This document shows, in pieces, positions 1 to 61,519 of a stretch of 61,519 bases of DNA. Source of the DNA: a virus; IMG/VR virus record IMGVR_UViG_3300032213_001563, positions 1 through 61,519 of that record. One strand, written 5' to 3'. Both the position numbers and the translations under genes were made by a program. The notes under the pieces are model-generated. The model did not search any database. It saw nothing but the letters and a program-made list of their open reading frames with translations, and was not told the DNA's origin. Positions within the stretch are counted from its first letter, which is position 1. Each line of letters starts with the position of its first letter.

Positions 1-180
1 CGTCTAGAACTTCCTGCCCTCGCCGCGTCTAGAACTTCCTGCCCTCGCCGCGTCTACGTCTAGAACTTCCTGCCCTCGCCGCGTCTACGTCTAGAACTTC
101 CTGCCCTCGCCGCGTCTAGAACTTCCTGCCCTCGCCGCGTCTACGTCTAGAACTTCCCGCCTCGCCGCCTCGCCGCCCCT
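1..180. repeat. Left part of the end-spanning tandem array
   Basis: This is a run of near-identical units in two lengths. The 25-nt unit begins CGTCTAGAACTTCC and ends CCTCGCCG; the 31-nt unit carries an extra CGTCTA in front. After about base 147 the units decay into GC-rich variants of the CCTCGCCG part. The same array closes the window (61378-61519), and the unit phase is continuous across the join. It could be an origin, partition or packaging site, or a place where a circular assembly was cut. Nothing here codes for protein. Confidence 0.9.
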
Positions 181-182
181 TT

Positions 183-260
183 TCCGTGTGATTCCCCGGC
201 CCTTCCCCTTTGCTAGGCAGTTATCTAGTAAGGTGAATTGTGTCCGCATAATTCCCCGGC
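183..260 (+). promoter_or_regulatory. Paired 18-bp repeat flanking the left promoter motif
   Basis: Two copies of an 18-bp sequence, TCCG then four variable bases then ATTCCCCGGC, lie at 183-200 and 243-260, starts exactly 60 bp apart. Between them is the promoter-like block CCCCTTTGCTAGGCAGT (205-221). Two copies of the CTTAGAACC palindrome follow directly. The layout resembles an operator region controlling the first left-arm transcript. The binding protein is unknown. Confidence 0.5.
205..221 (+). promoter_or_regulatory. Promoter-like 17-mer, copy 1
   Basis: CCCCTTTGCTAGGCAGT belongs to a four-member family (205, 1841, 60281, 60712; consensus CCCCTTTSCTAGRSAGT). Every copy is on the plus strand, in non-coding DNA and at the head of a gene or gene group. 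It does not parse cleanly as a sigma-70 promoter. A phage-specific promoter or activator site is the likeliest reading. Confidence 0.45.
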
Positions 261-262
261 AG

Positions 263-283
263 CTTAGAACCATTGGTTCTAAG
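263..283 (+). repeat. CTTAGAACC palindrome 1
   Basis: Arms CTTAGAACCA and TGGTTCTAAG, centre T. First of a tandem pair (the second starts 40 bp later) in the leader of the first gene. Confidence 0.9.
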
Positions 284-302
284 CGAGTCACAAAAAAGAT
301 CC

Positions 303-323
303 CTTAGAACCATTGGTTCTAAG
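303..323 (+). repeat. CTTAGAACC palindrome 2
   Basis: Identical to palindrome 1. It ends 27 nt before the ATG at 351. Confidence 0.9.
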
Positions 324-350
324 CTCACCCAAAAACAACCAGCCCACCCT

Positions 351-566
351 ATGACATCATCCCCTCTCCAGAAAGACAACGGCAAAGTCTCGTGGATTCC
401 CCAGCCCGGTGACTCCTATCTTGTCACCGGCACTGACCGCGATGGCCGCCGCTTCCGTCGCTCTTGTCCATCATGGGCCTATGCCGCAGGTATCAACTTG
501 TGGCGCGGCTCTCGCTGGCTAGTCCGTGATGGTCGCCGATTCAGGATCAATACAACCGTCAATTAA
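351..566 (+). CDS. Small protein of unknown function, first gene of the left arm
   Basis: This encodes 71 residues that I do not recognise. The middle is rich in Trp, Gly and Arg (GDSYLVTGTDRDGRRFRR, then WAYAAGINLWRGSRWLVRDGRR), suggesting a small beta-rich, basic, possibly nucleic-acid-binding fold. The frame is open further upstream to 273, but that start lies inside palindrome 1. The ATG at 351 has the A/C-rich leader seen before most genes here, so I chose it. Palindrome 2 lies 27 nt upstream and palindrome 3 lies 4 nt after the stop. Confidence 0.6.
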   Translation: MTSSPLQKDNGKVSWIPQPGDSYLVTGTDRDGRRFRRSCPSWAYAAGINLWRGSRWLVRDGRRFRINTTVN

Positions 567-570
567 CCCG

Positions 571-592
571 CTTAGAACCACGTGGTTCTAAG
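571..592 (+). repeat. CTTAGAACC palindrome 3
   Basis: Centre is CG, giving a fully symmetrical 22-nt palindrome. It starts 4 nt after the stop at 566 and ends 29 nt before the ATG at 622. Confidence 0.9.
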
Positions 593-621
593 CCCATCCA
601 AAAACAACCAACGCCATCCCC

Positions 622-798
622 ATGAAACAAGAAGTATCCACATTCCTCGCCCGTCTCAGAAAAGCAGGCCGCACCTATCCAGCCCGCAGCGTTGACAACA
701 CCGCGCATTTCCCCAGCGCGGCGATTCGCCGTCTCCAGATGGGACTGCCAGCCCGTCCTCGTGGCGATGACATCGAACTGCCAAACCTTTCCGCTTAG
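622..798 (+). CDS. Small basic protein of unknown function
   Basis: This encodes 58 residues, starting MKQEVSTFLARLRKAGRTYP and ending IELPNLSA. The ATG at 622 follows an A/C-rich leader and sits 29 nt after palindrome 3. The TAG stop (796-798) is formed by bases of palindrome 4, so gene end and element are physically fused. The body is basic and helical-looking (RRLQMGLPARPRGDD), compatible with a small DNA-binding protein, but no family is recognised. Spacing and punctuation match its neighbours, which supports it as a real gene despite its size. Confidence 0.55.
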   Translation: MKQEVSTFLARLRKAGRTYPARSVDNTAHFPSAAIRRLQMGLPARPRGDDIELPNLSA

Positions 799-814
799 AA
801 CCAATGGTTCTAAG
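794..814 (+). repeat. CTTAGAACC palindrome 4
   Basis: Centre is A (the reverse-complement form of copy 1). It supplies the stop codon of the gene ending at 798 and ends 36 nt before the ATG at 851. Confidence 0.9.
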
Positions 815-850
815 CCCCGCAACCCGACAACCCGACAACCCGATAACCCT

Positions 851-1174
851 ATGACCACCGTCAGAGTTTACACGTCCCGCAACCCGCTACTCATTATTGA
901 CGGGTTCTCCGTCAGAGTAGAAGGCACAGCATCCCATCTTATGGGGTTGATTGACTCGCTCCTCACGGGCAGCCACTACATCGAAGCCGCCGAATTGGTG
1001 GCTGAGCCTGTCCTACTCCGTGCCTTGCGGCGAGTCCGAGAGGGTAGCCTTCCACCTGATAACCTTCTGGTCATCATGCCGTGCGGCAAGATCAACCCCG
1101 TTACGCCAGACGGTGACTTTGCGCTGCCCTGGCCCGGAGGCTTCTTTGAGTGGAGAGCCGCAGAACTATTCTAA
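851..1174 (+). CDS. Hypothetical protein, 107 aa
   Basis: The protein is acidic to neutral and looks alpha/beta: a hydrophobic start (RVYTSRNPLLIIDGFSVRV), a helical middle (EAAELVAEPVLLRALRRVRE) and a Trp/Phe-rich tail (WPGGFFEWRAAELF). I do not recognise a family. The frame is open upstream to 692, but that part overlaps the preceding gene and palindrome 4. The ATG at 851 follows a short CCCGACAA direct repeat in the leader and is the better start. Confidence 0.6.
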   Translation: MTTVRVYTSRNPLLIIDGFSVRVEGTASHLMGLIDSLLTGSHYIEAAELVAEPVLLRALRRVREGSLPPDNLLVIMPCGKINPVTPDGDFALPWPGGFFEWRAAELF

Positions 1175-1178
1175 TTTC

Positions 1179-1199
1179 CTTAGAACCATTGGTTCTAAG
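1179..1199 (+). repeat. CTTAGAACC palindrome 5
   Basis: Same sequence as copy 1. It begins 4 nt after the stop at 1174 and ends 53 nt before the ATG at 1253. Confidence 0.9.
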
Positions 1200-1252
1200 C
1201 CCCGCAACAATCTCCCGGCACCGCCGGGCCTAAACCCAAAACACAAAACACA

Positions 1253-1828
1253 ATGAAACTAACCGTAAAAGAAGCCCTCGAAGACATCGAAGGGTATAGC
1301 AAAGCAATCATGGACGTAGCCCCAGGCTTCCTTAGCAGGATGCCGAAGGGCATCACAGATGGGCGGGAATTGATGTCCCTCCTGACCTTCGGTGCTAAAG
1401 CCGAAATCGAGGCCGAAGGAGTCCTGCTCTGGGATCAATACCCTAGCGGGCGTCAAGCCGCTCGCAAGATCGAGCATGTCGCCCTCTCCGTGATGTGGCA
1501 GAGGCGGCAGAAGGAGCAAGAAGAGCCGTGCCCTTTGACGGAGGCATGGAAGAAATCGGGAGTCGATATGCCGCCGCCTGAAGTCATCAGCGCCATGCGT
1601 GAGATCCTCGGAATCCGCTCCAAGGACAAGGTAGAAATCACGGGGGAGTCCCTTGTGGATGATGACCATGGGCTGCCCATGGATTGCTTTCTGGCTCTCC
1701 AGAAAGTCCTGCCCGGTATCAGGGTCGTTCAGCGCAAGGTCATCTCTTGCCCTATCCTGCCCGTTGAGATAGCCCAGGCTACCCTAGACATCGTCCTCAT
1801 TAAGGCCCGCGCCATTGGCATCATGTAA
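1253..1828 (+). CDS. Hypothetical protein, 191 aa
   Basis: This is a soluble, mostly helical protein with no signal peptide or membrane segment. Visible blocks are an acidic start (VKEALEDIEGYSKAIMDVAP), a basic middle (RQAARKIEHVALSVMWQRRQK) and a C-terminal hydrophobic stretch (EIAQATLDIVLIKARAIGIM). I recognise no family. The ATG at 1253 follows an A/C-only leader (AAACACAAAACACA). It is the last gene before a 300-bp gap holding a promoter-like site and a structured leader. Confidence 0.7.
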   Translation: MKLTVKEALEDIEGYSKAIMDVAPGFLSRMPKGITDGRELMSLLTFGAKAEIEAEGVLLWDQYPSGRQAARKIEHVALSVMWQRRQKEQEEPCPLTEAWKKSGVDMPPPEVISAMREILGIRSKDKVEITGESLVDDDHGLPMDCFLALQKVLPGIRVVQRKVISCPILPVEIAQATLDIVLIKARAIGIM

Positions 1829-1836
1829 AAACCAGC

Positions 1837-1865
1837 TTACCCCCTTTGCTAGGGAGTAATATAAT
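1837..1865 (+). promoter_or_regulatory. Candidate promoter of the AAA+/VWA unit
   Basis: The second copy of the 17-mer family (CCCCTTTGCTAGGGAGT, 1841-1857) runs into a perfect TATAAT at 1860-1865. A weak -35 (TTACCC, 1837-1842) lies 17 bp upstream of it. This is the clearest -10 box in the left arm and would drive the genes from 2129 onward. Confidence 0.5.
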
Positions 1866-1940
1866 GCACCGGGCTCCTCGGTTAAAATGAGTCGTGGCTA
1901 ACGATACTAGTCTAGCGGCCTTGCCCTCCGCGATAAAGCA

Positions 1941-2021
1941 ACGGGCCTCCCACTTTCCCTCGTGTTGGGAATAGGGTGGGCCGGGGTATGGATGACCCGT
2001 TTTGTTTCCATGCTCCGGCCC
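1941..2021 (+). promoter_or_regulatory. Structured leader upstream of the AAA+ gene
   Basis: This non-coding stretch can form two competing stems. The first pairs CCCAC (1949-1953) with GTGGG near 1976-1980. The second pairs 1978-1992 with 2007-2021 over 15 positions, with two G-U pairs and a 14-nt loop; its inner part is GGGCCGG with CCGGCCC. Both use 1978-1980, so they exclude each other. There is no T-run after the second stem. It could be a regulatory leader or a small RNA. The rest of 1829-2128 shows nothing else apart from the promoter and palindrome 6. Confidence 0.4.
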
Positions 2022-2065
2022 TAATACCCTGCATCCCTCACGCCCTAAACCATTTCGGATTGATC

Positions 2066-2087
2066 CTTAGAACCACATGGTTCTAAG
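2066..2087 (+). repeat. CTTAGAACC palindrome 6
   Basis: 22-nt form with centre CA. It ends 41 nt before the ATG at 2129. Confidence 0.9.
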
Positions 2088-2128
2088 CCATCCGACAACC
2101 CAAGCACAAACCCAAAAACAACACGACA

Positions 2129-3736
2129 ATGGAAGCACCAAATGTAAAAGCAATCAATGCAGACAAAGCAACCCGCGAAGAAATGCGGGAGTGGATCAGT
2201 GAATCAGCCCGTGCCCTGACTCGCGCCATCCACGGGACGCCGTCGCTCTCCGGGCTGCGGGAAGTTATGAAACTCATAGGGCACAATAGCCTCAGCGAGG
2301 TCGTCGCTACGGGAACCATGGAGACGCTCAGGAAAGCCGTGGTCAGCCTCATGGAGCAAGCCGTCAAGCACGGCGTCCCCCTAGTAGGGGAGGGCGTCGA
2401 GCCATCTCTGCCCACGACTCCGCTTTTCACAGCGGATGAGATGGAAGAACTCAAAGCGAGGGTTACGGTGTTTGACCCCCTAGAAAAAGTTAGCGCAGAC
2501 ACCGAAGATGACGCCTCGCGCCTTGCTTCGGAGGCTACGGATCTAGCGCGCCGTGCCGCCGCTGCCGCTGCCGCCGCCGCCAAGGCCGCGGCTATGCCAC
2601 GCCCTGCCGCTGGTATGGCAGCCATTGACAAGGAGCGCATCGACAACGTGGAGCGTCTCGCCAACTCTACGGCGGCGTCCCTCCGCGATGAGTCTGCCAA
2701 GCTACGCGCCATGGAGGATAAGCTCGCCCCGCTCGCTGCTGTGCTCGATGCTATCACCGCGTCATCCGCCGCGTCAGCCCCGGCCCTGCCACCCGCTGCC
2801 GTTGCTGCCGTCAAGGCTGCTGTCACGGGGGATCGTCTCCTTAGCGAGGTGCTGCCGTTCTTCACTCCTGGGCTACCTCAGGGTAATCAGATTCCGTGCG
2901 TCGCTTCGCCGCCCTCCTTCGGCAAGACGTTCATGTCTGACGAGATTAGCCGCATCTATGACGGGTCATTCTTCCATCCGTTCAAGGACAGTCTTGACGA
3001 GATTGACTCGCTGGTTGGCACGCTCATGCCCCGCAGTGATGGCACGTTTGCTGTCATTGACGGGCCGCTTGTCAGCGCCGCTCGCCTTGCCAGCACTGGC
3101 GTCAATGTTCTCTTCGTTGGTGATGAGATCTTCAACGCCAGCAAGAAAACCCTGGAGTGGATGCAGTCCTTCCTATCGCCACGTCTCGTGCCCTACCTCG
3201 GAGCGGATGGCGTCGAAACCCTGCGCCGTTGCTTTGTCATCCAGACCAAGCACAGCATGGAGGATGGCACGTTTGAGGTTATCAAAGCGCCGGAAGAGAA
3301 CCTGCACTTCCTGTTCCTTGGCAACCTGCGCACCAACCCACCCGAGGCACTGATGTCACGCTGTCGCCTCATGCGCTTCGACTATGATCCTGCCTGGGCT
3401 GCTGATACAGCGTATGAGCGTCTCAATGGCTACAGTGGTGGCTTGTTCTCCGGCCCTGCTACTAAAGAATGGTCCCTCGCTTGGGCCAAGGCTATGACCG
3501 CCAGCCGTGAGGCATACTCACGCATGGAAGTCAGCCGCCCGCTATGCTTCCGCTTCCTGATCGGTGCTGTCACCCATGTATCCCGCCAGCCCGGCGCGAA
3601 TCTGGGTATGCTCACCGACTACGTAGCCAAGTGGTCTCCGCATCAGATCGCGGTGCAGAATGCTGCCACGCAAGACACTGATCCAACCAGTCGTGAGGCG
3701 GTGGGCAAGATCATCAAGGCTGCTTTCGCCAAGTAA
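2129..3736 (+). CDS. AAA+ ATPase, MoxR/CobS-like
   Basis: This 535-aa protein has an alanine-rich helical N-terminal half, including a long Ala run near residues 143-155, and a C-terminal AAA+ module. The Walker A-like loop is PPSFGKTF (about 261-268), which lacks the usual first glycine. Walker B is VLFVGDE (327-333), the sensor-1 asparagine is in LFLGN (about N399), and an arginine-finger candidate is in SRCRLMRFDY (R411). MoxR/CobS-type ATPases work with VWA-domain partners as remodelling chaperones. The next two genes encode a zincin-like protein and a VWA protein, so the three probably act together. The ATG at 2129 follows an A/C-rich leader. The substrate is unknown. Confidence 0.75.
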   Translation: MEAPNVKAINADKATREEMREWISESARALTRAIHGTPSLSGLREVMKLIGHNSLSEVVATGTMETLRKAVVSLMEQAVKHGVPLVGEGVEPSLPTTPLFTADEMEELKARVTVFDPLEKVSADTEDDASRLASEATDLARRAAAAAAAAAKAAAMPRPAAGMAAIDKERIDNVERLANSTAASLRDESAKLRAMEDKLAPLAAVLDAITASSAASAPALPPAAVAAVKAAVTGDRLLSEVLPFFTPGLPQGNQIPCVASPPSFGKTFMSDEISRIYDGSFFHPFKDSLDEIDSLVGTLMPRSDGTFAVIDGPLVSAARLASTGVNVLFVGDEIFNASKKTLEWMQSFLSPRLVPYLGADGVETLRRCFVIQTKHSMEDGTFEVIKAPEENLHFLFLGNLRTNPPEALMSRCRLMRFDYDPAWAADTAYERLNGYSGGLFSGPATKEWSLAWAKAMTASREAYSRMEVSRPLCFRFLIGAVTHVSRQPGANLGMLTDYVAKWSPHQIAVQNAATQDTDPTSREAVGKIIKAAFAK

Positions 3737-3749
3737 GTAACAATGAGGG

Positions 3750-3770
3750 CTTAGAACCATTGGTTCTAAG
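3750..3770 (+). repeat. CTTAGAACC palindrome 7
   Basis: Same sequence as copy 1, between the AAA+ gene and the metallopeptidase-like gene. It ends 37 nt before the ATG at 3808. Confidence 0.9.
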
Positions 3771-3807
3771 CCCCGCAACCCAGCAACCCTCCGACCCTAC
3801 ACCCATT

Positions 3808-4899
3808 ATGTCACCATCACCAGCACCACCCGCAACAACTCCTGTGCAGATGCGAGAATGGCGTCTCGCCTACAACTCATCCAAGCGCCGTCAAACCGTG
3901 AAGCCTGACGGCTCCGTCCGCCAGCGTGCGGGTAGCCTAGCCTACCTGTATAACAAGGCTCGCGAGGCCATCAGGATCAGGCTGATCGACACGGAGCTAC
4001 CATACAAAACTGCCAACTGGCAGTGGGATGGTAAGTCTCACGTCATCAACGTGCATCGCGATGTTCCGAGTGTGTTCTTCTCCTCCGAGGGAACCAATAC
4101 CTCACCTCGTCGCATCGGTCTAGCCAAGGCTGTCGTCGCCCATGAGGTATGTCACGGGCTGTACACCTCGCGGAGTCCCGATGCAGGCGATGATTGCGCC
4201 AGGGTGGGCATCCCCTTCCGCCTCCTCAACCTCATGGAGGATTGCCGCATCGAGCACGCTTATGTGACTCAGCGGGGCAAGGATCACAAGTTCAACTGGA
4301 AGATCTTTGACGACTTCATGCCCAAGACCGGCGACACGATCAAGTCTCCATCGGACTGGCTCTTTACCATGAAGCGGCGTGAGCCTGTGCTATTCAAACA
4401 CCCATCGAGTGTCATGGCTCCGTATAAATGGGGCGGCGCAGCTATGGTGATGATGCCAACGGTGAGCTACATACATCCGCTCAAGGAATACGAGGGGCTC
4501 CTCCTTCCAACCGTCGGCGTCTTTGAAAAGTTCTACGCTATTATTGTAGCGGCTAAGTCTACTGAGGAGCTCGTGCCCATTGCGGCCTACTGGAAGGATA
4601 CGTTTGGTGCGGAGTCCGCGTCAGACCTTCCGCCTATCCTAGTCAGGACTGTCCCGTCTTCCTTCGGCGACAAGGAAGATCCTATGGAGAGCGGCGGGTC
4701 TAGCGGTGCCTCTGAGGCGATTCGCACCCCTGACCACAAGCCGGTCGACTCATTGACGGGTGGCCCCCTTGCTACCGGTCGCTCTGCAATCTACGAGGAC
4801 CGGGTGGTGCACTCGCAAGCTGGTGATGTGCTAGCCCGTCCGACCCTTCGAGGCCTCATCCCCCTGGCAAAGTATCTCCAAAACTCACAATACGCATAA
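3808..4899 (+). CDS. CobT/VWA-peptidase-like protein with HExxH motif
   Basis: This 363-aa protein contains VVAHEVCHGLYTS (HEVCH at 112-116), followed by LLNLMEDCRIEH (about 139-150). A zinc-type HExxH plus a downstream 'LLNxxEDxRIE' block is the pattern of the metallopeptidase-like part of CobT and related VWA proteins. Here that part stands alone; its VWA partner is the next gene, 4 nt downstream. In family terms it would work with the AAA+ protein upstream. Whether it has peptidase activity is unknown. The frame extends up to 3760 inside palindrome 7; the ATG at 3808 has the typical leader. Confidence 0.7.
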   Translation: MSPSPAPPATTPVQMREWRLAYNSSKRRQTVKPDGSVRQRAGSLAYLYNKAREAIRIRLIDTELPYKTANWQWDGKSHVINVHRDVPSVFFSSEGTNTSPRRIGLAKAVVAHEVCHGLYTSRSPDAGDDCARVGIPFRLLNLMEDCRIEHAYVTQRGKDHKFNWKIFDDFMPKTGDTIKSPSDWLFTMKRREPVLFKHPSSVMAPYKWGGAAMVMMPTVSYIHPLKEYEGLLLPTVGVFEKFYAIIVAAKSTEELVPIAAYWKDTFGAESASDLPPILVRTVPSSFGDKEDPMESGGSSGASEAIRTPDHKPVDSLTGGPLATGRSAIYEDRVVHSQAGDVLARPTLRGLIPLAKYLQNSQYA

Positions 4900-4903
4900 C
4901 ATT

Positions 4904-5629
4904 ATGAAGAACAAGATCCCTGGTTTCAGATACGTCGTGGCTCAGTGCGTCACCAACAGCTTCGCTTCCGTCATGGAGCAGGCCGAGCCCGCAAATGCAG
5001 ACCCGTCACCCACGGGCAGCCGCCTCAATTATCACGCCATGTTCACCCATAGCTACGGCTCTGCTTTCCTACAGCCCGCAGCCGTTGACGGTATGCGCCG
5101 CGTCTTACTTATCGTTGACTTCTCCGGGTCGATGAAAGGCATGTGGGAGACCGGTGGTGCTGAGTTTGTGTGGGGGCTGATGCAGTTTGCTCGTCAAGGT
5201 GGATGCTACCTCAGAGTCCTCCTGACGGGGGATGCGGACGGCTCTTGTGAGCTGCCTGTCGATACACCCTTTGACATCTTCAGCAGTCTCGTCCCTTACG
5301 CCAGTCAAGAGTCATTCGCCCGCACCATGGAAACCCCGGTAATCACCGAGCTGATGGAGGATGCCGACATCACGGTGTGCTGGACCGACGGCCAACTAAC
5401 CGACGGATATGTTGACGCTATCCGCTGGCGTGAGAGGAACATCAACGTCGTGGGCGCATGTCTGGGCCATCCAGAGATGCACGCATACCATCCCACCAAA
5501 GCACGGATTAAATTATGGGAGGCGATGCAGGAATACTTCCACGCCTACTTCATCAGTGATCATCCGGCCAAGGTAGCCACGCTCTTATCTACCTGGGTGG
5601 CGTCGTGCCCCATCCGTAGCCTTCAATAA
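4904..5629 (+). CDS. VWA-domain protein, CobT C-terminal-like
   Basis: This 241-aa protein carries a von Willebrand A domain. The metal-ion-dependent adhesion site begins at DFSGSMKG (72-79) after a hydrophobic strand (RRVLLIV), and a later strand gives TVCWTDGQLTDG, the usual third metal-site loop. It starts 4 nt after the stop of the HEVCH gene, so the two are translationally coupled and look like a CobT protein split in two. VWA domains bridge MoxR-type ATPases to clients. No signal peptide or membrane segment is visible, so it should act in the cytoplasm. Confidence 0.75.
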   Translation: MKNKIPGFRYVVAQCVTNSFASVMEQAEPANADPSPTGSRLNYHAMFTHSYGSAFLQPAAVDGMRRVLLIVDFSGSMKGMWETGGAEFVWGLMQFARQGGCYLRVLLTGDADGSCELPVDTPFDIFSSLVPYASQESFARTMETPVITELMEDADITVCWTDGQLTDGYVDAIRWRERNINVVGACLGHPEMHAYHPTKARIKLWEAMQEYFHAYFISDHPAKVATLLSTWVASCPIRSLQ

Positions 5630-5646
5630 ACCAACAACACGGGAGG

Positions 5647-5667
5647 CTTAGAACCATTGGTTCTAAG
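5647..5667 (+). repeat. CTTAGAACC palindrome 8
   Basis: Same sequence as copy 1. It ends 27 nt before the ATG at 5695. Confidence 0.9.
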
Positions 5668-5694
5668 CCCCTCAAAACACCCTACCATAAACCT

Positions 5695-6219
5695 ATGAAA
5701 ACCATCGAAAAATTCTGCCATATCCACCACGCCTGCCCCGAGGGTAGGGAGTGGGCCATAGCCAACTGCTCTAACATGCAGGAGGCGTGGGACAAAGCCC
5801 CCGACCCCTCATGGGTTCTCTGGATCGCCACCCGTCAAGGCGTTTTGACCGACCGCGAACTCCGTCTATTTGCGGTCTGGTGCGCTCGACAGGTGCAGCA
5901 CCTACTGACCGATCCGCGTTCGGTTAATGCTATCGACGTAGCGGAACGCTATGCTAACGGCGAGGCTACCGACGAGGATCTAGCCGCAGCCAGGGACGCA
6001 GCCAGGGCCGTAGCCTACGACGCATCCTACGCCGCAGCATGGCCCGCACCCTACGCCGCAGCCGCAGCCAGGGGCGCAGCCTGGGCCGCAGCCAGGGGCG
6101 CAGCCTGGGCCGCAGGCAGGGCCGCAGCCTGGGCCGCATCCTACGCCGCACCCTACGCCGTAGCCACAGCCACCCAAGCCCAATGGCTACGTGAGATCAC
6201 CAAACCCAAATTCGACTAA
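5695..6219 (+). CDS. Putative immunity-like protein with Ala/Trp repeats
   Basis: This is a 174-aa protein. The N-terminal part (residues 1-90) has the pattern CPEGREWAIANC, EAWDKAPDPSWVLWIA and RLFAVWCARQV, which resembles a widespread bacterial family often labelled 'putative immunity protein'. The C-terminal half is low complexity: AARGAAWAA-type units repeated about every nine residues, with tandem GCAGCCAGGGGC-like repeats in the DNA. Family members commonly end in such Ala-rich helical repeats. What it protects against, if anything, is unknown; superinfection exclusion or toxin neutralisation are possibilities. Confidence 0.55.
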   Translation: MKTIEKFCHIHHACPEGREWAIANCSNMQEAWDKAPDPSWVLWIATRQGVLTDRELRLFAVWCARQVQHLLTDPRSVNAIDVAERYANGEATDEDLAAARDAARAVAYDASYAAAWPAPYAAAAARGAAWAAARGAAWAAGRAAAWAASYAAPYAVATATQAQWLREITKPKFD

Positions 6220-6223
6220 ACCT

Positions 6224-6523
6224 ATGGAGCCACCAAAACATTTGAGGTCCGCATCAGTGAAACAGATGCCCGCTGATCGTGCTAAGATCACAACCATTGA
6301 CAAGTCAAACCCCTCATTCCCTGCTGTCTGCATCGTCTGGACCGACGCCAAGATGCAGCCTGACGACTTCAACCTATCCGAGCTCGGTGATGTTGAAGCA
6401 ATCCAGTCCGACTTGCTTGCCTGCCCACCTCGCGGATGGGTTATGCTTCGCGGCGAGTGCCGTCGAAAGCTAGGCAGCTTCGTCAAGCTTCTACCCAAAA
6501 GACTCCGCCCTAAACGCCTATGA
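6224..6523 (+). CDS. Hypothetical protein, 99 aa
   Basis: This is a soluble protein with a basic C-terminus (ECRRKLGSFVKLLPKRLRPK) and a short hydrophobic strand (PAVCIVW). I recognise no family. The frame also offers 6191, but that overlaps the previous gene by 29 nt; the ATG at 6224 follows its stop by 4 nt and has the usual CCTATG context. The stop overlaps the next start (ATGA), suggesting coupled translation. Confidence 0.5.
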   Translation: MEPPKHLRSASVKQMPADRAKITTIDKSNPSFPAVCIVWTDAKMQPDDFNLSELGDVEAIQSDLLACPPRGWVMLRGECRRKLGSFVKLLPKRLRPKRL

Positions 6524-6876
6524 TTCCGCCACTATACTTCGACCCCACAGAACCCACCGTCTTCTACCGTAAGCTAGAAGTCGGTGAGATAATAATGGAT
6601 GGGGACCGGGGCATAATTAGACCCGACGTACCCGAAGGAGGCGGTAGTGTTGACCTCACCCACAGAACAATCTGCGGTGGATGTACAGTAAAGAGTAGTG
6701 ACGGCAACCTCTACTTCCGAAGGATCACCCCCGAACCCCCGAAACCCGAATCCCCTAGCCCCCTCAATGAGCTCTTCGACTTATGGTTCATCAAGTACTC
6801 TCCCGTCTGTGTTGACGAAGATGAACGCAGAGTATGGGAGCGAGCCATCAAGGCAATGAACCCAACCGAAAAGTAA
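6520..6876 (+). CDS. Hypothetical protein, 118 aa
   Basis: The protein is acidic, with a beta-rich N-terminal half (TVFYRKLEVGEIIMDGDRGII) and two cysteines in a short ICGGC motif. A Pro-rich linker (PEPPKPESPSP) precedes a helical C-terminus ending in DEDERRVWERAIKAM. No family is recognised. It overlaps the upstream gene by 4 nt and is followed by a leader repeated almost exactly before the gene at 7462. Confidence 0.55.
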   Translation: MIPPLYFDPTEPTVFYRKLEVGEIIMDGDRGIIRPDVPEGGGSVDLTHRTICGGCTVKSSDGNLYFRRITPEPPKPESPSPLNELFDLWFIKYSPVCVDEDERRVWERAIKAMNPTEK

Positions 6877-6877
6877 C

Positions 6878-6903
6878 AATCCCCCAAACCAAAAACAACA
6901 CCT
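6878..6903 (+). repeat. Duplicated A/C-rich leader, copy 1
   Basis: The stretch from CAATCCCCC through AACAACACCT before the ATG at 6904 is repeated base for base at 7436-7461 before the ATG at 7462. It contains no Shine-Dalgarno sequence, only A and C with few T. It is a good example of the leader type used across this genome. Confidence 0.7.
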
Positions 6904-7434
6904 ATGAAGCACACCCTCACTGTAACCGCCGAGCTCATCGGCTCCGCTATCCAAAGCTATCTAAAAAGTTTTGGTCACACCAACATAACCACCTCCAGTG
7001 TTGACGGCGAACTCGTTTGTACGACCGAGCACGCTGCCCGCCGAAGTTTTGGAGACCCAATCCCGGCCACATGCAAGTGGCCGCACGACTGTTTCATCCA
7101 GTGCGGGGACAATGGGGCTGTCCTCGTTTGGGATAAGGGCAACTACACGACTGCATTCTGGGAGGCGTTCCCCCGCAATCTAGGCACCTTTTTGCGTGGT
7201 GAAGGTAGCACTATCGAGGAAGCTGAGAAAGACTGCTTCGCTCAGTATGAGCGCATCCTCGCCTGCCCAGGCCACGAGTTTGAAAGGCGCAAGTATGAGA
7301 GCGGCGCAGGGATCTGCAAGCACTGCAACCTACTCCAATCTAAAGTATTCGAGCCGACCGAAGCGTGGAAAGAGAAGGAGGCCGCGTCACTCGCCAAGAT
7401 AAAAGCGTCGCTAGAACTCCAAGATAAAGAGTAA
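6904..7434 (+). CDS. Hypothetical protein with C-terminal zinc-ribbon-like motif
   Basis: This 176-aa protein ends in a cysteine/histidine cluster, CPGHEFERRKYESGAGICKHC (about 137-157), of the CxxH...CxxC kind that suggests a zinc ribbon. The N-terminal part looks alpha/beta and has no recognised domain. It shares a duplicated leader with the next gene, which also has CxxC pairs. A role in nucleic-acid or protein binding is a guess from the ribbon alone. Confidence 0.6.
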   Translation: MKHTLTVTAELIGSAIQSYLKSFGHTNITTSSVDGELVCTTEHAARRSFGDPIPATCKWPHDCFIQCGDNGAVLVWDKGNYTTAFWEAFPRNLGTFLRGEGSTIEEAEKDCFAQYERILACPGHEFERRKYESGAGICKHCNLLQSKVFEPTEAWKEKEAASLAKIKASLELQDKE

Positions 7435-7435
7435 C

Positions 7436-7461
7436 AATCCCCCAAACCAAAAACAACACCT
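7436..7461 (+). repeat. Duplicated A/C-rich leader, copy 2
   Basis: Second copy of the leader at 6878-6903, directly before the ATG at 7462. The duplication suggests that the two following genes, or just their translation signals, were copied. Confidence 0.7.
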
Positions 7462-8325
7462 ATGAAAACGAAACTACATTCCTATCACTTCAACCTCAAG
7501 CATATCCCCGATCACCAAGCATACATGCTGCTCAAGGAGCGCATGAAGCGCGAGTCCCGTCGAGGTGACCGCATCAAGCTTGTGGACGCCGCACCCCGAG
7601 ACAGTCAATCATTTGATTTCCTGAAGCTCCTTACCCAGGACGATAATCTCACCACTTACGAGGTCGAGCTAGACATCAAGCATGTGTTCAATAATCAATG
7701 GAACTCCGCAGATACGTTGGATCACTCAGGCTACCGTGTCTTCGATTGGGTTGAGTATTACAACCCCCGTAATGTCAGTTTAATCCGGGGCCATTGGCTG
7801 GAGGTGACGGATGAGATGGTAGCTACCCGCGAGAATACCCTTAAGTGCGGCTACTGCGGCGCTCAATACGGCCCGCATCACCAAGCCAGTGAGCACCCTG
7901 ACTTCTGCATGAAGTGCCTCGATAGCCCTTACCTCAAGGAGGAAGACCTTGGGCTGTTGCGCTTATATCCAGTCAGCGCGGATCACAGACCCCAATCCAT
8001 CGAGTTGTCTAGCGAAGACAGAGCATGGCTGCTACCCCGCTACACTGAAGCCCAGATGAAGGGCAACAAAGACAGGGCAGAGTCCCGTGCTCTCAAGCAG
8101 CGCGAGGCTCTTGAGGAAAAGCGCGCCCTTAATGATATGGAGTATGCTGGATTCGACCAGCTACTGAACGCCGGAATTGACACCGGGAATATCATCTTCC
8201 ACAGTCACATTCCGGTATTCAAATTCGGGTGGCGCTCCGCCCTGTCGCCTTCGGTTGCAGAAGCTATGAAGGCGAAGGTCGAAGAGATCGGATTCAAGTT
8301 CCCGACAGAGTTCGCCATCGCCTAA
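7462..8325 (+). CDS. Hypothetical protein with zinc-binding cysteine pairs
   Basis: This is a 287-aa soluble protein. Two CxxC pairs, KCGYCGAQYG and FCMKCLDS, about 30 residues apart, suggest a structural zinc site near the middle. A charged helical stretch follows (NKDRAESRALKQREALEEKR), then a C-terminal domain ending in FPTEFAIA. I do not recognise a named family. It is the largest protein in the 6-12 kb cluster and is bounded downstream by palindrome 9. Confidence 0.65.
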   Translation: MKTKLHSYHFNLKHIPDHQAYMLLKERMKRESRRGDRIKLVDAAPRDSQSFDFLKLLTQDDNLTTYEVELDIKHVFNNQWNSADTLDHSGYRVFDWVEYYNPRNVSLIRGHWLEVTDEMVATRENTLKCGYCGAQYGPHHQASEHPDFCMKCLDSPYLKEEDLGLLRLYPVSADHRPQSIELSSEDRAWLLPRYTEAQMKGNKDRAESRALKQREALEEKRALNDMEYAGFDQLLNAGIDTGNIIFHSHIPVFKFGWRSALSPSVAEAMKAKVEEIGFKFPTEFAIA

Positions 8326-8342
8326 CTTACTTTCAGGGAGTC

Positions 8343-8363
8343 CTTAGAACCTGAGGTTCTAAG
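8343..8363 (+). repeat. CTTAGAACC palindrome 9, compensatory variant
   Basis: Arms are CTTAGAACCT and AGGTTCTAAG with centre G. The tenth base of each arm has changed in a matched way (A/T pair to T/A pair), so symmetry is kept although sequence differs. It ends 31 nt before the ATG at 8395. Confidence 0.9.
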
Positions 8364-8394
8364 GACTCTCGATCAACAACAACCCCACAAAAAT

Positions 8395-8688
8395 ATGAGC
8401 AAGTCAAAGTTCCCTGGCCTATTCGCGCCGCCTATCCCAACGATTGGATTCAATCACCTACCCTACGTAGATGCTAACGTGTTACACTTCCACCAACATG
8501 CTCTTATGCGGGGCGTTTGCGAGCTACTGATCCGCATTGGGGGTGACGCCATCGAAGAGAGCTTTGAGGAGGTGACGCCGACAACGCGTAAACTTCTCCA
8601 AGATCTACGCGATGCAGGCTATGCCTATGTCCGGTTCTCTACCGCCCATACAACCTACCCCGATATTTGGCCTGTCTTTTCTTGGTAG
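8395..8688 (+). CDS. Hypothetical protein, 97 aa
   Basis: This is a small soluble protein with a histidine-rich block (HFHQHALMRGVCELLIRIGG) and a helix ending in LLQDLRDAGYAYVRFS. It has no recognised family, signal peptide or membrane span. The ATG at 8395 follows the CAACAACCCCACAAAAAT leader and sits 31 nt after palindrome 9. Confidence 0.6.
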   Translation: MSKSKFPGLFAPPIPTIGFNHLPYVDANVLHFHQHALMRGVCELLIRIGGDAIEESFEEVTPTTRKLLQDLRDAGYAYVRFSTAHTTYPDIWPVFSW

Positions 8689-8690
8689 TC

Positions 8691-8721
8691 CCCGCAACCC
8701 CGCAACCCCGCAACCCCGCAG
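8691..8721 (+). repeat. CCCCGCAA tandem repeat in leader
   Basis: About four copies of CCCCGCAA lie directly before the ATG at 8726. Shorter versions (CCCCGCAACCC, CCCGACAACCC) occur in several other leaders of the left arm. They look like expanded A/C-rich translation leaders rather than a protein-binding array. Confidence 0.6.
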
Positions 8722-8725
8722 CACT

Positions 8726-8917
8726 ATGGAACAAGAACCTACTAGAACCGAAATCACACGCAGCACGCATTTCATCCTGCCCAGCAATAACGATGTGTAC
8801 TCCATCGCCAAAGCCGCCACGAAGGGCATCATCTGGGGCATCGTTGAAACTGTAGCTACAGTAATCATCGTTGCCTATGTAACCAACTGGATACTCAACC
8901 ATGCCTTCGACTGGTAA
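8726..8917 (+). CDS. Small single-pass membrane protein
   Basis: This encodes 63 residues with one clear hydrophobic helix (GIIWGIVETVATVIIVAYVT, about 36-55) after a polar N-terminus. Inner-membrane location is likely. It is far from the lysis cassette, so a holin role is less likely than superinfection exclusion or another host-takeover role, but nothing in the sequence decides this. The start follows the CCCCGCAA repeat and the usual ACTATG context. Confidence 0.55.
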   Translation: MEQEPTRTEITRSTHFILPSNNDVYSIAKAATKGIIWGIVETVATVIIVAYVTNWILNHAFDW

Positions 8918-8964
8918 TCCCAAACCCCTCCACCGCTCCATCGCTACATCCCGCCAACCCTGCC

Positions 8965-9180
8965 ATGAAAACATCTGCCATCACCAAACTTATGGACCAG
9001 CTCGACCATCGAGCCGCTAACCTAGAACTCGAAGCCGTCGCGAAGCGTCATGCTTTGAAGGAGAGCGTCAAGGCTCGCGGTATCGCCGCCGCCAAGGAAG
9101 CCCGCGTTTGCCGGGCACGTATCCAGAACCTAGCCGCCCAACGCGCCGAGGCTCTGGGCAGAACCCTCAACCTGTGGTAA
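8965..9180 (+). CDS. Small charged helical protein
   Basis: This encodes 71 residues, almost entirely predicted helix, alternating basic and acidic residues (KLMDQLDHRAANLELEAVAK, then KEARVCRARIQNLAAQRAEA). It may form a short coiled coil. No family is recognised. It lies 3 nt before the next gene, so the two probably share a transcript. Confidence 0.5.
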   Translation: MKTSAITKLMDQLDHRAANLELEAVAKRHALKESVKARGIAAAKEARVCRARIQNLAAQRAEALGRTLNLW

Positions 9181-9183
9181 TTT

Positions 9184-9549
9184 ATGACACCAACCAAGAT
9201 ATACCCATACTCAACACCCGAGGGCATCTGCGAACTGGTGCCGCTAGAGGATTACGAGGCGCTTAAAAAGGCATACGCCGCCATGCGCGAGGAACTTGAA
9301 GACTGGCGCGACGCCGCCAAAGGAGCTGAAAGTAGTCATGCAGATGAAGTGCATTGTTCTTGCGTCCCGCTGCTGCACAAGCTGCTCAAGGATGAGCGAG
9401 CAAACAATGCCACCATGCGCGAGGCTATCAGGGAGGCGCGTGAGGTTATAGGATACATACTCGACGACTCTGTAACATTTCTGAGAAACACCAATATCGA
9501 GAGGGCTCAATCCACCCTAACCAAACTCCAACCCTACACCACCCCATGA
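9184..9549 (+). CDS. Hypothetical helical protein, 121 aa
   Basis: The N-terminus (YPYSTPEGICELVPLEDYEA) is followed by long charged helices (LKKAYAAMREELEDWRDAAK, MREAIREAREVIGYILDD). Coiled-coil character is likely. I recognise no family. Its stop overlaps the start of the downstream HTH gene (ATGA), pointing to translational coupling. Confidence 0.55.
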   Translation: MTPTKIYPYSTPEGICELVPLEDYEALKKAYAAMREELEDWRDAAKGAESSHADEVHCSCVPLLHKLLKDERANNATMREAIREAREVIGYILDDSVTFLRNTNIERAQSTLTKLQPYTTP

Positions 9550-9743
9550 ATAATACAGCAACATCACAACGAGGCGGTCCACGCATCGCCCCCGAACCAG
9601 ATCGCCGCGCCAAGGTAATGAAGGTAAAGCGAATCCTTGACGAAGGATACGGCATCGAACTCGCCTGTAAGCGAGCACGAACAACCAGCGCGACCATCCG
9701 TAGCTGGGCCAAAGATCTAAACATCAAACTAAGGACGCTATGA
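9546..9743 (+). CDS. Small helix-turn-helix DNA-binding protein
   Basis: This encodes 65 residues. The C-terminal half reads VKRILDEGYGIELACKRART then TSATIRSWAKDLNIKL, a typical helix-turn-helix of the homeodomain-like/transposase-N type. It is small enough to be a regulator, an excisionase-like factor or an accessory DNA-binding protein. It overlaps the genes on both sides by 4 nt. It is one of the few candidates for a protein that binds the palindromes, but nothing links them directly. Confidence 0.55.
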   Translation: MNNTATSQRGGPRIAPEPDRRAKVMKVKRILDEGYGIELACKRARTTSATIRSWAKDLNIKLRTL

Positions 9744-10249
9744 TAATCCGACTTAACACACCTCCACTCCCACGTGACTGGTCAACAATGGCCGGTTCCG
9801 AGAAACTCCTTCTCCAGACTGACATCGCCGTGTCACCCTCGTCAACACTCCGCGCCAAGACGCTGCTGTTCGAGAACCTTGACGGCATGAACCGCTTCTG
9901 GCGGTTGGCCCTGGAGCGCCCGCCCTTATCCAAGGATACAATGGCCGTGTGTAATCCACTGACGGTTGAGGTTCACTTTAGTAAGGTGAAGGGTAAACCA
10001 CAGAGGCAGCCCGAGTTGCGCGTCGATCCGAGATACTTCTGTGTGATTGGCCTCGTCAATGAGCACCTATCCCGTGAGTTCATCGTCCACGAATCCGTCC
10101 ACGCAGCGTTCGCTTATAGCCGCCGCGTGCGTGGCAAGCACCGTTGGTTAGATGATGACAAGGATGGAGATGAGCGTATCTGCTACCCAGCCGGGCGCAT
10201 AGCTTCTGACATCATAGGCGCATTCCGCAAGAAAGGATTCTTATCGTGA
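9740..10249 (+). CDS. Putative zinc metallopeptidase (HESVH)
   Basis: This 169-aa protein contains EFIVHESVHAAFAY (HESVH at about 117-121) and a later acidic block, DDDKDGDERICYPAG, that could supply the third zinc ligand. This HExxH plus downstream acidic-ICYPAG layout recurs in small phage-encoded metallopeptidase-like proteins. No signal peptide is visible, so it would act in the cytoplasm on an unknown target. Start and stop both overlap neighbouring genes by 4 nt, so it is part of a tight operon. Confidence 0.6.
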   Translation: MIIRLNTPPLPRDWSTMAGSEKLLLQTDIAVSPSSTLRAKTLLFENLDGMNRFWRLALERPPLSKDTMAVCNPLTVEVHFSKVKGKPQRQPELRVDPRYFCVIGLVNEHLSREFIVHESVHAAFAYSRRVRGKHRWLDDDKDGDERICYPAGRIASDIIGAFRKKGFLS

Positions 10250-10626
10250 CCGCACCTATCTACGCCCCCGGACTCCGGGTATTCCTCAGTAAAGGTCCAC
10301 TAATTCCAGGCGTCATCTTGCCACCTGCTGCGGATACGCCTCCAGGATTTAGGCTCGTGCAGCTAGAGACCGAGACAGATCCCGCTGAGTTCCGCACGCC
10401 GGAGCTCATCGCGGCTACGCTTACTCCTGGCAGGCGCGTGTTCCGTAGCGGTGAGACGCCCCATCGTTATGGCACTATCCCTCCCGCTGGTCAGTTCCCC
10501 CGCAATCTTGTCAAAGCTAGGATGCAGCGGGAAGAAGACAGCGTCATTGTGCGCTGGGACAACGGAGAGTTCGAGCTTGTAGCAAAGGCTAATCTCACAC
10601 CCATCGTCTACAAGATTGACGCATGA
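10246..10626 (+). CDS. Hypothetical protein, 126 aa, GTG start
   Basis: The start is GTG at 10246, overlapping the preceding TGA (GTGA). The protein looks beta-rich (SVIVRWDNGEFELVAKANL), with Pro-rich loops and no membrane segment. The C-terminal part resembles small SH3-like or Tudor-like barrels that bind proteins or nucleic acids, but this is only an impression. It ends in an ATGA overlap with the next gene. Confidence 0.5.
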   Translation: MTAPIYAPGLRVFLSKGPLIPGVILPPAADTPPGFRLVQLETETDPAEFRTPELIAATLTPGRRVFRSGETPHRYGTIPPAGQFPRNLVKARMQREEDSVIVRWDNGEFELVAKANLTPIVYKIDA

Positions 10627-10841
10627 AGCCAACACTAGAACAGATCAACTACTTGTATCCTAAGGGGGTTACATGGTATGTCTGGAAGCACTACTACTCG
10701 GGAAAGTTGCGCGCTCAGTTCCGCCCTATCGGAGCCAAGCCATACTCACCTGGAAAAGCTTGGACCCTTGTCCGAGCAGAACCTCACGACCCAAAGCTAT
10801 GCAAAAGAAGATTACTCTCACGTCTATTCGCCGACATATAA
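10623..10841 (+). CDS. Small basic protein, 72 aa
   Basis: A Tyr/Trp-rich start (INYLYPKGVTWYVWKHYY) is followed by basic segments (KLRAQFRPIGAKPYSPGK and KLCKRRLLSRLF). It is unrecognised. It overlaps the upstream gene by 4 nt and the downstream membrane protein by about 43 nt in another frame, which makes one of the two less certain. Confidence 0.4.
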   Translation: MKPTLEQINYLYPKGVTWYVWKHYYSGKLRAQFRPIGAKPYSPGKAWTLVRAEPHDPKLCKRRLLSRLFADI

Positions 10842-10978
10842 AAGTAAACCTGACCCCTATCCAAGTTTGGCAGGTCGCTACCTTCATACTCGCATGGTCC
10901 TTCATCGGATTCTTCCCGGCTATATTGATCTACCTCGTACTCAGCATCATCGAAATCATCATTGTTTGCGCCGACTAA
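10799..10978 (+). CDS. Small membrane protein, 59 aa
   Basis: The start MQKKITLTSIRRH is followed by a long hydrophobic stretch (WQVATFILAWSFIGFFPAIL, then IYLVLSIIEIIIVC), one or two transmembrane helices, ending in a short polar tail. The basic N-terminus suggests it stays inside. It begins within the end of the previous gene. Its function is unknown; such proteins in phage accessory regions often act on the host membrane. Confidence 0.45.
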   Translation: MQKKITLTSIRRHIKVNLTPIQVWQVATFILAWSFIGFFPAILIYLVLSIIEIIIVCAD

Positions 10979-11062
10979 AAAATCATTTGTGCTACCAAGA
11001 TTGTAGTATAAAACCACCGACCTAGACAGATGCGTCTAGTAACCCGTAAACCCATCACCACT

Positions 11063-11335
11063 ATGCCGATAATCGAAATACCATCCGACGACATCATCCT
11101 TGACAAGGAACTCCGCCGCGACATTGACGCCATCACCCAACGCCTCAAGTCTGCCAAGCCAAGCCGCGAACGCAGCATCACCATTACCAAGTTACAAGAG
11201 GCGGTGATGTGGCTGGGTATGGATCTCAAGCGCATCAACGAAGAGAATCCAGGAGCCTCCCCAAATCCATATCCGAACTCCAAAGATCCGAGCAATACGA
11301 AGATCGAGCCAACCGCTGACGGGCTGAAGCTCTGA
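11063..11335 (+). CDS. Acb2/Tad1-hairpin-like protein, candidate anti-CBASS/Thoeris sponge
   Basis: This 90-aa protein has SRERSITITKLQEAVMWLG (a helical hairpin with the 'Lx-EAxMW' core), then MDLKRINEENPG and a tail NPYPNSKDP...KIEPTADGLKL. This resembles the Acb2/Tad1 hairpin family, phage proteins that sequester cyclic nucleotide or cyclic ADP-ribose signals of CBASS and Thoeris. The match is from memory of the family pattern, so it is a candidate only. The ATG at 11063 has the usual ACCACTATG context; an in-frame ATG at 11030 also exists. It sits directly before the tRNA-like element. Confidence 0.55.
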   Translation: MPIIEIPSDDIILDKELRRDIDAITQRLKSAKPSRERSITITKLQEAVMWLGMDLKRINEENPGASPNPYPNSKDPSNTKIEPTADGLKL

Positions 11336-11343
11336 ACCAATTC

Positions 11344-11450
11344 GAGCGCGTGCTGGAATCAGGTAAACAGTGCTGTTAGCTCGGCGGGATAGCGTTTTAA
11401 TGGCTAACAAAGTAACTCCCTTGCAGGTTCGAGTCCTGCCGCGCTCACCA
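11344..11450 (+). tRNA. Unusual 107-nt tRNA-Leu-like element with encoded CCA
   Basis: The ends are fully tRNA-like: acceptor GAGCGCG pairs perfectly with CGCGCTC, discriminator A and CCA are encoded, and the T arm is GCAGG-TTCGAGT-CCTGC. The D arm (TG-CTG-GAATCAGGTAAA-CAG) has the class II, leucine style. The middle does not fit: it is about 20 nt too long. One fold gives a 7-bp stem (TGTTAGC with GCTAACA) around a 22-nt loop and a 13-nt variable arm. Another gives an anticodon arm TAGCG-TTTTAAT-GGCTA, which would read the ochre codon. I cannot assign an anticodon. It may be an expanded, decayed or processed tRNA. Confidence 0.5.
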
Positions 11451-11476
11451 AAACAACCCCCCCCCCAGCAACCCCG

Positions 11477-11647
11477 ATGCCCGACTCCCCTTATACCGAG
11501 CCTGAGAAAAACGCGATGAATCACATTGCCAAGATGTGCTCCTCGTGTCATAAAGCCGCCGCTTCCTACCTTGCGCTAATGCGCGCCGTCAAACTTCGCC
11601 TCGAACTCGAAGGCTATACACCACCAACAAAACCCAAAACCAAGTAA
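11477..11647 (+). CDS. Small CxxC protein, 56 aa
   Basis: This encodes 56 residues: MPDSPYTEPEKNAMNHIAKM, then CSSCHKAAAS and a helix (YLALMRAVKLRLELEGY), ending in Pro/Lys. The CSSC motif could bind metal or form a disulfide. The leader follows a run of ten C residues (11457-11466). It ends 3 nt before the next ATG, consistent with an operon. No family is recognised. Confidence 0.45.
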   Translation: MPDSPYTEPEKNAMNHIAKMCSSCHKAAASYLALMRAVKLRLELEGYTPPTKPKTK

Positions 11648-11650
11648 CCC

Positions 11651-11878
11651 ATGAGCAGAAATAAACTAAAGCGCCGTTCCAACCACTTCTTCACACGAGC
11701 AAGGCTCTTCGCCTATGCGGCAGAACTGGATAGACAAGGCGAGTTTTCCCAAGCCATAGCTGTCAGATCTCGCGTTGCCCCAGACGGGTCTCGCCTTCCC
11801 AGCCTAAGCCAACCACAGAAAAGGAAAAACCGTCGCCGGGCTTTCGCCGCCGGAGACCCCCTTGCCTTCTCCCGATGA
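11651..11878 (+). CDS. Small basic protein, 75 aa
   Basis: Both ends are strongly basic (SRNKLKRRSNHFFTRARLFA and PQKRKNRRRAFA). The centre, YAAELDRQGEFSQAIAVRS, has the 'A-x-E-x-x-x-G-x-(Y/F)-x-x-A' pattern of short helical regulators such as ANR-type proteins, but the similarity is weak. The stop overlaps the next start (ATGA). A nucleic-acid-binding role is plausible from charge alone. Confidence 0.45.
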   Translation: MSRNKLKRRSNHFFTRARLFAYAAELDRQGEFSQAIAVRSRVAPDGSRLPSLSQPQKRKNRRRAFAAGDPLAFSR

Positions 11879-12237
11879 ACCGTGACACATTCGCTTACTG
11901 GCGACGTACCCCCTCAGTAATGTGCCCGCTGGTTATCAATCCAGGCCAGCCATCTGAGTGCCGCCTTGTCGCCCGTGGCAAGCACGTTCACATTTACCAC
12001 TACACGAGACTTGATAATCCCAAGCGTTCGCGTAAAGCCCATCTGGCTCGACCCACGAGCAAGCCTCACCGGGAGGAACCCGGTAATCAACCCAACTCCA
12101 TACCTACTATGAAGACCCCAATGAAAGGCGCTGCTAAAAGTGCTGCCACAAAGGGCGCTGCTAAAGGTGCTATGAAGGGCGCGGCTACCAAAGTAGCTAA
12201 GTCCGCCATGGCTTCCAAAGGCTACGCCAAGAAGTAA
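11875..12237 (+). CDS. Protein with Lys/Ala-rich histone-H1-like tail
   Basis: This is a 120-aa open frame. The first 75 residues are unrecognised (a Cys/His-containing part, RLVARGKHVHIYHYTRL). The last 42, from an internal ATG at 12109, are a Lys/Ala repeat (KGAAKSAATKGAAKGAMKGA) like the tails of bacterial histone H1-like proteins. The internal ATG has its own A/C-rich leader (AACCCAACTCCATACCTACT), so a separate 42-aa protein may be made instead or as well. DNA compaction is a guess. A terminator follows. Confidence 0.45.
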   Translation: MNRDTFAYWRRTPSVMCPLVINPGQPSECRLVARGKHVHIYHYTRLDNPKRSRKAHLARPTSKPHREEPGNQPNSIPTMKTPMKGAAKSAATKGAAKGAMKGAATKVAKSAMASKGYAKK

Positions 12238-12275
12238 TCAGATAACCCTGACACATACTTCACAAGCCCTCGATT

Positions 12276-12298
12276 GCCCCCGCAGTCGGGGGCTTTTT
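12276..12298 (+). terminator. Rho-independent terminator of the left-arm genes
   Basis: A perfect stem GCCCCCG with CGGGGGC, loop CAGT, is followed by TTTTT. It lies 39 nt after the Lys/Ala-rich gene and before the small-terminase-like gene. Confidence 0.85.
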
Positions 12299-12334
12299 GT
12301 GTTTAGGAACCTTGACGCCCTGCAACCCTGAAGC

Positions 12335-12838
12335 ATGGTTGCCTGCATGATCATCTCCGATAAAACAAAAGCTATCATCAAGAACCTCTTTGAATCTGGT
12401 CAGTCGCTCCAAGACATCGCCGAAGCCAGCGGGGTCCCCGTCAATGAAGTCAAAGTTCTACGAGCCAAAGGTAGGTGGACGCGGAAGCCGAAGAAGCAAC
12501 TCGCTATGGCTGAAGCGCAGCTCGTCAAAGATGACGCAGAAGCCGCTGACATTCTCGCCGCCGCTGACGAAGCTCTACATGCTAACCCAGGCAAGCGACA
12601 CTCTGCTATGGTGTTCAAGCGAGTTCACGCAGCCCTTGCAGGATTGAAGACGTTGCCGCCGCTTAAGACCTGGAAGGATATCGAGATGGCTGACAAGATC
12701 GCACGTCGTGCTGCGGGCCTTGATCGTGAGGGATCAGGAAGCGGCACCGTCATTAACCTCGGCATCATTGCTGGAGGGTATAAGCCGAAGCTAGCGCCAT
12801 CGAAGAAAGTGGTTGATCTGCGGGATGTGGGAGAGTAA
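12335..12838 (+). CDS. Putative terminase small subunit
   Basis: This 167-aa protein opens with a helix-turn-helix (TKAIIKNLFESGQSLQDIAE, then ASGVPVNEVKVLRAKGRW) and continues with long helices (VFKRVHAALAGLKTLPPLK, ADKIARRAAGLDREG) and a beta-like end (TVINLGIIAGGY). N-terminal DNA-binding HTH, helical middle and short C-terminal strand is the common layout of phage small terminases, which choose the DNA to be packaged. The large subunit is 34 kb away on the other strand, which is unusual. A general HTH regulator is the alternative. A second in-frame ATG is at 12350. Confidence 0.45.
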   Translation: MVACMIISDKTKAIIKNLFESGQSLQDIAEASGVPVNEVKVLRAKGRWTRKPKKQLAMAEAQLVKDDAEAADILAAADEALHANPGKRHSAMVFKRVHAALAGLKTLPPLKTWKDIEMADKIARRAAGLDREGSGSGTVINLGIIAGGYKPKLAPSKKVVDLRDVGE

Positions 12839-12863
12839 CACGCAAGCTCTTTCCAACAAAAAT

Positions 12864-13340
12864 ATGTACCCAGAATTAGACCTTGACGCCCCCTTTGACG
12901 AGTTCGTCAAACAACTTCAGAACAACCCTTGGACGCCCGTTGAGTTAATCAAAGCCCGCGACGGATTGCAACAGCGCATCGCCCAGATTATGCGCCAGAT
13001 CGCTACCGCAGATGAAGGTCGTGGGCCATCCTGGAGAACCTCGGTGGAGACCGCGAAGAGATACTTCAAGAAGAAACTCCAGAAGGTCATGGAAGTTCTT
13101 GAGGCAGGGCCAACAGAAGCAGCCCGCAAGAAACCGAGCGGTCATGGATTTCTCCTGACGTTCATCATTGACGGCCAGCATCATGTGATGGCTTCCAAAA
13201 AGAATCCGTCAGACTTGTGGGCCGAGCTTATCGCTGACGCTACGCCAGATAGCTCGCCGCCTGCGCTGGTCGCTTTCCTCAACTTGTCTGAGGAGTCCGC
13301 CAAGAAAGTGCCCGAGCACCTGTGGATCGACGACCTATGA
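12864..13340 (+). CDS. Hypothetical protein, 158 aa, last gene of the plus arm
   Basis: This is a soluble alpha/beta protein, with helices at the front (VKQLQNNPWTPVELIKARDG, KRYFKKKLQKVMEVLEAG) and a strand-rich end (HGFLLTFIIDGQHHVMASKK). No family is recognised. The longer frame starting at 12813 overlaps the preceding gene; the ATG at 12864 has the AACAAAAAT leader. Its stop overlaps the end of the convergent minus-strand gene by 6 nt, so the two arms meet here without a spacer. Confidence 0.6.
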   Translation: MYPELDLDAPFDEFVKQLQNNPWTPVELIKARDGLQQRIAQIMRQIATADEGRGPSWRTSVETAKRYFKKKLQKVMEVLEAGPTEAARKKPSGHGFLLTFIIDGQHHVMASKKNPSDLWAELIADATPDSSPPALVAFLNLSEESAKKVPEHLWIDDL

Positions 13341-13682
13341 TTTCTTGCGCAGCGGGCTGACTCGATCGCCCATGCCAACGCGAGATTTCTCTGACATCTT
13401 TGACGCCAGCTCCGATCTGGTCAGTTCCTTGCTGGTCTTCGGCGTGTCTTTAGATACGCGCTTTGTGGGACGACAGTATTCATTCTTGCCGCCGCCCCCG
13501 CATGGTTTGCCGGTGCGCTGGTCAACCCACTTCTCTTGCTCCCACCGTTTCAGGGACGAACCCTTCTCACCCTTGCGGACATTGCCGGATTCCTTCCGGC
13601 ACTTGGCGATGGCTTGGCTTGCCCGAGCTGATGGGAAGATGTCATACGCTGCCTTGGCGTGGTAGTAGCACTTGTCTTTCAT
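13335..13682 (-). CDS. Small basic protein, DUF5872-like
   Basis: This 115-aa protein contains a highly recognisable block, SSLKRWEQEKWVDQRTGKPC, followed by EYCRPTKRVSKDTPKTSKEL. This 'KWVDxRTGKPCG...YCRPxxRVSxxTP' pattern defines a family of small basic proteins found in phages and other large genomes and labelled DUF5872. The function is unknown; the conserved Cys/His residues may hold a metal. It is the last gene of the late arm, 5 nt after the Cys-rich protein gene. Confidence 0.6.
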   Translation of the reverse strand: MKDKCYYHAKAAYDIFPSARASQAIAKCRKESGNVRKGEKGSSLKRWEQEKWVDQRTGKPCGGGGKNEYCRPTKRVSKDTPKTSKELTRSELASKMSEKSRVGMGDRVSPLRKKS

Positions 13683-13687
13683 AGTCG

Positions 13688-14278
13688 TCAGGGGTTACGT
13701 TCTTTCGTCATCCAGCACCATTCGGGATAAACAACGTCGTCTTCCTCATAAGACTGCTTCGGCAACTGGACCTTGAGGTTTAGACGGCAACCACATTGCG
13801 AGCAGTTATGCAACCTAGCCGCAGCATCAGGGACACGGGCGGCGGGGAGGATGCCATCCATGGCAACAACCTCGCCCAGGCGCGCATCGCATGAAGCGCA
13901 CCCACCAGCCCTGACATTGCGTGGGCAGGTAGCGCAGATCTCAGCGCGTTTATTGACGAGTTCCATGGGGGCGAGGTTCGCCCCGCCGAGAATCCAGTTC
14001 TTTGCTGTAGTGAAGAAGCGCCCGAGGGTTTCAAAAGTAACACCGACCACAGCGGTCGATGTTGAACTATCACAGTAAGGAGGCTTCAGCCCCATCTGTT
14101 CGCAGATAGAGTGCTCGATCTGTTCGTTCGTCATAGGCTCCCTACCATTTAAGGAGAGGAACCCACGGACGGCGGTGATGAGTTTGCTGGCGGAGAAATT
14201 GGCGATGTAGCTTCCCGTCACCGGGTCGCGCCAGCGCCATTTTCCATTCGGGGTTGAGGCATTGTGGTTGATCTTCAT
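13688..14278 (-). CDS. Cysteine-rich zinc-finger-like virion-region protein
   Basis: This 196-aa protein has an N-terminal helical part (LITAVRGFLSLNGREPMTNE), then a cysteine cluster RAEICATCPRNVRAGGCASC (about 112-131) and a second pair NCSQCGCRL (about 158-166), giving at least two possible zinc sites. The start overlaps the stop of the giant protein gene by 4 nt. Being coupled to internal virion protein genes suggests a structural or assembly role; a specific function is not visible. Confidence 0.6.
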   Translation of the reverse strand: MKINHNASTPNGKWRWRDPVTGSYIANFSASKLITAVRGFLSLNGREPMTNEQIEHSICEQMGLKPPYCDSSTSTAVVGVTFETLGRFFTTAKNWILGGANLAPMELVNKRAEICATCPRNVRAGGCASCDARLGEVVAMDGILPAARVPDAAARLHNCSQCGCRLNLKVQLPKQSYEEDDVVYPEWCWMTKERNP

Positions 14279-17200
14279 TTTTCTTCCCAGTGTGGTGCGA
14301 TTTCTCGGGCGTAGATTCTCTCTTGGATGACGCTCTGCACGTACTCTTTCGCGTCCTCGGAGATTTTCTTTACTTCTTTCTGCGCGGCTTCGCGGCCTTC
14401 ATTGCCCTCAGCAGCTAGATCTGTCAGGGCTTTGATGGTGTCTGGAGGCAGCATCATTGTGACCTGCTCACCGAATAAGCGTAGCGCATCAATCTCGACC
14501 TCGGGAGGGAAGCTTGACAGAAGTCCGCCTTCCTCGTCGATCTCGTCAGACCCTTTCACGTAAGTCTTGAACCTCATATCGCTTCCCTTCGGAGGCGACA
14601 GGAACAAACCGGCACTGACCAGCGGCGTCATTACAGGATCGTATCCATCATCAGCTGTCATTGGCAGGATACGTTTGGTCATAGGGGCGTACCAGAAGTT
14701 CGTCACCGGACGACCCATACTATTGACCATGTTCGGACGGCCCAGGCTTTCGCCGTAGAACTCGTTTGCGGGCAGCGTGCTGATGAGCGCGGTAGCCAGA
14801 CCACGAGCGTCAAGCGAGTGACGGGTATCTGGCAGTGCATATTCCCCGCCATCCAACAGCCCGCTGGCCATACTTGCTACGTTACCTACAAGACGTGGGT
14901 TGGTTGCACCAGCGACAAAGTTGACCCCCATATCTACCAAGTTGCGGGCGGAGGTCGCCTCTGCTTGTGGGTTGTCGCTGAGTATCTCGCCAACTTGCGC
15001 GAGTCCCTGGAGGGAGTTCTTCACCGTGACAGCTTTGATGAACGCCACCGAAGCGTTTATGGAACTTTCAAGCGCACGGATTTTTGTGGGGTCTTTCTGA
15101 CTACTGACCATCCTATCATCCGTGAGCGCGGCGAGCGCCCCGAAGAATAGGTTGAAGCCAGGAATGTCTTTCCACGATATGTAAGCATCGCCCATCTTGA
15201 GCGTATAGGGAGCCCACCTTGGTTGGCGGTAGCGAAGCTGACGATTGCGCTCAGAGTCTGGGTAGCCCTTACCGTAAACCATGAGCCACGGAACGCGCCC
15301 CTCCATCTCGTCTTCAAGACCTGCTTTATAGAAAGCCCCGAGCGTCAACTGTGTTGCCAAAGCAAAGAATCCCTGAGCAAGGAGCTTGTATTGATTGATA
15401 GACCCAGACTCAACTCGTGCCCTACGGTAGTTATTATCTTCACTGAAGAACCAGCTTGACGGGCTTGCATTGAATGCGCGCCCAAAGGATACAAGACCCA
15501 GCGGGAAGCTCAATGCCAGCGAGAAGTCCATCAAGTTACCCATTGATCGGGTGAAGGATACGACCACTGAAGACAGCCCTCCTGTCTTGCGTTCAACCCA
15601 TCCGAGGATTCCGTCAAAAAGCCATCCAGATAGGCCCGTCGGATTATTGCTCAGATTGGCAAACCGAGCAGACTCCCGACTCGCGTCCATGAAGTTCTCT
15701 TTTGCTGTCGCGTCAAGGTCGATGGCCAGTTCATTGTAGAGACGTTCGCGGCGCTGCTCAAGTAGCTGCGCTCTGCGGGACTTCATCGCTAGATCAGGAC
15801 GTGGGCTGTTGCGGAACTGCTCACGTTCAGACGCTAGAATCATCTCGATCTCACGGGCTGCTGCCTCGTCAGGGGTAAAGGACTCGCGCATGATCTTCTT
15901 CATCGTCGCTTGGTCTGCGCCGTTCATTGTCAAGACATAGTTAATGGCCAGACGTTGACGAGCGATAGAGGATGGGACCGATACGGTCGCATCTATGACC
16001 GCCCCGATTCTCCCAAGCAATTTGTAGAAGTTCTTTTTCGCAGTCATCAGCGACTTGATGAACGGCAGGTCGATCACAGGGATGTCGCGCTCCAAGATTA
16101 GCAAACTCTCACTTGCTTCGGAGGCAAAGCGGGAACGCCCGGTTCGTGCGGCCCTGTTCATTTCGTTCCAAACCTCAGGGCGAGCCACCGGATCGAGGAC
16201 CCATGTAGCGGCTTTCATCATAGTGAGCAGATTGCTAGCTGCGAGGCGAGGGTCTTTTGCTTTGACGGCGTAGGCAACGCTGTTGAACCCGAGGTCCATA
16301 AGCGTCTGCACCATACCGTAACCAGCGTTGACCTCGGCGGTGCCGAATCCGCTTAGCACTCCAGACTTCCACATTGCCACCGGGATAGCGGCTAAGTATG
16401 TGGACCTGAGCGTGCCGCTCTTAACGAGTGACTTGAATCCATACGCGGCGATGAGCGACTTGTGGAGTTCACTGACAACCCGAGCATTCAATTCCTGGAC
16501 GGCGTCATTGCGCTGCACGGAACCAAGCGGCATCGACATGATGCGGTTTGCTTCACGGTCTAGCTCGTCAGCTATGACGGGATCATACGATGGTAGCCCG
16601 AACTCCACAGCCATAGCGTTGTAGAACTCTTCTTGACGGAGCCCACCGAGGCGGGCGAGGCGCAAGAATTTCTCACTGCGGGAGAAACGTTTCGTATTAT
16701 CACGCTCAGCGAAGTCTGACCGGCTCCTTGCGTAGCTAACCAGCGTGCGTTGGATGCGGCGGTTAAGCTCAGCTTCGTAGGCGGTTTTGAAAGCCTCCGC
16801 CACCTTGCGGGATTGCTCCTCGTTGAGCCCTGCGGTGCTGGAGATCATCCCCGCTAGGTTTGCTACGGTTGCATTTCTTTCTGTGATGGACAGGTAGATT
16901 TGCTCACGCATGTCGATCGACTTGCGCACAATGTTGGCAGCCATGCTTAGCGGAACGAGGTCAAACTCCATGGCCTCGATAGCTGCTTTGGCAGCTTCGT
17001 ATTGTTTCAGGGCTTCGGGGGATGCGTCCTTCGGAGCGGCGAGGCTGGCGAGAAGCTTTGCCTTGCTCTTGTTGAGGGCATCTTCCACGCTCGGAGCGAA
17101 CTCAGTAATGGATGCTGCCAACTCACGGATGGAGCGTTTCAGCGCCTCCTTCTTGGCTGCTTCCTGTTGTGCGGGCGTTAGCTCTGGGGACGGCGGCTCG

Positions 17201-20200
17201 ATCTCTGCAAGGGCTTCGTTGATGCGGATCGCGACGAGGCGCTTCACCTCGTCAGAGTATTCCTCGAAGAAGGATTTCTCCGAAATGCCAGCGGCTTCGG
17301 CAGCCTTCTTGACTTGCCCACGGATCTTGCCGTCAACCATACCGACCATCTTATCAGAGACCCACTCAGCCATCTGCTCAGGGATAGAGATGTCTGGCTC
17401 ACCAGCAGCGAGACGATCCAGCGAGTCCAGTAGGTCAGCCAGAAGTTTGACCTCAGCAGGGCTACCGCCAGCGGCTTTGGTCACTGCTTCGATGATCTTC
17501 TTGAGGAGCGGAGATTTCTTGACGGCATCTTCAGCGGAAGCGTCAGCGTCCTTCTTCAGCTCAGGGAATAAGTCTTTGGCATCTTTAGGCAACTTCTCAC
17601 GGGAACCCTTATCGACCGCGTCTTTGTAAGTCGCCCCCGCTGTTTTAGGGTTGAACAGTTCCTGGGCGAGCTTGGCTGCTGCGAGCATTCGACCGGAGGT
17701 AGAGGCAACGTCTTGAAGGCTGCGCCCTTGAAGCTTGGCTTGATCTTCAAGATCCTGCAATAGGACAAGACCTCCAGGAGTCGGAGTCTTTGCCATCGCA
17801 GTCGTCAAGTCTTGGACCCGGCGGTTGAGTGCTTGGACAATAACAACACGAGCGAGGAATCGCTGCACGTCCGTCAGGTCATACACGCCGCCCGCAACAC
17901 TGGCGTCGAGTGCGCTGAAGTCCGACGCTGAGGAGAGACTAGCTAGCTTGGCACCGATTTGGGCTTCGACTTGTTTAAGGTCAATCTCTTTGGTAGAGCT
18001 GAAGTAGGTGCTCTCCTTCAGGTATTCTGCAACCTTCGTTGGCATTGCTGGCAGTGAGCCTCTCAGAGCTTGCGTCACTTTGAGCACGCCGGTCACTGTG
18101 CCTGGGATGGTGCGAACCGGGGCTAGGCTGTATTTAGTCTCGGCCTCGGGCAGCGAACTCATCATCTCCATGTCAGACTTAGCAACCTGAGCGGCCAGCT
18201 CATTTATGCCGTCGCCGATGACCGGAGGATTCGTCGTGTCAGGATTGCGGCTCACGTTGACCAGCACCGATGCTTCTTCTTGAGCGGCTTTCTGTGCGAA
18301 CTCCGTGCTCTCGGCTGGAGGGAATTGACCGTAAGCGGCGGGCATGACGCCCGGCTGGATCACAACCTGCGGGTTCTCCGCAATGTTGAAGACACGGTCA
18401 AGGCTTTTCTCCAAAGCAGAATCACGTGGCAGATCGGGGAACACCGCTTGATAGAGTTTGCTCAGGATGCGCTGGATGAAGTTAGGGCGTCCTTCGGCAG
18501 CGGCTACGTCAGCACCGACGGAGGGTGGCAGGGTTGCCAGCCATGAACTGAATCGAGTATCCGCCAGGACACCGGCGATGAACTCTTCTGTATCAGCCAA
18601 CTGGTAAGCGAACTCGTCACTTTCAGGAGTTGTCTTGGCGAACTCAGCAGCAGATTTGCGGAGCTTGTCAAGCTCGTCGAATGCTTGCTTGACCGGCTCG
18701 GACACCTTGCCCAGCAGGTAGTTGTTGTACGCGATCGAGGTTACTGCGTGCGAGCTTTCGTGGATCAGGGTTTCAATGATCCATGCTTTCGTCAGCGTTG
18801 ATTGCATCGTGCCTTTGAACTCTGGCTTCACGAAGCTCAGGTTCAGAGAGATGGTGTGCTCATTCGGATCGTAAGCGCCAGAAGGACGGACGATCTGGTT
18901 TCCGTTGACGGCTTGCTTTGCCCCGACGCAGAGCGACAGCCCGCGTAGCGTGGCAACATCCGCATGGGCGGCTAGGTATTCAGCAACCTTGCGGCGAGCT
19001 GGGTCCACGCCTTCCATATTAGCGATAGCGGAAAGAGCGGCCCGCACAGAGGCTGGGTCTCCGTCAACCAATCCGAGTTCTTCCAAGACAAACTTGGTCG
19101 CGTCTTCTTCAGACAGCGGAGTAGTCTCAGGAGTCTTGCCGTCGAAGGCTTCACGAGCGCCGCTACGCATTGCTTGACGCAGCATCTCGGCCTCAGCCAT
19201 GTCATCCCTGGCCTGCTTAGCAGACTTGCCAGTCTTGCGGGCGTAGATGTCAGGGATCTCAGAGTTATTCGGGCGGGCAGGCAGCGCCACAGACAAGCTG
19301 TTCTTGGAACCAACGCCCATCGCGTCGAGGAATGACTCGATATTGAGGATTGCTTTTGTGGCGTTGATGTCGCCGTAAGCTCTCCACCATGTCAAGAATT
19401 GACGGGCGGAAGCTCTCAGGAAGGCGATCGTTCTAGCAAGCGTGCCTGAGGATGCAGACATCATTTCCAGAATGTCTTCTGTCGTATGTCCATTTTCAGA
19501 CACTTGACGCATCATGCGGTAGTAGTCAGCACCAAGCTGCACCATGCCAGCAGCGCCGTCCGGTGTGGAGCTTGACGTGCCGCGTGCAAAGTAAGCCAAG
19601 TAGTTTGGGTCTTCTGGGGTGAGGCCATAGACCTGTCGGATAATCCGATGCCGGGTTTCAGGGCTGAGAGACTCGGCGGTGTCAATGAGTTCGCCGTCGC
19701 TAAAGCGTTGTAGGATCGCAAGGGTTGACGCCTCACGATCAAGCAGCGCGTTGAGGTATGTGGTGATGCCCTGCGCGTCAAGACCACGAGAGCGTAGCGA
19801 CCCGACAAGCTCGGTCAGAGCTTCCTCGTTCACATAGACTGCTGTGTCAGACCTATCACGGCTGACAAAGAGAGGCTGCGAAGGAATGCCAGGACCACCA
19901 GCAACCATCTTGATCTCACGTCCAGTCTTGACTTTAGCGGCACGGAGGAACGGAGCGAAGTCAAGAGGCTTCTTGACACCGTCTTCCGCGACCTCAACTA
20001 CGGATTCAGCAAGCGGGGTTGCTTCTTCAACCGGGACGTCGGACTCAGGAAGCAAGCCGATGTTAGTCTCAGCGATGCCTTCAGGGTCCGCAGCGGCAGA
20101 GTCGTCGCCAAGCAAGCGAGCCTCTACGGTATTGGTCGAAGCTGGGGAGTTAGCTAGATCGACGGCTTCACGAACCTTGGCAACGTGGCTGACTTCCTTG

Positions 20201-23200
20201 ACCCCAGCGGTGCGAGATTTAGGGAATGCAATCTCTGGGTTGTTCAAGACAGCCTTCAGCAAATCAAGGAAACGCTTCCCTTGGTTAGGGCTGTTGACCA
20301 TCAGACTACCAGCGGCCATAAGACCAGCGTGCAAGCTAGATCCGCGCTTAGTAGGCTTGCCAGTAAGCAGCTCACCAATGGTGCTCCAGAAACGGCTCCA
20401 CAAAGAGACCAGCTTCGGAACCTTGATGCCAGTCTTATGCGTCCGCAACATCTCGCCAAACTCGGGAGATGTCAGCATTGCTTGGACGAATGAAGGGGTG
20501 TCCTTGAGGGCGTCGGTGAATCGAGCCTCCATCCCGCCAGGGCGTGTGGATCGCTCCACGAGGACAGCTTCTTGACGAAGCTCGTCAAGAGTTGCCAAAG
20601 CTTTGCTCTGGGTTGCATTGAGGAGCTTGCCAGGAGTAGTCAGCTCTGAGGTAGCGTGGGTCAAAAGCCCACGTAGCAGGGCTTCAGGGCCGCGAGGAGT
20701 TCCGTCAAGAGTTGGCGTCATAGCCGCCACGTTGAGGACCAACTGAGAGTTACTGACGAAGACGTCGGAGCTGAGAGCGGGGTCTTCAATAACTTGCACT
20801 CCTTCGAGGCCATCTAGGAGACCTGGATTCTCGTTAAAGATCCGAGCAAGCGCCTTGAAGTGTGGGCTGCCGCTGTTCTCTTTGTTGACCAACTGACGAA
20901 TCGCCGCCGCAACCGTCGCCATATCGGACTCTTGGTTGAGACCGATCGCGGAAAGCTGGCCACGATAGCCAGCTTGATCTGCTGTGGTGTTGGAGGGCGT
21001 TGCAGTAAGTTGGACCATGGCAAGCCCTGCGTTGACCGCCTTGGTCGGAGATGGAGAAGCCATCCGAGTTTGCGTAGCCTTTGCTTTAGCCTCCGCCGAT
21101 TTCACCGCGTCATCGACTTTCTTTTTAGCCGCCTCCCTTACAGCAGGAGGAACTGTCTGAGTTATCGGAGAAGCTGGCTTCAGGCTCTTTAGCTGTGTCC
21201 TTGCGTCGGCGAGTGACTCACTAGCCTCTTTAATGGCCATGTTGATGCGACTCAACCGTGAGTTTAGCTCGTTGGCCTGCTTCTGGATTTCGGGGGTTAC
21301 GGGGGTTTCGCGGGTAGGTCTGATTTCGGCAAGCCTATCCTTGGCTATAGCTGCCTCGTTTTCTAGGCGAGAAATCTCTTGTTCGAGGCGGGCCACCGTG
21401 CCCGCAGCCGCCATAACAATCGCTTCCTGTGTCACCTGAGCTTCTAGCTCTCTGGCTTTAGCAACTTCTGTAGAAGTTGCTGTTCTGCCGCGCACGCGAA
21501 CTTGAGGCGTGATGTCACTGGTTAGCCGCGCCAGTACAGCAAAGACTTCTTTGATTGAGCCCCGTGCAGAGTCAGAATTAAGGCCCAGGTTTTCTGACGC
21601 CTGCTTAATGATTCTTGCGGCAGCACTGGAGTCGCTAACCTTGACGACGGCCGCAATATAAGCCAAGTCCATTGTCTTGAGCTGCTCGTCAGTAAATCTG
21701 CGAGCGCCAACACGGGTGGTCAATTTGCTGAGGGCATCACGACCAAGCTTTGCAAAGTCGAGGAAGAAGCGAGCCACATTGGGCATCGCGCTGATTCGCT
21801 CAACAAGGGTTTTGTCTTTGAGCAAGTTAGTTAGGCCGCGTCGCTCGTCTTTGTTAAGGGCGGGGCCGTGTTCATAAATTAGCTCACCGTCAACCCCCAC
21901 CTTGAACTTGAGGTTACGCTGGAAGTCAGCCAAAGCTTGACGAGCTTGCAGTGGCTTACCTGTGAGGGTGAGAAGACTTACTTCATCCGGCGTCCCGTCG
22001 TTCAACTCTTGGAGGGCGGCACCTAAAGCGGCAACCTCCTCTTCGGTAAGAGGAGTGTCTCCGGCGGCTTGTTGGTCGATGCTCATATCGACCTTGCCGA
22101 AGTTTTGCTGAATGACGTCTTTACCCAATTCAGCAGATTCACGATCTGCCGTGCTGAGAGGATCATCGAGCGATCCAGTGATAATAGTCCGGCGAGTCTG
22201 CTCGGCACCCGTAAAGTCTTTGAGCACGTCCCTAACTGTGATCTGGAGCGGAATCAGCTTGTTGGAGACTTCCTCAGGAGAAAGCTCAGGGTTATCCTTG
22301 AGTAACTGGCGGACCTTTACAGTGGCTGCATTTACCACCGCGCCTTCGATAAGCGTTACCCTGTCTTTAAGAGCTTCTGGGTAAAGCCCGGTGTTAAGGA
22401 ATCGGCCAATTATGGTGACGTATGCAGGGTCGCCCTGACGAGAGATACCAAGGTACTCTTGGAGCAGGACATCCTCGCCAGGAATGGACTCCGGCGCGTG
22501 CTTCTCTACGTACTCAGGCGTGCCAATGAACGGAAGCTGCGGGTTCGCCGTCTTAGACATAGCCATGATCTGGTCGATAAGCTCAGCTCGATCGGCTTTA
22601 AACTCGGCGATAGCCTCGATGGATAGCTCCCGACCGCCAGACACACCAGCGGCGATAATGTTTGACGTCGTGCGTAGCTCTTCACGTAGCTGGTCAATAG
22701 TCTTGCCTGTCTTGGCAGCTATCTTTTCCCCTGTGCGTAGAAGGCGATCTAAGCGAGACTGGCGTTTGGGGCTATTCTTATAGAGCGTAGTCCATTCCCC
22801 GGCCTTGGTAATTTTTGCATCACCGCGTGTCTTATCATAAGCGCCCGTGACGACGCCATTGGCATCGACCTCAATCCCCGGAGCAATCTTAGATCTCGAC
22901 AAAGTAGGTGGAACGGTAACTTCCCAGCCCGCATTGATCTGCTTAGCCGTGATGATCGGATCGTTGGTGAAGAACCCGACTCGTTTGCCGTTGACATCTT
23001 TGTAGGGAACCGGCCCTCCCTGGCTCTTAGTGTACTCTGCGGATGGAGAGAGTGGCTTCATCTGCGAGCCATAAGTTGACCCGGTGAGCTCTCCATCAGG
23101 ACTACCTTCCTCTGGTGGATACGTCTCTTTCCAAGCACGGTTAAGATCCTCCATGATCTCTTTGAGCGCAGGGTCATTATTCGACACGCCTCTCGTGGTC

Positions 23201-25968
23201 TGCGCCTTAATGAAGGAACTGATCTCGGTGCTGCTAGGCATGACGCCGTCTCTGAGCGCGTCCTCTTTGACGAGGGCTGCTGCTTTCAACTGATCGGGAG
23301 TCAGCGTTTTGAGCGCGCTGGCTTTACCCTGACGAGCCCCTGATGGAGTTCTCGCTTGAGTTTGTCCTGCTCCTTGCTGTTTAGCGGGCTGCCCTTGGAC
23401 AGGAGGAACGCTACTTGTTGGCGGCTCTTTTGCTTGGGTGTCATCGGATTCGGGGGTTCGGGGTTTCGGGGGTGCTGGCTTCGCCATCGCTAGTGGAGCT
23501 TCAGGCAAAGGCGCTGGAGCTACCGTGGTGCCCACGCCTCCCGGCGTTGGCTGTGGCCCTTCGGTAGCGTCCGTCGGTTCCGCTGGCGTAGGCACAGCGG
23601 GAGATTCTTGGGTAGGCGTAATGGCGGGGGCTTCGGCTTCTGGAGTAGCAGCGGGAGCGGGGGCCGTAGCGACAGGCTTCGGCGCAGGCGCGGCAGTGGA
23701 GACTGGCGCAGGAACCTCTGGAGTAGCAATGGGAGTAGGGGCTGGTGCCTCAGCTTCTGGAGTAGCAACAGGAGCAGGAGCCGGTGTAGGAGCAGGAGTA
23801 GCAACAGGAGCGGGAGTAGCGACGGGAGCTTCGCCCGCTTCAGCAAAAGGATCGGCAGCTTCAATGACAGGAGCGGATACTTCGGGCTCGGCCACCGGAA
23901 CCATTGCGTCAGGGTTCGCAGCGATCGCGGCGCGTAGCCCGTCAAGACGTTGCTGCATTTCCTGTAGTTCAACACCCTCACCAAAACTACTTGTTCTAGG
24001 AGTAGCATTGATCTTAGCTTCGAGCTCGCGAGCAACCACGGTTGCTTGCTGATAGGCTGGCTGTTGACCCAGGGCGGCTTCGGCGGCGCGCTGTGCTTCG
24101 GCGGCTTTCCTATCTAGATCTTCCTGGGTGATCGTGCTGATCTGTGCGTTAGCCTGTTCGCGAAGAACCGCTGCCGTGCTCGGAGCCCCAGCGGCTTCTA
24201 GTGAGTTGGCGGCGTCAAGTTGTTGTTGGACGACGGGGTTCTTCTTCGCCTCTTGACGGGCGGTGTACGCGTCCATCAATGAGTATGGCAATCTCATGCC
24301 TGCTCCTAGCAGTCCGCCAGCGGCGGCGGATTTCATCGTCTCAGTGACAATCTCTTCGACCGGCTTGCTTGGGTCGATAGCTACCTTGTCAACGACTTGG
24401 TTGATGAGCTCGTCAAGACCCTCTTCTGGGATTTCAGACAACGCTTCTTTGCCCAGGGATCTGCTGAAGAAAACAAACAGTCCGTCCTTAGCAACCTGAG
24501 CAGCTCTGCTGGCTTGAGGAGCCGCAAGGATTTCACCACCTGTTGCGCCAAATAGAGCGGTGAGGACCGCTGTGGTAGCGCCAGAGATAAGACCACGAGC
24601 TCTAGCCCCATCACGCGCTCTACGACGAGCTGCTTCAACAGCTTCTGGGGTCTGTTTATCGGCGGGGATCATGGAGAGTTCGTCTTTCAGGAACTCGTCA
24701 AAGTATTGATTAAACGCACCGCCTGCGCTTTGAAGACCGCCTGCAGCCGAAGCGGCGGCAACACCACCGGCTTTGGAGATAGCTGCTTGACGCGCCGTGA
24801 TCTTCGCGGCTGCTTCACCAGCAGCTTTCAAAGTCGCAGCTTCGGCAAGCGCCCCGGCACCGATACGGCCAGCCGTCGCAGCGGCAGCCGTGCGGCCAGC
24901 CGCACCAGCGGCAAGGCGTCCAGCCGCGACTAACCCACGACCAGCCGCACCAGCGGGGGCAGTCGCAAGAGAAGTGAACACCATAGAAGCCGCATCGGCT
25001 GCCAGAGTCGCTCCTCCGACTGCTTTAATGCCTGCGGCTAGATCTTGGCTCATCCTCCCAACGGTCTCGGCATTAGCATCGGTTTCTGCATCTTCCCAAC
25101 CAAGGAAGCGTTTAGCCCCGTAGTAAGCGCCGACCACCTCGCTAGCTCCGAGCAGCCCGCCTAGCTTTAGCTGAGTCCCAAGGTTAGAATACCACGACCC
25201 ATTCTCTTTTTGCCAACGCTCCATGATGTCAGCGTCGGTTAGGTTAGGCTCTCCTTCGCGGGCGTCTTTTTCAAACGCACGGAATTTGTCCATGCCCCCT
25301 AACCACCTGTCTTCAAAAGTCTGATCGACGGCGTCAATCTGAGACCTAAGAGTAGTGCCAACATCCTCACGGAGCCTGCGGCCCTTAACCAGAGTATCAA
25401 TCTTTTGCTCCTCGGTTAGGTTAGACTTAATGACGGACTCACGAAAGCGTGCTTTGTCAAGAGCTAGGGATGGGCTCGCGTAGAAGTTACCGTTCGCCAC
25501 ATGGAACTCGCGATCGTCATTGGCTACTTCTTCGACCGCTTTGAGGTCATCCTCATCAGCGACGGACACGGTCTCGTTGAGCTTTTCTAGTTCATCCCGC
25601 TCTTCAGGAGCCAGAAGCGCAACACCAGTACCGCCAAACTTACCCGCTTTTGATTCAAGCTCCTTCTTACGAGAAGCCAAGATAAGGCGATCCTGAGCTG
25701 CTTTGGGCTTTTCAGCGGCGGCTTCTTCGCCTGCCATGGCCACCGGAGAATCTCCGCGTAGCTCTGCAGCTTTGGTTTTGGAGAACTTCTGGAACCAGTC
25801 CCAGCTATCGTTGTCAAGGTTGTCGGTATCTTCGAGCGCCGCAGAACGATAGTCAGCCTGCCAATTATTGAACACGTCCTGACGCTGGGCTTTGTCAAGC
25901 GTTTGGAAAGCTTCGTTGGACTCAATCGTGCTCCAGTTAGGGAAATCAGAAAAAGATTTGGCGGGCAT
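14275..25968 (-). CDS. Giant 3897-aa multidomain virion protein
   Basis: This single open frame fills 19% of the window. Visible parts are an Ala-rich, partly hydrophobic segment (about 305-420), a Pro/Ala/Thr low-complexity linker (about 697-810), long coiled-coil helices throughout, a zincin-like motif LIHESSHAV (HESSH at 2403-2407) and another hydrophobic stretch near 3525-3555. It follows the tail genes, where podoviruses keep internal (ejection) proteins, and resembles the 'large polyvalent' proteins carried into cells by some phages. I saw no RNA polymerase motifs such as those of N4. Roles could include DNA ejection, envelope digestion or early host takeover. Confidence 0.75.
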   Translation of the reverse strand: MPAKSFSDFPNWSTIESNEAFQTLDKAQRQDVFNNWQADYRSAALEDTDNLDNDSWDWFQKFSKTKAAELRGDSPVAMAGEEAAAEKPKAAQDRLILASRKKELESKAGKFGGTGVALLAPEERDELEKLNETVSVADEDDLKAVEEVANDDREFHVANGNFYASPSLALDKARFRESVIKSNLTEEQKIDTLVKGRRLREDVGTTLRSQIDAVDQTFEDRWLGGMDKFRAFEKDAREGEPNLTDADIMERWQKENGSWYSNLGTQLKLGGLLGASEVVGAYYGAKRFLGWEDAETDANAETVGRMSQDLAAGIKAVGGATLAADAASMVFTSLATAPAGAAGRGLVAAGRLAAGAAGRTAAAATAGRIGAGALAEAATLKAAGEAAAKITARQAAISKAGGVAAASAAGGLQSAGGAFNQYFDEFLKDELSMIPADKQTPEAVEAARRRARDGARARGLISGATTAVLTALFGATGGEILAAPQASRAAQVAKDGLFVFFSRSLGKEALSEIPEEGLDELINQVVDKVAIDPSKPVEEIVTETMKSAAAGGLLGAGMRLPYSLMDAYTARQEAKKNPVVQQQLDAANSLEAAGAPSTAAVLREQANAQISTITQEDLDRKAAEAQRAAEAALGQQPAYQQATVVARELEAKINATPRTSSFGEGVELQEMQQRLDGLRAAIAANPDAMVPVAEPEVSAPVIEAADPFAEAGEAPVATPAPVATPAPTPAPAPVATPEAEAPAPTPIATPEVPAPVSTAAPAPKPVATAPAPAATPEAEAPAITPTQESPAVPTPAEPTDATEGPQPTPGGVGTTVAPAPLPEAPLAMAKPAPPKPRTPESDDTQAKEPPTSSVPPVQGQPAKQQGAGQTQARTPSGARQGKASALKTLTPDQLKAAALVKEDALRDGVMPSSTEISSFIKAQTTRGVSNNDPALKEIMEDLNRAWKETYPPEEGSPDGELTGSTYGSQMKPLSPSAEYTKSQGGPVPYKDVNGKRVGFFTNDPIITAKQINAGWEVTVPPTLSRSKIAPGIEVDANGVVTGAYDKTRGDAKITKAGEWTTLYKNSPKRQSRLDRLLRTGEKIAAKTGKTIDQLREELRTTSNIIAAGVSGGRELSIEAIAEFKADRAELIDQIMAMSKTANPQLPFIGTPEYVEKHAPESIPGEDVLLQEYLGISRQGDPAYVTIIGRFLNTGLYPEALKDRVTLIEGAVVNAATVKVRQLLKDNPELSPEEVSNKLIPLQITVRDVLKDFTGAEQTRRTIITGSLDDPLSTADRESAELGKDVIQQNFGKVDMSIDQQAAGDTPLTEEEVAALGAALQELNDGTPDEVSLLTLTGKPLQARQALADFQRNLKFKVGVDGELIYEHGPALNKDERRGLTNLLKDKTLVERISAMPNVARFFLDFAKLGRDALSKLTTRVGARRFTDEQLKTMDLAYIAAVVKVSDSSAAARIIKQASENLGLNSDSARGSIKEVFAVLARLTSDITPQVRVRGRTATSTEVAKARELEAQVTQEAIVMAAAGTVARLEQEISRLENEAAIAKDRLAEIRPTRETPVTPEIQKQANELNSRLSRINMAIKEASESLADARTQLKSLKPASPITQTVPPAVREAAKKKVDDAVKSAEAKAKATQTRMASPSPTKAVNAGLAMVQLTATPSNTTADQAGYRGQLSAIGLNQESDMATVAAAIRQLVNKENSGSPHFKALARIFNENPGLLDGLEGVQVIEDPALSSDVFVSNSQLVLNVAAMTPTLDGTPRGPEALLRGLLTHATSELTTPGKLLNATQSKALATLDELRQEAVLVERSTRPGGMEARFTDALKDTPSFVQAMLTSPEFGEMLRTHKTGIKVPKLVSLWSRFWSTIGELLTGKPTKRGSSLHAGLMAAGSLMVNSPNQGKRFLDLLKAVLNNPEIAFPKSRTAGVKEVSHVAKVREAVDLANSPASTNTVEARLLGDDSAAADPEGIAETNIGLLPESDVPVEEATPLAESVVEVAEDGVKKPLDFAPFLRAAKVKTGREIKMVAGGPGIPSQPLFVSRDRSDTAVYVNEEALTELVGSLRSRGLDAQGITTYLNALLDREASTLAILQRFSDGELIDTAESLSPETRHRIIRQVYGLTPEDPNYLAYFARGTSSSTPDGAAGMVQLGADYYRMMRQVSENGHTTEDILEMMSASSGTLARTIAFLRASARQFLTWWRAYGDINATKAILNIESFLDAMGVGSKNSLSVALPARPNNSEIPDIYARKTGKSAKQARDDMAEAEMLRQAMRSGAREAFDGKTPETTPLSEEDATKFVLEELGLVDGDPASVRAALSAIANMEGVDPARRKVAEYLAAHADVATLRGLSLCVGAKQAVNGNQIVRPSGAYDPNEHTISLNLSFVKPEFKGTMQSTLTKAWIIETLIHESSHAVTSIAYNNYLLGKVSEPVKQAFDELDKLRKSAAEFAKTTPESDEFAYQLADTEEFIAGVLADTRFSSWLATLPPSVGADVAAAEGRPNFIQRILSKLYQAVFPDLPRDSALEKSLDRVFNIAENPQVVIQPGVMPAAYGQFPPAESTEFAQKAAQEEASVLVNVSRNPDTTNPPVIGDGINELAAQVAKSDMEMMSSLPEAETKYSLAPVRTIPGTVTGVLKVTQALRGSLPAMPTKVAEYLKESTYFSSTKEIDLKQVEAQIGAKLASLSSASDFSALDASVAGGVYDLTDVQRFLARVVIVQALNRRVQDLTTAMAKTPTPGGLVLLQDLEDQAKLQGRSLQDVASTSGRMLAAAKLAQELFNPKTAGATYKDAVDKGSREKLPKDAKDLFPELKKDADASAEDAVKKSPLLKKIIEAVTKAAGGSPAEVKLLADLLDSLDRLAAGEPDISIPEQMAEWVSDKMVGMVDGKIRGQVKKAAEAAGISEKSFFEEYSDEVKRLVAIRINEALAEIEPPSPELTPAQQEAAKKEALKRSIRELAASITEFAPSVEDALNKSKAKLLASLAAPKDASPEALKQYEAAKAAIEAMEFDLVPLSMAANIVRKSIDMREQIYLSITERNATVANLAGMISSTAGLNEEQSRKVAEAFKTAYEAELNRRIQRTLVSYARSRSDFAERDNTKRFSRSEKFLRLARLGGLRQEEFYNAMAVEFGLPSYDPVIADELDREANRIMSMPLGSVQRNDAVQELNARVVSELHKSLIAAYGFKSLVKSGTLRSTYLAAIPVAMWKSGVLSGFGTAEVNAGYGMVQTLMDLGFNSVAYAVKAKDPRLAASNLLTMMKAATWVLDPVARPEVWNEMNRAARTGRSRFASEASESLLILERDIPVIDLPFIKSLMTAKKNFYKLLGRIGAVIDATVSVPSSIARQRLAINYVLTMNGADQATMKKIMRESFTPDEAAAREIEMILASEREQFRNSPRPDLAMKSRRAQLLEQRRERLYNELAIDLDATAKENFMDASRESARFANLSNNPTGLSGWLFDGILGWVERKTGGLSSVVVSFTRSMGNLMDFSLALSFPLGLVSFGRAFNASPSSWFFSEDNNYRRARVESGSINQYKLLAQGFFALATQLTLGAFYKAGLEDEMEGRVPWLMVYGKGYPDSERNRQLRYRQPRWAPYTLKMGDAYISWKDIPGFNLFFGALAALTDDRMVSSQKDPTKIRALESSINASVAFIKAVTVKNSLQGLAQVGEILSDNPQAEATSARNLVDMGVNFVAGATNPRLVGNVASMASGLLDGGEYALPDTRHSLDARGLATALISTLPANEFYGESLGRPNMVNSMGRPVTNFWYAPMTKRILPMTADDGYDPVMTPLVSAGLFLSPPKGSDMRFKTYVKGSDEIDEEGGLLSSFPPEVEIDALRLFGEQVTMMLPPDTIKALTDLAAEGNEGREAAQKEVKKISEDAKEYVQSVIQERIYAREIAPHWEEK

Positions 25969-26006
25969 ATCCGGGGACTATGCACGCCTAACGACAACCA
26001 TCAAGG

Positions 26007-27008
26007 TTATTCCTTTCTTGCTGGCGCGCCCCCGGTTCCCCCGAGGCGCAGGCTCTTAATGTAGTCTGCGACTTCATCGACGGGGTTCACGCTACCAGAA
26101 TAGAGGCGGTCGCGTTCCGCTTCTAACTTAGTCCTTTCTTCTTTGGAGAGAGTCCTGCTCTCCAGTCGCTCGTTAATAGACCTTAGTTGAGCGTTCATCC
26201 TAGCCGTTGGGGTAGCCTGTTGTTCTAGCATACCAAGCTTGGCGTCAGTGTAGTCCCCAAACTTGCCACCATCCTTTTTCTTGAGAGCCCCAATTTCTTC
26301 AGGGGTGACGCCGAATCCCAAAAGTTTCTTCTTGCGCAAGCCCTGAGCTCTCTTGCGAGTAATGTCTTCGGTAAGCTTGGCCAAGCCTGCTGGAACCTTA
26401 GACGGATTTGCTTCACGCTCTTTACGGATCGCCTCAAATTGAGGGTTAAACTCAGCCATAAACTGGTCGTCTTCTAGCTCGTCAGCAGCTTTCAATGCGA
26501 GACGCTCGGTATCCTCCAGATTTCTGCGGGCGGCGGCGCGCTCTTCGCTGTCAATCTGATCTTGTCTCCGCCGCTGCTCTTCCTCTAGGTTTAGTTTATC
26601 ACGAGCGGCTTGCTCACTCGTACGGATTTGCTCGCTACGGGCACCGCCAGCGAGGTCCAGGAATGACCGAACCTGCTGAGAAGCAAGGGCATTAGCCGCT
26701 CCAGGTTCCGCCATGATGCGGCTGAGGTTGGTAAAGTAGTCTGGTTTGGTAGGGTCAAGCTGCGTCAAGCGCGGCATGAGGGCTGCGGCAGCAGCTTCTT
26801 CGGCTTTACGGCGAGCCTCCGCGTCACGAGCGCGCAGGTTTTGCTCTTCATTCAAAAGCAATCCTTGCTCTTGCCCTGCCAACGACAACGCGTTCTTGCG
26901 AGTCTCCGAAGCAGCACGGTAGAACTCGGGCACAACAACACCTGCCGCACGCGACGTGAGGTAGGTGGGCTGCGGGGTTGCGGGGTTGAGCCAGTCAGCG
27001 ATTGCCAT
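26007..27008 (-). CDS. Coiled-coil protein, putative internal virion protein
   Basis: This 333-aa protein is dominated by charged helices (LLLNEEQNLRARDAEARRKA, KLNLEEEQRRRQDQIDSEER) with Ala-rich turns. There is no signal peptide or transmembrane segment. It lies 38 nt upstream of the giant protein gene and downstream of the tail genes, matching where T7-like phages keep their internal core proteins. Function is inferred from position and shape only. Confidence 0.6.
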   Translation of the reverse strand: MAIADWLNPATPQPTYLTSRAAGVVVPEFYRAASETRKNALSLAGQEQGLLLNEEQNLRARDAEARRKAEEAAAAALMPRLTQLDPTKPDYFTNLSRIMAEPGAANALASQQVRSFLDLAGGARSEQIRTSEQAARDKLNLEEEQRRRQDQIDSEERAAARRNLEDTERLALKAADELEDDQFMAEFNPQFEAIRKEREANPSKVPAGLAKLTEDITRKRAQGLRKKKLLGFGVTPEEIGALKKKDGGKFGDYTDAKLGMLEQQATPTARMNAQLRSINERLESRTLSKEERTKLEAERDRLYSGSVNPVDEVADYIKSLRLGGTGGAPARKE

Positions 27009-27020
27009 AGGAAGGGAAAA

Positions 27021-27761
27021 TTAAGTGATTCGACGATTTCTGGAAAGGGTTGCAGCGGTGCTCTTAGCTGCGGCGAGCTTCTTATCTTTAGCCTCCCGCA
27101 GCTTCTTCTGCTCAGGAGTCTCTTCCTCCGCGCCTGGAGAAGACAGTTCTAGCAAACGGTTAGCCTCGTCGGTGTCATCCACCTTAACCCTTCCAGCCTT
27201 CATGGCGTTGCTCAGAGTTTGACGGGGCGACTGAATAACTTTGACTTCTGGCTTGGCTGGTTGCGCGGTGCTGCCAGGAGTAGTTTCTCCACCAGCGGCG
27301 GGTTTAGTTCCTGCGGCATCAGTTCCTCCACCAGCGGGAGGCATCGGAGCATCGGTGATATTGCCAGCCTCATCCATCACCTTCTTGCCAGCGTTGGCGG
27401 TGTTGAACTGATCCCGCTTGGCGGCGAACGATCCATCGGCTTTGGCGGTGGCGATACGAGCCTCACGGGTCTGGCCCATCACATTAGGGATCTGGCTGCG
27501 CATCTGGTTTGACAGAGCCTCGCGGGAGGCAACGCGTCCGGTGGCGATCGAGGCAACATCTTCCGCAGAACCCGTCATACCGGCGGACATGCCTTCAGTG
27601 TCAAGGGCGTTGGAGAACGAGAGCGCCTTCTCATAGTTCTTCTCCTTCTTGGCTTGGCGTAATCCCTTGCGCATGAGGGAAGTGCGAGCGCGGTTAGCAG
27701 CGGTTTCGCGGGTGACTTCGCGGTCCATGCCAAGAGTGTAGCGAGATGCGGGGATAGCCAT
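27021..27761 (-). CDS. Putative internal virion protein, 246 aa
   Basis: The N-terminal part is basic and helical (NRARTSLMRKGLRQAKKEKN), the middle is Gly/Met/Ser-rich, and a Pro/Gly/Ala linker (about 140-170) leads to a charged C-terminus (TPEQKKLREAKDKKLAAAKS). The composition is like small T7-type internal proteins, but no family is recognised. It starts 1 nt after the tail gene's stop and belongs to the same tight operon. Confidence 0.55.
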   Translation of the reverse strand: MAIPASRYTLGMDREVTRETAANRARTSLMRKGLRQAKKEKNYEKALSFSNALDTEGMSAGMTGSAEDVASIATGRVASREALSNQMRSQIPNVMGQTREARIATAKADGSFAAKRDQFNTANAGKKVMDEAGNITDAPMPPAGGGTDAAGTKPAAGGETTPGSTAQPAKPEVKVIQSPRQTLSNAMKAGRVKVDDTDEANRLLELSSPGAEEETPEQKKLREAKDKKLAAAKSTAATLSRNRRIT

Positions 27762-27762
27762 A

Positions 27763-28695
27763 TTAGTAGGAAGTGCGGAGTCCTGGGGAACCGTAGTTGA
27801 AGGAAGGGATTACGCGGGCCTTGCCGCGCAGACGGCGAAGCTCAGCGTTCAGCAAAGCGTAAGCTTGATCAAAATGGGCGATGGAGCTGTCAAGGTCTGA
27901 CTGATCCTCCAAACGGAGGGCGATCAATCCATGCTTCAGCGCGCCCACATTGCTAGGAATTACTAAATCGTCTTCGTTTAGTAGATCCACATGGCGGCGG
28001 CTGCATAGCACGGTGATTGTGCAGTTACTCGGGATCGACCCGACTTTGTAGCGGCGGTAGCTAGGGTCGGTTTCTCCTGGCTCGTAGTAGCCTAGTTCCA
28101 TGGTGCCGGAACGCAGCGTGCAGGGCTTGCTCATCAGGGGGAGCGTCAAGCTTTCGACGACAGAGATGGAGCCCGTGAAGTTGTTGTCGCCCGAAGCCAG
28201 GGTAATACGTAGGCCATCCTGGCCGTCAGGGCTGAAAAGTCGATTGCCGTCCGCGTCATAACCACGCAAGACGGCCTGCCCGCCGATACCGGCATCGTTA
28301 GCCGCAACGCGAAGATAGACGACGGCTGCTTCGGTCAGATCGGTGTGCGTGCAAACCTCGCTCATTTCCACAACCGAAGACATGGTGCGGTCAAAGTCAT
28401 AAGACCCCGGCCCGACTTCGTTGAACTCATGGGCTAGGGCGAAGATTCGGCGCGGGGATTGATTGGACACGCGCAACCCCAGCAACGCGGAAGCCCGGCG
28501 CGGTAGGGTGATGTAGCCGTTAGGCGCGGAGATGTCGGCCTGGAACTCAGATTTCGCCCATAACCCACTGTCAATGAACCGTTGGCCCACCTGATTCAGG
28601 TAGCGAAGGAACTTTTCGTCCATGGGGTTACTCGCGTCCACATGCTCGTAGAGCAGGTCACGGGCTTTGGCAACGGTCAGGCGAGCGGAGGACAT
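27763..28695 (-). CDS. Tail adaptor-like structural protein
   Basis: Using the ATG at 28695 this is 310 aa (MSSARLTVAKARDLLYEHVD). An upstream TTG at 28827 keeps the frame open but overlaps the preceding gene by about 100 nt. The N-terminal helices and LNQVGQRFIDSGLWAKSE, followed by beta-rich domains and a helical end (DQAYALLNAELRRLRGKARV), resemble podovirus head-tail connector or tail-tube-type proteins placed before the internal proteins. The exact position in the particle is not known. Confidence 0.55.
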   Translation of the reverse strand: MSSARLTVAKARDLLYEHVDASNPMDEKFLRYLNQVGQRFIDSGLWAKSEFQADISAPNGYITLPRRASALLGLRVSNQSPRRIFALAHEFNEVGPGSYDFDRTMSSVVEMSEVCTHTDLTEAAVVYLRVAANDAGIGGQAVLRGYDADGNRLFSPDGQDGLRITLASGDNNFTGSISVVESLTLPLMSKPCTLRSGTMELGYYEPGETDPSYRRYKVGSIPSNCTITVLCSRRHVDLLNEDDLVIPSNVGALKHGLIALRLEDQSDLDSSIAHFDQAYALLNAELRRLRGKARVIPSFNYGSPGLRTSY

Positions 28696-28726
28696 AGCGG
28701 CAAAGTAATTGGTTGTCAGGGTTTCG

Positions 28727-29665
28727 TCAAACCTTTCGGTAAGCGACGACCCCGATACTGCCGCCGCTAGACCCTCCTCTAAATACAGGTGCGGAAAAGA
28801 AACCTGCAACCGTCGGCTGGAAACCAATCTTTAAGTAACGTGAAACCGGGGCGGCAGTAGCTGATGCTGTTAGGTATGGTAGTCCAGTATCGGCGTCGAT
28901 GGCTGTGTAAGACGGGCCTTGCGAAGCATCGTCTTGGCGAATGACCAAAATATACGATCCGATATTTAACCCCTTGTTATACTCGATCGGAAGTCCACGG
29001 TTTTGACGGTCAAGCACATAACTTGGGGAGTACCCTCGAATTGACAGGCTCATCCCAATAGTAGTTGAAGTCGTGCCCTGATAATTTGGGGGACTCTGTT
29101 CTTCGTCGATAGACTCAAGAGAAGAGAAAGCCCCAGCGGTAATGACTGACTTTGGCAGCACAGGGGCATTCTTAATACTGAACAGATCATCGGGGCCGAA
29201 AGGAGCTAGATCAAGAGTCCCAGCATAATAGATACTACTATACCCTGCTGGCATTCCTGGGGTCTGTACTGTTGCGTTGGGATTATTAAACGCCGCTAAG
29301 CTATTTTCACCTTGGCCTCCGTACTCGCCACTATTTAGGTAGCTCGGCCCAATTAACGGAACAAGTCCAGATTGTTCGATGACCGTGTAACCTTCCGCCA
29401 CTTTAACGGGCTTCTTGTCTTCACCAATCACATAAACAGCCTCAACAGATGTGGTGCGTCCAATGTCTGCCCAAAGCACAGGCACGAACTCAAGGGGCTC
29501 TGGGGGAGGAGCCGGAGCGCCAGCCGGGGCCACCGCCACCATCTGACCGTTAGGGCTATCCCATACTTCCACGCCATCGCCGTTGGTAATACGCAAGCGA
29601 TCCTCCCACTCGGCGATGCGCTCGGCGGCGGCTTCGATAACTTCGCGGGCTTGGGTAGGGCTCAT
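28727..29665 (-). CDS. Virion-region protein, 312 aa
   Basis: After a short helical start (TQAREVIEAAAERIAEWEDR) the protein becomes Pro-rich, then strongly beta-like with many Gly, Ser, Thr and Tyr (YSSIYYAGTLDLAPFGPDDL), ending GGSSGGSIGVVAYRKV. This fits a tail appendage or receptor-contact protein. The start overlaps the upstream small gene by 4 nt. No family is recognised. Confidence 0.55.
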   Translation of the reverse strand: MSPTQAREVIEAAAERIAEWEDRLRITNGDGVEVWDSPNGQMVAVAPAGAPAPPPEPLEFVPVLWADIGRTTSVEAVYVIGEDKKPVKVAEGYTVIEQSGLVPLIGPSYLNSGEYGGQGENSLAAFNNPNATVQTPGMPAGYSSIYYAGTLDLAPFGPDDLFSIKNAPVLPKSVITAGAFSSLESIDEEQSPPNYQGTTSTTIGMSLSIRGYSPSYVLDRQNRGLPIEYNKGLNIGSYILVIRQDDASQGPSYTAIDADTGLPYLTASATAAPVSRYLKIGFQPTVAGFFSAPVFRGGSSGGSIGVVAYRKV

Positions 29666-29844
29666 GGTTTGTCTCGGACTACAACAAAGGGGAACCCGGA
29701 ATGGGCGATCGTATTACCGTCGGCGGGGAGCACATTACCAATGCGCTGCACCGCCTCGTCAATCATTGATGTGACGATGCGCAACACTTCATTGGCCTGG
29801 GCTTCCGGCCCGGCTTTCCCGTCGAGAAGTTCGTCGGAGGTCAT
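29662..29844 (-). CDS. Small protein between tail genes, 60 aa
   Basis: This encodes 60 residues, helical in the first half (ANEVLRIVTSMIDEAVQRIG) and with a beta-like end (HSGFPFVVVRDKP). It overlaps both neighbours by 4 nt (ATGA), strong support for real translation. Its role may be assembly of the adjacent virion proteins; nothing more is visible. Confidence 0.5.
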   Translation of the reverse strand: MTSDELLDGKAGPEAQANEVLRIVTSMIDEAVQRIGNVLPADGNTIAHSGFPFVVVRDKP

Positions 29845-30047
29845 TGCTGTAGGAAAATGAATTGCTCGTTGAGCCCTGACATAGATCCCACACGCCCTGC
29901 ACCAAAGACGCGGAACATGCCGAAAGTTGAGTCAATATGCTGCTCAACAACCGTCTTCAGTGCAGCGAACTGCGCATCACCTCCAGCACCCCCATTCAGG
30001 GTTTCTAGGAGTGAAGGTTGCGGGGTTGGCTCAGGTTCTTCGATCAT
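29841..30047 (-). CDS. Small protein between tail genes, 68 aa
   Basis: The chosen ATG at 30047 overlaps the adhesin gene's stop (ATGA) and gives MIEEPEPTPQPSLLETLNGG, followed by a helix and a Gly/Phe-rich end. A slightly longer frame starts at 30062. The chain of 4-nt overlaps from 30047 to 29662 suggests a tightly coupled set. No recognised family. Confidence 0.5.
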   Translation of the reverse strand: MIEEPEPTPQPSLLETLNGGAGGDAQFAALKTVVEQHIDSTFGMFRVFGAGRVGSMSGLNEQFIFLQQ

Positions 30048-33000
30048 GGTTTGAAGATGCAAACGCGGTTACGATCGGTGACGAGGAGGTCGTTACCCTG
30101 CCACGATACGCCAGAAGCATCGGATAAGGTAGCTGCGGATCGGGGTGGCAGGGTTGTAGTGTCAAAGTTTGGTTGTCCAAGCACCGCTCCGGGCAGGCTG
30201 CCGGTAACAAGCGAGCTCGTTGAGTAGAACAGTAACGCCCGGTAGTTATTCGTATCAGCTACTGCTAGCTGACCTGAACTATTGACGGAGACTCCGCTAG
30301 GTTGATTGACCCCTCCACGACCTGATCCAGCGGCGAAGGAGGATAGATCTGGCTGGAACAAGATAGCAGAGTGGAAAACAGGGTACCCATTCGGGACTTC
30401 TGGGAAGACAACAACCCGATTCCATCCTGTGTCTGCAATGTATAGCTTCCCGTCGGAGGGGCTGACGCACACGCTTTGCGGAGACTTTAGACGTGGGTAA
30501 GTAAGCCCGCTAATATTGAGCACCGGAGAAGTAGGTGTAGCGACCGAGCTAGCCGCCTGACCGAGAGCATGATCTGCCGCTTGTCCGTTGACCGCTGGGA
30601 ACGAGGTCCACAGCAGGATACGGTGGTTGACGGGGTCCGCCGCGAGTAAGCTTCCGGCTTTGCCAGTGCCTGAAGGATCTGGGTTTGGCACAACAAAGAT
30701 GTCGGTAATGCCGCCAAACTTGCTGAGCGTGTACCCTGAGTTTGCGGAACCTGTAGTAAAGCTAGTGCCCTGACCCAAGACTAGCGAAGCAGCTTGGGTA
30801 GTCCCTGGAGTGTGGGACGCTGGAACTGTGCTGTATATTAGGATGCGGTTGCGGCCTGTGTCTGCAACAACTAGCTGATTGCCATACCAAGCAACTGCTC
30901 TAGGACTTTGAAGATTGCTTACTGTGATCGTCGTGGGCGCGGCGGACGCTGTAAAAGAAGTCTGACCAAGGACAACATCAGCGGCTTTGCCGGAAATAAG
31001 GTCAACGTAACTATTCCAAACAAGAACTCGATGGGCCTGTGTATCAGCAATAGCGATTCGCCCACTAGAGCTAACGGCTGCACGGGATGTGGTGCTATTG
31101 CGGATTGTCGAATCATCGGTGGTAAATGCCGCGTCAGCAGTCAAGTTACTCTGCCCTAAAACAAGTGAAGCCGACGATGCGTTCTGTAAGCTCCCCGGAG
31201 GGTAGGCAAACCCTGATAAGGTCACATTAAATGGATTCTCATCAGCGTCGTTATTCGGGATATTGACCGTTGTGGTAAGGGGGCCGGTAGTTGTGCCAGG
31301 GCTTACAATAACATCAAACGCCGTCGATGGGTCTCCTGGGTCAAGGTGAGTCACTAAAGGATTGAGGGCGGTGGCAGTAAACTTACTGACGTCACCACCC
31401 AAGACAGACGGAGTTCCGAGGTTAAGCCTAGCATTACCTAAATTGTTGATCGTGAAACGAGTGGAACGGGACAAGCCAGTAGCTAAGTTGCCGAAGCTGA
31501 CAACTGAGGTGCCGTCGATTAAGATATTTCCGAGGGAAGGGGCTTCGACCTGAATCTCTTGTTGGGTCCCCGCAGTTCCAGAAACCGCAATGCTGAACGT
31601 GGGCTGAATTGGGTCACTGCTTAATAGCTCTAGCGTGGTGGATTTTAATCCAGTAGTCGTCCCGGTAGGCGGGAAGAAGATGACGCTCAGGTTAGACGAA
31701 CCTCCCGGTGCGATCGTGGCTGGTAAAGTGCCTGAGACACTGAACAATGAGGCGTCGCCACCAACAAAATTTGCAGCACTCAGCGTCAAGTTACCGACTC
31801 CTACATTGCGCACTGTGATCGTGGTCGAAGTGCTGTGTCCAGGAGCTGCAAAGCCTAGATACAGCGGGCCTCCAGAGAGTATATCTACGGAGTCATTGTC
31901 ACGCACAGCAATTCGTCCTACGGCTACACCGGTAGCTGTGACGTTAAGTAGGTATGGAGACTCGCTTCCGTCTGGGTCATTGTTGGCAATAGTCACCTGC
32001 AAAGCCTGGGCTCCGCCAGCAGCAGGAGTAAAACGAAGTGTAACCGTCCCAGAGCTGCCCGCAGCAATCGCGCTAGCTGGAGCTCCAACAAGACTCCATC
32101 CTGACGGAGTCGGCGAAGGAAGCTGCACCGATGCTTCTAGTGGCCCGTTTCCTAGATTTTGGACCGTGAACACATAGTCAGCAGAAGATCCTGTGTTTAC
32201 GTTGCCGAGCGCAATAGCTGGCGAGTTATTGCTGACGACATTGCTGCCGCCATACTGCACGTTGATCTCCGCTTTCACGGCGCTACCTGTCAAGTTGACA
32301 ACATAGCTAGGGATGTTTGACGCATCTGATAGGAGCGTCATCGTTGCCGTCCCAGCCCCTGTCGGAGTTGTTGGAGCAAATAAGACGTCAACGGTGGCGC
32401 TGCCTCCGGGCGGGATCGAGGTAGGCAACTGGCTAGTCACCGTAAAGTAACTCGCGTAGTCGCCAGTAAAAGAAACGGAAATCCCAGAAAGTGTCAGCAG
32501 CCCTGGATTACGAATGAGGAACGAACGAGTAGCCCCGACAACAGGGGTCGCATTACCAAAGGCCAGCGTTCCAGTGATGGTAGGCAGAGCGACGTCATCT
32601 TCGGTGTCAAGGCTGCCGTCAGGACCCGCAGTATAAAGAGCGATCTCTGGAACTGGTGGGCACATAACCATCAACGTGTTCGACTCCCAGGCGATCTGGT
32701 TGAGGCCGACAAATCTATAGGCCCGCAAGCGGCAGTAATAAGGTACGCCTCGTGTCACGCCAGTCACAGTAATGCCCGTCGTCCCATACACATTGAGGTC
32801 TTTGAATCCTGACAAGAACCCTGTCTTAAAAGACGGATCGGTTGACACGTCTAGCCGGAGTTGGGCTGGCGTCTGGGTATGCGTCCATGCGAGGACAAAC
32901 GAAGTTGCTGCCGTGGACACCAAAGTTATGTCGCTGTCAAAAGCTCCGCCAGCGAGGGTAGGGGCGTCAACAATTATCACGCGCTTCAACCATCCGCCTT

Positions 33001-34357
33001 GATTCGGGCGCAAGTCAACTTCGGCAACAACGCTGCCGGGCCAGCGAGGGTAGTTAGTTGCTGGATACTCCTGCTGGAAGTTGGCCGCGTAGAAAGTTAC
33101 GTAACCGTGCAAGCACGCTGGAACTTCAACCTGAAGTAGCGGGCTGTTAAAGGAAATGGATTTGGGTAGCAGGGGTGTTGGCTCCTCCAGTTTAGGAGAA
33201 GTGTTTGATGGGCTATTGCTAGTCCAAAAAGGATCGCCGCCGACTACAGGCATCTTGCTCGTCCAGGTCTCGATAACAGTAGCGAGGCAAGGGCCGGAGT
33301 AAGGGTCGGTCGCAAAAACTGGAACCGTAACGTAGCCCGTTATCTGGGAAAAGATGTTTGACGGATCTGAATAGACCGGCGTGATCCTAACATAGTTTAG
33401 CACCGCTGGCCACGCGTAGTTGGTGATGATCTTGTAGGAGCGAGTGGCTACACCATCGACAGCTTTCCCGGCGAGCCCTGCGGCTTGCTTGGTAGTCTTG
33501 ATTGACCAGAGAGTGTTGACGGGCTGTAGCTCGACCACACTTCCATCGGTTTGAATGCCTGTCGGGATCGTGGTCCCAGCATCAACTTTACTGCGCCGAT
33601 AGGTATTAGTGGCGTTGGTGTCGGCGTCGAACTCACGGCCCAGGAGCTCGTTTTCTACATAGCGGACAATGGTGGCGGGGAATGTCCCCGTCGCGATCGG
33701 AGCAATCGTCACAACAGCACTCGCCGTACTGACGAGGGAGCTGATGGCGGTCCCTGGCGGTATGACCGCGTCAAGGCTTTCAATATAGTCGCCCGCAACA
33801 CGCAGAGAAGGGGAGGCAAAGCTGACGGTAGTTGATCCAGCGGTCGTGGTGATATTCGTGGTGCCAGTCACCTGACGGCGGCGGATCTTCTCGCGAACCA
33901 CAACCACCGTCACAAAAATTGACGACAGCACTTCGTCAGAAAGAGGACGCTCCTCAACTCCAACGGCAGCCCATTCCAGCGGGTAAGGGAAATACCCCAG
34001 CGGCGGCATCGGGTAAGTCGCCGAAGCGGAGAACTCAGAACGTCGAATGACGAACGTCTGCTCAAGCTGAGGCCACTCGTTGGTGTCGCGCACCTGCCAA
34101 TTATAGAGGTGCTGATTCTCCCGCGTCGTAGCGTAATACCACCGTTGCCAGCCAGCTCCGCCTTCGGCGGTCACAAATACTAGCTCGTGATGAGGATACT
34201 TAGCGGAGTCTGGATGCGGGTCGCCGTAAGCCCAAGTCTTGTTCTTTGGTAGATCTCCGTCGCGCACCTCGAAGAAAATCAGATCTTCCTGCCCCTGCGG
34301 AGTTGGGAAGGAGAGAACGGGGATGCGCTCGGGGATGTCGGGCTTTGGGCGAATCAT
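30044..34357 (-). CDS. Adhesin-like virion protein: ASH/'choice-of-anchor D' plus NHL repeats
   Basis: In this 1437-aa protein, the N-terminal third looks like a tail-attachment domain followed by a fibronectin-III-like stretch (about 480-575). From about 575 to 1080 come four or more immunoglobulin-like repeats with 'NPGLLTLSGISVSFTGDYAS' and 'GPLEASVQLPSPTPSGWSL' themes, the ASH/choice-of-anchor D style common in secreted Verrucomicrobiota and Planctomycetota proteins. The last 340 residues hold NHL-type beta-propeller repeats ('GRIAIADTQAHRVLVW', 'GQLAVADTNNYRALLF', 'GKLYIADTGWNRVVVF'). No signal peptide is seen. It likely forms a tail appendage that binds the host surface. Confidence 0.7.
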   Translation of the reverse strand: MIRPKPDIPERIPVLSFPTPQGQEDLIFFEVRDGDLPKNKTWAYGDPHPDSAKYPHHELVFVTAEGGAGWQRWYYATTRENQHLYNWQVRDTNEWPQLEQTFVIRRSEFSASATYPMPPLGYFPYPLEWAAVGVEERPLSDEVLSSIFVTVVVVREKIRRRQVTGTTNITTTAGSTTVSFASPSLRVAGDYIESLDAVIPPGTAISSLVSTASAVVTIAPIATGTFPATIVRYVENELLGREFDADTNATNTYRRSKVDAGTTIPTGIQTDGSVVELQPVNTLWSIKTTKQAAGLAGKAVDGVATRSYKIITNYAWPAVLNYVRITPVYSDPSNIFSQITGYVTVPVFATDPYSGPCLATVIETWTSKMPVVGGDPFWTSNSPSNTSPKLEEPTPLLPKSISFNSPLLQVEVPACLHGYVTFYAANFQQEYPATNYPRWPGSVVAEVDLRPNQGGWLKRVIIVDAPTLAGGAFDSDITLVSTAATSFVLAWTHTQTPAQLRLDVSTDPSFKTGFLSGFKDLNVYGTTGITVTGVTRGVPYYCRLRAYRFVGLNQIAWESNTLMVMCPPVPEIALYTAGPDGSLDTEDDVALPTITGTLAFGNATPVVGATRSFLIRNPGLLTLSGISVSFTGDYASYFTVTSQLPTSIPPGGSATVDVLFAPTTPTGAGTATMTLLSDASNIPSYVVNLTGSAVKAEINVQYGGSNVVSNNSPAIALGNVNTGSSADYVFTVQNLGNGPLEASVQLPSPTPSGWSLVGAPASAIAAGSSGTVTLRFTPAAGGAQALQVTIANNDPDGSESPYLLNVTATGVAVGRIAVRDNDSVDILSGGPLYLGFAAPGHSTSTTITVRNVGVGNLTLSAANFVGGDASLFSVSGTLPATIAPGGSSNLSVIFFPPTGTTTGLKSTTLELLSSDPIQPTFSIAVSGTAGTQQEIQVEAPSLGNILIDGTSVVSFGNLATGLSRSTRFTINNLGNARLNLGTPSVLGGDVSKFTATALNPLVTHLDPGDPSTAFDVIVSPGTTTGPLTTTVNIPNNDADENPFNVTLSGFAYPPGSLQNASSASLVLGQSNLTADAAFTTDDSTIRNSTTSRAAVSSSGRIAIADTQAHRVLVWNSYVDLISGKAADVVLGQTSFTASAAPTTITVSNLQSPRAVAWYGNQLVVADTGRNRILIYSTVPASHTPGTTQAASLVLGQGTSFTTGSANSGYTLSKFGGITDIFVVPNPDPSGTGKAGSLLAADPVNHRILLWTSFPAVNGQAADHALGQAASSVATPTSPVLNISGLTYPRLKSPQSVCVSPSDGKLYIADTGWNRVVVFPEVPNGYPVFHSAILFQPDLSSFAAGSGRGGVNQPSGVSVNSSGQLAVADTNNYRALLFYSTSSLVTGSLPGAVLGQPNFDTTTLPPRSAATLSDASGVSWQGNDLLVTDRNRVCIFKP

Positions 34358-34391
34358 GGTGTGCCCAACCTAACAGCCAGATGAGGGCGCG

Positions 34392-34721
34392 TCAATACTT
34401 GCCCTTGCCGCGTGGAGGGGCTTTTCGATCCTTGCCGGGGCCGGCCCAAAGCTCGCGGCGAGCCCAATAGTTGGGGCTCGTCTTGTCATCTTTTGTTAAG
34501 TCACCGCTCTTGTCACGGATCTTGGCGGAGCGGGCAAGGTATGACTTGCGCGCTGCTTCGGAGTAGTTGTGGCCGTAGCCTTCGGCTCCGAAGTGAACAA
34601 CCCTGATCTTCTTGGTACCAGGGTCGCGGACGAAGACGCTCTTCTTCTTACCTGCGGGGGTGATGCCGGGCATCTTCCGAGGTGAGTCTAGGGTGACTTC
34701 TTTGCCTTTCCAGGTAGCCAT
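34392..34721 (-). CDS. Small basic virion-region protein, 109 aa
   Basis: The protein is highly basic, with KKKSVFVRDPGTKKIRVVHF then GAEGYGHNYSEAARKSYLAR and LTKDDKTSPNYWARRELWAG. The 'RKSYLARSAKI...SPNYWARRxLW' pattern recurs in small proteins in phage structural regions. I know no assigned function; DNA or capsid binding is plausible from the charge. It starts 3 nt after the endolysin gene stop. Confidence 0.55.
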   Translation of the reverse strand: MATWKGKEVTLDSPRKMPGITPAGKKKSVFVRDPGTKKIRVVHFGAEGYGHNYSEAARKSYLARSAKIRDKSGDLTKDDKTSPNYWARRELWAGPGKDRKAPPRGKGKY

Positions 34722-34724
34722 AAA

Positions 34725-35288
34725 TTAGATGAGGGTGTTGGCAAACTTGGTAGCCTGATCCCAGCGAGAAACAAGTCCTTTCCAGAACTTGGCGCGTTTG
34801 CCAACCGGCGGGGCTACCTGCCTCTCATACGCCTCACGAGCTTCTCGGAAACGGAGGAGGAAAGCACGGGGCTCGCGCTCAGCACGGCCAAGGGCGGCTA
34901 GCGTGATCGGCCCAACCTCGCCGTCAACAGTGACGTCAAGAGCTATCTGCAGGATGCGGGCGCATCCGGTAGGACCACGATTAAAGGCAGTGTCGCGGAG
35001 CACGGATTCAACGGCGGGAGACTTGGCCCAATTACCAGGGACATCCGTGTACTTCAGAATGTATTCAACAGCCTCAGCCTCTGCTTGGGCAAACTTCTTC
35101 TTCGCGATCAAAGAAGAAAGGCGCTCTGCGGCGGCTGGGTGGAAACGGTCATTGATACCCGCTACTTCGTAAGTTCCGCCGCCGTCGCCAGGGGGTAGCT
35201 TGTAAACAGCAAGGCGTCCGCTGCGATCCCTCCGGGCTTCGACGTCAAGGATATGGCAGCCAATGGCTAGTTCGTGGGGAGCTCTCAT
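34725..35288 (-). CDS. Endolysin: GH108-like lysozyme with peptidoglycan-binding domain
   Basis: In this 187-aa protein, a glutamate (E18 in ILDVEARRD) followed by PPGDGGGTYEVAGIND fits the 'E...D-GG-T..GI' catalytic signature of glycoside hydrolase family 108. The second half, FNRGPTGCARILQIALDVTV, then DGEVGPITLAAL, matches the peptidoglycan-binding domain usually fused to it. It would cut cell-wall glycan at the end of infection. No signal peptide is present, so a holin must release it; holin-like and spanin-like genes lie just upstream. The usual EGG motif is changed to EAR here. Confidence 0.75.
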   Translation of the reverse strand: MRAPHELAIGCHILDVEARRDRSGRLAVYKLPPGDGGGTYEVAGINDRFHPAAAERLSSLIAKKKFAQAEAEAVEYILKYTDVPGNWAKSPAVESVLRDTAFNRGPTGCARILQIALDVTVDGEVGPITLAALGRAEREPRAFLLRFREAREAYERQVAPPVGKRAKFWKGLVSRWDQATKFANTLI

Positions 35289-35527
35289 GGGATATATCGG
35301 TAGTTCTGCTTCCAGAGAAACGAGGAAAGCTTGACAGCCTCCTTCGTTACAAAGTCCTCTGTCCAGTGCGGGTGCCGGTGATGGAGGAACTCGTGAACGA
35401 GCACTTCAAGACGCTGCTGCGCGGGAAGACGTGGGTCGATCTCGATGACTTTGTCATCCGGCCAATACAGCCCACGAGCTCTGTGACGGCCTAGTTTGCG
35501 TTCGCTGACTGGTGGGGACTTGCTCAC
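35285..35527 (-). CDS. Small HExxH metallopeptidase-like protein
   Basis: This 80-aa protein has a GTG start overlapping the o-spanin stop (GTGA). It contains LEVLVHEFLHHRHPHW (HEFLH at 45-49), a compact zincin motif with extra histidines. Similar very small HExxH proteins occur beside lysis and structural genes of other phages. It may cut a peptide bond in the wall or a virion protein, or be a non-catalytic relative. It overlaps the endolysin start by 4 nt. Confidence 0.6.
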   Translation of the reverse strand: MSKSPPVSERKLGRHRARGLYWPDDKVIEIDPRLPAQQRLEVLVHEFLHHRHPHWTEDFVTKEAVKLSSFLWKQNYRYIP

Positions 35528-35754
35528 TGGTAAAGGGCGCGCAAACGATTACGGTCGGCTAGGATCTCCAGATGGTCTTGGAGATTCACCCACGTCTCGT
35601 CCGTCGCTGGCGTGTAACTCTGGCCCGCTTTGAGATGCAACCTTGGCGGGGCAGACGATGGCATAGAGCCGCGAGAGTCTGTTGTGTCTCGCTTCAAGCC
35701 GCAACAGCTTGACACGGTCAACATTGGCAGAAGCACTAACGCGAAGAATCTCAT
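35524..35754 (-). CDS. Candidate outer-membrane spanin (Rz1-like lipoprotein)
   Basis: This encodes 76 aa. The N-terminus, MRFFALVLLPMLTVSSCCGL, is a short lipoprotein signal with a lipobox-like VSSC. The rest is polar and Pro-containing. It is nested in another frame with the 3' end of the inner-spanin-like gene, the classic Rz/Rz1 arrangement. As an o-spanin it would sit in the outer membrane and meet the inner spanin across the periplasm, supporting a Gram-negative host. Confidence 0.6.
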   Translation of the reverse strand: MRFFALVLLPMLTVSSCCGLKRDTTDSRGSMPSSAPPRLHLKAGQSYTPATDETWVNLQDHLEILADRNRLRALYQ

Positions 35755-35872
35755 CGTCGATTTGGTTCAGGTCGATGGCTAGCTTCCATGCAAGCCAGAG
35801 CGGAAATGTTTTGAGGGCTTCAGTAGCAGCTACTACCAGAGCCGCGACAGAAACTGTAATTCCGAGAGGCAT
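35549..35872 (-). CDS. Candidate inner-membrane spanin (Rz-like)
   Basis: In this 107-aa protein an N-terminal hydrophobic helix (GITVSVAALVVAATEALKTF, then PLWLAWK) anchors a charged coiled-coil segment (DLNQIDDEILRVSASANVDR, VKLLRLEARHNRLSRL). The C-terminal third is in the region shared with the o-spanin frame. Anchor plus periplasmic coil is the i-spanin design. The ATG overlaps the stop of the upstream holin-like gene (TAATG). Confidence 0.6.
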   Translation of the reverse strand: MPLGITVSVAALVVAATEALKTFPLWLAWKLAIDLNQIDDEILRVSASANVDRVKLLRLEARHNRLSRLYAIVCPAKVASQSGPELHASDGRDVGESPRPSGDPSRP

Positions 35873-36033
35873 TACTTGGCGTCGGCGGCTTTGATAAGTC
35901 CGTAACCACCAGTGATAAGGGCGAAGGTTTCGCCGATATTGTTGACGGTGCCGGTCTTGAGGAAGGACACAACAGCGTTGGCCACTGCTGCGAGGATGGT
36001 GAAGACTCCGAGGATTGTGGTTTTAGATGTCAT
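35872..36033 (-). CDS. Holin-like protein, 53 aa
   Basis: This encodes 53 residues: MTSKTTILGVFTILAAVANA, then VVSFLKTG, and a second mildly hydrophobic part (IGETFALITGGYGLIKAADA). Small size, two hydrophobic segments and a place directly before the spanin and endolysin genes fit a holin or holin partner. The start has an A/C-rich leader. The neighbouring gene at 36045 is a second candidate, so one may be an antiholin. Confidence 0.55.
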   Translation of the reverse strand: MTSKTTILGVFTILAAVANAVVSFLKTGTVNNIGETFALITGGYGLIKAADAK

Positions 36034-36044
36034 AGCGGAGGAGG

Positions 36045-36266
36045 TTACTTTGCTGACGATGGGGCGTCAACTGCCTTCTTGGCCCGCATCCCGCGCAGAA
36101 GTTTGACGACTGTGAGAATGCCGACGAGGTTGCCGACGACTAGCGAGCTTATCTGCAGCCACTGTTCTATGTCTTGCAGCGACACGAGGAAAGCGAGGAA
36201 GTTGAATGAGCCTCCAACTACAGCCGTCGGCACGCCTTGGGTGTATTCTGTGGGGGCAGCGTTCAT
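36045..36266 (-). CDS. Holin-like membrane protein, 73 aa
   Basis: Two hydrophobic helices (PTAVVGGSFNFLAFLVS and ISSLVVGNLVGILTVVKLL) are joined by a polar turn, with a basic tail (RGMRAKKAVDAPSSAK). This is a class II holin-like layout with the charged end inside. It sits at the head of the lysis cassette, 11 nt before the second holin-like gene. Confidence 0.6.
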   Translation of the reverse strand: MNAAPTEYTQGVPTAVVGGSFNFLAFLVSLQDIEQWLQISSLVVGNLVGILTVVKLLRGMRAKKAVDAPSSAK

Positions 36267-36269
36267 AGG

Positions 36270-36656
36270 TTACGAGGGTAGAGGACCGAAGATTTGATCT
36301 GCGCGCTCCGTGGTGATGATGCCCGCGCCTACTAGAGCGACGCGTCCTTGAATGACGCGCTGATCATCAGAGTGAACTTCAGCTCTCCATGTGCTGAGAG
36401 TAAAGCGGAGAGCCGCGATCTGAGAGTCTGTCGAAAGCGAGATAGCCGCACGTTCCGACATGGTGAACTCTTCAATGAACTCTTGTGCGCTTGGCCATTT
36501 ACGAGCCTCAAGCGGGCGATTGTCCCACGCTGCTTGAAGTTCTTCAAACGTAGGTTTTGGGCCTGGGCCAAACCACTCCAATGTAGAGTAGTCATTTTCA
36601 GACAGGCTCCACTGAGCATTAGGAAATAGGGAAACTAGGATAATGGGAAGGTTCAT
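36270..36656 (-). CDS. Tail-fibre-associated protein, 128 aa
   Basis: The N-terminal 50 residues (NAQWSLSENDYSTLEWFGPG, then PKPTFEELQAAWDNRP) match the pattern of small proteins found after tail-fibre genes, often described as fibre assembly or tail-associated proteins. The rest is helical and soluble. It overlaps the fibre gene stop by 4 nt, supporting a role with the fibre, for example as a chaperone. Confidence 0.5.
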   Translation of the reverse strand: MNLPIILVSLFPNAQWSLSENDYSTLEWFGPGPKPTFEELQAAWDNRPLEARKWPSAQEFIEEFTMSERAAISLSTDSQIAALRFTLSTWRAEVHSDDQRVIQGRVALVGAGIITTERADQIFGPLPS

Positions 36657-38689
36657 GGCAAGATCTCAGTGACTTTAATCGTGCTGCGCATTGTGTTTCC
36701 CCAAGTCGGGGTAGTGAAGTCGTTAATGTAAATTGTGCCAGTTCCCGCAGCTCGACCAAAGCGCACTCTGAAAGTTTGGGGTGAGGTTGTCCCAGGAGAG
36801 ACACGGGCAACAAGTGGTAGCTGGTTATAATAACCGTTCGCCGATATAGTTTGTGCGGTTGTAGCAGTGGCGTCAGTCTCACTATTGCGGAACAAAGTAG
36901 CGACGATCGTCACTACTCCGCTCCCAATAACAGCTAGGTTGACCTCAACTAGCAAGGTTGACGAAGCATTAGACGGCGTGACGGTAATGTCTAGTTCTGA
37001 GTATGCCGTCCCTTCGTTGCTTTGCGGGATCGTATCGTCGTTAGGTATGACGATGCTTGTTGAAGTCTTCGCCGTAGCGTCTTGGATATACCCACGCTGG
37101 ATCATCAATCCTCCGTTAATACCTAGTGTCGTGCGTGTCGCGGATGCGCTGGCTTGTGTGAGTAGGCTACGCCCAAACGTGGTGGTAGATAGTGCCGCAA
37201 TGCTGGTAAGGTCAGCGTCGAGAGGTTGATAATTCGCGGCGACAGTCGCTGAGGTAACAAAAGCACTCGCGGGGGAGCCCTGCAAGGTGGCCGCATCTAC
37301 TCCAGTGACTAAACTGCCGTCGATAGGTTCTATTCGGCGCGGCACAGCGGACTGGCCAGAGGTGGAGACAAAGTAAGAAAACGTCGGTGCGTACTGAGTA
37401 ATGTTTACCGAGCGCCCAGGCCCCAGTGTCTTTTCAGTTACGGATAAAGAGGTGCCTCCTGCGCTACCAGTGGCAGCGGTAAAATCACCCCCAGCATTGA
37501 TTGCTGAAATAAGGGCATCCCTCACTTGTTCCAAAGATACTGGAGTTGATAAACTTATCGGAGTTCCACTAGCAGTAGGCGAGGAGCCATCACCGTCGAT
37601 GACAAAATAATACGTTACAGCCGACCCACTAGCGAGCGCCCAAAGAACAATCGCGTCACCGGGAGAGGGCGCTGAAGTAATGATCACTTGAGTGACTTCA
37701 TAGGTTCCAGTTACAGCAGCCTGAGCAGCGACAAAATTAGAGAGCTCGCCGGATCGAATGAATCCGCCGGTAGTGCCGACTTCATCGCTTAGAACACCAG
37801 CTAGCTGAGCACTTGTAGTCGAGGCGAATTGAGCCAGGGAGCCAGATGTGAGGGCATCGCCTGATCCAGCTACAATGGTCTGCCAAGTGTTATCGCCTCG
37901 CAGAAACTTGGTGCTGATACTGGTGCCGGTTCCCAGCCGGGCAGCGGATACAATACCGCTGGAGATGTTGGAGGCGTTTAGAGAACTAGAGCTTGTCAGG
38001 TAGGTTGACGCAGCCGTCGCGGAGGTAAGATAAGTCGAAGCAGCCGTCGCGGATGTTAAGTAGGTTGACGAGGCATTCGCAGACGTCAGATAGGTTGACG
38101 CGGCATTCGCAGACGTCAGATAGGTTGACGCGGCGGAAGAGATGGTCAGGTAAGTCGAAGCGGCAGTAGCCGGGGTGAGATAAGTCGCAGCAGCCGTAGC
38201 TGGAGTCAGATAGGTTGACGCGGCGGCAGCGGTGGTCAGGTAGTCTGATAGGTTGGCGCTCTGTGTGGCAAGAGTGCCCAAGCCAAGAGTGGCCCGGACA
38301 GCAGCGGCATCGGCTTGGGTAAGCAGACTACGCCCAAACGTGGTTGTAGATAGTGCTGCAATGTTGGTGAGGTCGGCGTCAAGCGGTTGGTATGCCAAAG
38401 CGGCTGCTGTAGTCGTCAACGCATCCGTGATGCCGAAGCCAGAAACGGTTGTTGGCTTGCTGGTGATGCTTGACCATGGCACCGTCAAACCCGTGAGGAA
38501 CCCGGTAGCCGTGCCGTTATTCACAATCGAAGCGCCGGAGTTGATCGTCAAGGTAGTCCCGGATGGGACGACGAGGCTTTCCGTCAGCGCGTTACCGCTG
38601 ATTGTCTTGATGACGTTCTTGGTCTGAGCCCCTGCGATAGAGGCAAAGATCAAGTAGATGCACAGAAGCAGGAGGGGAGGTGGTCTCAT
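36653..38689 (-). CDS. Tail fibre protein with Sec-type signal peptide and 10-aa repeats
   Basis: In this 678-aa protein the first 21 residues (RPPPLLLLCIYLIFASIAGA) form a clear export signal, unexpected for a virion part assembled in the cytoplasm. Residues about 145-235 are ten-residue repeats with STYLTSA(N/T)A cores, coded by 30-bp DNA repeats. A 'LDADLTNIAALSTTTFGRSL' segment occurs twice, before and after the middle domain, typical of trimeric phage fibres. The C-terminus is a beta-rich knob-like domain. It should bind the host receptor. Confidence 0.7.
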   Translation of the reverse strand: MRPPPLLLLCIYLIFASIAGAQTKNVIKTISGNALTESLVVPSGTTLTINSGASIVNNGTATGFLTGLTVPWSSITSKPTTVSGFGITDALTTTAAALAYQPLDADLTNIAALSTTTFGRSLLTQADAAAVRATLGLGTLATQSANLSDYLTTAAAASTYLTPATAAATYLTPATAASTYLTISSAASTYLTSANAASTYLTSANASSTYLTSATAASTYLTSATAASTYLTSSSSLNASNISSGIVSAARLGTGTSISTKFLRGDNTWQTIVAGSGDALTSGSLAQFASTTSAQLAGVLSDEVGTTGGFIRSGELSNFVAAQAAVTGTYEVTQVIITSAPSPGDAIVLWALASGSAVTYYFVIDGDGSSPTASGTPISLSTPVSLEQVRDALISAINAGGDFTAATGSAGGTSLSVTEKTLGPGRSVNITQYAPTFSYFVSTSGQSAVPRRIEPIDGSLVTGVDAATLQGSPASAFVTSATVAANYQPLDADLTSIAALSTTTFGRSLLTQASASATRTTLGINGGLMIQRGYIQDATAKTSTSIVIPNDDTIPQSNEGTAYSELDITVTPSNASSTLLVEVNLAVIGSGVVTIVATLFRNSETDATATTAQTISANGYYNQLPLVARVSPGTTSPQTFRVRFGRAAGTGTIYINDFTTPTWGNTMRSTIKVTEILP
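37990..38240 (-). repeat. 30-bp repeats inside the tail fibre gene
   Basis: About eight tandem copies of a 30-bp unit containing AGGTTGACGC and GGCATTCGCAGACGTC-like words code for the ten-residue STYLTSA repeats. Neighbouring copies are nearly identical, so copy number can change by recombination or replication slippage and would alter fibre length. Confidence 0.75.
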
Positions 38690-38692
38690 AGT

Positions 38693-39376
38693 TTAGGCAA
38701 GTCGTTTCCAAACACGCGGATTGGAGGTCGCATCAAAGTCGTCGGGACGAACAATCCCGGCTGAAGGGTTCTCCGCATCGGTGCCTGGGAACAACCGCCA
38801 TGTCTGCATCTCACTGGCGATGTAGCACATGATGAGGAGCCCGTCCCGTCCAAGGGTAATGACGCTGTCAAGGGCATTAGACCCTCCGCCAGTCAAGGCG
38901 TCAATCTCGCGTAGATACAGCGGAGCGGTCGGAACCGTTTCATACGCTGGCTGGACAGCACCAGCCACAGAGGCGCTTTGGCTGACTTCCAATGTTACCG
39001 GTGATGTAGAGAAGCTAGTGTAGCCAGAGACTACACGAACCTCGAAAGTAAGTGGCACGACGCCTTGAGAAGCCAGCGCAGATACAATAGAGCTGACTGC
39101 AAAGCTTACGCCGGGAAAGCGATAGACCGTCGAAGCCCCGCGCCCAAAGATTGACGCATTGTTAGCAAACACAATCGGTGTCCTAGATCCAGGGCCAGCA
39201 TACGCGACAAGCGCAACAGTGCTGCCAGCAGGTAGAGGAACAACACGTCCATTAGTAGAGAAGCTGACGTCAACAGGGATAAGGTCATCCCTTCGAGCTG
39301 TGAGCTTGCGGATTGGAGTGCGAGCTCGTGGAGAGCTGACCAAGATATGGTCGGAGAGATCGACGTGTAACTTCAT
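38693..39376 (-). CDS. Fibre or baseplate-like protein, 227 aa
   Basis: The protein is beta-rich throughout, with Ser/Thr/Val-rich strands (DDLIPVDVSFSTNGRVVPLP, AGSTVALVAYAG) and a C-terminal part (GRDGLLIMCYIASEMQTWRL) resembling the end modules of fibre or hub proteins in related phages. No signal peptide. It lies 3 nt upstream of the fibre gene and probably joins the fibre to the particle. Confidence 0.55.
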   Translation of the reverse strand: MKLHVDLSDHILVSSPRARTPIRKLTARRDDLIPVDVSFSTNGRVVPLPAGSTVALVAYAGPGSRTPIVFANNASIFGRGASTVYRFPGVSFAVSSIVSALASQGVVPLTFEVRVVSGYTSFSTSPVTLEVSQSASVAGAVQPAYETVPTAPLYLREIDALTGGGSNALDSVITLGRDGLLIMCYIASEMQTWRLFPGTDAENPSAGIVRPDDFDATSNPRVWKRLA

Positions 39377-39378
39377 TT

Positions 39379-39651
39379 TTAGTCCAAGCTGGCTTTGCCA
39401 AACTTGATCTCGACTTGGTTGACGAAGCCTGACTCACCGTCATCTTCGCTTTCCTCGTCGCCTTCTTCGCCACAGCCACACTCGCTTCCTTCCAAGCTGA
39501 CGAGGGTCAACTTGTTACCGGCTTCGAGCCGGATCTCTGCCATAGCCGCGAAGGTGTCACCTACTTTGACTCCCTCAGGAAGTTCAAAATCTTCGGGCAT
39601 GGGGAACATTTGCATCGCGGGAATAGGGTAGAAGGGGTTCAGGGGTATCAT
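39379..39651 (-). CDS. Small acidic virion protein, 90 aa
   Basis: The start at 39651 gives MIPLNPFYPIPAMQMFPMPE. The upstream start at 39693 lies beyond a 10-bp hairpin and is less likely. The middle is beta-like (DTFAAMAEIRLEAGNKLTLV), followed by an acidic stretch with two cysteines (SECGCGEEGDEESEDDGES). It is directly after the capsid gene, where capsid decoration or stabilising proteins are common. That role is inferred from position. Confidence 0.5.
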   Translation of the reverse strand: MIPLNPFYPIPAMQMFPMPEDFELPEGVKVGDTFAAMAEIRLEAGNKLTLVSLEGSECGCGEEGDEESEDDGESGFVNQVEIKFGKASLD

Positions 39652-39658
39652 AGAATTA

Positions 39659-39684
39659 GGGGAGGAGGTTTGACCCTCCTCCCC
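39659..39684 (-). terminator. Hairpin after the capsid gene
   Basis: Perfect 10-bp stem, GGGGAGGAGG with CCTCCTCCCC, 6-nt loop, located between the capsid stop and the next start. No T-run follows, so it may attenuate transcription or protect the 3' end of the capsid mRNA rather than fully terminate. Confidence 0.6.
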
Positions 39685-39700
39685 GTCATTCATTCACACC

Positions 39701-41014
39701 TTACGGAGCGACCGGAGTCGGATCGGAGGTGGCGTCGCAAGCCAGACCAGCAACGCTAGGAGCGCAGCGGCGGAAGCGGAACACCGACGCAAGGTCCGGG
39801 GAGATTGGCTTCGCAGCGCAGCTCAGCACACCACGGAAGAAGCCAATCGTCCCGTCAGGGTTGGTGGTTTCGTGCGGGATGTTGAGCCAGCGGAAGTCGC
39901 CCATGTAGTTCTGGGCGGTGAAGGCGGTGCCGCCGCCAGGAGCGGTGAGGGCCTTCGGAACCTGGAACTCCAGGGCTTCGCGAACGTAAACGTAAGCTTC
40001 TTCGATGTCAGCGACTTCGTAGGCGCTGTTCAGAATGAACTTGCGTCCATTGGTGGTTTCCACTGGAACGAACGGAAGGACTTCGGAGAAAGCTGCACTG
40101 ACGATGTTGAACCGGCGAGGGAACATGTCCACGAGGTAGAACCAGCCCTTGTAGGAGCGTTCCACACCCAGAGGAGCCAACAGCTCATTGACGCGGGAGT
40201 TGTTGTAGCGGAAGTCGTCGCGCAGATTCAGCGCACCGATACCACGGAACAAGAACTCCTGGGCTTCAGGGCTGAGCACCACGGCATAAACCGGGCGACC
40301 ATTTTCCATACCCCAAGGCTCAGCGCCTTCGCGGACGAGCTTGAGATAGACGCGGTCAAGGATGCCCTGAGAGATATGTCTCATGGCAGCAGTTCTAGCT
40401 GCGTCATCTGCACCGGCTGGAACAGCCCACGTGTCAGAACCGTCAACATTGGTCATTGTGGAAGTGACCACCACTTTGCTCTCGGCCATGTCGGCGTAAG
40501 CAGAGCGGTAGTAGGATTCCCAAGCCCACTTGGTGTTGTCCTTGAGGATGTTGAACATCGCCGTGAGCTGATCCCGGCGCTTCGCAGCAAAGCGAAGGTC
40601 ATGGACGCAGATCTTGGGGCTCTGCACAGCAGCCTGCTTGAGGCCGTAGGAGCGAACCGTCTGGCCAAAGCCGATGGTAGCTGGGGTAGGTAGGCAGGTG
40701 CCGAGCGTCTGAGGATTAGGGTTCAGCGAACCGTCCAGACCACCAGGAGCGCCGTCGTTGCCGAAGTACTGCTGAGTGTTGACGTCGGTCCAGGTCAGGC
40801 CAGCGCCGTTACCCGGAAGGGAGCGTTCCCATGTGAGGACGTTAATGACGTCGCCCATTTCGTCAGGGAAAGAACCGCGCTGAGCGAGGTTGATCCATGC
40901 GGAAGTGTTGAGCGACTTGGTGTAGATGTCAGGGCCAATGCGGCCAGCCTCGTTGACGAGGATGGAGTTCACAGAGTCGAGCTGAGCTGCGGAGAGAGTA
41001 GCGATAGCGGGCAT
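39701..41014 (-). CDS. Major capsid protein
   Basis: I start this 437-aa protein at the ATG giving MPAIATLSAAQLDSVNSILV; the longer frame from 41065 adds a Ser-run segment and lacks support. Order (portal, scaffold, this gene), length and composition fit a HK97-fold or similar major capsid protein: mixed alpha/beta, no membrane segments, with strands near the C-terminus (FILNSAYEVADIEEAYVYVR). It is followed by a strong intercistronic hairpin, as expected for a highly expressed gene. Confidence 0.7.
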   Translation of the reverse strand: MPAIATLSAAQLDSVNSILVNEAGRIGPDIYTKSLNTSAWINLAQRGSFPDEMGDVINVLTWERSLPGNGAGLTWTDVNTQQYFGNDGAPGGLDGSLNPNPQTLGTCLPTPATIGFGQTVRSYGLKQAAVQSPKICVHDLRFAAKRRDQLTAMFNILKDNTKWAWESYYRSAYADMAESKVVVTSTMTNVDGSDTWAVPAGADDAARTAAMRHISQGILDRVYLKLVREGAEPWGMENGRPVYAVVLSPEAQEFLFRGIGALNLRDDFRYNNSRVNELLAPLGVERSYKGWFYLVDMFPRRFNIVSAAFSEVLPFVPVETTNGRKFILNSAYEVADIEEAYVYVREALEFQVPKALTAPGGGTAFTAQNYMGDFRWLNIPHETTNPDGTIGFFRGVLSCAAKPISPDLASVFRFRRCAPSVAGLACDATSDPTPVAP

Positions 41015-41117
41015 AACAGAAGAAGAGGAGGATGAGGTTGACTGACGGTGGGCTCCCCGAGCCAAGGGAATGTAGGCTCTTAGATCTCTGGCAGTGAACG
41101 GTATTAGAGTTACCGAG

Positions 41118-41160
41118 CGAACTCGCCGTCAAACTATGACGAGCCCTCCGTCAGTCAAGA
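41118..41160 (-). promoter_or_regulatory. Possible promoter before the capsid gene
   Basis: On the minus strand TTGACT is followed, after 16 bp, by TAGTTT inside the 150-bp spacer between scaffold and capsid genes. The spacer also has a short inverted repeat (GACG...CGTC). A capsid-specific promoter would make sense, but the -10 is poor. Confidence 0.3.
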
Positions 41161-41166
41161 AAAATC

Positions 41167-42321
41167 TCATCGACCCCCAAGCCCTGCCTCGATCGCGTCA
41201 AGGAACGACCCAGGTTTAGCGCCTGACGCTGGAGCACTGCCGCCGGGAGCTGGCGTAGCTCCTTTGAATGCTCCGATCTGACGCTCCAGTTCGGCGATCC
41301 GATTGCTCTTCTCACGCAACGCCTTAGCTACTCTAGGCAATGCAGCCCCAGCGTAGGCAATATAGGCGCGAAGTCCTGGATCTGCGGAGTTGAAATCCAC
41401 GGTGTCGGCTTCAGCGCGAATAGACTTGGCGGTCGCCTCGTCTGCCAGGAAAGGAAGCTTTTGGGTCAAGAGTTCCCAAGTTTCGTCAGAGGCTGCCTTC
41501 TGCTTGCGAAGCTCTTCGACCGACTGACGGCGCTGAGTTTCAGCGCGTTCGAGCTCAAACTTCTTCAGAGTCTCCGCAGCGTTCTCCTCAAGAGCAACCT
41601 TGGTGTCAACCACCGCGTCAAACTCTTCGGCAGCGCGGTAAAGCTTCAGGCGGTCAGGTTCGAGCATCGTCTCGGCTAGTTGGGCCAGCTTTCTGACACG
41701 ATCCTTACGATTGCCCTCAACCACGGCAGCGTTAAGTGCCTCAAGATCAAGCTCATAGGTATCGGCAAGATCCTCAACGACAGAGCGAATCGACTCAATA
41801 GGCTGGGTCACACGTTTCTGATACTCTTCGGTAGCTTCCAGTTTGATGCCAGTGATCTCACGCTCGTAGGTTTCGAGCTTCTCACGCAGCGAGCTAACTT
41901 CCGCCTCAGCCGCTTTGAGTTTGTTCAACTCTTCAGCAGGGACTTGGGAAGTCGAAGCTTCTTCGTACTTGCGCTTCCACTCTTTGATCTCGGACTTGAG
42001 TTCTTTCCAGCGGTTCCCAGCTTTTTCCGTCAAGCCTTCAGGAACGACGTCATCGTCGGTGTCGGGCTTCTGGGTTTGAGGGGTGGTTTCGTCAGGCTTG
42101 TCTTTACCGAGGAAAGACGCCATGTCGTCATCTCCAGAAAGAGTAGTTTCTCCAGAGGCGGGAGGAGTAGTTTCTCCAGAGGCGAGAGGAGTAGTTTCTC
42201 CAGCAGCGGGAGGAGTAGTCTCTCCAGGGGAGGGGGCCGGTGTGGAGAACAGGTCGTCAAGTCCGCCTAAGCGGTCGATGATCGTGCTAGTGTCTGGGGT
42301 GTCGGTGGGTGCGTCTGGCAT
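41167..42321 (-). CDS. Scaffolding protein
   Basis: In this 384-aa protein the N-terminus is a tandem GETTPPASGETTP-type repeat (four copies, coded by 24-bp GGAGGAGTAGTTTCTCC-like DNA repeats). The body is long charged coiled coil (RWKELKSEIKEWKRKYEEAS, LKAAEAEVSSLREKLETYER) and the C-terminus is Gly/Pro-rich, ending FLDAIEAGLGGR. Highly helical, acidic, between portal and capsid genes: the standard profile of a procapsid scaffold, which is removed during DNA packaging. Confidence 0.75.
   Translation of the reverse strand: MPDAPTDTPDTSTIIDRLGGLDDLFSTPAPSPGETTPPAAGETTPLASGETTPPASGETTLSGDDDMASFLGKDKPDETTPQTQKPDTDDDVVPEGLTEKAGNRWKELKSEIKEWKRKYEEASTSQVPAEELNKLKAAEAEVSSLREKLETYEREITGIKLEATEEYQKRVTQPIESIRSVVEDLADTYELDLEALNAAVVEGNRKDRVRKLAQLAETMLEPDRLKLYRAAEEFDAVVDTKVALEENAAETLKKFELERAETQRRQSVEELRKQKAASDETWELLTQKLPFLADEATAKSIRAEADTVDFNSADPGLRAYIAYAGAALPRVAKALREKSNRIAELERQIGAFKGATPAPGGSAPASGAKPGSFLDAIEAGLGGR
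42150..42240 (-). repeat. 24-bp repeats in the scaffold gene
   Basis: Four tandem copies of a 24-bp unit built on GGAGTAGTTTCTCCAG encode the GETTPPAS repeats of the scaffold N-terminus. Slippage could change the number of units without breaking the frame. Confidence 0.7.
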
Positions 42322-42359
42322 TTTGGGCGTGGGTTATGGGGTGATTAAGTGGAAGGTTT

Positions 42360-42701
42360 TTAAAGGCTAGCTGAGTCGGGAGGAGAACCAGCCCAACTCC
42401 AAGCACCTAATGATTCAATCTCTCCGGCTTTACGAGCGCGGGACATTGACGCTTCATCGACTGACGGGAGGTTGCGCAGTGCTTTTAGACAAGCTTCCCA
42501 GCCTGCATGGAACTGGTGGCAAAGCGCCCCGGCCCCTAGATCTGAACTAGGTAGTGGCTTGGGCGAATTCATCTGCCGAAGAACAGCGAATGCGCCTACC
42601 ATGTAAGGTTGGCGCAACGCTGATTCGAGTTGAAAGCGGTAGGTTTCTGATTTGGACCACTCGGCAAGGGTGGTTGGTGTTGGCGGTGCTGTATCGGGCA
42701 T
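42360..42701 (-). CDS. Hypothetical protein between portal and scaffold, 113 aa
   Basis: This is a soluble helical protein: SETYRFQLESALRQPYMVGA, then a Cys/His/Trp block GALCHQFHAGWEACLKALRN. It resembles small proteins next to podovirus portal genes that have no assigned role. It starts 6 nt after the portal stop and shares the late transcript. Confidence 0.55.
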   Translation of the reverse strand: MPDTAPPTPTTLAEWSKSETYRFQLESALRQPYMVGAFAVLRQMNSPKPLPSSDLGAGALCHQFHAGWEACLKALRNLPSVDEASMSRARKAGEIESLGAWSWAGSPPDSASL

Positions 42702-42707
42702 AGGAAA

Positions 42708-44972
42708 TTATACACCAAGTCGGCGGAGCTTAGCTGCCTCCTTGGCGTCATTTAGCGCCTGCTTCTGGGCAAACTCAGCTTGACGTAGCTGAATCTTCTG
42801 CTGGTGCTCTTCTTGTTTCATCTGCAGGCGCAGATTGTGTTCGATCAGTTTCCGCTCCATTTCAGGAGGAAGAGATTGATCTTGTGGTGCTTCGGCTTGC
42901 TGGCCTTCCGCAGCGGCGGCTTCTTCAGCCTTACGAGCCTCTGCCTTGAGCTTCTCTTGACCGTTCCAGATCATTTCGCCGTATTGCTGGAGCTGCTGAC
43001 GATAGACGGCGGCCATGTCAGAGATAGCAGGGTCAACCCCGCCCATCTCGACATGCTGAGTCGCATGAGCGTGAAGCATAACCATTGGTTGAACAGCCTC
43101 AGCAAGAGTAGTCGCACCGGATTCTAGCGCGTCAAAGTATTGGCGCAGGCGAGCGTCGTGGTGCTTCAAGTGGATGAGGTGCAGCTCGTTCGACTGAGCT
43201 TGAATGTCCTCTCCACTTATCAAGTGTGAGTTCTCCAACACAGCCAACTTGTCATCAATAGTTGGGCGAGGTTCGGTCTTCTCAGGGACGTAACGATCTG
43301 CCAAGTCATACCCAACACGAGCGGCCACACGGTCGCGCAGAAGGTTATGTCTCCCAACGTCGTCGAAAGATGGAGCTTCTCTGGCCAGCTCATTGAGGAT
43401 AAGCTGACGAGCCTCGGGAGACCCGCCACCCACAGCACGGTTCACAGTGCAACGGTCAAAGTCGATGACACCAAAAGCTTCTTCTGGGATTCCGTCTTCG
43501 AGGATGCGGTCGCGTAGTTCGGTAATCAAATCACCGCCGGGCAGGTCACGACCGTAGTCAAGGTTGAAGGCGCGACGAGCAACTTCGCGAAGCAGGTTCT
43601 GGAAGGGCTCATAGAAAAGATTCAGGCTCGTAATGCTGAGCTTGCTCATGCGGGCAACATAAGCTTCGACCTCGAACCGAGTGCGCTCTTTGTCGTCAGC
43701 AAACATGCCGACCGAGCTGTATTGGCCAGACTTGCTCTGCAACAGTGAAGACATGTCGCTGATAACCGGCATCGCGTTGCTGGATAGGTTCGGGATCGTG
43801 CGCTCGATAACTTTGTTGCCGGGCGTCAAGATCGCGTATGGGCCGTAGTAAGTCAGCGATAAGTCAGCGAGCGCCTGCTCGTCAGCGGGCTGGATCATCA
43901 CCGAGCTTGACAGCATGGCCGCGTCAACCACCTGATTTCTCAGACGGTTGGAGACTTGGATGTGCGGGTAGATCTTGTAACCGAGGCCGCGAATGCTGTG
44001 CATGTAGCCGTTAGACCCGATGCCGAACATGAATACATGGAACGGCGGACGGTTGGCCGGATACTTGTCTTCCTTCTTGTAGATGAACTTGTCCGGAGTG
44101 CCGATGTCAAGGAACTGGTAGTGGGACCACATTCCAGAGAACTCCTTGACCCAGAGATGGCCAATCGGAATCTCATTGCCAACACAGTCAAAGTAGAGGT
44201 CATTGTTCTTCAGGCGCTCTTGAACCTGCTCCCAATCCATGACGCGGCGGTCGCCAGCAGCATTGACGGACTTGACCAAAGCTTCACGAACCGCCGCTAC
44301 ATCCCAGCCTAGCTCGGCTGCTTGCTCAGGGTTTTTAATGAAGGAGAAAAGCTGAGACGGGCGGTAACGCTGGATGCTCCCAGCAAGCTCAAGAGAGCCG
44401 GGATCAGCGAGCGTGTGGCGCGGGAAAAAGAAATCGCCCAGCTTGGCAACATGCCATCGCCAGTCGAGGTGGTCAGGATAGTAGCAGACGGAGATGCCGT
44501 CGGCCACAAAATGGTGGCAGCAATAGAGGAACCGATGGAAAAAGCTTCCCCACTTACGCAGCATACCAGTGAAATGCTTGCTCATGGACGACTCATAGCG
44601 CATACGCTCGGGAGCCGAGAATGAGTTAGGTCGCAGACGGAACCTCAGGAACTCGTCGGTGTTGGAGAACAGATCGACGTAACCGCTCATGCTAAACTCA
44701 AGCATTGCACCGGCCTCGTCAAAGTTCAGGTTTGACCTACCGCCTTGCCCGGTCTCGACGAGGTCTTCATCGCGATACGGGCGCTGCCCGTCAAACATTG
44801 CCTGGAATTGAGCACGCCCCCGGCTCGACTCGACATCGTCGTCAATCATCTTGTGCAACGATGCGTGAGCTGACTTTGAATCCGCGATACGGCGATCTGG
44901 GATCTTACCTGCTGAGGAAGCTGTGAGCAACCCGTCGTCGGTCTTCTGAAACTCTTGGTAGGCGTTCTGCAT
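42708..44972 (-). CDS. Portal protein
   Basis: This 754-aa protein is mixed alpha/beta, with a charged helical C-terminus (GQEKLKAEARKAEEAAAAEG, then MERKLIEHNLRLQMKQEEHQ) like the barrel and crown regions of long podovirus portals. Segments such as AMLEFSMSGYVDLFSNTDEF and DWRWHVAKLGDFFFPRHTLA fit the portal clip/stem core. The length (700-800 aa) and position after the terminase support a head-tail portal ring through which DNA is packaged and ejected. The leader is A/C-rich with no Shine-Dalgarno sequence. Confidence 0.75.
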   Translation of the reverse strand: MQNAYQEFQKTDDGLLTASSAGKIPDRRIADSKSAHASLHKMIDDDVESSRGRAQFQAMFDGQRPYRDEDLVETGQGGRSNLNFDEAGAMLEFSMSGYVDLFSNTDEFLRFRLRPNSFSAPERMRYESSMSKHFTGMLRKWGSFFHRFLYCCHHFVADGISVCYYPDHLDWRWHVAKLGDFFFPRHTLADPGSLELAGSIQRYRPSQLFSFIKNPEQAAELGWDVAAVREALVKSVNAAGDRRVMDWEQVQERLKNNDLYFDCVGNEIPIGHLWVKEFSGMWSHYQFLDIGTPDKFIYKKEDKYPANRPPFHVFMFGIGSNGYMHSIRGLGYKIYPHIQVSNRLRNQVVDAAMLSSSVMIQPADEQALADLSLTYYGPYAILTPGNKVIERTIPNLSSNAMPVISDMSSLLQSKSGQYSSVGMFADDKERTRFEVEAYVARMSKLSITSLNLFYEPFQNLLREVARRAFNLDYGRDLPGGDLITELRDRILEDGIPEEAFGVIDFDRCTVNRAVGGGSPEARQLILNELAREAPSFDDVGRHNLLRDRVAARVGYDLADRYVPEKTEPRPTIDDKLAVLENSHLISGEDIQAQSNELHLIHLKHHDARLRQYFDALESGATTLAEAVQPMVMLHAHATQHVEMGGVDPAISDMAAVYRQQLQQYGEMIWNGQEKLKAEARKAEEAAAAEGQQAEAPQDQSLPPEMERKLIEHNLRLQMKQEEHQQKIQLRQAEFAQKQALNDAKEAAKLRRLGV

Positions 44973-44977
44973 ATTCG

Positions 44978-45718
44978 TTAGGGTTTGCGGCGGATAACTG
45001 TCGGTACCCGTGCAATAACCTCGGATTTAGTCTCCGTGTCAACTGCGACAACTTCGGGGGTTGGCTCAGGAGTCACTTCGGGGGTTGGCTCGGAGACTGG
45101 CGTAGGGGCGCTCTTGCGGGAGACTAGCACCTTGCCCCACGTTCTGGGGACAATGATCTCCGTTCCGTGCGGGTAGCGGTCAACGGCGTCAGTCAAGTGA
45201 GCAAACGTCCCAGCCCGATAAATCTGGCTCAGAGAGCTTGAATGAGCGTGGCGGACGGGAAGGGAGATTCCCTTGACACAAGGGCAGGAGTGGGCGTTGA
45301 GCCGTCGGGAAGCTCCAGCGCGGTACACACCAGTCGTGTGCAGCTCTTGCGGGCCAAGGAAAAGGGAAGTGGCGAAGCGGAGGCTATCCTCGATCCTAGT
45401 TAGCCAGCCAGCCTTACCTACAACAACCGTCCCTGGATCAAACCACAACGTGTGAGGATGCGGGTTGCGGAAGTATGACACCCACAGAAAGTTTCCTGGA
45501 TGCGACATCTGCGACATGAAAACCGCCGACAGGATCACCCCGCCAAACTTGGTCTTTTGACGAAGCTCGGTAGCAAACTTCTCGGCCTCGGCCAAGCATT
45601 CGGTAGCTGTCAAGACGTAAACTTGATGTCCGGGGCCGGGTTCTGACGCGCTCAGTGTATTGAGTAGCGCAGGGAGATGAGGTAGTGCGTCCGGGTAGAT
45701 AGGGATAGTTAGTCGCAT
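44978..45718 (-). CDS. Glycosyltransferase-like protein (GT-A type)
   Basis: From the ATG at 45718 the protein is 246 aa. It starts with a Rossmann-like strand (MRLTIPIYPDALPHLPALLN), then HQVYVLTATECLAEAEKFAT, and LWFDPGTVVVGKAGWLTRIE, reminiscent of the nucleotide-sugar and acceptor regions of small GT-A enzymes. A clear DxD metal motif is not visible (FDPG is in its place). The C-terminus is a Pro/Glu/Thr-rich tail. It is paired with a GT9-like gene upstream, overlapping by 10 nt. Confidence 0.5.
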   Translation of the reverse strand: MRLTIPIYPDALPHLPALLNTLSASEPGPGHQVYVLTATECLAEAEKFATELRQKTKFGGVILSAVFMSQMSHPGNFLWVSYFRNPHPHTLWFDPGTVVVGKAGWLTRIEDSLRFATSLFLGPQELHTTGVYRAGASRRLNAHSCPCVKGISLPVRHAHSSSLSQIYRAGTFAHLTDAVDRYPHGTEIIVPRTWGKVLVSRKSAPTPVSEPTPEVTPEPTPEVVAVDTETKSEVIARVPTVIRRKP

Positions 45719-46779
45719 AACGCGGGGAGATAGTTGCTGACGGGAGGGATGAATCTCCGAATACATATTTTACGGGTCGCAAGCTTGAGCGCAAGTGTTG
45801 GTTTTCTAAACATTCGACGAGCGATCGCATCCTCAGCCCACTCAGGATAGAATTGAAAGTTATCTGCTAGGATCATGCGCTTCGCGTTGTCCCGGCAGAA
45901 CATGTGAAGCTCGGGCGAATACTTGCACTTGTGAAACGCAGCACTGTCAAGGTCGTCAAAGTATCGCGTAGATCTGCCTGGGCAGTCCACACGCCACCCG
46001 CCAGGAGGTGGATTCCAATCAGCGTAAGTCTCGACGAACACCTCCTCAACAGAGGACTGAACCTCTGATCCCCCGAGACCCGGAACTTCTTCAGGGAATA
46101 TGGCTCGGTTAGAGAAGCACGGGCTGGACCCATGGCGAATGTAGATGTTGTCCGGGTTACTGAGGCTGACCTCCGTAATGGCAGGAACATGAGCTCCCTC
46201 AACGATAGCTAACGCAGGTGATTGGTTGCCAATGAACAGCGAAGCACTGAGGCACAGGTCAAGGGTTGACCCACCCCAATCGGTTTCGGGGTATTTGACT
46301 GTTACGGAGCTGGGGATCAGGGGTGAAAAAGCGGCATACTCTTCAGGAGTCCCGACAAAAAAGATGGGGTTGCGCCTCACTGCACTCAACAGAGCGCCCC
46401 ACGGGAACAGAGAGTTGTGCTGCGTCAGTGTTCGTGAGACCACGATATGGTCGCTGACGGACGTCATGCGCTCGAACCAAGGCTTGAAGTCGTATATCCC
46501 ACAATAGTAGCTCATCTTGGCAAGCATTGACCTGCCATCCTGACCACACGGATACGGACGTAAGTCTAATCCATACTGAAGCAGTGGGGGAAGAGCACGG
46601 TAAACCCCTCGAATCCAGCTCATTCGAGAAGCCAGCGCACTGATCTCGTCAAAGTGATCACGCGCCGCAGGCTCACAAGTAGGGTAGTAAACATGGTGGG
46701 GGCCACCAGGGATGCGAGAGAAAATTCCGAGGGCGTAGAATGCCTCGTGAAGGCGTTTCGCCGGAGATACTATTTTCAT
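45709..46779 (-). CDS. Glycosyltransferase family 9-like protein
   Basis: In this 356-aa protein, SDHIVVSRTLTQHNSLFPWG, then PIFFVGTPEEYAAFSPL and LCLSASLFIGNQSPALAIVE, GAHVPAITEV match the C-terminal nucleotide-sugar-binding half of GT-B enzymes related to LPS heptosyltransferases. The N-terminal half is less clear. It starts 1 nt after the terminase stop (the ATG at 46779 is preferred over an upstream in-frame start inside the terminase gene). Targets could be virion proteins, host LPS or modified DNA. Confidence 0.6.
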   Translation of the reverse strand: MKIVSPAKRLHEAFYALGIFSRIPGGPHHVYYPTCEPAARDHFDEISALASRMSWIRGVYRALPPLLQYGLDLRPYPCGQDGRSMLAKMSYYCGIYDFKPWFERMTSVSDHIVVSRTLTQHNSLFPWGALLSAVRRNPIFFVGTPEEYAAFSPLIPSSVTVKYPETDWGGSTLDLCLSASLFIGNQSPALAIVEGAHVPAITEVSLSNPDNIYIRHGSSPCFSNRAIFPEEVPGLGGSEVQSSVEEVFVETYADWNPPPGGWRVDCPGRSTRYFDDLDSAAFHKCKYSPELHMFCRDNAKRMILADNFQFYPEWAEDAIARRMFRKPTLALKLATRKICIRRFIPPVSNYLPALCD

Positions 46780-46780
46780 G

Positions 46781-48550
46781 TTACACGAATCTGCGAGCGC
46801 GCCCCGCGACGTCAAGCCTGTTTAGCGCCTTCTTCAATGATGAGACTTGACGGCCCCGGCTTGACACATTGCGCGTAGCTGGCTTCTCGACAGAAGAGAA
46901 CCCAAGTCTTGACCTACAGAGGTCAACAAGAATGAAAGCCGCATCGGCTAAGTCAGGGCTGAAGCCTACACGGTCCTTCATGTCAACCTTACTCTCTGCT
47001 CGGAGGAGAAGCTTCCCTGCCCCTTTGACAGTCTGGTATCTACGAGATGTCATTTCTCGGATCGTTGAAGCATCAAGGCCGCTTATCTGCTTAGCTCTCA
47101 GCAACTCCTTGCCAGCAAACCAAAGCTCTGACACACGATCGGCATATCTTTCATAGGAAGGTGAGCGGTCAGAAGAAGAAACCGGAGTATCGGATGCCCT
47201 GCCGCTGAAGTTGACTCGGAGGAAGTCAGGCCCCCACAATACCGCTAGCACGTCAGCGAATGGGGCACCACCACCCGTGGCATCGAGTGCAAAGTTACGC
47301 AGGGTCACTCCTCTCTTGACGCATTCATCTCGAACCTGACGGCAGATCTGGTGGGTGCGTGGGTCCGTCTTGTTAGTCGCGTCCTCAGCAATGAGGAGAA
47401 CCTCGTCAAGGAAGAGATGCCGTGCCCCGCCGATAGTCTTACCTACCGTCCCGAATCGTAATACGCACCGGTCCCCGCCAGCCGTAAAGGCTACGTCAAG
47501 CGCAGCTACCCGAGTCTTCCCAGCATCGGGAGCCCAGATAGGCTGTGAAGTTCCTCCGCCGCGTTCAATTTCAGTATCCGAGTAAATGCTATCCTCAGCA
47601 CCAAGCGGGCACCAGAACCCCTTGATCATTCGGTAATATGCGACGGACTTATCACCCAGCTTAGCAGCTTCATCCAAATCAGACTGCTTTGCTAGGAATG
47701 GGTACTTGGTGAAGCCTAACGTAATGTTAGGGCTACGCTCGGCATCAAACCGGATGAAGTGGCCATACTTAGTTTTCCAAGAGTAGTCTATCTCAGACAC
47801 GGAGGTCCACCCATCAAGAGGTTCGGAGAAGCGGCCATGCGGGTCGTAATGCGAGTTAGGGTTCCCAATCCCGACCATCTTGAAGTCTTCGTTTCGAGCT
47901 AGGTTAGAGAACGCAGTCGTCAAGATACTGTCGGCTAGCTCGGGCAACTCGTCAGCGATTAGTCGCAGGCGCGGGGCTTTGAAGCCCATGAACTTGTTTT
48001 GGGCGTCACGCTCTTTCTTGCGGTCAGAAGCTACAAGAGTTAGGCCAAACTTGTCGGACTGAATGCCCTCAGACTCGAAACGAATAACACCCTGCGAGGA
48101 GACCAACTTACCCGGCAGCCCTGGAACAGCCTGGAAGTAGTCTTCCACCGTGGACCAGATACGCTTACGAGAGTCCTTGAGGGAGGTAGAGGTATAGAGA
48201 ACCTGTGTCGCATGAGGTGCGCACAAAAATTCAATGAGGCCCCACACAGCGAAGAAGTCTGTCTTACCGGAACTAGCGCAGCCACCCACGGACAAGTATT
48301 TATGGCTGCAGATCGCTTCAAGCATCTCTTCTGCCCATGGATGCCAGATGAAATTTTTGCTCGAACCCGGATGATTCCACAAAAGATCAACCGCTTGGCG
48401 AAAATGATGGGCTGTGCCAGGAGACTCAGGCGCTCCTTCGCGATAGCAGAACAACTCAATGTCTAAGTCGCTGACTTCATCCCCCCAGATAAGCCCATAC
48501 TTCTCCCGTTCGGCTGGGACGGGCAGACTTTTTTTCTTGACTGTGGCCAT
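46781..48550 (-). CDS. terL: Terminase large subunit
   Basis: This 589-aa protein is the packaging motor. ATPase: Walker A GGCASSGKTD (89-98), Walker B LRLIADE (195-201), and a coupling-like segment FKMVGIGNPNS. RNase-H-like nuclease: AALDVAFTAGGD (D352), FALDATGGGAP and a late acidic site FSPDLADAAFILVD. Together these are the complete set for DNA translocation and cutting. It heads the late operon and starts 36 bp from the divergent integrase gene. It is 34 kb from the proposed small subunit. Confidence 0.9.
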   Translation of the reverse strand: MATVKKKSLPVPAEREKYGLIWGDEVSDLDIELFCYREGAPESPGTAHHFRQAVDLLWNHPGSSKNFIWHPWAEEMLEAICSHKYLSVGGCASSGKTDFFAVWGLIEFLCAPHATQVLYTSTSLKDSRKRIWSTVEDYFQAVPGLPGKLVSSQGVIRFESEGIQSDKFGLTLVASDRKKERDAQNKFMGFKAPRLRLIADELPELADSILTTAFSNLARNEDFKMVGIGNPNSHYDPHGRFSEPLDGWTSVSEIDYSWKTKYGHFIRFDAERSPNITLGFTKYPFLAKQSDLDEAAKLGDKSVAYYRMIKGFWCPLGAEDSIYSDTEIERGGGTSQPIWAPDAGKTRVAALDVAFTAGGDRCVLRFGTVGKTIGGARHLFLDEVLLIAEDATNKTDPRTHQICRQVRDECVKRGVTLRNFALDATGGGAPFADVLAVLWGPDFLRVNFSGRASDTPVSSSDRSPSYERYADRVSELWFAGKELLRAKQISGLDASTIREMTSRRYQTVKGAGKLLLRAESKVDMKDRVGFSPDLADAAFILVDLCRSRLGFSSVEKPATRNVSSRGRQVSSLKKALNRLDVAGRARRFV

Positions 48551-48586
48551 ACAAAGTTGTAATATACTACATTCACATGTTACCCC
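48537..48586 (+). promoter_or_regulatory. Divergent promoter region between terminase and integrase
   Basis: On the plus strand TTGACT (48537-48542), 17 bp, then TAATAT (48560-48565) gives a fair sigma-70-like promoter for the integrase and replication genes; its -35 lies inside the first codons of the terminase gene. On the minus strand the same AT-rich 36-bp spacer offers TATATT for the late operon. Both directions therefore share one small region, so their use is probably mutually exclusive. Confidence 0.5.
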
Positions 48587-49459
48587 ATGAAAAAAACTAA
48601 GTCAACAAAGCCAGCCACTGTGTCCGAAGTAGCCAAAGCGTTTATCAAAAGTCGCCGCTTCGAGGGGATGTCCCAAGCCTACATCAGAGCAGTGAAAATT
48701 TATATGAAGATTTTCATCGACTACTTTGGCGAAACTCCGCTGATAGAAGTTACCCCGGAGAAAGCGATGGCATCAGCGTTCCGACACTGGAGCCCTACAA
48801 CAAGAGATAACTATATCCGCATCCTGAAGACCTTTGCTTCATGGGCGCGTGATAACGACTTCATCCCTTATGACCGGCGGACGTTTGCCGAGCGGATCAA
48901 GAAAGTAAAGATCATCCTAGATGAGCCTGAGTTCTTCACGACCGAAGAAATGCGCCGCCTGCTGTCAGTGGCTAGCATGCTTGTAGGCGGAGACGAAGAG
49001 TTCCTAATTCCCGTCCTCGTTTTAGGCGGGTTTGTTGGTATGCGCGCCAGCGAGATATGCCGAGTTAGGTGGGAGGACATCGACCTTGCCCACAAAGCAA
49101 TAAGGCTCGGGCCAAGGGTCACAAAGACCGGTCGCAGGCGCATAGCCATCATACCCGATAACGCGGTAGCGTGGCTAAAACACGTAGAGAAAAAGATCGG
49201 ATTCGTCGTCCCCCAGCATATTGTTCAGAACCTGAACCGGTACACAGGAATGATGGCAACGGAATCAGGGGTGGAATGGAAGAACAACGCGCTGCGCCAC
49301 TCCTATGTGACCTATGCTATGGCCCAGGAGCGTGATGCCTGGAAAGTATCTGAGCAAGTGGGCAACTCTCCGCGAGTTCTGCAAGCCCATTACAAAGGAC
49401 TTGTGCTGGCATCGGATGCAGTAGAGTGGTTTAATATCACACCCGATAACACACTATGA
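48587..49459 (+). CDS. int: Tyrosine recombinase integrase
   Basis: This 290-aa protein has an N-terminal SAM-like DNA-binding domain (about 10-95) followed by the catalytic domain: R153 in GGFVGMRASEICRV, K180 in VTKTGRRR, R237-H238 in NNALRHSYVTYAM and Y269 in LQAHYKGLV. The first His of the HxxR box is Asn (N234) and the usual second His/Trp is Asn (N260). The ending AHYKGLVLASDAVEWFNITP is the style I associate with Verrucomicrobiota and Planctomycetota integrases. It would insert the phage into the host chromosome, indicating a temperate lifestyle. No excisionase or attP is identified with confidence. Confidence 0.85.
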   Translation: MKKTKSTKPATVSEVAKAFIKSRRFEGMSQAYIRAVKIYMKIFIDYFGETPLIEVTPEKAMASAFRHWSPTTRDNYIRILKTFASWARDNDFIPYDRRTFAERIKKVKIILDEPEFFTTEEMRRLLSVASMLVGGDEEFLIPVLVLGGFVGMRASEICRVRWEDIDLAHKAIRLGPRVTKTGRRRIAIIPDNAVAWLKHVEKKIGFVVPQHIVQNLNRYTGMMATESGVEWKNNALRHSYVTYAMAQERDAWKVSEQVGNSPRVLQAHYKGLVLASDAVEWFNITPDNTL

Positions 49460-49935
49460 AGAGAAACCTAATAGCAATCGACCCTGGACTGAGTGGCGGA
49501 ATCATCATCGGTAGCGAAGATGAGCTAACCCCACGAGGCATCGGGGCTATGCCAGCCACAGAGGCTGACGTCGTAGAGATCCTCCGTGAAGCCGTCGTGG
49601 GCTCAGAAGACACTCCAGTCCTAGTTGTAGAGAAGCTTCCTCTCTTCGTGTCAGTCCCAGGTGGTCGCGTAAGCGGAGCCAGCATGGCCAAGCTACACCG
49701 TAACGCAGGTCTCATCACAGGTGCTGCCCTTGCGCTATGTATCCGCATCATCGAAGTTGATCCTCATTCATGGCAGAAACACTTCCGGCTTGGAACAAAG
49801 AAGTCCGCTGGAGGCTACACTGCCTGGAAAAACGTCCTCAAAGGGGAAGCACAGAAACGCTTTCCATCCGTCAAAGTAACCCATGCAATATCCGACGCAC
49901 TCCTGATCTGGGAGTTCGCTAAGACCCTCAAATGA
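49456..49935 (+). CDS. RuvC-like Holliday junction resolvase
   Basis: This 159-aa protein has the RNase H fold of RuvC: LIAIDPGLSGGI (D9), LVVEKLPLFV (E59) and HAISDALLIWEF (D147) supply the metal-binding acids. PHSWQKHFRLG is the conserved segment seen in phage RuvC-like proteins. It cuts branched DNA made during replication and recombination, clearing the genome for packaging. The start overlaps the integrase stop by 4 nt and its stop overlaps the helicase-nuclease start. Confidence 0.8.
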   Translation: MKRNLIAIDPGLSGGIIIGSEDELTPRGIGAMPATEADVVEILREAVVGSEDTPVLVVEKLPLFVSVPGGRVSGASMAKLHRNAGLITGAALALCIRIIEVDPHSWQKHFRLGTKKSAGGYTAWKNVLKGEAQKRFPSVKVTHAISDALLIWEFAKTLK

Positions 49936-52622
49936 AAGCCCCGTATCCTCAGCAGGATGAGCACATCAACGCGCTCGTCAACATCATCAACACGTACCGA
50001 GCGGCGCTTGACTCCTCAAAGACAGGCACAGGCAAGACCCTATGCGCCGCTGAAGTAGCTAAGCGATTGGGGTTCAACGTCTTTGTTGTCGCTCCGAAGG
50101 CTACTCTGGTAAACTGGTCCCGCGTTCTCAAAGAACAGGGAGCTGGTGTTGTAGGCATCATCAATTACGAGAAGCTCCGCATGGGGAAGACGGGTTTCGG
50201 GGGGTGGAAAAAAGGTGCCTTTTATTTCAACTTGCCCCCGAAGACATTGATCGTGTTTGACGAGGTCCACGTCTGCAAGGGTCACTATACTCAAAATGCC
50301 AAGGTGCTCATAGGCGCAGCCTCATTCCATACGCTAATGCTCAGCGCAACGGCGTGTGAAAACCCCGTGGAGATGCGGGCGTTAGGGTATCTACTTGGGC
50401 TACACACCCTCAAGGATTTCTATGGATGGGCTATCCGGTTCGGAGCTACCCCGAACGCATGGGGCGCGCTAGAGTTTGTCAAAAAGGCTGGCAGCGATGC
50501 TCACCTCGATCGACTCCGTCGCCTTGTGTATCCTATCCATGGTCACATGCTGACGCGAGAGGACCTGTCCGAGTTCTTCCCCAACGGCCAAATCATCTAT
50601 GACCCTATTTCCTTCGGCAGCTCGACAGAGATTACCAAGCTACTAGATGAGTGTAGTGAAGAGCTCCAAGTAATCATTGACAAAGAGATAGAGGAAAAGC
50701 TCACGCTCAAAGGCAACCCTGCTGAAGCGATGGTAAAAGTAACCAGAGCTCGCCAGAAAGTCGAAATATTAAAGATGCCGGAAATTCGGCTGATGGTGAA
50801 AGACCGGCTAGAAGAAGGCAAGTCCGTTGCTGTCTTTCTCAACTATAACCAGAGCGTCAAGTATCTGTGCGACTTGCTAGAGTCGGACGGCATAACAGCA
50901 GGAAAGATCTGGGGCGAAGAACCTAGAACAGCTAAGCGACAACAAGTCGTCGATGCTTTCCAGCAAGACGAAATCCATGTCCTCATCTGCAACATTGCTG
51001 CAGGCGGGACCGGAGTGAACCTCCACCATACTGACACAGCAGTTCGCCCGCGAGAGTCTCTCATATCACCGTGCTATAACGCAAAGGTGATGGAGCAGGT
51101 CTTCGGACGCATCGACCGTGCCGGTGCTAAGTCTGATCCAATCAACCGCGTCCTCGTGGCTGCTGGATCTGTTGAAGAAAAAGTTATGCAATCTGTGCAA
51201 ATCAAGATTGACAACATGAGCAGGCTACACAAAAAGTCGTTTATTACAACTATGCCAAGGACACCAACCTACCCCGCACCTACAACAGAAAGTGCTATCG
51301 AAGTCGATGCTACCGTCATCGAGACAGCCCCAAAAGCTGAAACGCCCGTCCCCGCAGCAGCGGAGAAACCCCAGAAAGTAGAGCGCAAACGCAAGGCCAA
51401 AAAAGAAGAGGCTCCTGCTGCAGCGCCAGAACCTGCGCCAGCTCCGGTTATCGCTGAAACACCAGCAGTCGTAACCCCAGCCACAGGGGAAGACGCTGTG
51501 AAGAAGAGCGGAGAACGCGGCCACGCTAGTTTCTCCCCGTCGCAACTTGATAGTTTGTCGATCTGCCCTGGCTACAAAGGCGGGACATCGAGCCCGACGG
51601 CGATGAAAGCTGCTGAGCAAGGCACACGTTGTCATGCAGCTTGCGAGACCGGAGACCTAACAGGACTCACCGAGGAAGAGCGGATGCTCGTAGAGATGGC
51701 TGTTGGGTATGAAGCCGACGTCGCTGTAGGAGCTATCGAGGTCAAACGTGAAATCTGCGTGGAAGTGTTCGACCAATGGGGCTTCCTTGACACGTTGATT
51801 ATCAAGCCCGACGGCAAAGCCGACATCGTTGACTTCAAGTTCGGCGTCATGCCTGTCCGTGATGCCGAGTTCAACATCCAAATGAAGGCTTACACCTACG
51901 GTGTCTGGGTCATGTTCCCAAGCATCAAGGAGATTACCGTTCACCTTGTTCAGCCTAAACTTGATACGATCACCTTCCATACGTGGGATCGCGATCGTGA
52001 TATGGAAAACATCGGAACAGAGATCAAACAGGTCATCGAACGCGCTAAGCTGGCGAGGGCTGATTTCTTCTCTCCAGACGTCGAAAAACTCTTTACGCCG
52101 CTCTGTGAAGCCTGTGATTTCTGCGGAAATCGCGCACGCTGCCGACCTCTTTCCAGGAAAGTCATCAAGATTTCTTCAAAATACGACCCTGTATTCGGAG
52201 TTCTTGACGACCCAATGATGCGCCCAGGCGAGATTCGTGACCCAAAAACATTGGGATTGCTGCTCCGCGCAGCCAAGATCGCAGCGAAATGGGCAGAAGA
52301 TGTCCAGACGTCAGCACTCGAACAAGCTCTCACAGAGGGCATCGTCCCAGAAGACTTCCGCCTCGTCGAAGTCAATAAGCCACGCCGGGTAAGTAACCCG
52401 CTTTTGGCCTACGAGGCACTCAAAGACAAGATCGCATGGGAAGACATGCTGGCTTGTGCTACCGGTGTAAGCATCGGTAAGCTAGAAGAAATTTTCACCG
52501 AATCTGCTCCTCGGGGCGAGAAGGCGAAATACAAGGCTCTGCTCACGGATCGTCTCCAAGATGCCGGAGCCTTGGTGTCCGAAGGAACCTATCACAAACT
52601 AGATCCCATTCGGACTAAGTAA
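49932..52622 (+). CDS. SNF2-type helicase fused to a Cas4/RecB-like nuclease
   Basis: This 896-aa protein has three parts. (1) SF2/SNF2 helicase, about 1-435: SKTGTGKT (29-36), VFDEVH (108-113), LSAT (137-140), VFGRIDRAGAK (390-400). (2) Ala/Pro/Lys linker, about 440-530. (3) Nuclease of the PD-(D/E)xK, DUF2800/Cas4 type: SQLDSLSICPGY (C545), CHAACE (H568), GFLD (D620), IVDFKFG (D634, K636), QMKAY (Q650), and CDFCGNRARC (C728, C731, C737), which with C545 forms a likely Fe-S cluster. In many phages the two halves are separate genes of one replication module. It should process DNA ends or forks. Confidence 0.85.
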   Translation: MKAPYPQQDEHINALVNIINTYRAALDSSKTGTGKTLCAAEVAKRLGFNVFVVAPKATLVNWSRVLKEQGAGVVGIINYEKLRMGKTGFGGWKKGAFYFNLPPKTLIVFDEVHVCKGHYTQNAKVLIGAASFHTLMLSATACENPVEMRALGYLLGLHTLKDFYGWAIRFGATPNAWGALEFVKKAGSDAHLDRLRRLVYPIHGHMLTREDLSEFFPNGQIIYDPISFGSSTEITKLLDECSEELQVIIDKEIEEKLTLKGNPAEAMVKVTRARQKVEILKMPEIRLMVKDRLEEGKSVAVFLNYNQSVKYLCDLLESDGITAGKIWGEEPRTAKRQQVVDAFQQDEIHVLICNIAAGGTGVNLHHTDTAVRPRESLISPCYNAKVMEQVFGRIDRAGAKSDPINRVLVAAGSVEEKVMQSVQIKIDNMSRLHKKSFITTMPRTPTYPAPTTESAIEVDATVIETAPKAETPVPAAAEKPQKVERKRKAKKEEAPAAAPEPAPAPVIAETPAVVTPATGEDAVKKSGERGHASFSPSQLDSLSICPGYKGGTSSPTAMKAAEQGTRCHAACETGDLTGLTEEERMLVEMAVGYEADVAVGAIEVKREICVEVFDQWGFLDTLIIKPDGKADIVDFKFGVMPVRDAEFNIQMKAYTYGVWVMFPSIKEITVHLVQPKLDTITFHTWDRDRDMENIGTEIKQVIERAKLARADFFSPDVEKLFTPLCEACDFCGNRARCRPLSRKVIKISSKYDPVFGVLDDPMMRPGEIRDPKTLGLLLRAAKIAAKWAEDVQTSALEQALTEGIVPEDFRLVEVNKPRRVSNPLLAYEALKDKIAWEDMLACATGVSIGKLEEIFTESAPRGEKAKYKALLTDRLQDAGALVSEGTYHKLDPIRTK

Positions 52623-52663
52623 GGAAACCAACGAAACTACAGAAACTACAGAAACTAAATACT

Positions 52664-53470
52664 ATGGCTAGCATCTCATTCAATCGTCGCCCAGCTACAC
52701 CCACGTCGGCTGAAAGCACACCGGAAGTCGTCGAACGCTACGAGTCAACTCGTGACGTTCCAGTCGCCGGAGCTCCAGTCCGCACGGAAACACCAGCAGT
52801 CGTAGCCCCAGCTACGCTCAGCACCAGTGTTGCCGCTGCTTCTGACACGGACGTCCAGGGCGACGTCAACCTCTCCGACCTTCGTCTTCCAAGGCTCAAT
52901 CTCGTGCAGCGCACGGGAGACCTCCCAGACAAGTTCGGCTTCGGCGAGTTCGTCCTCAACAAGACCTGCCTGATCCCACGGCCCCTAGAGTTCATCGCTC
53001 TGAGCCTCAAGAAGCAGTTCCAAGAGAAGCGCCCTTACGGCGACACAGAACGCGGGGCTGTCTATGACAGTGCTGAAGAAGTCAGGGCTGCAGGTGGCTC
53101 GATCGGCTTTGGAGACTACCAATTCTCCGAGCTGGCGCACATCTTCATGCTCATCAAGAAAGACGCTTCCATCGACACGATGGAAGACGCTGATGCAGTG
53201 CGTGACTTGTTCATGTATGAAATCGCCGGAGATCTTTGGGCTCCAGTGATTTACAGCGTGGGCCGCAGCGCCTACACCAGTCTGGGTAAAGCACTCTTGA
53301 CAGCACGCCAATTCACGCTGCGCAAAGGTCTTTACACCGGCAAGTGGAGTCTGACGTCATCCGTCAACAAAGGCGCGAAGGGAAGCTGGGTAACTCCAAT
53401 CCCGACATTCCGTGGACGCCTTTCTGACGCTGACGCAGAGATCGCCAACGCTATCCGCAGAGGCGAATAA
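52664..53470 (+). CDS. Candidate ssDNA-binding or recombination-associated protein
   Basis: In this 268-aa protein a Thr/Ala/Pro-rich N-terminal tail (1-65) precedes a domain starting LRLPRLNLVQRTGDLPDKFG and FGEFVLNKTCLIPRPLEFIA, ending with an aromatic/basic stretch (ARQFTLRKGLYTGKWSLTSS). Phage replication modules with a DUF2800 nuclease, PolA and VapE normally carry an ssDNA-binding protein (DUF2815) at this place, so this gene may fill that role with a different sequence. I cannot confirm the fold. Its leader has GAAACTACA repeated three times. Confidence 0.45.
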   Translation: MASISFNRRPATPTSAESTPEVVERYESTRDVPVAGAPVRTETPAVVAPATLSTSVAAASDTDVQGDVNLSDLRLPRLNLVQRTGDLPDKFGFGEFVLNKTCLIPRPLEFIALSLKKQFQEKRPYGDTERGAVYDSAEEVRAAGGSIGFGDYQFSELAHIFMLIKKDASIDTMEDADAVRDLFMYEIAGDLWAPVIYSVGRSAYTSLGKALLTARQFTLRKGLYTGKWSLTSSVNKGAKGSWVTPIPTFRGRLSDADAEIANAIRRGE

Positions 53471-53484
53471 CCCCAAACCAATCC

Positions 53485-53514
53485 GGCTCCCTCTGTAACA
53501 ATGCGGAGGGAGCC
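53485..53514 (+). promoter_or_regulatory. Intercistronic hairpin before the gene at 53544
   Basis: Perfect 9-bp stem, GGCTCCCTC with GAGGGAGCC, 12-nt loop. It starts 14 nt after one stop and ends 29 nt before the next ATG, with no T-run. The placement matches the CTTAGAACC palindromes of the left arm although the sequence is unrelated. Confidence 0.65.
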
Positions 53515-53543
53515 AAACCCAAAAACGAAAAGAGAACCTAGTT

Positions 53544-53966
53544 ATGACACCCGATACCGAAACACCGACACCAGAAAATGAAACCGCCGCCTCCATCCCG
53601 CAAGAGCTGTTCCAAGCACCAGTAAATCTGCCCGATGGCAGCTCTGTTACAGTAGTCCTTACCCTCGACCCACTGGGTAACGTCTCATTCTTCCTCGACC
53701 GCAAAATCCAACAGGACCAATTCGGTCCAGCAGCTATCGTTGAGGTAGCCGCAAGACTATCCAAGCTCAACGACACCCTCATCAACTACATCAATGCCCG
53801 CATCGCCGAAGCCAGAGCGACCCTCGAAAAAGAAGAACAGCCCGAGCTCCCCCTCGATCAACAACCTGACGAGCTTTCTTCGGACGCTACCCCCTGCGAA
53901 ACCGGGACCTGTTGTGGTGGATGTGAGCCTAGTGAAGTCGCTGCACACGCTAGCGAGCCGCAATAA
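53544..53966 (+). CDS. Hypothetical protein with Cys-rich tail, 140 aa
   Basis: A Pro/Thr/Glu-rich start is followed by a beta-like segment (LPDGSSVTVVLTLDPLGNVS), a helix (AAIVEVAARLSKLNDTLINY) and a C-terminal acidic tail with CETGTCCGGCEP, four or five cysteines that may bind metal. No family is recognised. It sits inside the replication module between the ssDNA-binding candidate and the dNTP hydrolase, so a replication or nucleotide role is likely but unproven. Confidence 0.55.
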   Translation: MTPDTETPTPENETAASIPQELFQAPVNLPDGSSVTVVLTLDPLGNVSFFLDRKIQQDQFGPAAIVEVAARLSKLNDTLINYINARIAEARATLEKEEQPELPLDQQPDELSSDATPCETGTCCGGCEPSEVAAHASEPQ

Positions 53967-53987
53967 TATCTCGATCGCCATCCGCGT

Positions 53988-54377
53988 ATGTCCCCAGAAT
54001 CCATCGAAGGCAAAGCTATGGCGGTTGGAATGACCGACCCAAAAGGTGAGGCGGGTAAATTGAAGTGCCCGCTTCACTTGCTGCCTCCCCACGCGCTTAA
54101 CCAAACGGCATGGGTCCAGGCTCTAGGAGCCCGTAAATACGGCCACTGGAACTGGCGTCAGAACAAAGTAGAAGCAATGACCTATGTCGGAGCGATACTT
54201 CGTCACATGAACGCTTGGGCCTCCGGTGAGGACGACGATCCAGAATCTGGATACTCGCACCTCGCTCACATTGCGGCAGGATGTAACATCCTGATGGACG
54301 CATCTCACGTTGGGAACCTAGTTGACAACCGACCACACCGGTTGTTTCCAGCGACCCAGCAGCAAACAGGCGACTAA
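53988..54377 (+). CDS. dATP/dGTP pyrophosphohydrolase-like protein (MazZ/DUF5664 type)
   Basis: This 129-aa protein has the run HLLPPHALNQTAWVQALGAR, KYGHWNWRQN, ILRHMNAWASGEDDDPESG and HLAHIAAGCN, which fits the all-alpha MazG-like family annotated as dATP/dGTP diphosphohydrolase, to which MazZ of phages with 2-aminoadenine DNA belongs. The E/D residues of GEDDDPESG would hold magnesium. It would trim selected dNTPs or generate dNMPs for the phage. I find no PurZ or DatZ partner here, so unusual DNA bases are not implied. It is upstream of the phage DNA polymerase. Confidence 0.65.
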   Translation: MSPESIEGKAMAVGMTDPKGEAGKLKCPLHLLPPHALNQTAWVQALGARKYGHWNWRQNKVEAMTYVGAILRHMNAWASGEDDDPESGYSHLAHIAAGCNILMDASHVGNLVDNRPHRLFPATQQQTGD

Positions 54378-54404
54378 CCTCGCCTCCCCAAATGCAAAGA
54401 ATCC

Positions 54405-54429
54405 GGGCGGAAGGTGACTCCTTCCGCCC
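54405..54429 (+). promoter_or_regulatory. Intercistronic hairpin before the DNA polymerase gene
   Basis: Perfect 10-bp stem GGGCGGAAGG with CCTTCCGCCC, loop TGACT. It ends 18 nt before the ATG at 54448, followed by an A/C-rich leader and no T-run. It is the same layout as the other gene-leading hairpins. Confidence 0.7.
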
Positions 54430-54447
54430 TCAACATCAAAACACTAA

Positions 54448-56232
54448 ATGAAGACAGCGGCGATTGACTTTGAGACTTACTACGACTCAACATACGGCAT
54501 CACAATCCAGGGCACGAGGAACTACATCTTCGACTCGCGGTTCGACGCCTACATGGTGACGATAAAAACAGATACCGGCATCGAGTATGCTGGTCCCCCA
54601 GCAGACTTTGACTGGAAGCAGATTAGCGGAGACGGGTGGCAATGGCTACACCACAACGCGAGCTTTGACGAACTGGTGATCGAACGCCTGCGCAAGGATG
54701 GCATCGTCCCAGCAGACGCGATACCAGAGGTGACTCACTGCACAGCGGATCTCTGCGCATACCTGGGAGGTCCGAGAAACCTAGCAGGCGCGTCCAAGTT
54801 CTTCCTCAACGAGGAGGTATCAAAGGAAACCCGATCAGCCATGCTTGGCCAGAAATGGGAAAGCATGACCGAAGAGTTCCGCAAAGAAGTTACCATATAC
54901 GCAATGCGGGACGCTTCTCTGACCCTCTTGCTGTGGCAGAAACTAGGCGACCAATGGCCTGATAACGAACGACTTCTGTCAAGACATACGCGCAGGATCG
55001 CATGGGACGGTATCCCGATCGACGTGGAAGAGCTCGACAAATCCATCCCAGAGCTCGAACGCCGTAATTGGGAAGCAGGAACCCGCCTACCATGGTACCA
55101 TGAAGGCGAAGAGAAACCACTCAGCCCTAAAGCACTGGCCGAACAATGCCGCAAAGTAGGCATCGAGCCTCCACCAAGCCTAGCAAAGGACTCCGCAGAC
55201 TGCGCAGCATGGGAAGATAAGTATGGAGATGACTACCCATGGGTAGCCGCGATGCGGGAATACCGCAGAACTAACACATTGCTGGAGCGTCTCAAGGCTA
55301 TGAGAGCCCGAGTGACCCCAGCACGCGACATGAACTACGGATTGCTCTACTTTGGGGCGTCAGTGACGGGTCGATGGTCAGGAGCAGACGGCGTCAACGT
55401 GCAGAACCTGCCGTCAAAGCCAATGTTCGGGGTAGATTTCCGCAGTTTGCTGAAGGCTCCTCCAGGATATGTCTTCATCAACGCGGACTTGAGCCAGATC
55501 GAACCACGTTGCCTAGCGTGGTTGGCTGGAAATGAGGAACTTCTGCAGAAACTTCGGGATGGGATGGCGATTTACGAAGCCCACGCCCGAACATCTATGG
55601 GTTGGACGGGTGGAAAGCTCAAGAACGAGGATTCACACCTCTATGCGCTCGCGAAAGCCCGCGTTTTGTCGCTGGGTTACGGGGCTGGAGCGGATCAATT
55701 CGTGGTAATGGCAGCCAACTACGGCATCAAGCTCACTAATTCGGAGGCAGAATCCGTTATTGCAGCATTCCGAGCCAGCGAACCACTTATCTGTGGGCGC
55801 AGCGGGGTCTGGAACAACCTGCAAAACGGCATGAATGCCGCCGCCGCGAAGCGGGAAGACTACCATGTAGAGCTTCCATCGGGCCGAGTTCTCCGGTTTT
55901 TGCGCCCTAGCCGACTAGGAGGCTTGACAGCCGAGACCGTAACCGGTCGTGGAGTTACTCGAAGGAAGTGGTGGGGAGGTAGCCTCGCCCAGAATGTTTG
56001 CCAAGCCACCGCCCGCGACGTGTTCGCGAGCTTTATACCAGTGATCGAGTATGAATTAGGTCTGCCTATTCTGTTCCATGTCCATGACGAACTGACGTGT
56101 CTCGTCAAGGAAGACAAAGCCGAGGATGCGCTGCGCGACCTGCTGCAGGTAATGCGCACACCTCCTTCATTCATGCCCGGCCTGCCCCTAGACGCAGAGG
56201 GCAAGATCGTCACAACCTATCCAAACAAGTAA
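54448..56232 (+). CDS. Family A DNA polymerase with 3'-5' exonuclease domain
   Basis: In this 594-aa protein the exonuclease motifs are AIDFETYY (DFET at 7-10), HHNASFDE (69-75) and YAMRDASLT (D155). Polymerase motifs are TGRWSG (307-312), motif A NADLSQIEPR (347-354), the O-helix region LAKARVLSLGYGAG (401-414) and motif C FHVHDEL (543-549). Compact, without a 5'-3' exonuclease domain, it belongs to the phage-type PolA that works with VapE-like primase-helicases. It should replicate the phage genome. The next gene starts 1 nt after its stop. Confidence 0.9.
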   Translation: MKTAAIDFETYYDSTYGITIQGTRNYIFDSRFDAYMVTIKTDTGIEYAGPPADFDWKQISGDGWQWLHHNASFDELVIERLRKDGIVPADAIPEVTHCTADLCAYLGGPRNLAGASKFFLNEEVSKETRSAMLGQKWESMTEEFRKEVTIYAMRDASLTLLLWQKLGDQWPDNERLLSRHTRRIAWDGIPIDVEELDKSIPELERRNWEAGTRLPWYHEGEEKPLSPKALAEQCRKVGIEPPPSLAKDSADCAAWEDKYGDDYPWVAAMREYRRTNTLLERLKAMRARVTPARDMNYGLLYFGASVTGRWSGADGVNVQNLPSKPMFGVDFRSLLKAPPGYVFINADLSQIEPRCLAWLAGNEELLQKLRDGMAIYEAHARTSMGWTGGKLKNEDSHLYALAKARVLSLGYGAGADQFVVMAANYGIKLTNSEAESVIAAFRASEPLICGRSGVWNNLQNGMNAAAAKREDYHVELPSGRVLRFLRPSRLGGLTAETVTGRGVTRRKWWGGSLAQNVCQATARDVFASFIPVIEYELGLPILFHVHDELTCLVKEDKAEDALRDLLQVMRTPPSFMPGLPLDAEGKIVTTYPNK

Positions 56233-56233
56233 T

Positions 56234-58414
56234 ATGACACGCTATTTTTCCCTCCCAAACTTGGCCGGAACCGACGTCAGGCTCGAAGAGCCCGCCGAAT
56301 GGCCGCCAGAACTAGAAGGATCGCTATCCTTCCCATCCAAGGAAGACTTCCGCTCGTGGTGCGTCCAGCCCACGACAGACCACATCTTCTACAGCCTAGC
56401 CGAAGGCGTATCCCCGCGCATCCGCGTCAACATCCATGAGAACCCCGCGCATGTGCTGCACGGATTCGTGGCCGATTACGACGGGGCGGGGATCGTTGTC
56501 AGCGAATTGGTCGAACGCTGCAAGAAGCTGTCCGAGCGTATCCGCCCGACATGGGTAACGGAGACCTACTCCAACAAAGCCCGCGTTATCTGGGAGTTCG
56601 CCGAACCGGTACAACTCACCGGAGACCGCAAGCTCGACGACAAGTTCATCCGAAACCTTGGCAAGGAGCTAAAGGTCGAAACATTAGCCCCAGGACTAGA
56701 CGAGGCTAGCTACGATACTAAGATGTATTGGGAGTTTGGCCGCGCATGGCACCAAATCGGCGGCAAGGTTGACCGGGAGCTGACATTCGCCAACTGGCTC
56801 AAGGTCATCGAGAAGATGAAAACCGAGGGCACCGATCGCGGAGACTCCGTAATCCCGATCGACGTAGTCGCCGCCGCGCTGGAAAAGCGGTACCCAACCT
56901 TCAAAGCAAGATGGGTCGGCGACTTCATCCCTGGAGCACGCGGCCCGCTATTCTGGATTGACGACGGTATCGAGCGCAGCGGTTGCGTTGTCACCGACAT
57001 CGGCGTCAGAGCCTTCTCAACCAGATCAGCCAAGGGACTCCTGACATGGGCAGACCTCCTCGGCATGGAGTTCGTCAAGGAATACCAGGAAAAGCGCCTA
57101 TCGTCAGCCGCCGGAGAGACCTACTATGACACGAGCTCCGGCACCTACTGCCTCTACGTGAGCAACGAATGGCGGCGCTACTCGAAGGAAGACCTGCTGA
57201 TGCGGCTAAAAGTGGCCGGAATCAGCCATCGCCTGAAGAATGGCAAGACGGCAACCGAAGCGGAGCAGGTTCTCACCCTGATCCAGGAAACCCGCCGCGT
57301 TGACGGACAGGGTCCGTTCCTGTTCAACGAGAACTCCGTGGTCAACTTCAACGGCTACAAGATGCTGAACACAGCCTGCGTAAATGGCGTCATGCGCCCC
57401 GCCGCAGACGGCAGCCCCAGCAAATGGCCATGGCTACACCAGTTCTTCGAGAACGTATTCGACCCCGTAATCCAAGACGGATGCCACCCAAGGGAGTTCT
57501 TCTTCGCATGGCTGCAGCGTTTCTGGCGTTCGGGACTGAACTGCGAGCCACGCCTGGGACAGCTAGCCGTCCTAGCCGGGAAGCCCAGCAGAGGCAAAAG
57601 CTTCCTCGGTATCGCCGTCCTACGTAAGATCATGGGCGGCGCGGTGGACGCCAGCAACTACCTACTGGAAGGCAAGGGATTCAACCGCGAGCTGGGGGCG
57701 AGCCCGATCTGGAACGTGGACGACTCAAAATCCACGGCGAACTTCAATGACCACAAGCGGTTCTCGGAGATGCTCAAGAAGCACGCCGCCTCCCCGGAAC
57801 TGGTGTTCCACCCGAAATACATGGACGCAATCACTCTGCCGTGGTTCGGGCGGATCTTCATTACCTGCAACGATGACAGCGACTCGCTATCCATACTGCC
57901 AACCCTAGACGGCTCCATCCTCGACAAGCTGCACTTGTTCCGCTGCCACCCAACATGGAAGGCGGAGTTCGGCACGCTCAAGGAAAACGACGAGATGCTG
58001 TCCAGGGAGCTTCCGCACTTCCTGGCATGGCTGGACGCATGGGAAGCCCCAGAAGGCGTTATGGACGCCAAAAACCCGCGTTACGGGGTCGTCAGCTATC
58101 ATCACCCTGCCTTGGTGGAAAGCGCGCGGGATAGCTCTCCTGACCACCGTTTCGTCGAAATCCTCGAAGCATGGCGGGTATCCATGATGGATATGCACGT
58201 CAAAGGCAAGCCGACGATCTGGATTGGCTCCTGCACAGACCTCCTCCGGGCGGTCAACTCAGACGCCAGCCTCGCACCCCTGATGCGGAGCTACACTCCA
58301 GTTTCCGTCGGACGCATCCTAGCCAAGATCAAAGAATACTACACTCCGCTAGTTCGGACGACAAAGGTGGGAGGCATATCGCGCTACACCATCGACTACT
58401 CTCTGACGCTCTAG
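56234..58414 (+). CDS. VapE/D5-like primase-helicase
   Basis: This 726-aa protein has an N-terminal half that looks like an AEP-type primase domain with VADYDG (80-84; D81 and D83 as metal ligands) and TYSNKARVIWEFAEPV. The C-terminal half is a superfamily 3-type helicase: Walker A LAGKPSRGKSF (447-457), Walker B-like IWNVDDSK (492-499), sensor IFITCNDD (541-548). These proteins prime and unwind DNA in phage modules with PolA and DUF2800 nucleases, matching the neighbours here. A strong terminator follows. Confidence 0.8.
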   Translation: MTRYFSLPNLAGTDVRLEEPAEWPPELEGSLSFPSKEDFRSWCVQPTTDHIFYSLAEGVSPRIRVNIHENPAHVLHGFVADYDGAGIVVSELVERCKKLSERIRPTWVTETYSNKARVIWEFAEPVQLTGDRKLDDKFIRNLGKELKVETLAPGLDEASYDTKMYWEFGRAWHQIGGKVDRELTFANWLKVIEKMKTEGTDRGDSVIPIDVVAAALEKRYPTFKARWVGDFIPGARGPLFWIDDGIERSGCVVTDIGVRAFSTRSAKGLLTWADLLGMEFVKEYQEKRLSSAAGETYYDTSSGTYCLYVSNEWRRYSKEDLLMRLKVAGISHRLKNGKTATEAEQVLTLIQETRRVDGQGPFLFNENSVVNFNGYKMLNTACVNGVMRPAADGSPSKWPWLHQFFENVFDPVIQDGCHPREFFFAWLQRFWRSGLNCEPRLGQLAVLAGKPSRGKSFLGIAVLRKIMGGAVDASNYLLEGKGFNRELGASPIWNVDDSKSTANFNDHKRFSEMLKKHAASPELVFHPKYMDAITLPWFGRIFITCNDDSDSLSILPTLDGSILDKLHLFRCHPTWKAEFGTLKENDEMLSRELPHFLAWLDAWEAPEGVMDAKNPRYGVVSYHHPALVESARDSSPDHRFVEILEAWRVSMMDMHVKGKPTIWIGSCTDLLRAVNSDASLAPLMRSYTPVSVGRILAKIKEYYTPLVRTTKVGGISRYTIDYSLTL

Positions 58415-58446
58415 TCAAGCGCCAGCCCCAGGGATCGCCGCTCCCA

Positions 58447-58485
58447 CCCCATGTTCCTTGCGTAGAGGAGCATGGGGTTTATTGT
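58447..58485 (+). terminator. Terminator after the primase-helicase
   Basis: Stem of 13 pairs (CCCCATGTTCCTT with GAGGAGCATGGGG, two G-T pairs), loop GCGTA, followed by TTTATTGT. It contains an ATG at 58472 that would be a poor start for the next gene. Confidence 0.75.
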
Positions 58486-58492
58486 GTTCAGC

Positions 58493-58981
58493 ATGAGCAG
58501 TAGAGGCCGACCACCAACCAGACCCTGCGAGCAATGCTCGAAACCCTTTAGCCCTCCAGCAAGGAGGCCGACCACCCGATACTGTGGAGTCTGCCGAGGC
58601 AAACGGGAGCGAGCCTCAAAGTCAGGATGTATTGAAGATAAGGCAAGGATAATGATCGCGAAAACTAAGAATCGAGCAAAGAACAATAATCTGCCGTTCG
58701 AGATCGACGCGCTCTGGATCGTCATGCAGTGGTACAAGCAGCACGGAAGGTGCTCGCTGAGCGGCAGGCCCATGACGCTCGCTTTTGGCCCGTGCGGCGT
58801 GAGTCTGGAGCGGATCAACTCAGATAAGGGCTACACGCGGCGCAATACCGTCCTAGTGGCATTGCAGGTCAATTCCATGAAGAGCGACATGAAGCTGCAG
58901 GACTTCTTGGACTGGTGCAGGACCGTGACCGAATACAGCGAATCGAAGGGGGGAGAGCCCCTCGAAAACTTAAATCGTTGA
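58493..58981 (+). CDS. Zinc-finger, HNH/endonuclease VII-like protein
   Basis: The protein is 162 aa from the ATG at 58493; the ATG at 58472 is inside the terminator stem. The N-terminal zinc finger is CEQC...YCGVCRGKR. The second half has RCSLSGRPM, SLERINSDKGYTRRNTVLVA and LQVNSMKSDMKLQDFLDW, the 'C-x-SG...SLDRID-x-x-KGYT-x-x-N' layout of HNH or endonuclease VII-like phage proteins. It lacks a full set of clearly placed catalytic histidines, so activity is uncertain. It may be a structure-specific or homing-type nuclease. Confidence 0.6.
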   Translation: MSSRGRPPTRPCEQCSKPFSPPARRPTTRYCGVCRGKRERASKSGCIEDKARIMIAKTKNRAKNNNLPFEIDALWIVMQWYKQHGRCSLSGRPMTLAFGPCGVSLERINSDKGYTRRNTVLVALQVNSMKSDMKLQDFLDWCRTVTEYSESKGGEPLENLNR

Positions 58982-59054
58982 AACTGAGTCAATTAGCCCT
59001 CAAAAAGAAGGAGATGAGGGGGATGCGGTGGGGTAAAAATGGGTGTCCTACAGT

Positions 59055-59068
59055 CGCAAATCGTTGAT
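59055..59068 (-). repeat. Iteron-like ATCAACGRTTTRCG, copy 1
   Basis: On the minus strand this reads ATCAACGATTTGCG. It shares the 14-base consensus with copies at 59814 and 59903. Confidence 0.6.
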
Positions 59069-59813
59069 CGTGAGCAAACTATGACGATTTAGTAGGGGAG
59101 TGGGGCAGATTTTGAAAAAACAAAAAACTGTCCGGGAATAAACAATCACCAGAAAAAAAAAATATGCCTATATATATATATATCTTTATATTATTAAAGG
59201 TAAGTTAAGTCCTACATCTCCTACTAACACGCGCCAGCCTTTGTCCCAGGCTGATTGCAGCAGGGGGTGGGGGTTGAAAATTGGGGGTATTTTGACCCCT
59301 ACACCCCTACACATTTTGCCCCCTTTTTGCCCCAAAATCGAGGATTGGAGGGTTCTCGGCCCCTGAATCTATTGTGAATAACTCTGTTTTGCGTGGTGAT
59401 CTGCCTCTTGAATCCGCTGTTCAGATGAGCAGTTTAAGCTCATTCGATTGAGCATAACCCCTGCCCTTGATTTTACTACTCAGATGAACTGCTGTTAGCT
59501 TGAACCCCTGCCGCCCTGATGCCCTGGATAGGGTTCCTTGGTTGGTCGATTGACCGGATCAGTGTCCTTTGATCGACGGATCAGTGTCCCTTGCTTGGTG
59601 AATCAGGGATCATTGCTAGATGGATCAGGGATGAAGGGATGAAGGGTTGCAGGGGTGTGACGTGCATACTTCCCGCGCTTTTATATACTGTTCACTTGAC
59701 CAGGACCCTGAAATTTGGGGAATTTCTGCGAACCCCTGACCGTATAAATCGCGGCTCAATCCGGCCCCTGACACCTCTACCCGTGGGGGTGTCCACCTCG
59801 CAACGCGTTGATT

Positions 59814-59827
59814 ATCAACGGTTTACG
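59814..59827 (+). repeat. Iteron-like ATCAACGRTTTRCG, copy 2
   Basis: Reads ATCAACGGTTTACG. The palindrome CAACGCGTTG lies just upstream. Confidence 0.6.
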
Positions 59828-59902
59828 ACGCTCCTGACTATGGCTGGGCACATTGTGATGAAGCTTGACGACTCGGGGAAAGCCCCACCTAAATCATTGG
59901 CA

Positions 59903-59916
59903 ATCAACGATTTACG
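59903..59916 (+). repeat. Iteron-like ATCAACGRTTTRCG, copy 3
   Basis: Reads ATCAACGATTTACG and overlaps the perfect 14-nt palindrome GATTTACGTAAATC. Confidence 0.6.
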
Positions 59917-60038
59917 TAAATCCCTACTAATTTAGTGGAGTATTGGGCAAGTCTGGCAGGTCGATCATATATGATTGAACCCGCGAGGGGCGCTCCTGGA
60001 GTCGCTGTCATAACTCGTTCATTATCAGCGGATTATGG

Positions 60039-60060
60039 CTTAGAAACAAATGGCTCTAAG
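60039..60060 (+). repeat. CTTAGAACC palindrome 10, degenerate
   Basis: Outer arms CTTAGA and TCTAAG are intact but the centre has changed. It is the only copy outside the left 8.4 kb, near the origin-like repeats. Confidence 0.55.
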
Positions 60061-60143
60061 GGCTCGTCAAGGTTTGACGAAAGGCTCGTCAAGGTTTGAC
60101 GAAAGGCTCGTCAAGGTTTGACGAAAGGCTCGTCAAGGTTTGA
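60061..60143 (+). repeat. Four 22-bp direct repeats with internal palindrome
   Basis: Three full and one partial copy of a 22-bp unit whose core is CGTCAAGGTTTGACG (arms CGTCAA and TTGACG). Direct repeats each with dyad symmetry suggest binding by a dimeric replication, partition or repressor protein. Confidence 0.85.
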
Positions 60144-60219
60144 ACCCCTGAACCCCTGAACCCCTGCTACCCTGCTACCTTGAACCATTTCAATCTTAAG
60201 TCACTGTCACTCTATAGGA

Positions 60220-60275
60220 GGGAAGCAGGGAAGCAGGGAAGCAGGGAAGCAGGGAAGCAGGGAAGCAGGGAAGCA
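60220..60275 (+). repeat. Seven GGGAAGCA tandem units
   Basis: Perfect 8-bp tandem repeat, seven units, purine-rich on this strand, directly upstream of promoter-like copy 3. The copy number may vary. Confidence 0.9.
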
Positions 60276-60280
60276 ATCGC

Positions 60281-60311
60281 TCCCTTTCCTAGACAGTCCC
60301 ATGATGAACGC
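60281..60311 (+). promoter_or_regulatory. Promoter-like block, copy 3
   Basis: The 17-mer variant TCCCTTTCCTAGACAGT extends into CCCATGATGAACGC. The whole 31 bp recurs with one change at 60711-60741, before the next gene. A TATAAT lies at 60319-60324, but its distance from TAGACA is too long for a normal promoter. Confidence 0.45.
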
Positions 60312-60369
60312 GCCTCTTTATAATATAGCGCCTCAATCAATCCCACCCCATCCCATCCCATCCCATCCC

Positions 60370-60639
60370 ATGACATCCCATATTGAACCCACCACCGGAG
60401 CAGCCTTCAGCCTCGCCATCAGAAACAGGCGGCAGGCCGTCCAGGCCAGACGCCTACCAGATGGCGTCTCAATACGAGAAATCACGCCCACCTTGGCGTG
60501 GGTCAGCTGCCGGACCTTCGGGGTCTGGGCAAGCGGACGCCGAGCCATTGGCCGGGCGGTTCGGCTCTGCCGTGCTAACGGCGGCGGAAATCAAATTTCC
60601 GCCGCATTGAATGACTGCCGGCTGTGGCCCCGAGACTAA
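60370..60639 (+). CDS. Hairpin-dense small gene, 89 aa
   Basis: From the ATG at 60370 the product starts MTSHIEPTTGAAFSLAIRNR and is basic (RRQAVQARRLPDGVSIREIT). The frame is open to 60301 but that part is CCCAT repeat. The coding sequence contains perfect inverted repeats: AGACGCC/GGCGTCT (60448-60469), CCCAC/GTGGG (60487-60502), GACC/GGTC with a TTCG-type loop (60513-60525) and an 11-bp stem GCGGCGGAAAT/ATTTCCGCCGC with loop CAA (60581-60605). It may be a real protein, a structured RNA or both. A terminator follows. Confidence 0.45.
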   Translation: MTSHIEPTTGAAFSLAIRNRRQAVQARRLPDGVSIREITPTLAWVSCRTFGVWASGRRAIGRAVRLCRANGGGNQISAALNDCRLWPRD

Positions 60640-60659
60640 TCAATCCCTTCCCATCCAAA

Positions 60660-60691
60660 GGCGCGCCCCCTAAAAAGGGCGCGCCTTTTTT
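60660..60691 (+). terminator. Rho-independent terminator, copy 1
   Basis: Stem GGCGCGCCC with GGGCGCGCC around CCTAAAAA, followed by six T. An identical copy closes the next gene at 61316. Confidence 0.9.
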
Positions 60692-60710
60692 GTGGAGAGG
60701 CGGCATCTGC

Positions 60711-60741
60711 CCCCCTTTCCTAGACAGTCCCATGATGAACG
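60711..60741 (+). promoter_or_regulatory. Promoter-like block, copy 4
   Basis: CCCCTTTCCTAGACAGT plus CCCATGATGAACGC, nearly identical to 60281-60311. It lies between terminator copy 1 and the ATG at 60795, so this unit seems to have its own promoter and terminator. Confidence 0.45.
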
Positions 60742-60794
60742 CATTCCCACATTGGAAAGCGGCACCCTAAATCCAAACACTAGACACCCATCCC

Positions 60795-61298
60795 ATGAAA
60801 TCCGAAACATCCATTCCTTCATCCAACAAAAATCTTATCGCCTTCCTGAAGGCGGTGGAAACGTACAGCAAGTCAGCCTCTAGCTTCCGGGCGAAAGTCC
60901 GGGACATCGTCGCCTCCCTCCAGTTGGAGGGCTTCAGCAATGACGTTATTAAAACGTCAATGAGGGAGGCGGTAAAGGAAAGCGCTGAGGTAACGCCTCA
61001 GTATCTTAACCGCATCTTTGTCCTATCCGCCGAAAAAGGCGGATGTGGATTTGAAAACGAACGCCAGCGGCCTAGCGGGACAAATCCCGCAAAGAGCAAA
61101 GGCAAGCCAGAGGCAGCTAAGCCAGAGGCAGCTAAGCCTAGAGCTAGCCTTGCTAGCTCTGTCAAAATCACGGATGCGGCTTCATTGTTCGCGGCCCTTA
61201 TTGTGAGCTTCGAGGGGAAGACCTCGAAGATTATGCTTCTCGCTGAGAAGCTAGTTTCTCTGTCTGAGGAGCACATTCAAAAGACAGCCAAGAAGTAA
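60795..61298 (+). CDS. Hairpin-dense gene, 167-aa helical protein
   Basis: The product is helical: FLKAVETYSKSASSFRAKVR, DVIKTSMREAVKESAEVTPQ, a Lys/Pro/Ala repeat (KPEAAKPEAAKPRA) and a C-terminal helix (IMLLAEKLVSLSEEHIQKTA). No family is recognised. The coding DNA is packed with perfect inverted repeats, for example CCGGGC-GAAA-GTCCGG (60887), CCCTCC/GGAGGG (60916), TGACGTT/AACGTCA (60941), ATCCGCC/GGCGGAT (61025), GCGGGA/TCCCGC (61075), AGAGCTAGC/GCTAGCTCT (61140), CTTCGAGG/CCTCGAAG (61208) and GCTTCTC/GAGAAGC (61235). The ATG has the usual leader. The RNA itself may be functional. Confidence 0.6.
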   Translation: MKSETSIPSSNKNLIAFLKAVETYSKSASSFRAKVRDIVASLQLEGFSNDVIKTSMREAVKESAEVTPQYLNRIFVLSAEKGGCGFENERQRPSGTNPAKSKGKPEAAKPEAAKPRASLASSVKITDAASLFAALIVSFEGKTSKIMLLAEKLVSLSEEHIQKTAKK

Positions 61299-61315
61299 GC
61301 CAGCCAGCCAGCCAC

Positions 61316-61347
61316 GGCGCGCCCCCTAAAAAGGGCGCGCCTTTTTT
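61316..61347 (+). terminator. Rho-independent terminator, copy 2
   Basis: Base-for-base repeat of the terminator at 60660-60691 (stem GGCGCGCCC/GGGCGCGCC, loop CCTAAAAA, six T), 18 nt after the stop at 61298. Confidence 0.9.
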
Positions 61348-61368
61348 GTGTAGGCATGGCGCGCCTTG

Positions 61369-61519
61369 CTTTGCCTGCCCTTCGATCTTCCCGCCTCGCC
61401 TGCCCTTCGATCTTCCCGCCTCGCCTGCCCTTCGATCTTCCCGCCTCGCCGCGTCTACGTCTAGAACTTCCTGCCCTCGCCGCGTCTACGTCTAGAACTT
61501 CCTGCCCTCGCCGCGTCTA
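61369..61519. repeat. Right part of the end-spanning tandem array
   Basis: Three copies of a 24-nt unit (core CCTTCGATCTTCCCGCC) are followed by 31-nt units of the left-end type (CGTCTACGTCTAGAACTTCC). The last base and base 1 join to complete another 31-nt unit. The two unit families share the TTCCxGCC and CTCGCC parts and are probably related. Confidence 0.9.

Follow-up and report, generated by a model that had tools for sequence, protein, structure and literature searches.

The sequence at positions 11344 to 11450 of this linear virus record, whose 61,519 bases are here called the window, raises the question of what an RNA with the ends of a tRNA and an overlong middle could be for. The parts of a tRNA-Leu were all found where the original prediction had placed them in this 107-nt plus-strand element. 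The acceptor stem is formed by GAGCGCG (11344-11350) and CGCGCTC (11440-11446) with 7/7 pairs and, as described below, covaries across a family. It is followed by TG and by the D arm CTG GAATCAGGTAAA CAG (11353-11370), which keeps a GG in its loop, unlike most members of that family. A 52-nt insert (11371-11422) replaces the anticodon arm and the variable region, and after it come the T arm GCAGG TTCGAGT CCTGC (11423-11439), the acceptor 3' strand, A73 (11447) and an encoded CCA (11448-11450). The predicted excess length of the middle was borne out: in L084, an ordinary phage tRNA-Leu, D and T arms are only 33 nt apart. Chance was excluded as the origin of the element: a scanner for a 7/7 acceptor, T arm and D stem found one site in the window and none on either strand of one Markov-resampled copy of 1.29 Mb. 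No second copy was found, and the window thus holds one only.

Both of the folds proposed earlier for the middle can be drawn. The first is a TGTTAGC:GCTAACA stem with a 22-nt loop, and the second is a weak arm with the loop TTTTAAT (11395-11401), in which four of five positions pair and one is G-G. We assigned TTTTAAT instead to the loop of a stem S1, formed by TGTTAGCT (11374-11381) and its partner GGCTAACA (11402-11409) through seven Watson-Crick pairs and one T-G pair. GGGA (11386-11389) within this loop is predicted to pair with TCCC (11417-11420), which ends 2 nt 5' of the T stem, as S2 of a pseudoknot. The combination of S1 and S2 gave a pseudoknot score of z -2.7 against 60 shuffles, while S2 by itself (z -0.31) and the minimum free energy of the element by itself (z -0.88) were ordinary. 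A suppressor tRNA in the window is not supported, the 5-bp anticodon stem, 7-nt loop and U33 not being in place and 4/5 pairs appearing only farther on. ARAGORN, which had been suggested as a check, did call a tRNA, but only over 11369-11446 as tRNA-Stop(tta), a span that ignores the 7/7 acceptor. The element had no Rfam match at the gathering score, and at a permissive threshold the best match was tRNA-Sec (18.3 bits, where the cut-off is 47).

The search for homologues started from the terminase relatives, whose 42 underlying records were searched with the window element. One of them (G016) gave a clear match to the 3' part (E 8e-7), and in two further records (E 0.06-0.08) the match was limited to 14 nt of the insert. 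G016 contains a 103-nt element with acceptor and T stem as in the window and a different middle, and directly 5' of it a second odd element with the acceptor GACTCAG. These elements led to three scans of viral_contigs. Scan (i), with GAGCGCGTG and its 3' partner at a spacing beyond the class II tRNA range, returned 19 loci. Scan (ii), with the 3' module alone, returned 39 loci, which by hand count comprised 33 complete elements, one cut by a contig end and five without an element, three of these being 3' ends of tRNA-Lys of the kind that integration leaves behind. An exact D arm GCGGAATGTAAAGACGC, which formed no part of that query, was present in 15 of the 39 loci (hand count). Scan (iii), with GCGGAATGTAAAGACGC alone, returned 35 loci and 36 matches; its pattern included neither acceptor nor T arm, and sites were accepted at at least 6/7 acceptor pairs and at least 4/5 T-stem pairs. 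Both ends were present in 32 matches (28 distinct), and the four others were L109, L116, one of two in L121, and L090, which is cut. The same D-arm pattern matched 84,980 prokaryote species genomes at four loci, none with a 3' end; these four are chance matches, and the family is phage-restricted.

In total, 45 members were extracted from 41 contigs with G+C contents of 30-61%. Removal of five near-copies or nested ones left a set of 40, and removal from it of inserts longer than 120 nt left a set of 38. Among the matches listed for named phages and plasmids, coverage of a typical element does not exceed 35%. A search for relatives via the protein of 7462-8325 gave none in viral_contigs and seven weak phage records otherwise. 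ARAGORN was silent at most members, with exceptions including L060 (tRNA-Stop) and L093 (tRNA-Ser). As tRNA finders miss or misname the members, a widespread phage RNA may have stayed unseen.

Other odd RNAs were seen in the same material. A second odd family, with acceptor GACTCAG, a 5-bp D arm, the T loop TGCAATT and differing inserts, occurs at L044 (1309-1422), L073, L089 (several places) and L098, phages that also have the first kind. L111 (78,750 bases) has a tRNA-like array among ordinary tRNAs on the reverse strand at about 2470-3830, mostly with acceptor AGTCCTG/CAGGACT and middles of about 19 to 94 nt, one insert having a second T-arm-like hairpin. L117, a large phage with many tRNAs, has two odd ones on the reverse strand at 2933 and 5677; one tRNA there is 103 nt long with an anticodon arm and a two-hairpin variable region, and another is 140 nt. 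L080, L083 and L088 carry what integration leaves of a host tRNA-Lys(UUU), its 3' portion, of which 28 nt in L083 and L088 are shared with the 3' end of the window element.

The original prediction had named unconserved paired ends as one of the signs against it; in the relatives these ends proved to be conserved. All 28 distinct members found through the D arm have 7/7 paired acceptors, with 16 acceptor sequences and two-sided changes at all seven pairs (19 distinct rows), and the covariation score was 0.484 compared to 0.131 for shuffles and at most 0.075 for slid partners. Acceptor pairing is kept under selection in this family. The same 28 have identical T stem pairs 2-5, and 23 of them have the T loop TTCAAAT; this constancy of the T stem and most of the loop while the acceptor varies suggests sequence-specific recognition of the elbow. 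N73 is A in 18, G in 4, T in 4 and C in 2 of the 28, and CCA is encoded in two. Base 48 is T in 40/40 members, which fits an A15-U48 pair as in tRNA, and base -1 is T in 34/45. The D loop of the main group is GAATGYAAAGA, from which the window differs with GAATCAGGTAAA, and a later GG in the D loop is present in only 5/40. The GYAA loop of most members is without G19, and their elbow may therefore differ from that of tRNA.

The relation of the window element to the family was assessed with a covariance model built from the D-arm-found rows, with the window and the near-identical L060 left out and no inserts modelled. The model matched the window at full length over 11344-11446 (32.1 bits, E 2.1e-7), while by another route it matched 11388-11446 only (15.9 bits, E 0.022). 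In L060 the match was shortened (22.5 bits); the tRNA-Ala adjoining the L060 element, an ordinary one, scored 18.5 bits (E 0.05). A model without inserts handles long inserts badly, and given these limits membership of the window element rests mainly on what it shares with the family in acceptor and T arm, on its insert and on the lack of an anticodon arm. The window element has the 7-bp acceptor directly on the T arm, the D arm after two bases, and an insert with no anticodon arm. Judged by its D arm it is, together with L060, an outlying member, and the element very probably belongs to a family of non-decoding tRNA-like RNAs. The family looks undescribed, no description having been found in the literature covered, a scope outside which preprints and most subscription papers lay.

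Inserts range from 32 to 223 nt across the family and whole elements from 86 to 277 nt. A canonical anticodon arm is in place in 1/40 members and occurs anywhere in the insert in 6/40, compared to 2.8 expected. What is kept is the upper half of a tRNA of the Leu type, and the anticodon arm is replaced by a hypervariable folded insert; the suggestion of a tRNA with an inserted segment was right in this sense. The best H-type pseudoknot of the inserts scored better than that of shuffles (mean z -1.06, n=38), a measure not independent of the folding z given below, and a good pseudoknot is missing from some inserts. The inserts are thus modelled as often able to form a pseudoknot. A terminal stem before the T arm is weak (mean z +0.44; p of at most 0.05 in 5/38); it ends exactly 2 nt 5' of the T stem in 12/37, with p 1.7e-4 for this one offset, picked post hoc. 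The window insert has a further copy only in L060, as found in the last viral scan, with three differences, all outside S1 and S2. An NTG before the CAGG of the T arm was considered as a start codon and rejected since its open frames were no longer than those of the two alternative frames (medians 15, 19 and 13.5 codons, n=40).

The elements are deduced from sequence comparison to move between phages as units. The 97% identity between L079 and L099 stops at the borders of the element, their flanks being unrelated, and the window has the element and little else in common with contig G043 (L060). Of the 39 element contigs searched for the terminase of the window, five have one that is 39-47% identical, five have weak or partial matches only and 29 gave no match, many of these contigs being fragments; Pfam terminase PF03354 was uninformative as a yardstick of phage kinship (0/39). 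A scan for odd elements in 23 contigs (1.29 Mb) found them in the window, G016, G052, G056, G059, G061, G078, G043, G063 and G070, and not in ten terminase relatives (G017, G023, G024, G025, G026, G030, G033, G035, G036 and G042) or in the scanned parts of G003. In the scanned parts of G002 and G005, the closest relatives, one normal tRNA-Met(CAT) each and no odd element were found, the tRNA lying upstream of the homologue of the gene at 11030-11335. The lineage of the window has therefore probably acquired its copy recently.

The window encodes a tailed-phage gene set, including helicase/exonuclease, DNA polymerase and a terminase (46781-48550). Elsewhere in it are a 3,897-aa reading frame without a Pfam match (14275-25968) and a repetitive coding stretch (about 5930-6230) with many self-shifted tblastx matches to relatives. 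Upstream of the element lies a plus-strand gene (11030-11335) with an Acb2_Tad1_hairpin domain (PF24729, 29.7 bits, cut-off 27), the product of which is likely an anti-CBASS/anti-Thoeris sponge. Proteins of the Acb2/Tad1 family are sponges for immune signal nucleotides and are known for binding these rather than tRNA. The domain was found in 5/51 records, namely the window, the contigs of L078 and L085, G002 and G005. It is thus present in three of the 41 element contigs among these records, and in the two besides the window it lies 3.9 and 7.5 kb away from the element. Its scarcity in element contigs and its presence in G002 and G005 make it a hint for the window and no rule for the family. 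No recurring partner or neighbour gene was found across the elements, the largest neighbour cluster (4 loci) resulting from an ORF that runs through the 3' module which the elements share.

The structure of the element is well supported, and what is said of its function is inferred. The reading we favour, at a little under an even chance, is that of a non-decoding mimic from an undescribed phage family that occupies a host protein which reads tRNAs. This is supported by the covarying acceptor, the constant T arm, T48, base -1, the missing anticodon arm, the restriction to phages and the exchange as a unit, as well as by the Acb2/Tad1-like gene adjoining the window element. The element would be transcribed together with that gene, both ends would be cut by host RNase P and 3' processing, and the RNA, after addition of a CCA tail, would accumulate. 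It could then tie up a host protein that recognises tRNAs by their acceptor and D/T elbow; a defence factor that attacks or senses tRNAs is the most plausible candidate. In the ribosome the RNA would not be able to decode. The insert could vary freely if folded and out of the way, or else would be tuned to each opponent. Points that weaken this reading are the want of a recurring partner gene, the rarity of Acb2/Tad1 in the family and its binding of nucleotides, the D loop without G19, and the unexplained need for an insert of up to 223 nt. The decoy mechanism as such is likewise rated at a little under an even chance. The general idea of a decoy in the original prediction is retained, while its version directed at anticodon nucleases is weakened by the near-universal absence of the anticodon arm noted above.

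The main rival to the decoy is a tRNA-shaped scaffold in which the arms serve processing and stability and an active insert (antisense, aptamer or guide) is swapped between phages. This is unlikely. In its favour, inserts are unrelated between phages while the arms are constant, L079 and L095 are 83% identical in the 5' flank and 5' module with different inserts, and dinucleotide shuffles fold less well than the inserts do (mean z -1.03 for the inserts, n=38). Against this, an antisense excess to the own contig was absent when phage contigs were compared, the longest match beating all 20 shuffles in only 2/45 inserts; one of these two is a T-arm-like repeat. Middles of only about 19 nt in L111 and L096 also count against this reading.

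That the element is RNA punctuation, a signal for RNase P and 3'-end cutting that separates the genes of a phage operon, is improbable. The window element does lie tightly between same-strand reading frames, 8 nt after the stop of the Acb2/Tad1-like gene and with CCA 26 nt before the start of a possible 56-aa gene (11477-11647, plus strand) that has no Pfam match. A C run at about 11457-11467 lies directly 3' of the element, ahead of this possible start codon, and a scan for sigma-70 promoters and terminators around the element gave nothing above shuffles. By crude ORF calling with a minimum of 80 aa, the nearest ORF on each side is co-directional with the element in 23/45 members, but 22/45 are without two such neighbours, eight of them without an ORF on one side. 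Acceptor and T arm would moreover be enough for such a signal, which leaves the conserved D arm, U48 and the folded insert unexplained.

A phage attachment site or a decaying tRNA pseudogene is very improbable. The last 28 nt of the window element are identical to the 3' terminus of the host tRNA-Lys at which another phage (L083/L088) integrates, and the phage of the window encodes a tyrosine integrase (PF00589, 48587-49459). This integrase is, however, 37 kb from the element, the full 5' part is present and not the 3' part alone, L060 retains the element without CCA, and the window has a single copy; the covarying acceptor would be expected for neither. Least probable of all is a decoding tRNA, either an ochre suppressor as originally proposed or a tRNA-Leu interrupted by a 15-20-nt intron: the ARAGORN call and the canonical GG of the window D loop favour it, but TAA ends 33/56 ORFs of at least 80 aa and as the commonest stop of the phage makes an ochre suppressor unlikely, the ochre arm contains the G-G pair, is displaced by a further 20 nt and is common only to L060, 39/40 members have no anticodon arm in place, and L093, L096 and L111 are too short for arm plus intron; that the window copy alone has an intron is improbable.

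If the element is a non-decoding mimic, it would serve directly as an RNA probe for those host factors that recognise tRNAs by elbow or tail. The family also makes the question of why phages carry odd tRNAs one that can be tested by deletion. A broader proposal, that these are phage-wide counter-defence RNAs in which anticodon-less mimics trap tRNA-attacking effectors, carry an exchangeable pseudoknot tuned to opponents and are mobile as a unit, is speculative and we consider it rather unlikely. Defences that cleave tRNA are currently being described, for example Cas12a3 (PMC12851939).

The family resembles bacterial class II tRNA-Leu in its 7-bp acceptor, U8, 3-bp D stem with GAA in the loop, T arm and A73. 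It differs in having a hypervariable insert in place of the anticodon arm and an encoded CCA in few members, and most members depart at four loop bases from the tRNA-Leu D arm GCGGAATTGGTAGACGC. With tmRNA it has in common a tRNA-like end domain without an anticodon arm and pseudoknots in the middle, whereas its members are shorter than the about 350 nt of tmRNA and have a D stem. The window element is also without the G3-U70 pair, which is the identity pair of alanine, and RF00023 (tmRNA) had no match in the window at the gathering score. Separate tmRNA genes were seen in two of the phages, at L064 3202-3532 (RF00023, 117.6 bits), apart from the mimic element, and at L074 4400-4693 (ARAGORN). 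The bacterial Y RNA-like YrlA is a non-decoding RNA that mimics tRNA, as the phage family would be; YrlA and Y RNA families had no Rfam match at the gathering score in the window and 16 loci. The tRNA-microRNA RNAs of the gammaherpesvirus MuHV-4 are likewise viral tRNA-like RNAs with extra structured RNA. Their cargo follows the tRNA part, whereas the insert of the phage family replaces the anticodon domain, and its carriers are phages rather than an animal virus. An HDV-like ribozyme gave no Rfam match in the window and 16 loci, pseudoknot scoring having covered the simple type only. The theta ribozymes of gut phages (PMC10879173) are small pseudoknotted RNAs whose cleavage site adjoins intact tRNAs; they resemble the present family in being small pseudoknotted RNAs tied to phage tRNAs and differ in that they cut and stand beside tRNAs that are intact.

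Follow-up and report, generated by a model that had tools for sequence, protein, structure and literature searches.

What keeps so many perfect hairpins in two neighbouring genes of a virus, and is it the RNA or the DNA of the locus that is selected to form them? The question is raised by positions 60370–61298 of the window, which is the whole stretch of DNA analysed here, a complete IMG/VR virus record of 61,519 bases. An earlier note on this DNA had described the locus as two neighbouring genes (designated A and B) that are packed with hairpins, each with the same promoter-like block in front and an identical terminator behind, and had read them as units in which the structure of the RNA is under selection and an open frame is retained. 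When a perfect hairpin is defined as a stem of at least 6 bp with a loop of 3–8, the locus contains 14, compared with 1.4 ± 1.1 in dinucleotide shuffles; 12 of them lie within the two reading frames and the other two belong to the terminator that separates the genes, counted in two registers. In shuffles that preserve protein and codon usage, 1.26 hairpins are expected for gene B, which has nine (a count reached in 0 of 1000 shuffles), and 0.34 for gene A, which has three (3 of 1000, p 0.003). Folding energies lie beyond both types of shuffle, as in a structured coding RNA: for gene B, z is −6.0 against dinucleotide shuffles and, over three seeds, about −4 to −5.5 against codon shuffles; the corresponding values are −3.4 and −3.2 to −3.75 for gene A and +0.7 and +0.4 for the neighbouring HNH gene, and the whole gene A unit has −3.84. 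The packing with hairpins and the unusual folding are thus borne out. That other genes of the window lack the feature holds for their total, which is near expectation (77 hairpins in the remaining tested genes and 60.8 expected from codon shuffles), but not for the small gene at 53988–54377, which has an excess of its own (three hairpins versus 0.35, p 0.01, z −3.2), as does 1361–1750 of the related contig L004. Because of this excess, the 53988–54377 gene is not a clean control in the sense/antisense energy test described below, where it was used as one. Rfam gave no match at gathering or permissive thresholds, and the hairpins of genes A and B are mutually unrelated in sequence, which is not the pattern of mobile palindromic repeat inserts.

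The window encodes a terminase large subunit, a family A DNA polymerase, a helicase/exonuclease, an HNH endonuclease, an integrase and a DUF5906 protein that is labelled primase here. The annotated phage collection contains no close relative, searches of known phages with the DNA, the gene B protein and the primase protein gave no match, and the DNA polymerase matches known phages only at <30% identity; the related contigs were reached through this polymerase. L004 is 94.7% identical to the window in DNA over 54448–59915 and then has a different version of the gene A/B locus. The stretch 59915–61519 appears as a module boundary, past which the locus including gene B is replaced, the L004 protein being only ~42% identical. 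In L004 the gene B locus leads straight into genes from the left end of the window (9882–10460 matches window positions 1253–1828), so the genome is circular or circularly permuted. The ends of the record (1–180 and 61366–61519) sit in a single tandem-repeat array with units of 25 and 31 bp; the array is missing in the relatives, where gene B passes directly into left-arm genes. GC skew was examined for an origin and tracks gene direction. ARAGORN predicts a tRNA at 11369–11446 whose anticodon, TTA, would decode the stop codon TAA; because TAA ends 26 of the 38 window genes and a tRNA-Met is predicted in its stead in two relatives, this tRNA is probably decayed or misread. The late-region protein of 30044–34357 (1437 aa) has NHL repeats and several HYDIN/ASH-type Ig domains, which is unusual for a phage. 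The palindrome CTTAGAACC-NNN-GGTTCTAAG recurs between left-arm genes (262–284, 303–323, 570–593, 793–815, 1179–1199, 2066–2087, 3747–3773, 5645–5669 and 8338–8368), with the arms AGAACC/GGTTCT invariant in relatives, and looks like a repressor operator rather than an RNA hairpin family.

Homologues of gene B are present in five further IMG/VR contigs (Table 1), with 38–44% protein identity to the window and about 67% identity to one another; none was found in the bacterial and archaeal genome contigs searched. The gene B protein has no significant Pfam, PHROGs or PDB profile match, and no profile, structure or genome neighbour puts a name to it. Its AlphaFold models are of low confidence (mean pLDDT 53.5 and 51.6), a Foldseek search of the PDB with the first gave no usable match, and at this low confidence the protein appears helical, its Lys-rich linker being disordered. 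For those comparisons in which dS is estimable, dN/dS is ~0.2, which indicates purifying selection on the protein. A large structured RNA, one of the options in the earlier note, is unsupported as a non-coding RNA in the case of gene B, because the protein is conserved. Open frames antisense to gene B in L006 (17445–18251, 268 codons) and L009 (15601–16377, 258 codons) are probably a by-product of the codon usage.

All six genomes show a single strong hairpin peak, which covers gene B and the intergenic DNA that precedes it. The peak 1-kb bins hold 12, 14 (with 9 in the following bin), 10, 13, 8 and 12 hairpins with loops of 3–5, and 0.6–0.8 per bin are expected. Within the gene itself, 0 of 1000 protein- and codon-keeping shuffles reach the observed count in five of the six homologues including the window; L004 is near chance (2 versus 0.69, p 0.15). 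In a swap test, synonymous codons were exchanged between homologues at the same aligned codon so that every protein and every column was kept. This reduced the gene B hairpins from 39 to 17.2 (maximum of 1000 swaps, 27; 0 of 1000 reach 39) and had no effect in the control genes (p 0.16–0.66 overall; at the same stem length, primase 0.50, DNA polymerase 0.155 and HNH 0.48). The two closest homologues alone, L006 and L013, gave no signal. In stems common to at least three sequences, both sides have changed in 22 pairs, as compared with 9.6 in shuffles and 2–9 with slid partners, a count of 22 that is inflated since the stems were picked from the same alignment; the swap test is free of this bias. 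The fourth pair of the KTVxTV hairpin is C-G, G-C or A-T depending on the genome, the AEGG hairpin has different arms in the window and in the relatives, and the window retains a hairpin despite the amino acid change AAKGG to ASLAS. Stems that covary among homologues, with no such effect in control genes, are a feature of structured coding RNA. Because several stems stay paired through changes on both arms while dN/dS is ~0.2, protein and fold are both kept, and the folding therefore seems useful to the phage. The hairpins are real, conserved and unusual, and are not due to chance.

Table 1. Coordinates of features at the gene A/B locus (window positions) and of gene B homologues (contig positions)
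Feature	Position	Strand	Evidence or remarks
Conserved intergenic element TGTTCACTTGA...CGTTGANAATCAACG...	59690..59835	+	alignment of window, L004, L006, L009, L014
Hairpin CGTTGA-TTA-TCAACG	59806..59820	.	kept in 5/5 aligned genomes
22-nt tandem repeats with TCGTCAA-GGT-TTGACGA hairpins	60064..60143	.	
Promoter-like block copy 1, CCCTTTCCTAGACAGTCCCATGATGAACGC	60282..60311	+	exact duplicate of 60713–60742
Gene A, 89-aa open frame, hairpin rich	60370..60639	+	3 vs 0.34 hairpins, z −3.4
Hairpin AGACGCC-8-GGCGTCT	60448..60469	+	
Hairpin CACGCC-6-GGCGTG	60483..60500	+	
Hairpin GCGGCGGAAAT-CAA-ATTTCCGCCGC	60581..60605	+	
Intrinsic terminator 1	60657..60692	+	12-bp stem AAAGGCGCGCCC, then T6
Promoter-like block copy 2	60713..60742	+	identical to copy 1
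Gene B, 167 aa, conserved protein, mRNA a hairpin chain	60795..61298	+	homologues, hairpin excess, covariation, dN/dS ~0.2
Hairpin CGCCTT-CCTG-AAGGCG	60839..60854	+	alignment columns of homologues' helix 1
Possible alternative long-range pair, CGCCTCCCTC (60911–60920) with GAGGGAGGCG (60962–60971)	60911..60971	+	
Hairpin CCCTCC-AGTT-GGAGGG	60916..60931	+	L014: TCCCTCC-GAGC-GGAGGGA, same codons
Hairpin TGACGTT-ATTAA-AACGTCA	60941..60959	+	near relatives' GATGAC-NNN-GTCATC hairpin
Hairpin CTGAGG-TAACG-CCTCAG	60985..61001	+	
Hairpin ATCCGCC-GAAAAA-GGCGGAT (AEGG hairpin)	61025..61044	+	relatives, same codons: GCCGCC-GAA-GGCGGC or CTCC-GAA-GGAG
Hairpin GCGGGA-CAAA-TCCCGC	61075..61090	+	within insertion missing from relatives
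Hairpin AGAGCTAGC-CTT-GCTAGCTCT	61140..61160	+	relatives: GCCGCC-AAA-GGCGGC, amino acids differ
Hairpin CTTCGAGG-6-CCTCGAAG	61208..61229	+	
Hairpin GCTTCTC-GCT-GAGAAGC	61235..61251	+	L014 also: CTTCTC-GCA-GAGAAG
Intrinsic terminator 2	61316..61347	+	stem same as terminator 1
Gene B homologue, L004	7536–8042		
Gene B homologue, L006	17517–18038		
Gene B homologue, L009	15835–16350		
Gene B homologue, L013	79–609		
Gene B homologue, L014	5214–5723		

The hairpins of gene B avoid its first codons and occupy the frame up to the stop and the terminator. Two loops that the earlier note had singled out in perfect stems, GAAA (60893–60896) and a TTCG-type loop (60517–60521), are at the positions given, and each of their stems includes a G-U pair. 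The long-range pair that it took to enclose two hairpins encloses only that at 60941–60959; its 3′ arm is at 60962–60971, not 60963–60972, and because its 5′ arm overlaps an arm of the 60916–60931 hairpin, it excludes that hairpin instead of enclosing it. The pair is not part of the minimum-energy fold. The duplicated flanks are as described: the 30-nt block has two identical copies and no other within the window, and the 26-nt terminator stem is identical at 60660–60685 and 61316–61341 and absent elsewhere in the window. Genes A and B share block, leader and terminator. Neither the block nor the terminator of the window was found in the other viral contigs searched. In the relatives, variants of CCCTTTGCTTCGCAGTAATAT, one to three per genome or contig, sit ahead of early genes, and every genome has a terminator after gene B with a stem that is altered yet still paired. 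With a GC-rich stem and a T-run that are retained across relatives, these are intrinsic terminators of the ordinary Rho-independent type, unusual only in that those after genes A and B are identical copies. Upstream of the unit, the conserved element at 59690–59835 is a possible origin or other cis site. At the site equivalent to the 22-nt repeats, the relatives have a single CGTCAA-NNN-TTGACG hairpin. Short tandem arrays lie just 5′ of the genes at 60216–60283 (8-bp GGGAAGCA unit) and 60345–60375 (CCCATC-type unit).

Gene A is known as a single sequence, a search for homologues having found none, and its coding signal is weak. These observations, together with the folding of the whole unit, would fit a gene A that specifies a short structured RNA instead of a protein, with block and terminator in common with gene B. 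We consider this possible but on the unlikely side, as there is an 89-codon open frame, which is the best scoring of the six frames and has a start context (CCCATCCCATGA) resembling that of gene B. A hairpin excess is also seen in three genes that follow gene B in L009 (16486–16740, 17146–17412 and 17843–18445); with the gene A cassette, this hints at a property that is in part one of the locus as opposed to a single gene.

Our best reading, to which we give slightly less than an even chance, is that gene B is a structured, autonomous mRNA of an uncharacterised group of dsDNA phages. The gene would form a short single-gene transcription unit comprising a promoter-like block, an unstructured C-rich leader, the 167-codon frame and an intrinsic terminator. 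Its transcript would be selected to fold, within the coding region, into a chain of 6–11 small hairpins that are mostly Watson-Crick paired with loops of 3–4 nt, while purifying selection keeps the protein. From its anatomy, the chain may protect or time an early-arm mRNA by blocking nucleases or Rho or by tuning translation; alternatively, it may present a series of sites to which a phage protein binds, possibly the Lys-rich product of gene B itself. The second cassette of the window, gene A, whose block and terminator are identical to those of gene B, shares the property. Sense RNA is favoured as the selected molecule for the gene body because the mRNA sense folds more strongly than the antisense, relative to codon shuffles, in five of the six homologues (differences of −2.48, −2.36, −2.02, −1.76 and −1.54); the combined z is −3.7 over homologues that are not independent. 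Against this reading, L004, which is near chance in hairpin number, has no sense bias (+1.02), G-U is no commoner than A-C at homologous stem positions, the peak extends over intergenic DNA ahead of the promoter-like block, and the island is enriched in C(GNA)G triloops, a form typical of stable hairpins in DNA.

The last two features would be explained if the intergenic stretch and gene B formed hairpins in single-stranded or negatively supercoiled DNA, and these served as an origin of replication, as a zone where a primase or initiator is loaded, or as N4-like hairpin promoters, with the gene body recruited because it adjoins that site. In the intergenic DNA before the block, 6-bp triloop hairpins number 26, with 1.4 expected, and C(GNA)G loops or their complement C(TNC)G account for 19 of the 47 triloop hairpins of the island versus 4 of 129 elsewhere (Fisher p 2e-9, with hairpins that are not independent across homologues). 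The loops occur in both orientations and the conserved 150-bp intergenic element lies alongside. If transcription starts at the block, this part of the peak is absent from the gene B mRNA. Promoter hairpins of phage N4 are reported to extrude from supercoiled DNA only if the closing pair is C-G and the loop starts with G and ends with A (PMC4496689). Many intergenic hairpins of the relatives have the same anatomy as those of the N4 early promoters, with a stem of 5–7 bp, a 3-nt loop, a C-G closing pair and GNA, as well as a location in the early-gene arm, and a role at the DNA level is possible for this reason. Unlike N4, however, there are dozens of hairpins and not a few, their stems are unrelated in sequence, and many are in coding DNA. 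The conserved stem and start-site bases of the N4 type were not found, the stems varying from hairpin to hairpin, and the intergenic hairpins of the window itself do not have the C(GNA)G triloop or GAA loops. An N4-type giant virion RNA polymerase was not detected; the 3897-aa protein of 14275–25968 has no match in Pfam, PHROGs or PDB. The folding asymmetry between sense and antisense and the hairpins that fill the coding frame as far as the stop and terminator also argue against selection on DNA, a reading that we regard as unlikely. For the gene body, RNA is probably the molecule concerned, with DNA a serious rival and both a possibility. What the earlier note proposed, selection for RNA structure with retention of the open frame, is supported for gene B by the shuffles, the homologues, the covariation, dN/dS and the sense bias; RNA as the molecule is less settled, given the intergenic peak, the DNA-stable loops and the lack of a G-U preference, and for gene A there is a single sequence.

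Hairpins could also arise by mutation, with template switching at stalled forks perfecting near-palindromes and no selection for structure. The concentration of the excess in perfect Watson-Crick stems with 3–5-nt loops, the lack of a G-U preference, the excess in the downstream genes of L009 and the location of the locus at a recombination or module boundary in the window are consistent with such an origin. We nevertheless consider it improbable, because hairpins are at homologous codons, with paired changes, despite dS values mostly near or above 1, and because the sense-strand bias and the non-random loop type are not accounted for. That the hairpins are a by-product of the protein, with codons for repeated Ala/Gly/Lys or Asp/Val motifs complementary by accident, is very improbable and is rejected by the codon shuffles: several hairpins are on AEGG, AAKGG and AKAAK motifs, but the excess is lost in shuffles that keep the protein and codon set and in codon swaps between homologues, and the window hairpin persists where AAKGG became ASLAS.

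In a broader form that we put forward as conceivable, and somewhat doubtful, the locus is a conserved hairpin island in which control DNA and a whole protein gene (in the window, the second cassette also) are selected for both the protein and a chain of mini-hairpins, which would act as DNA, as RNA or as both and provide a platform with many sites for a factor of phage or host origin. Ordered RNA structure across the coding regions of a whole genome is a property of RNA viruses and single-stranded RNA phages. There too, coding RNA is selected for many local hairpins, as seen from covariation at synonymous sites, whereas here the selection concerns one gene of a dsDNA phage and the rest of the genome is near expectation. 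The toxin mRNAs of type I toxin-antitoxin systems (PMC6733600) are a further likeness, as mRNA folding within the coding region of a small bacterial gene matters; the gene B protein differs in being larger, soluble-looking and Lys-rich. A structured coding region is therefore of a known kind, and what is new is that it is confined, in a group of dsDNA phages, to a single locus: covarying, hairpin-packed coding sequence is familiar from RNA genomes and not from a single dsDNA phage gene among other genes that are plain. If the fold is functional, the phage devotes a large part of the synonymous choices in one gene to structure, the role of structure in a coding region could be tested by recoding a single 500-nt gene, and the locus would point to a factor that reads, or is blocked by, chains of hairpins.
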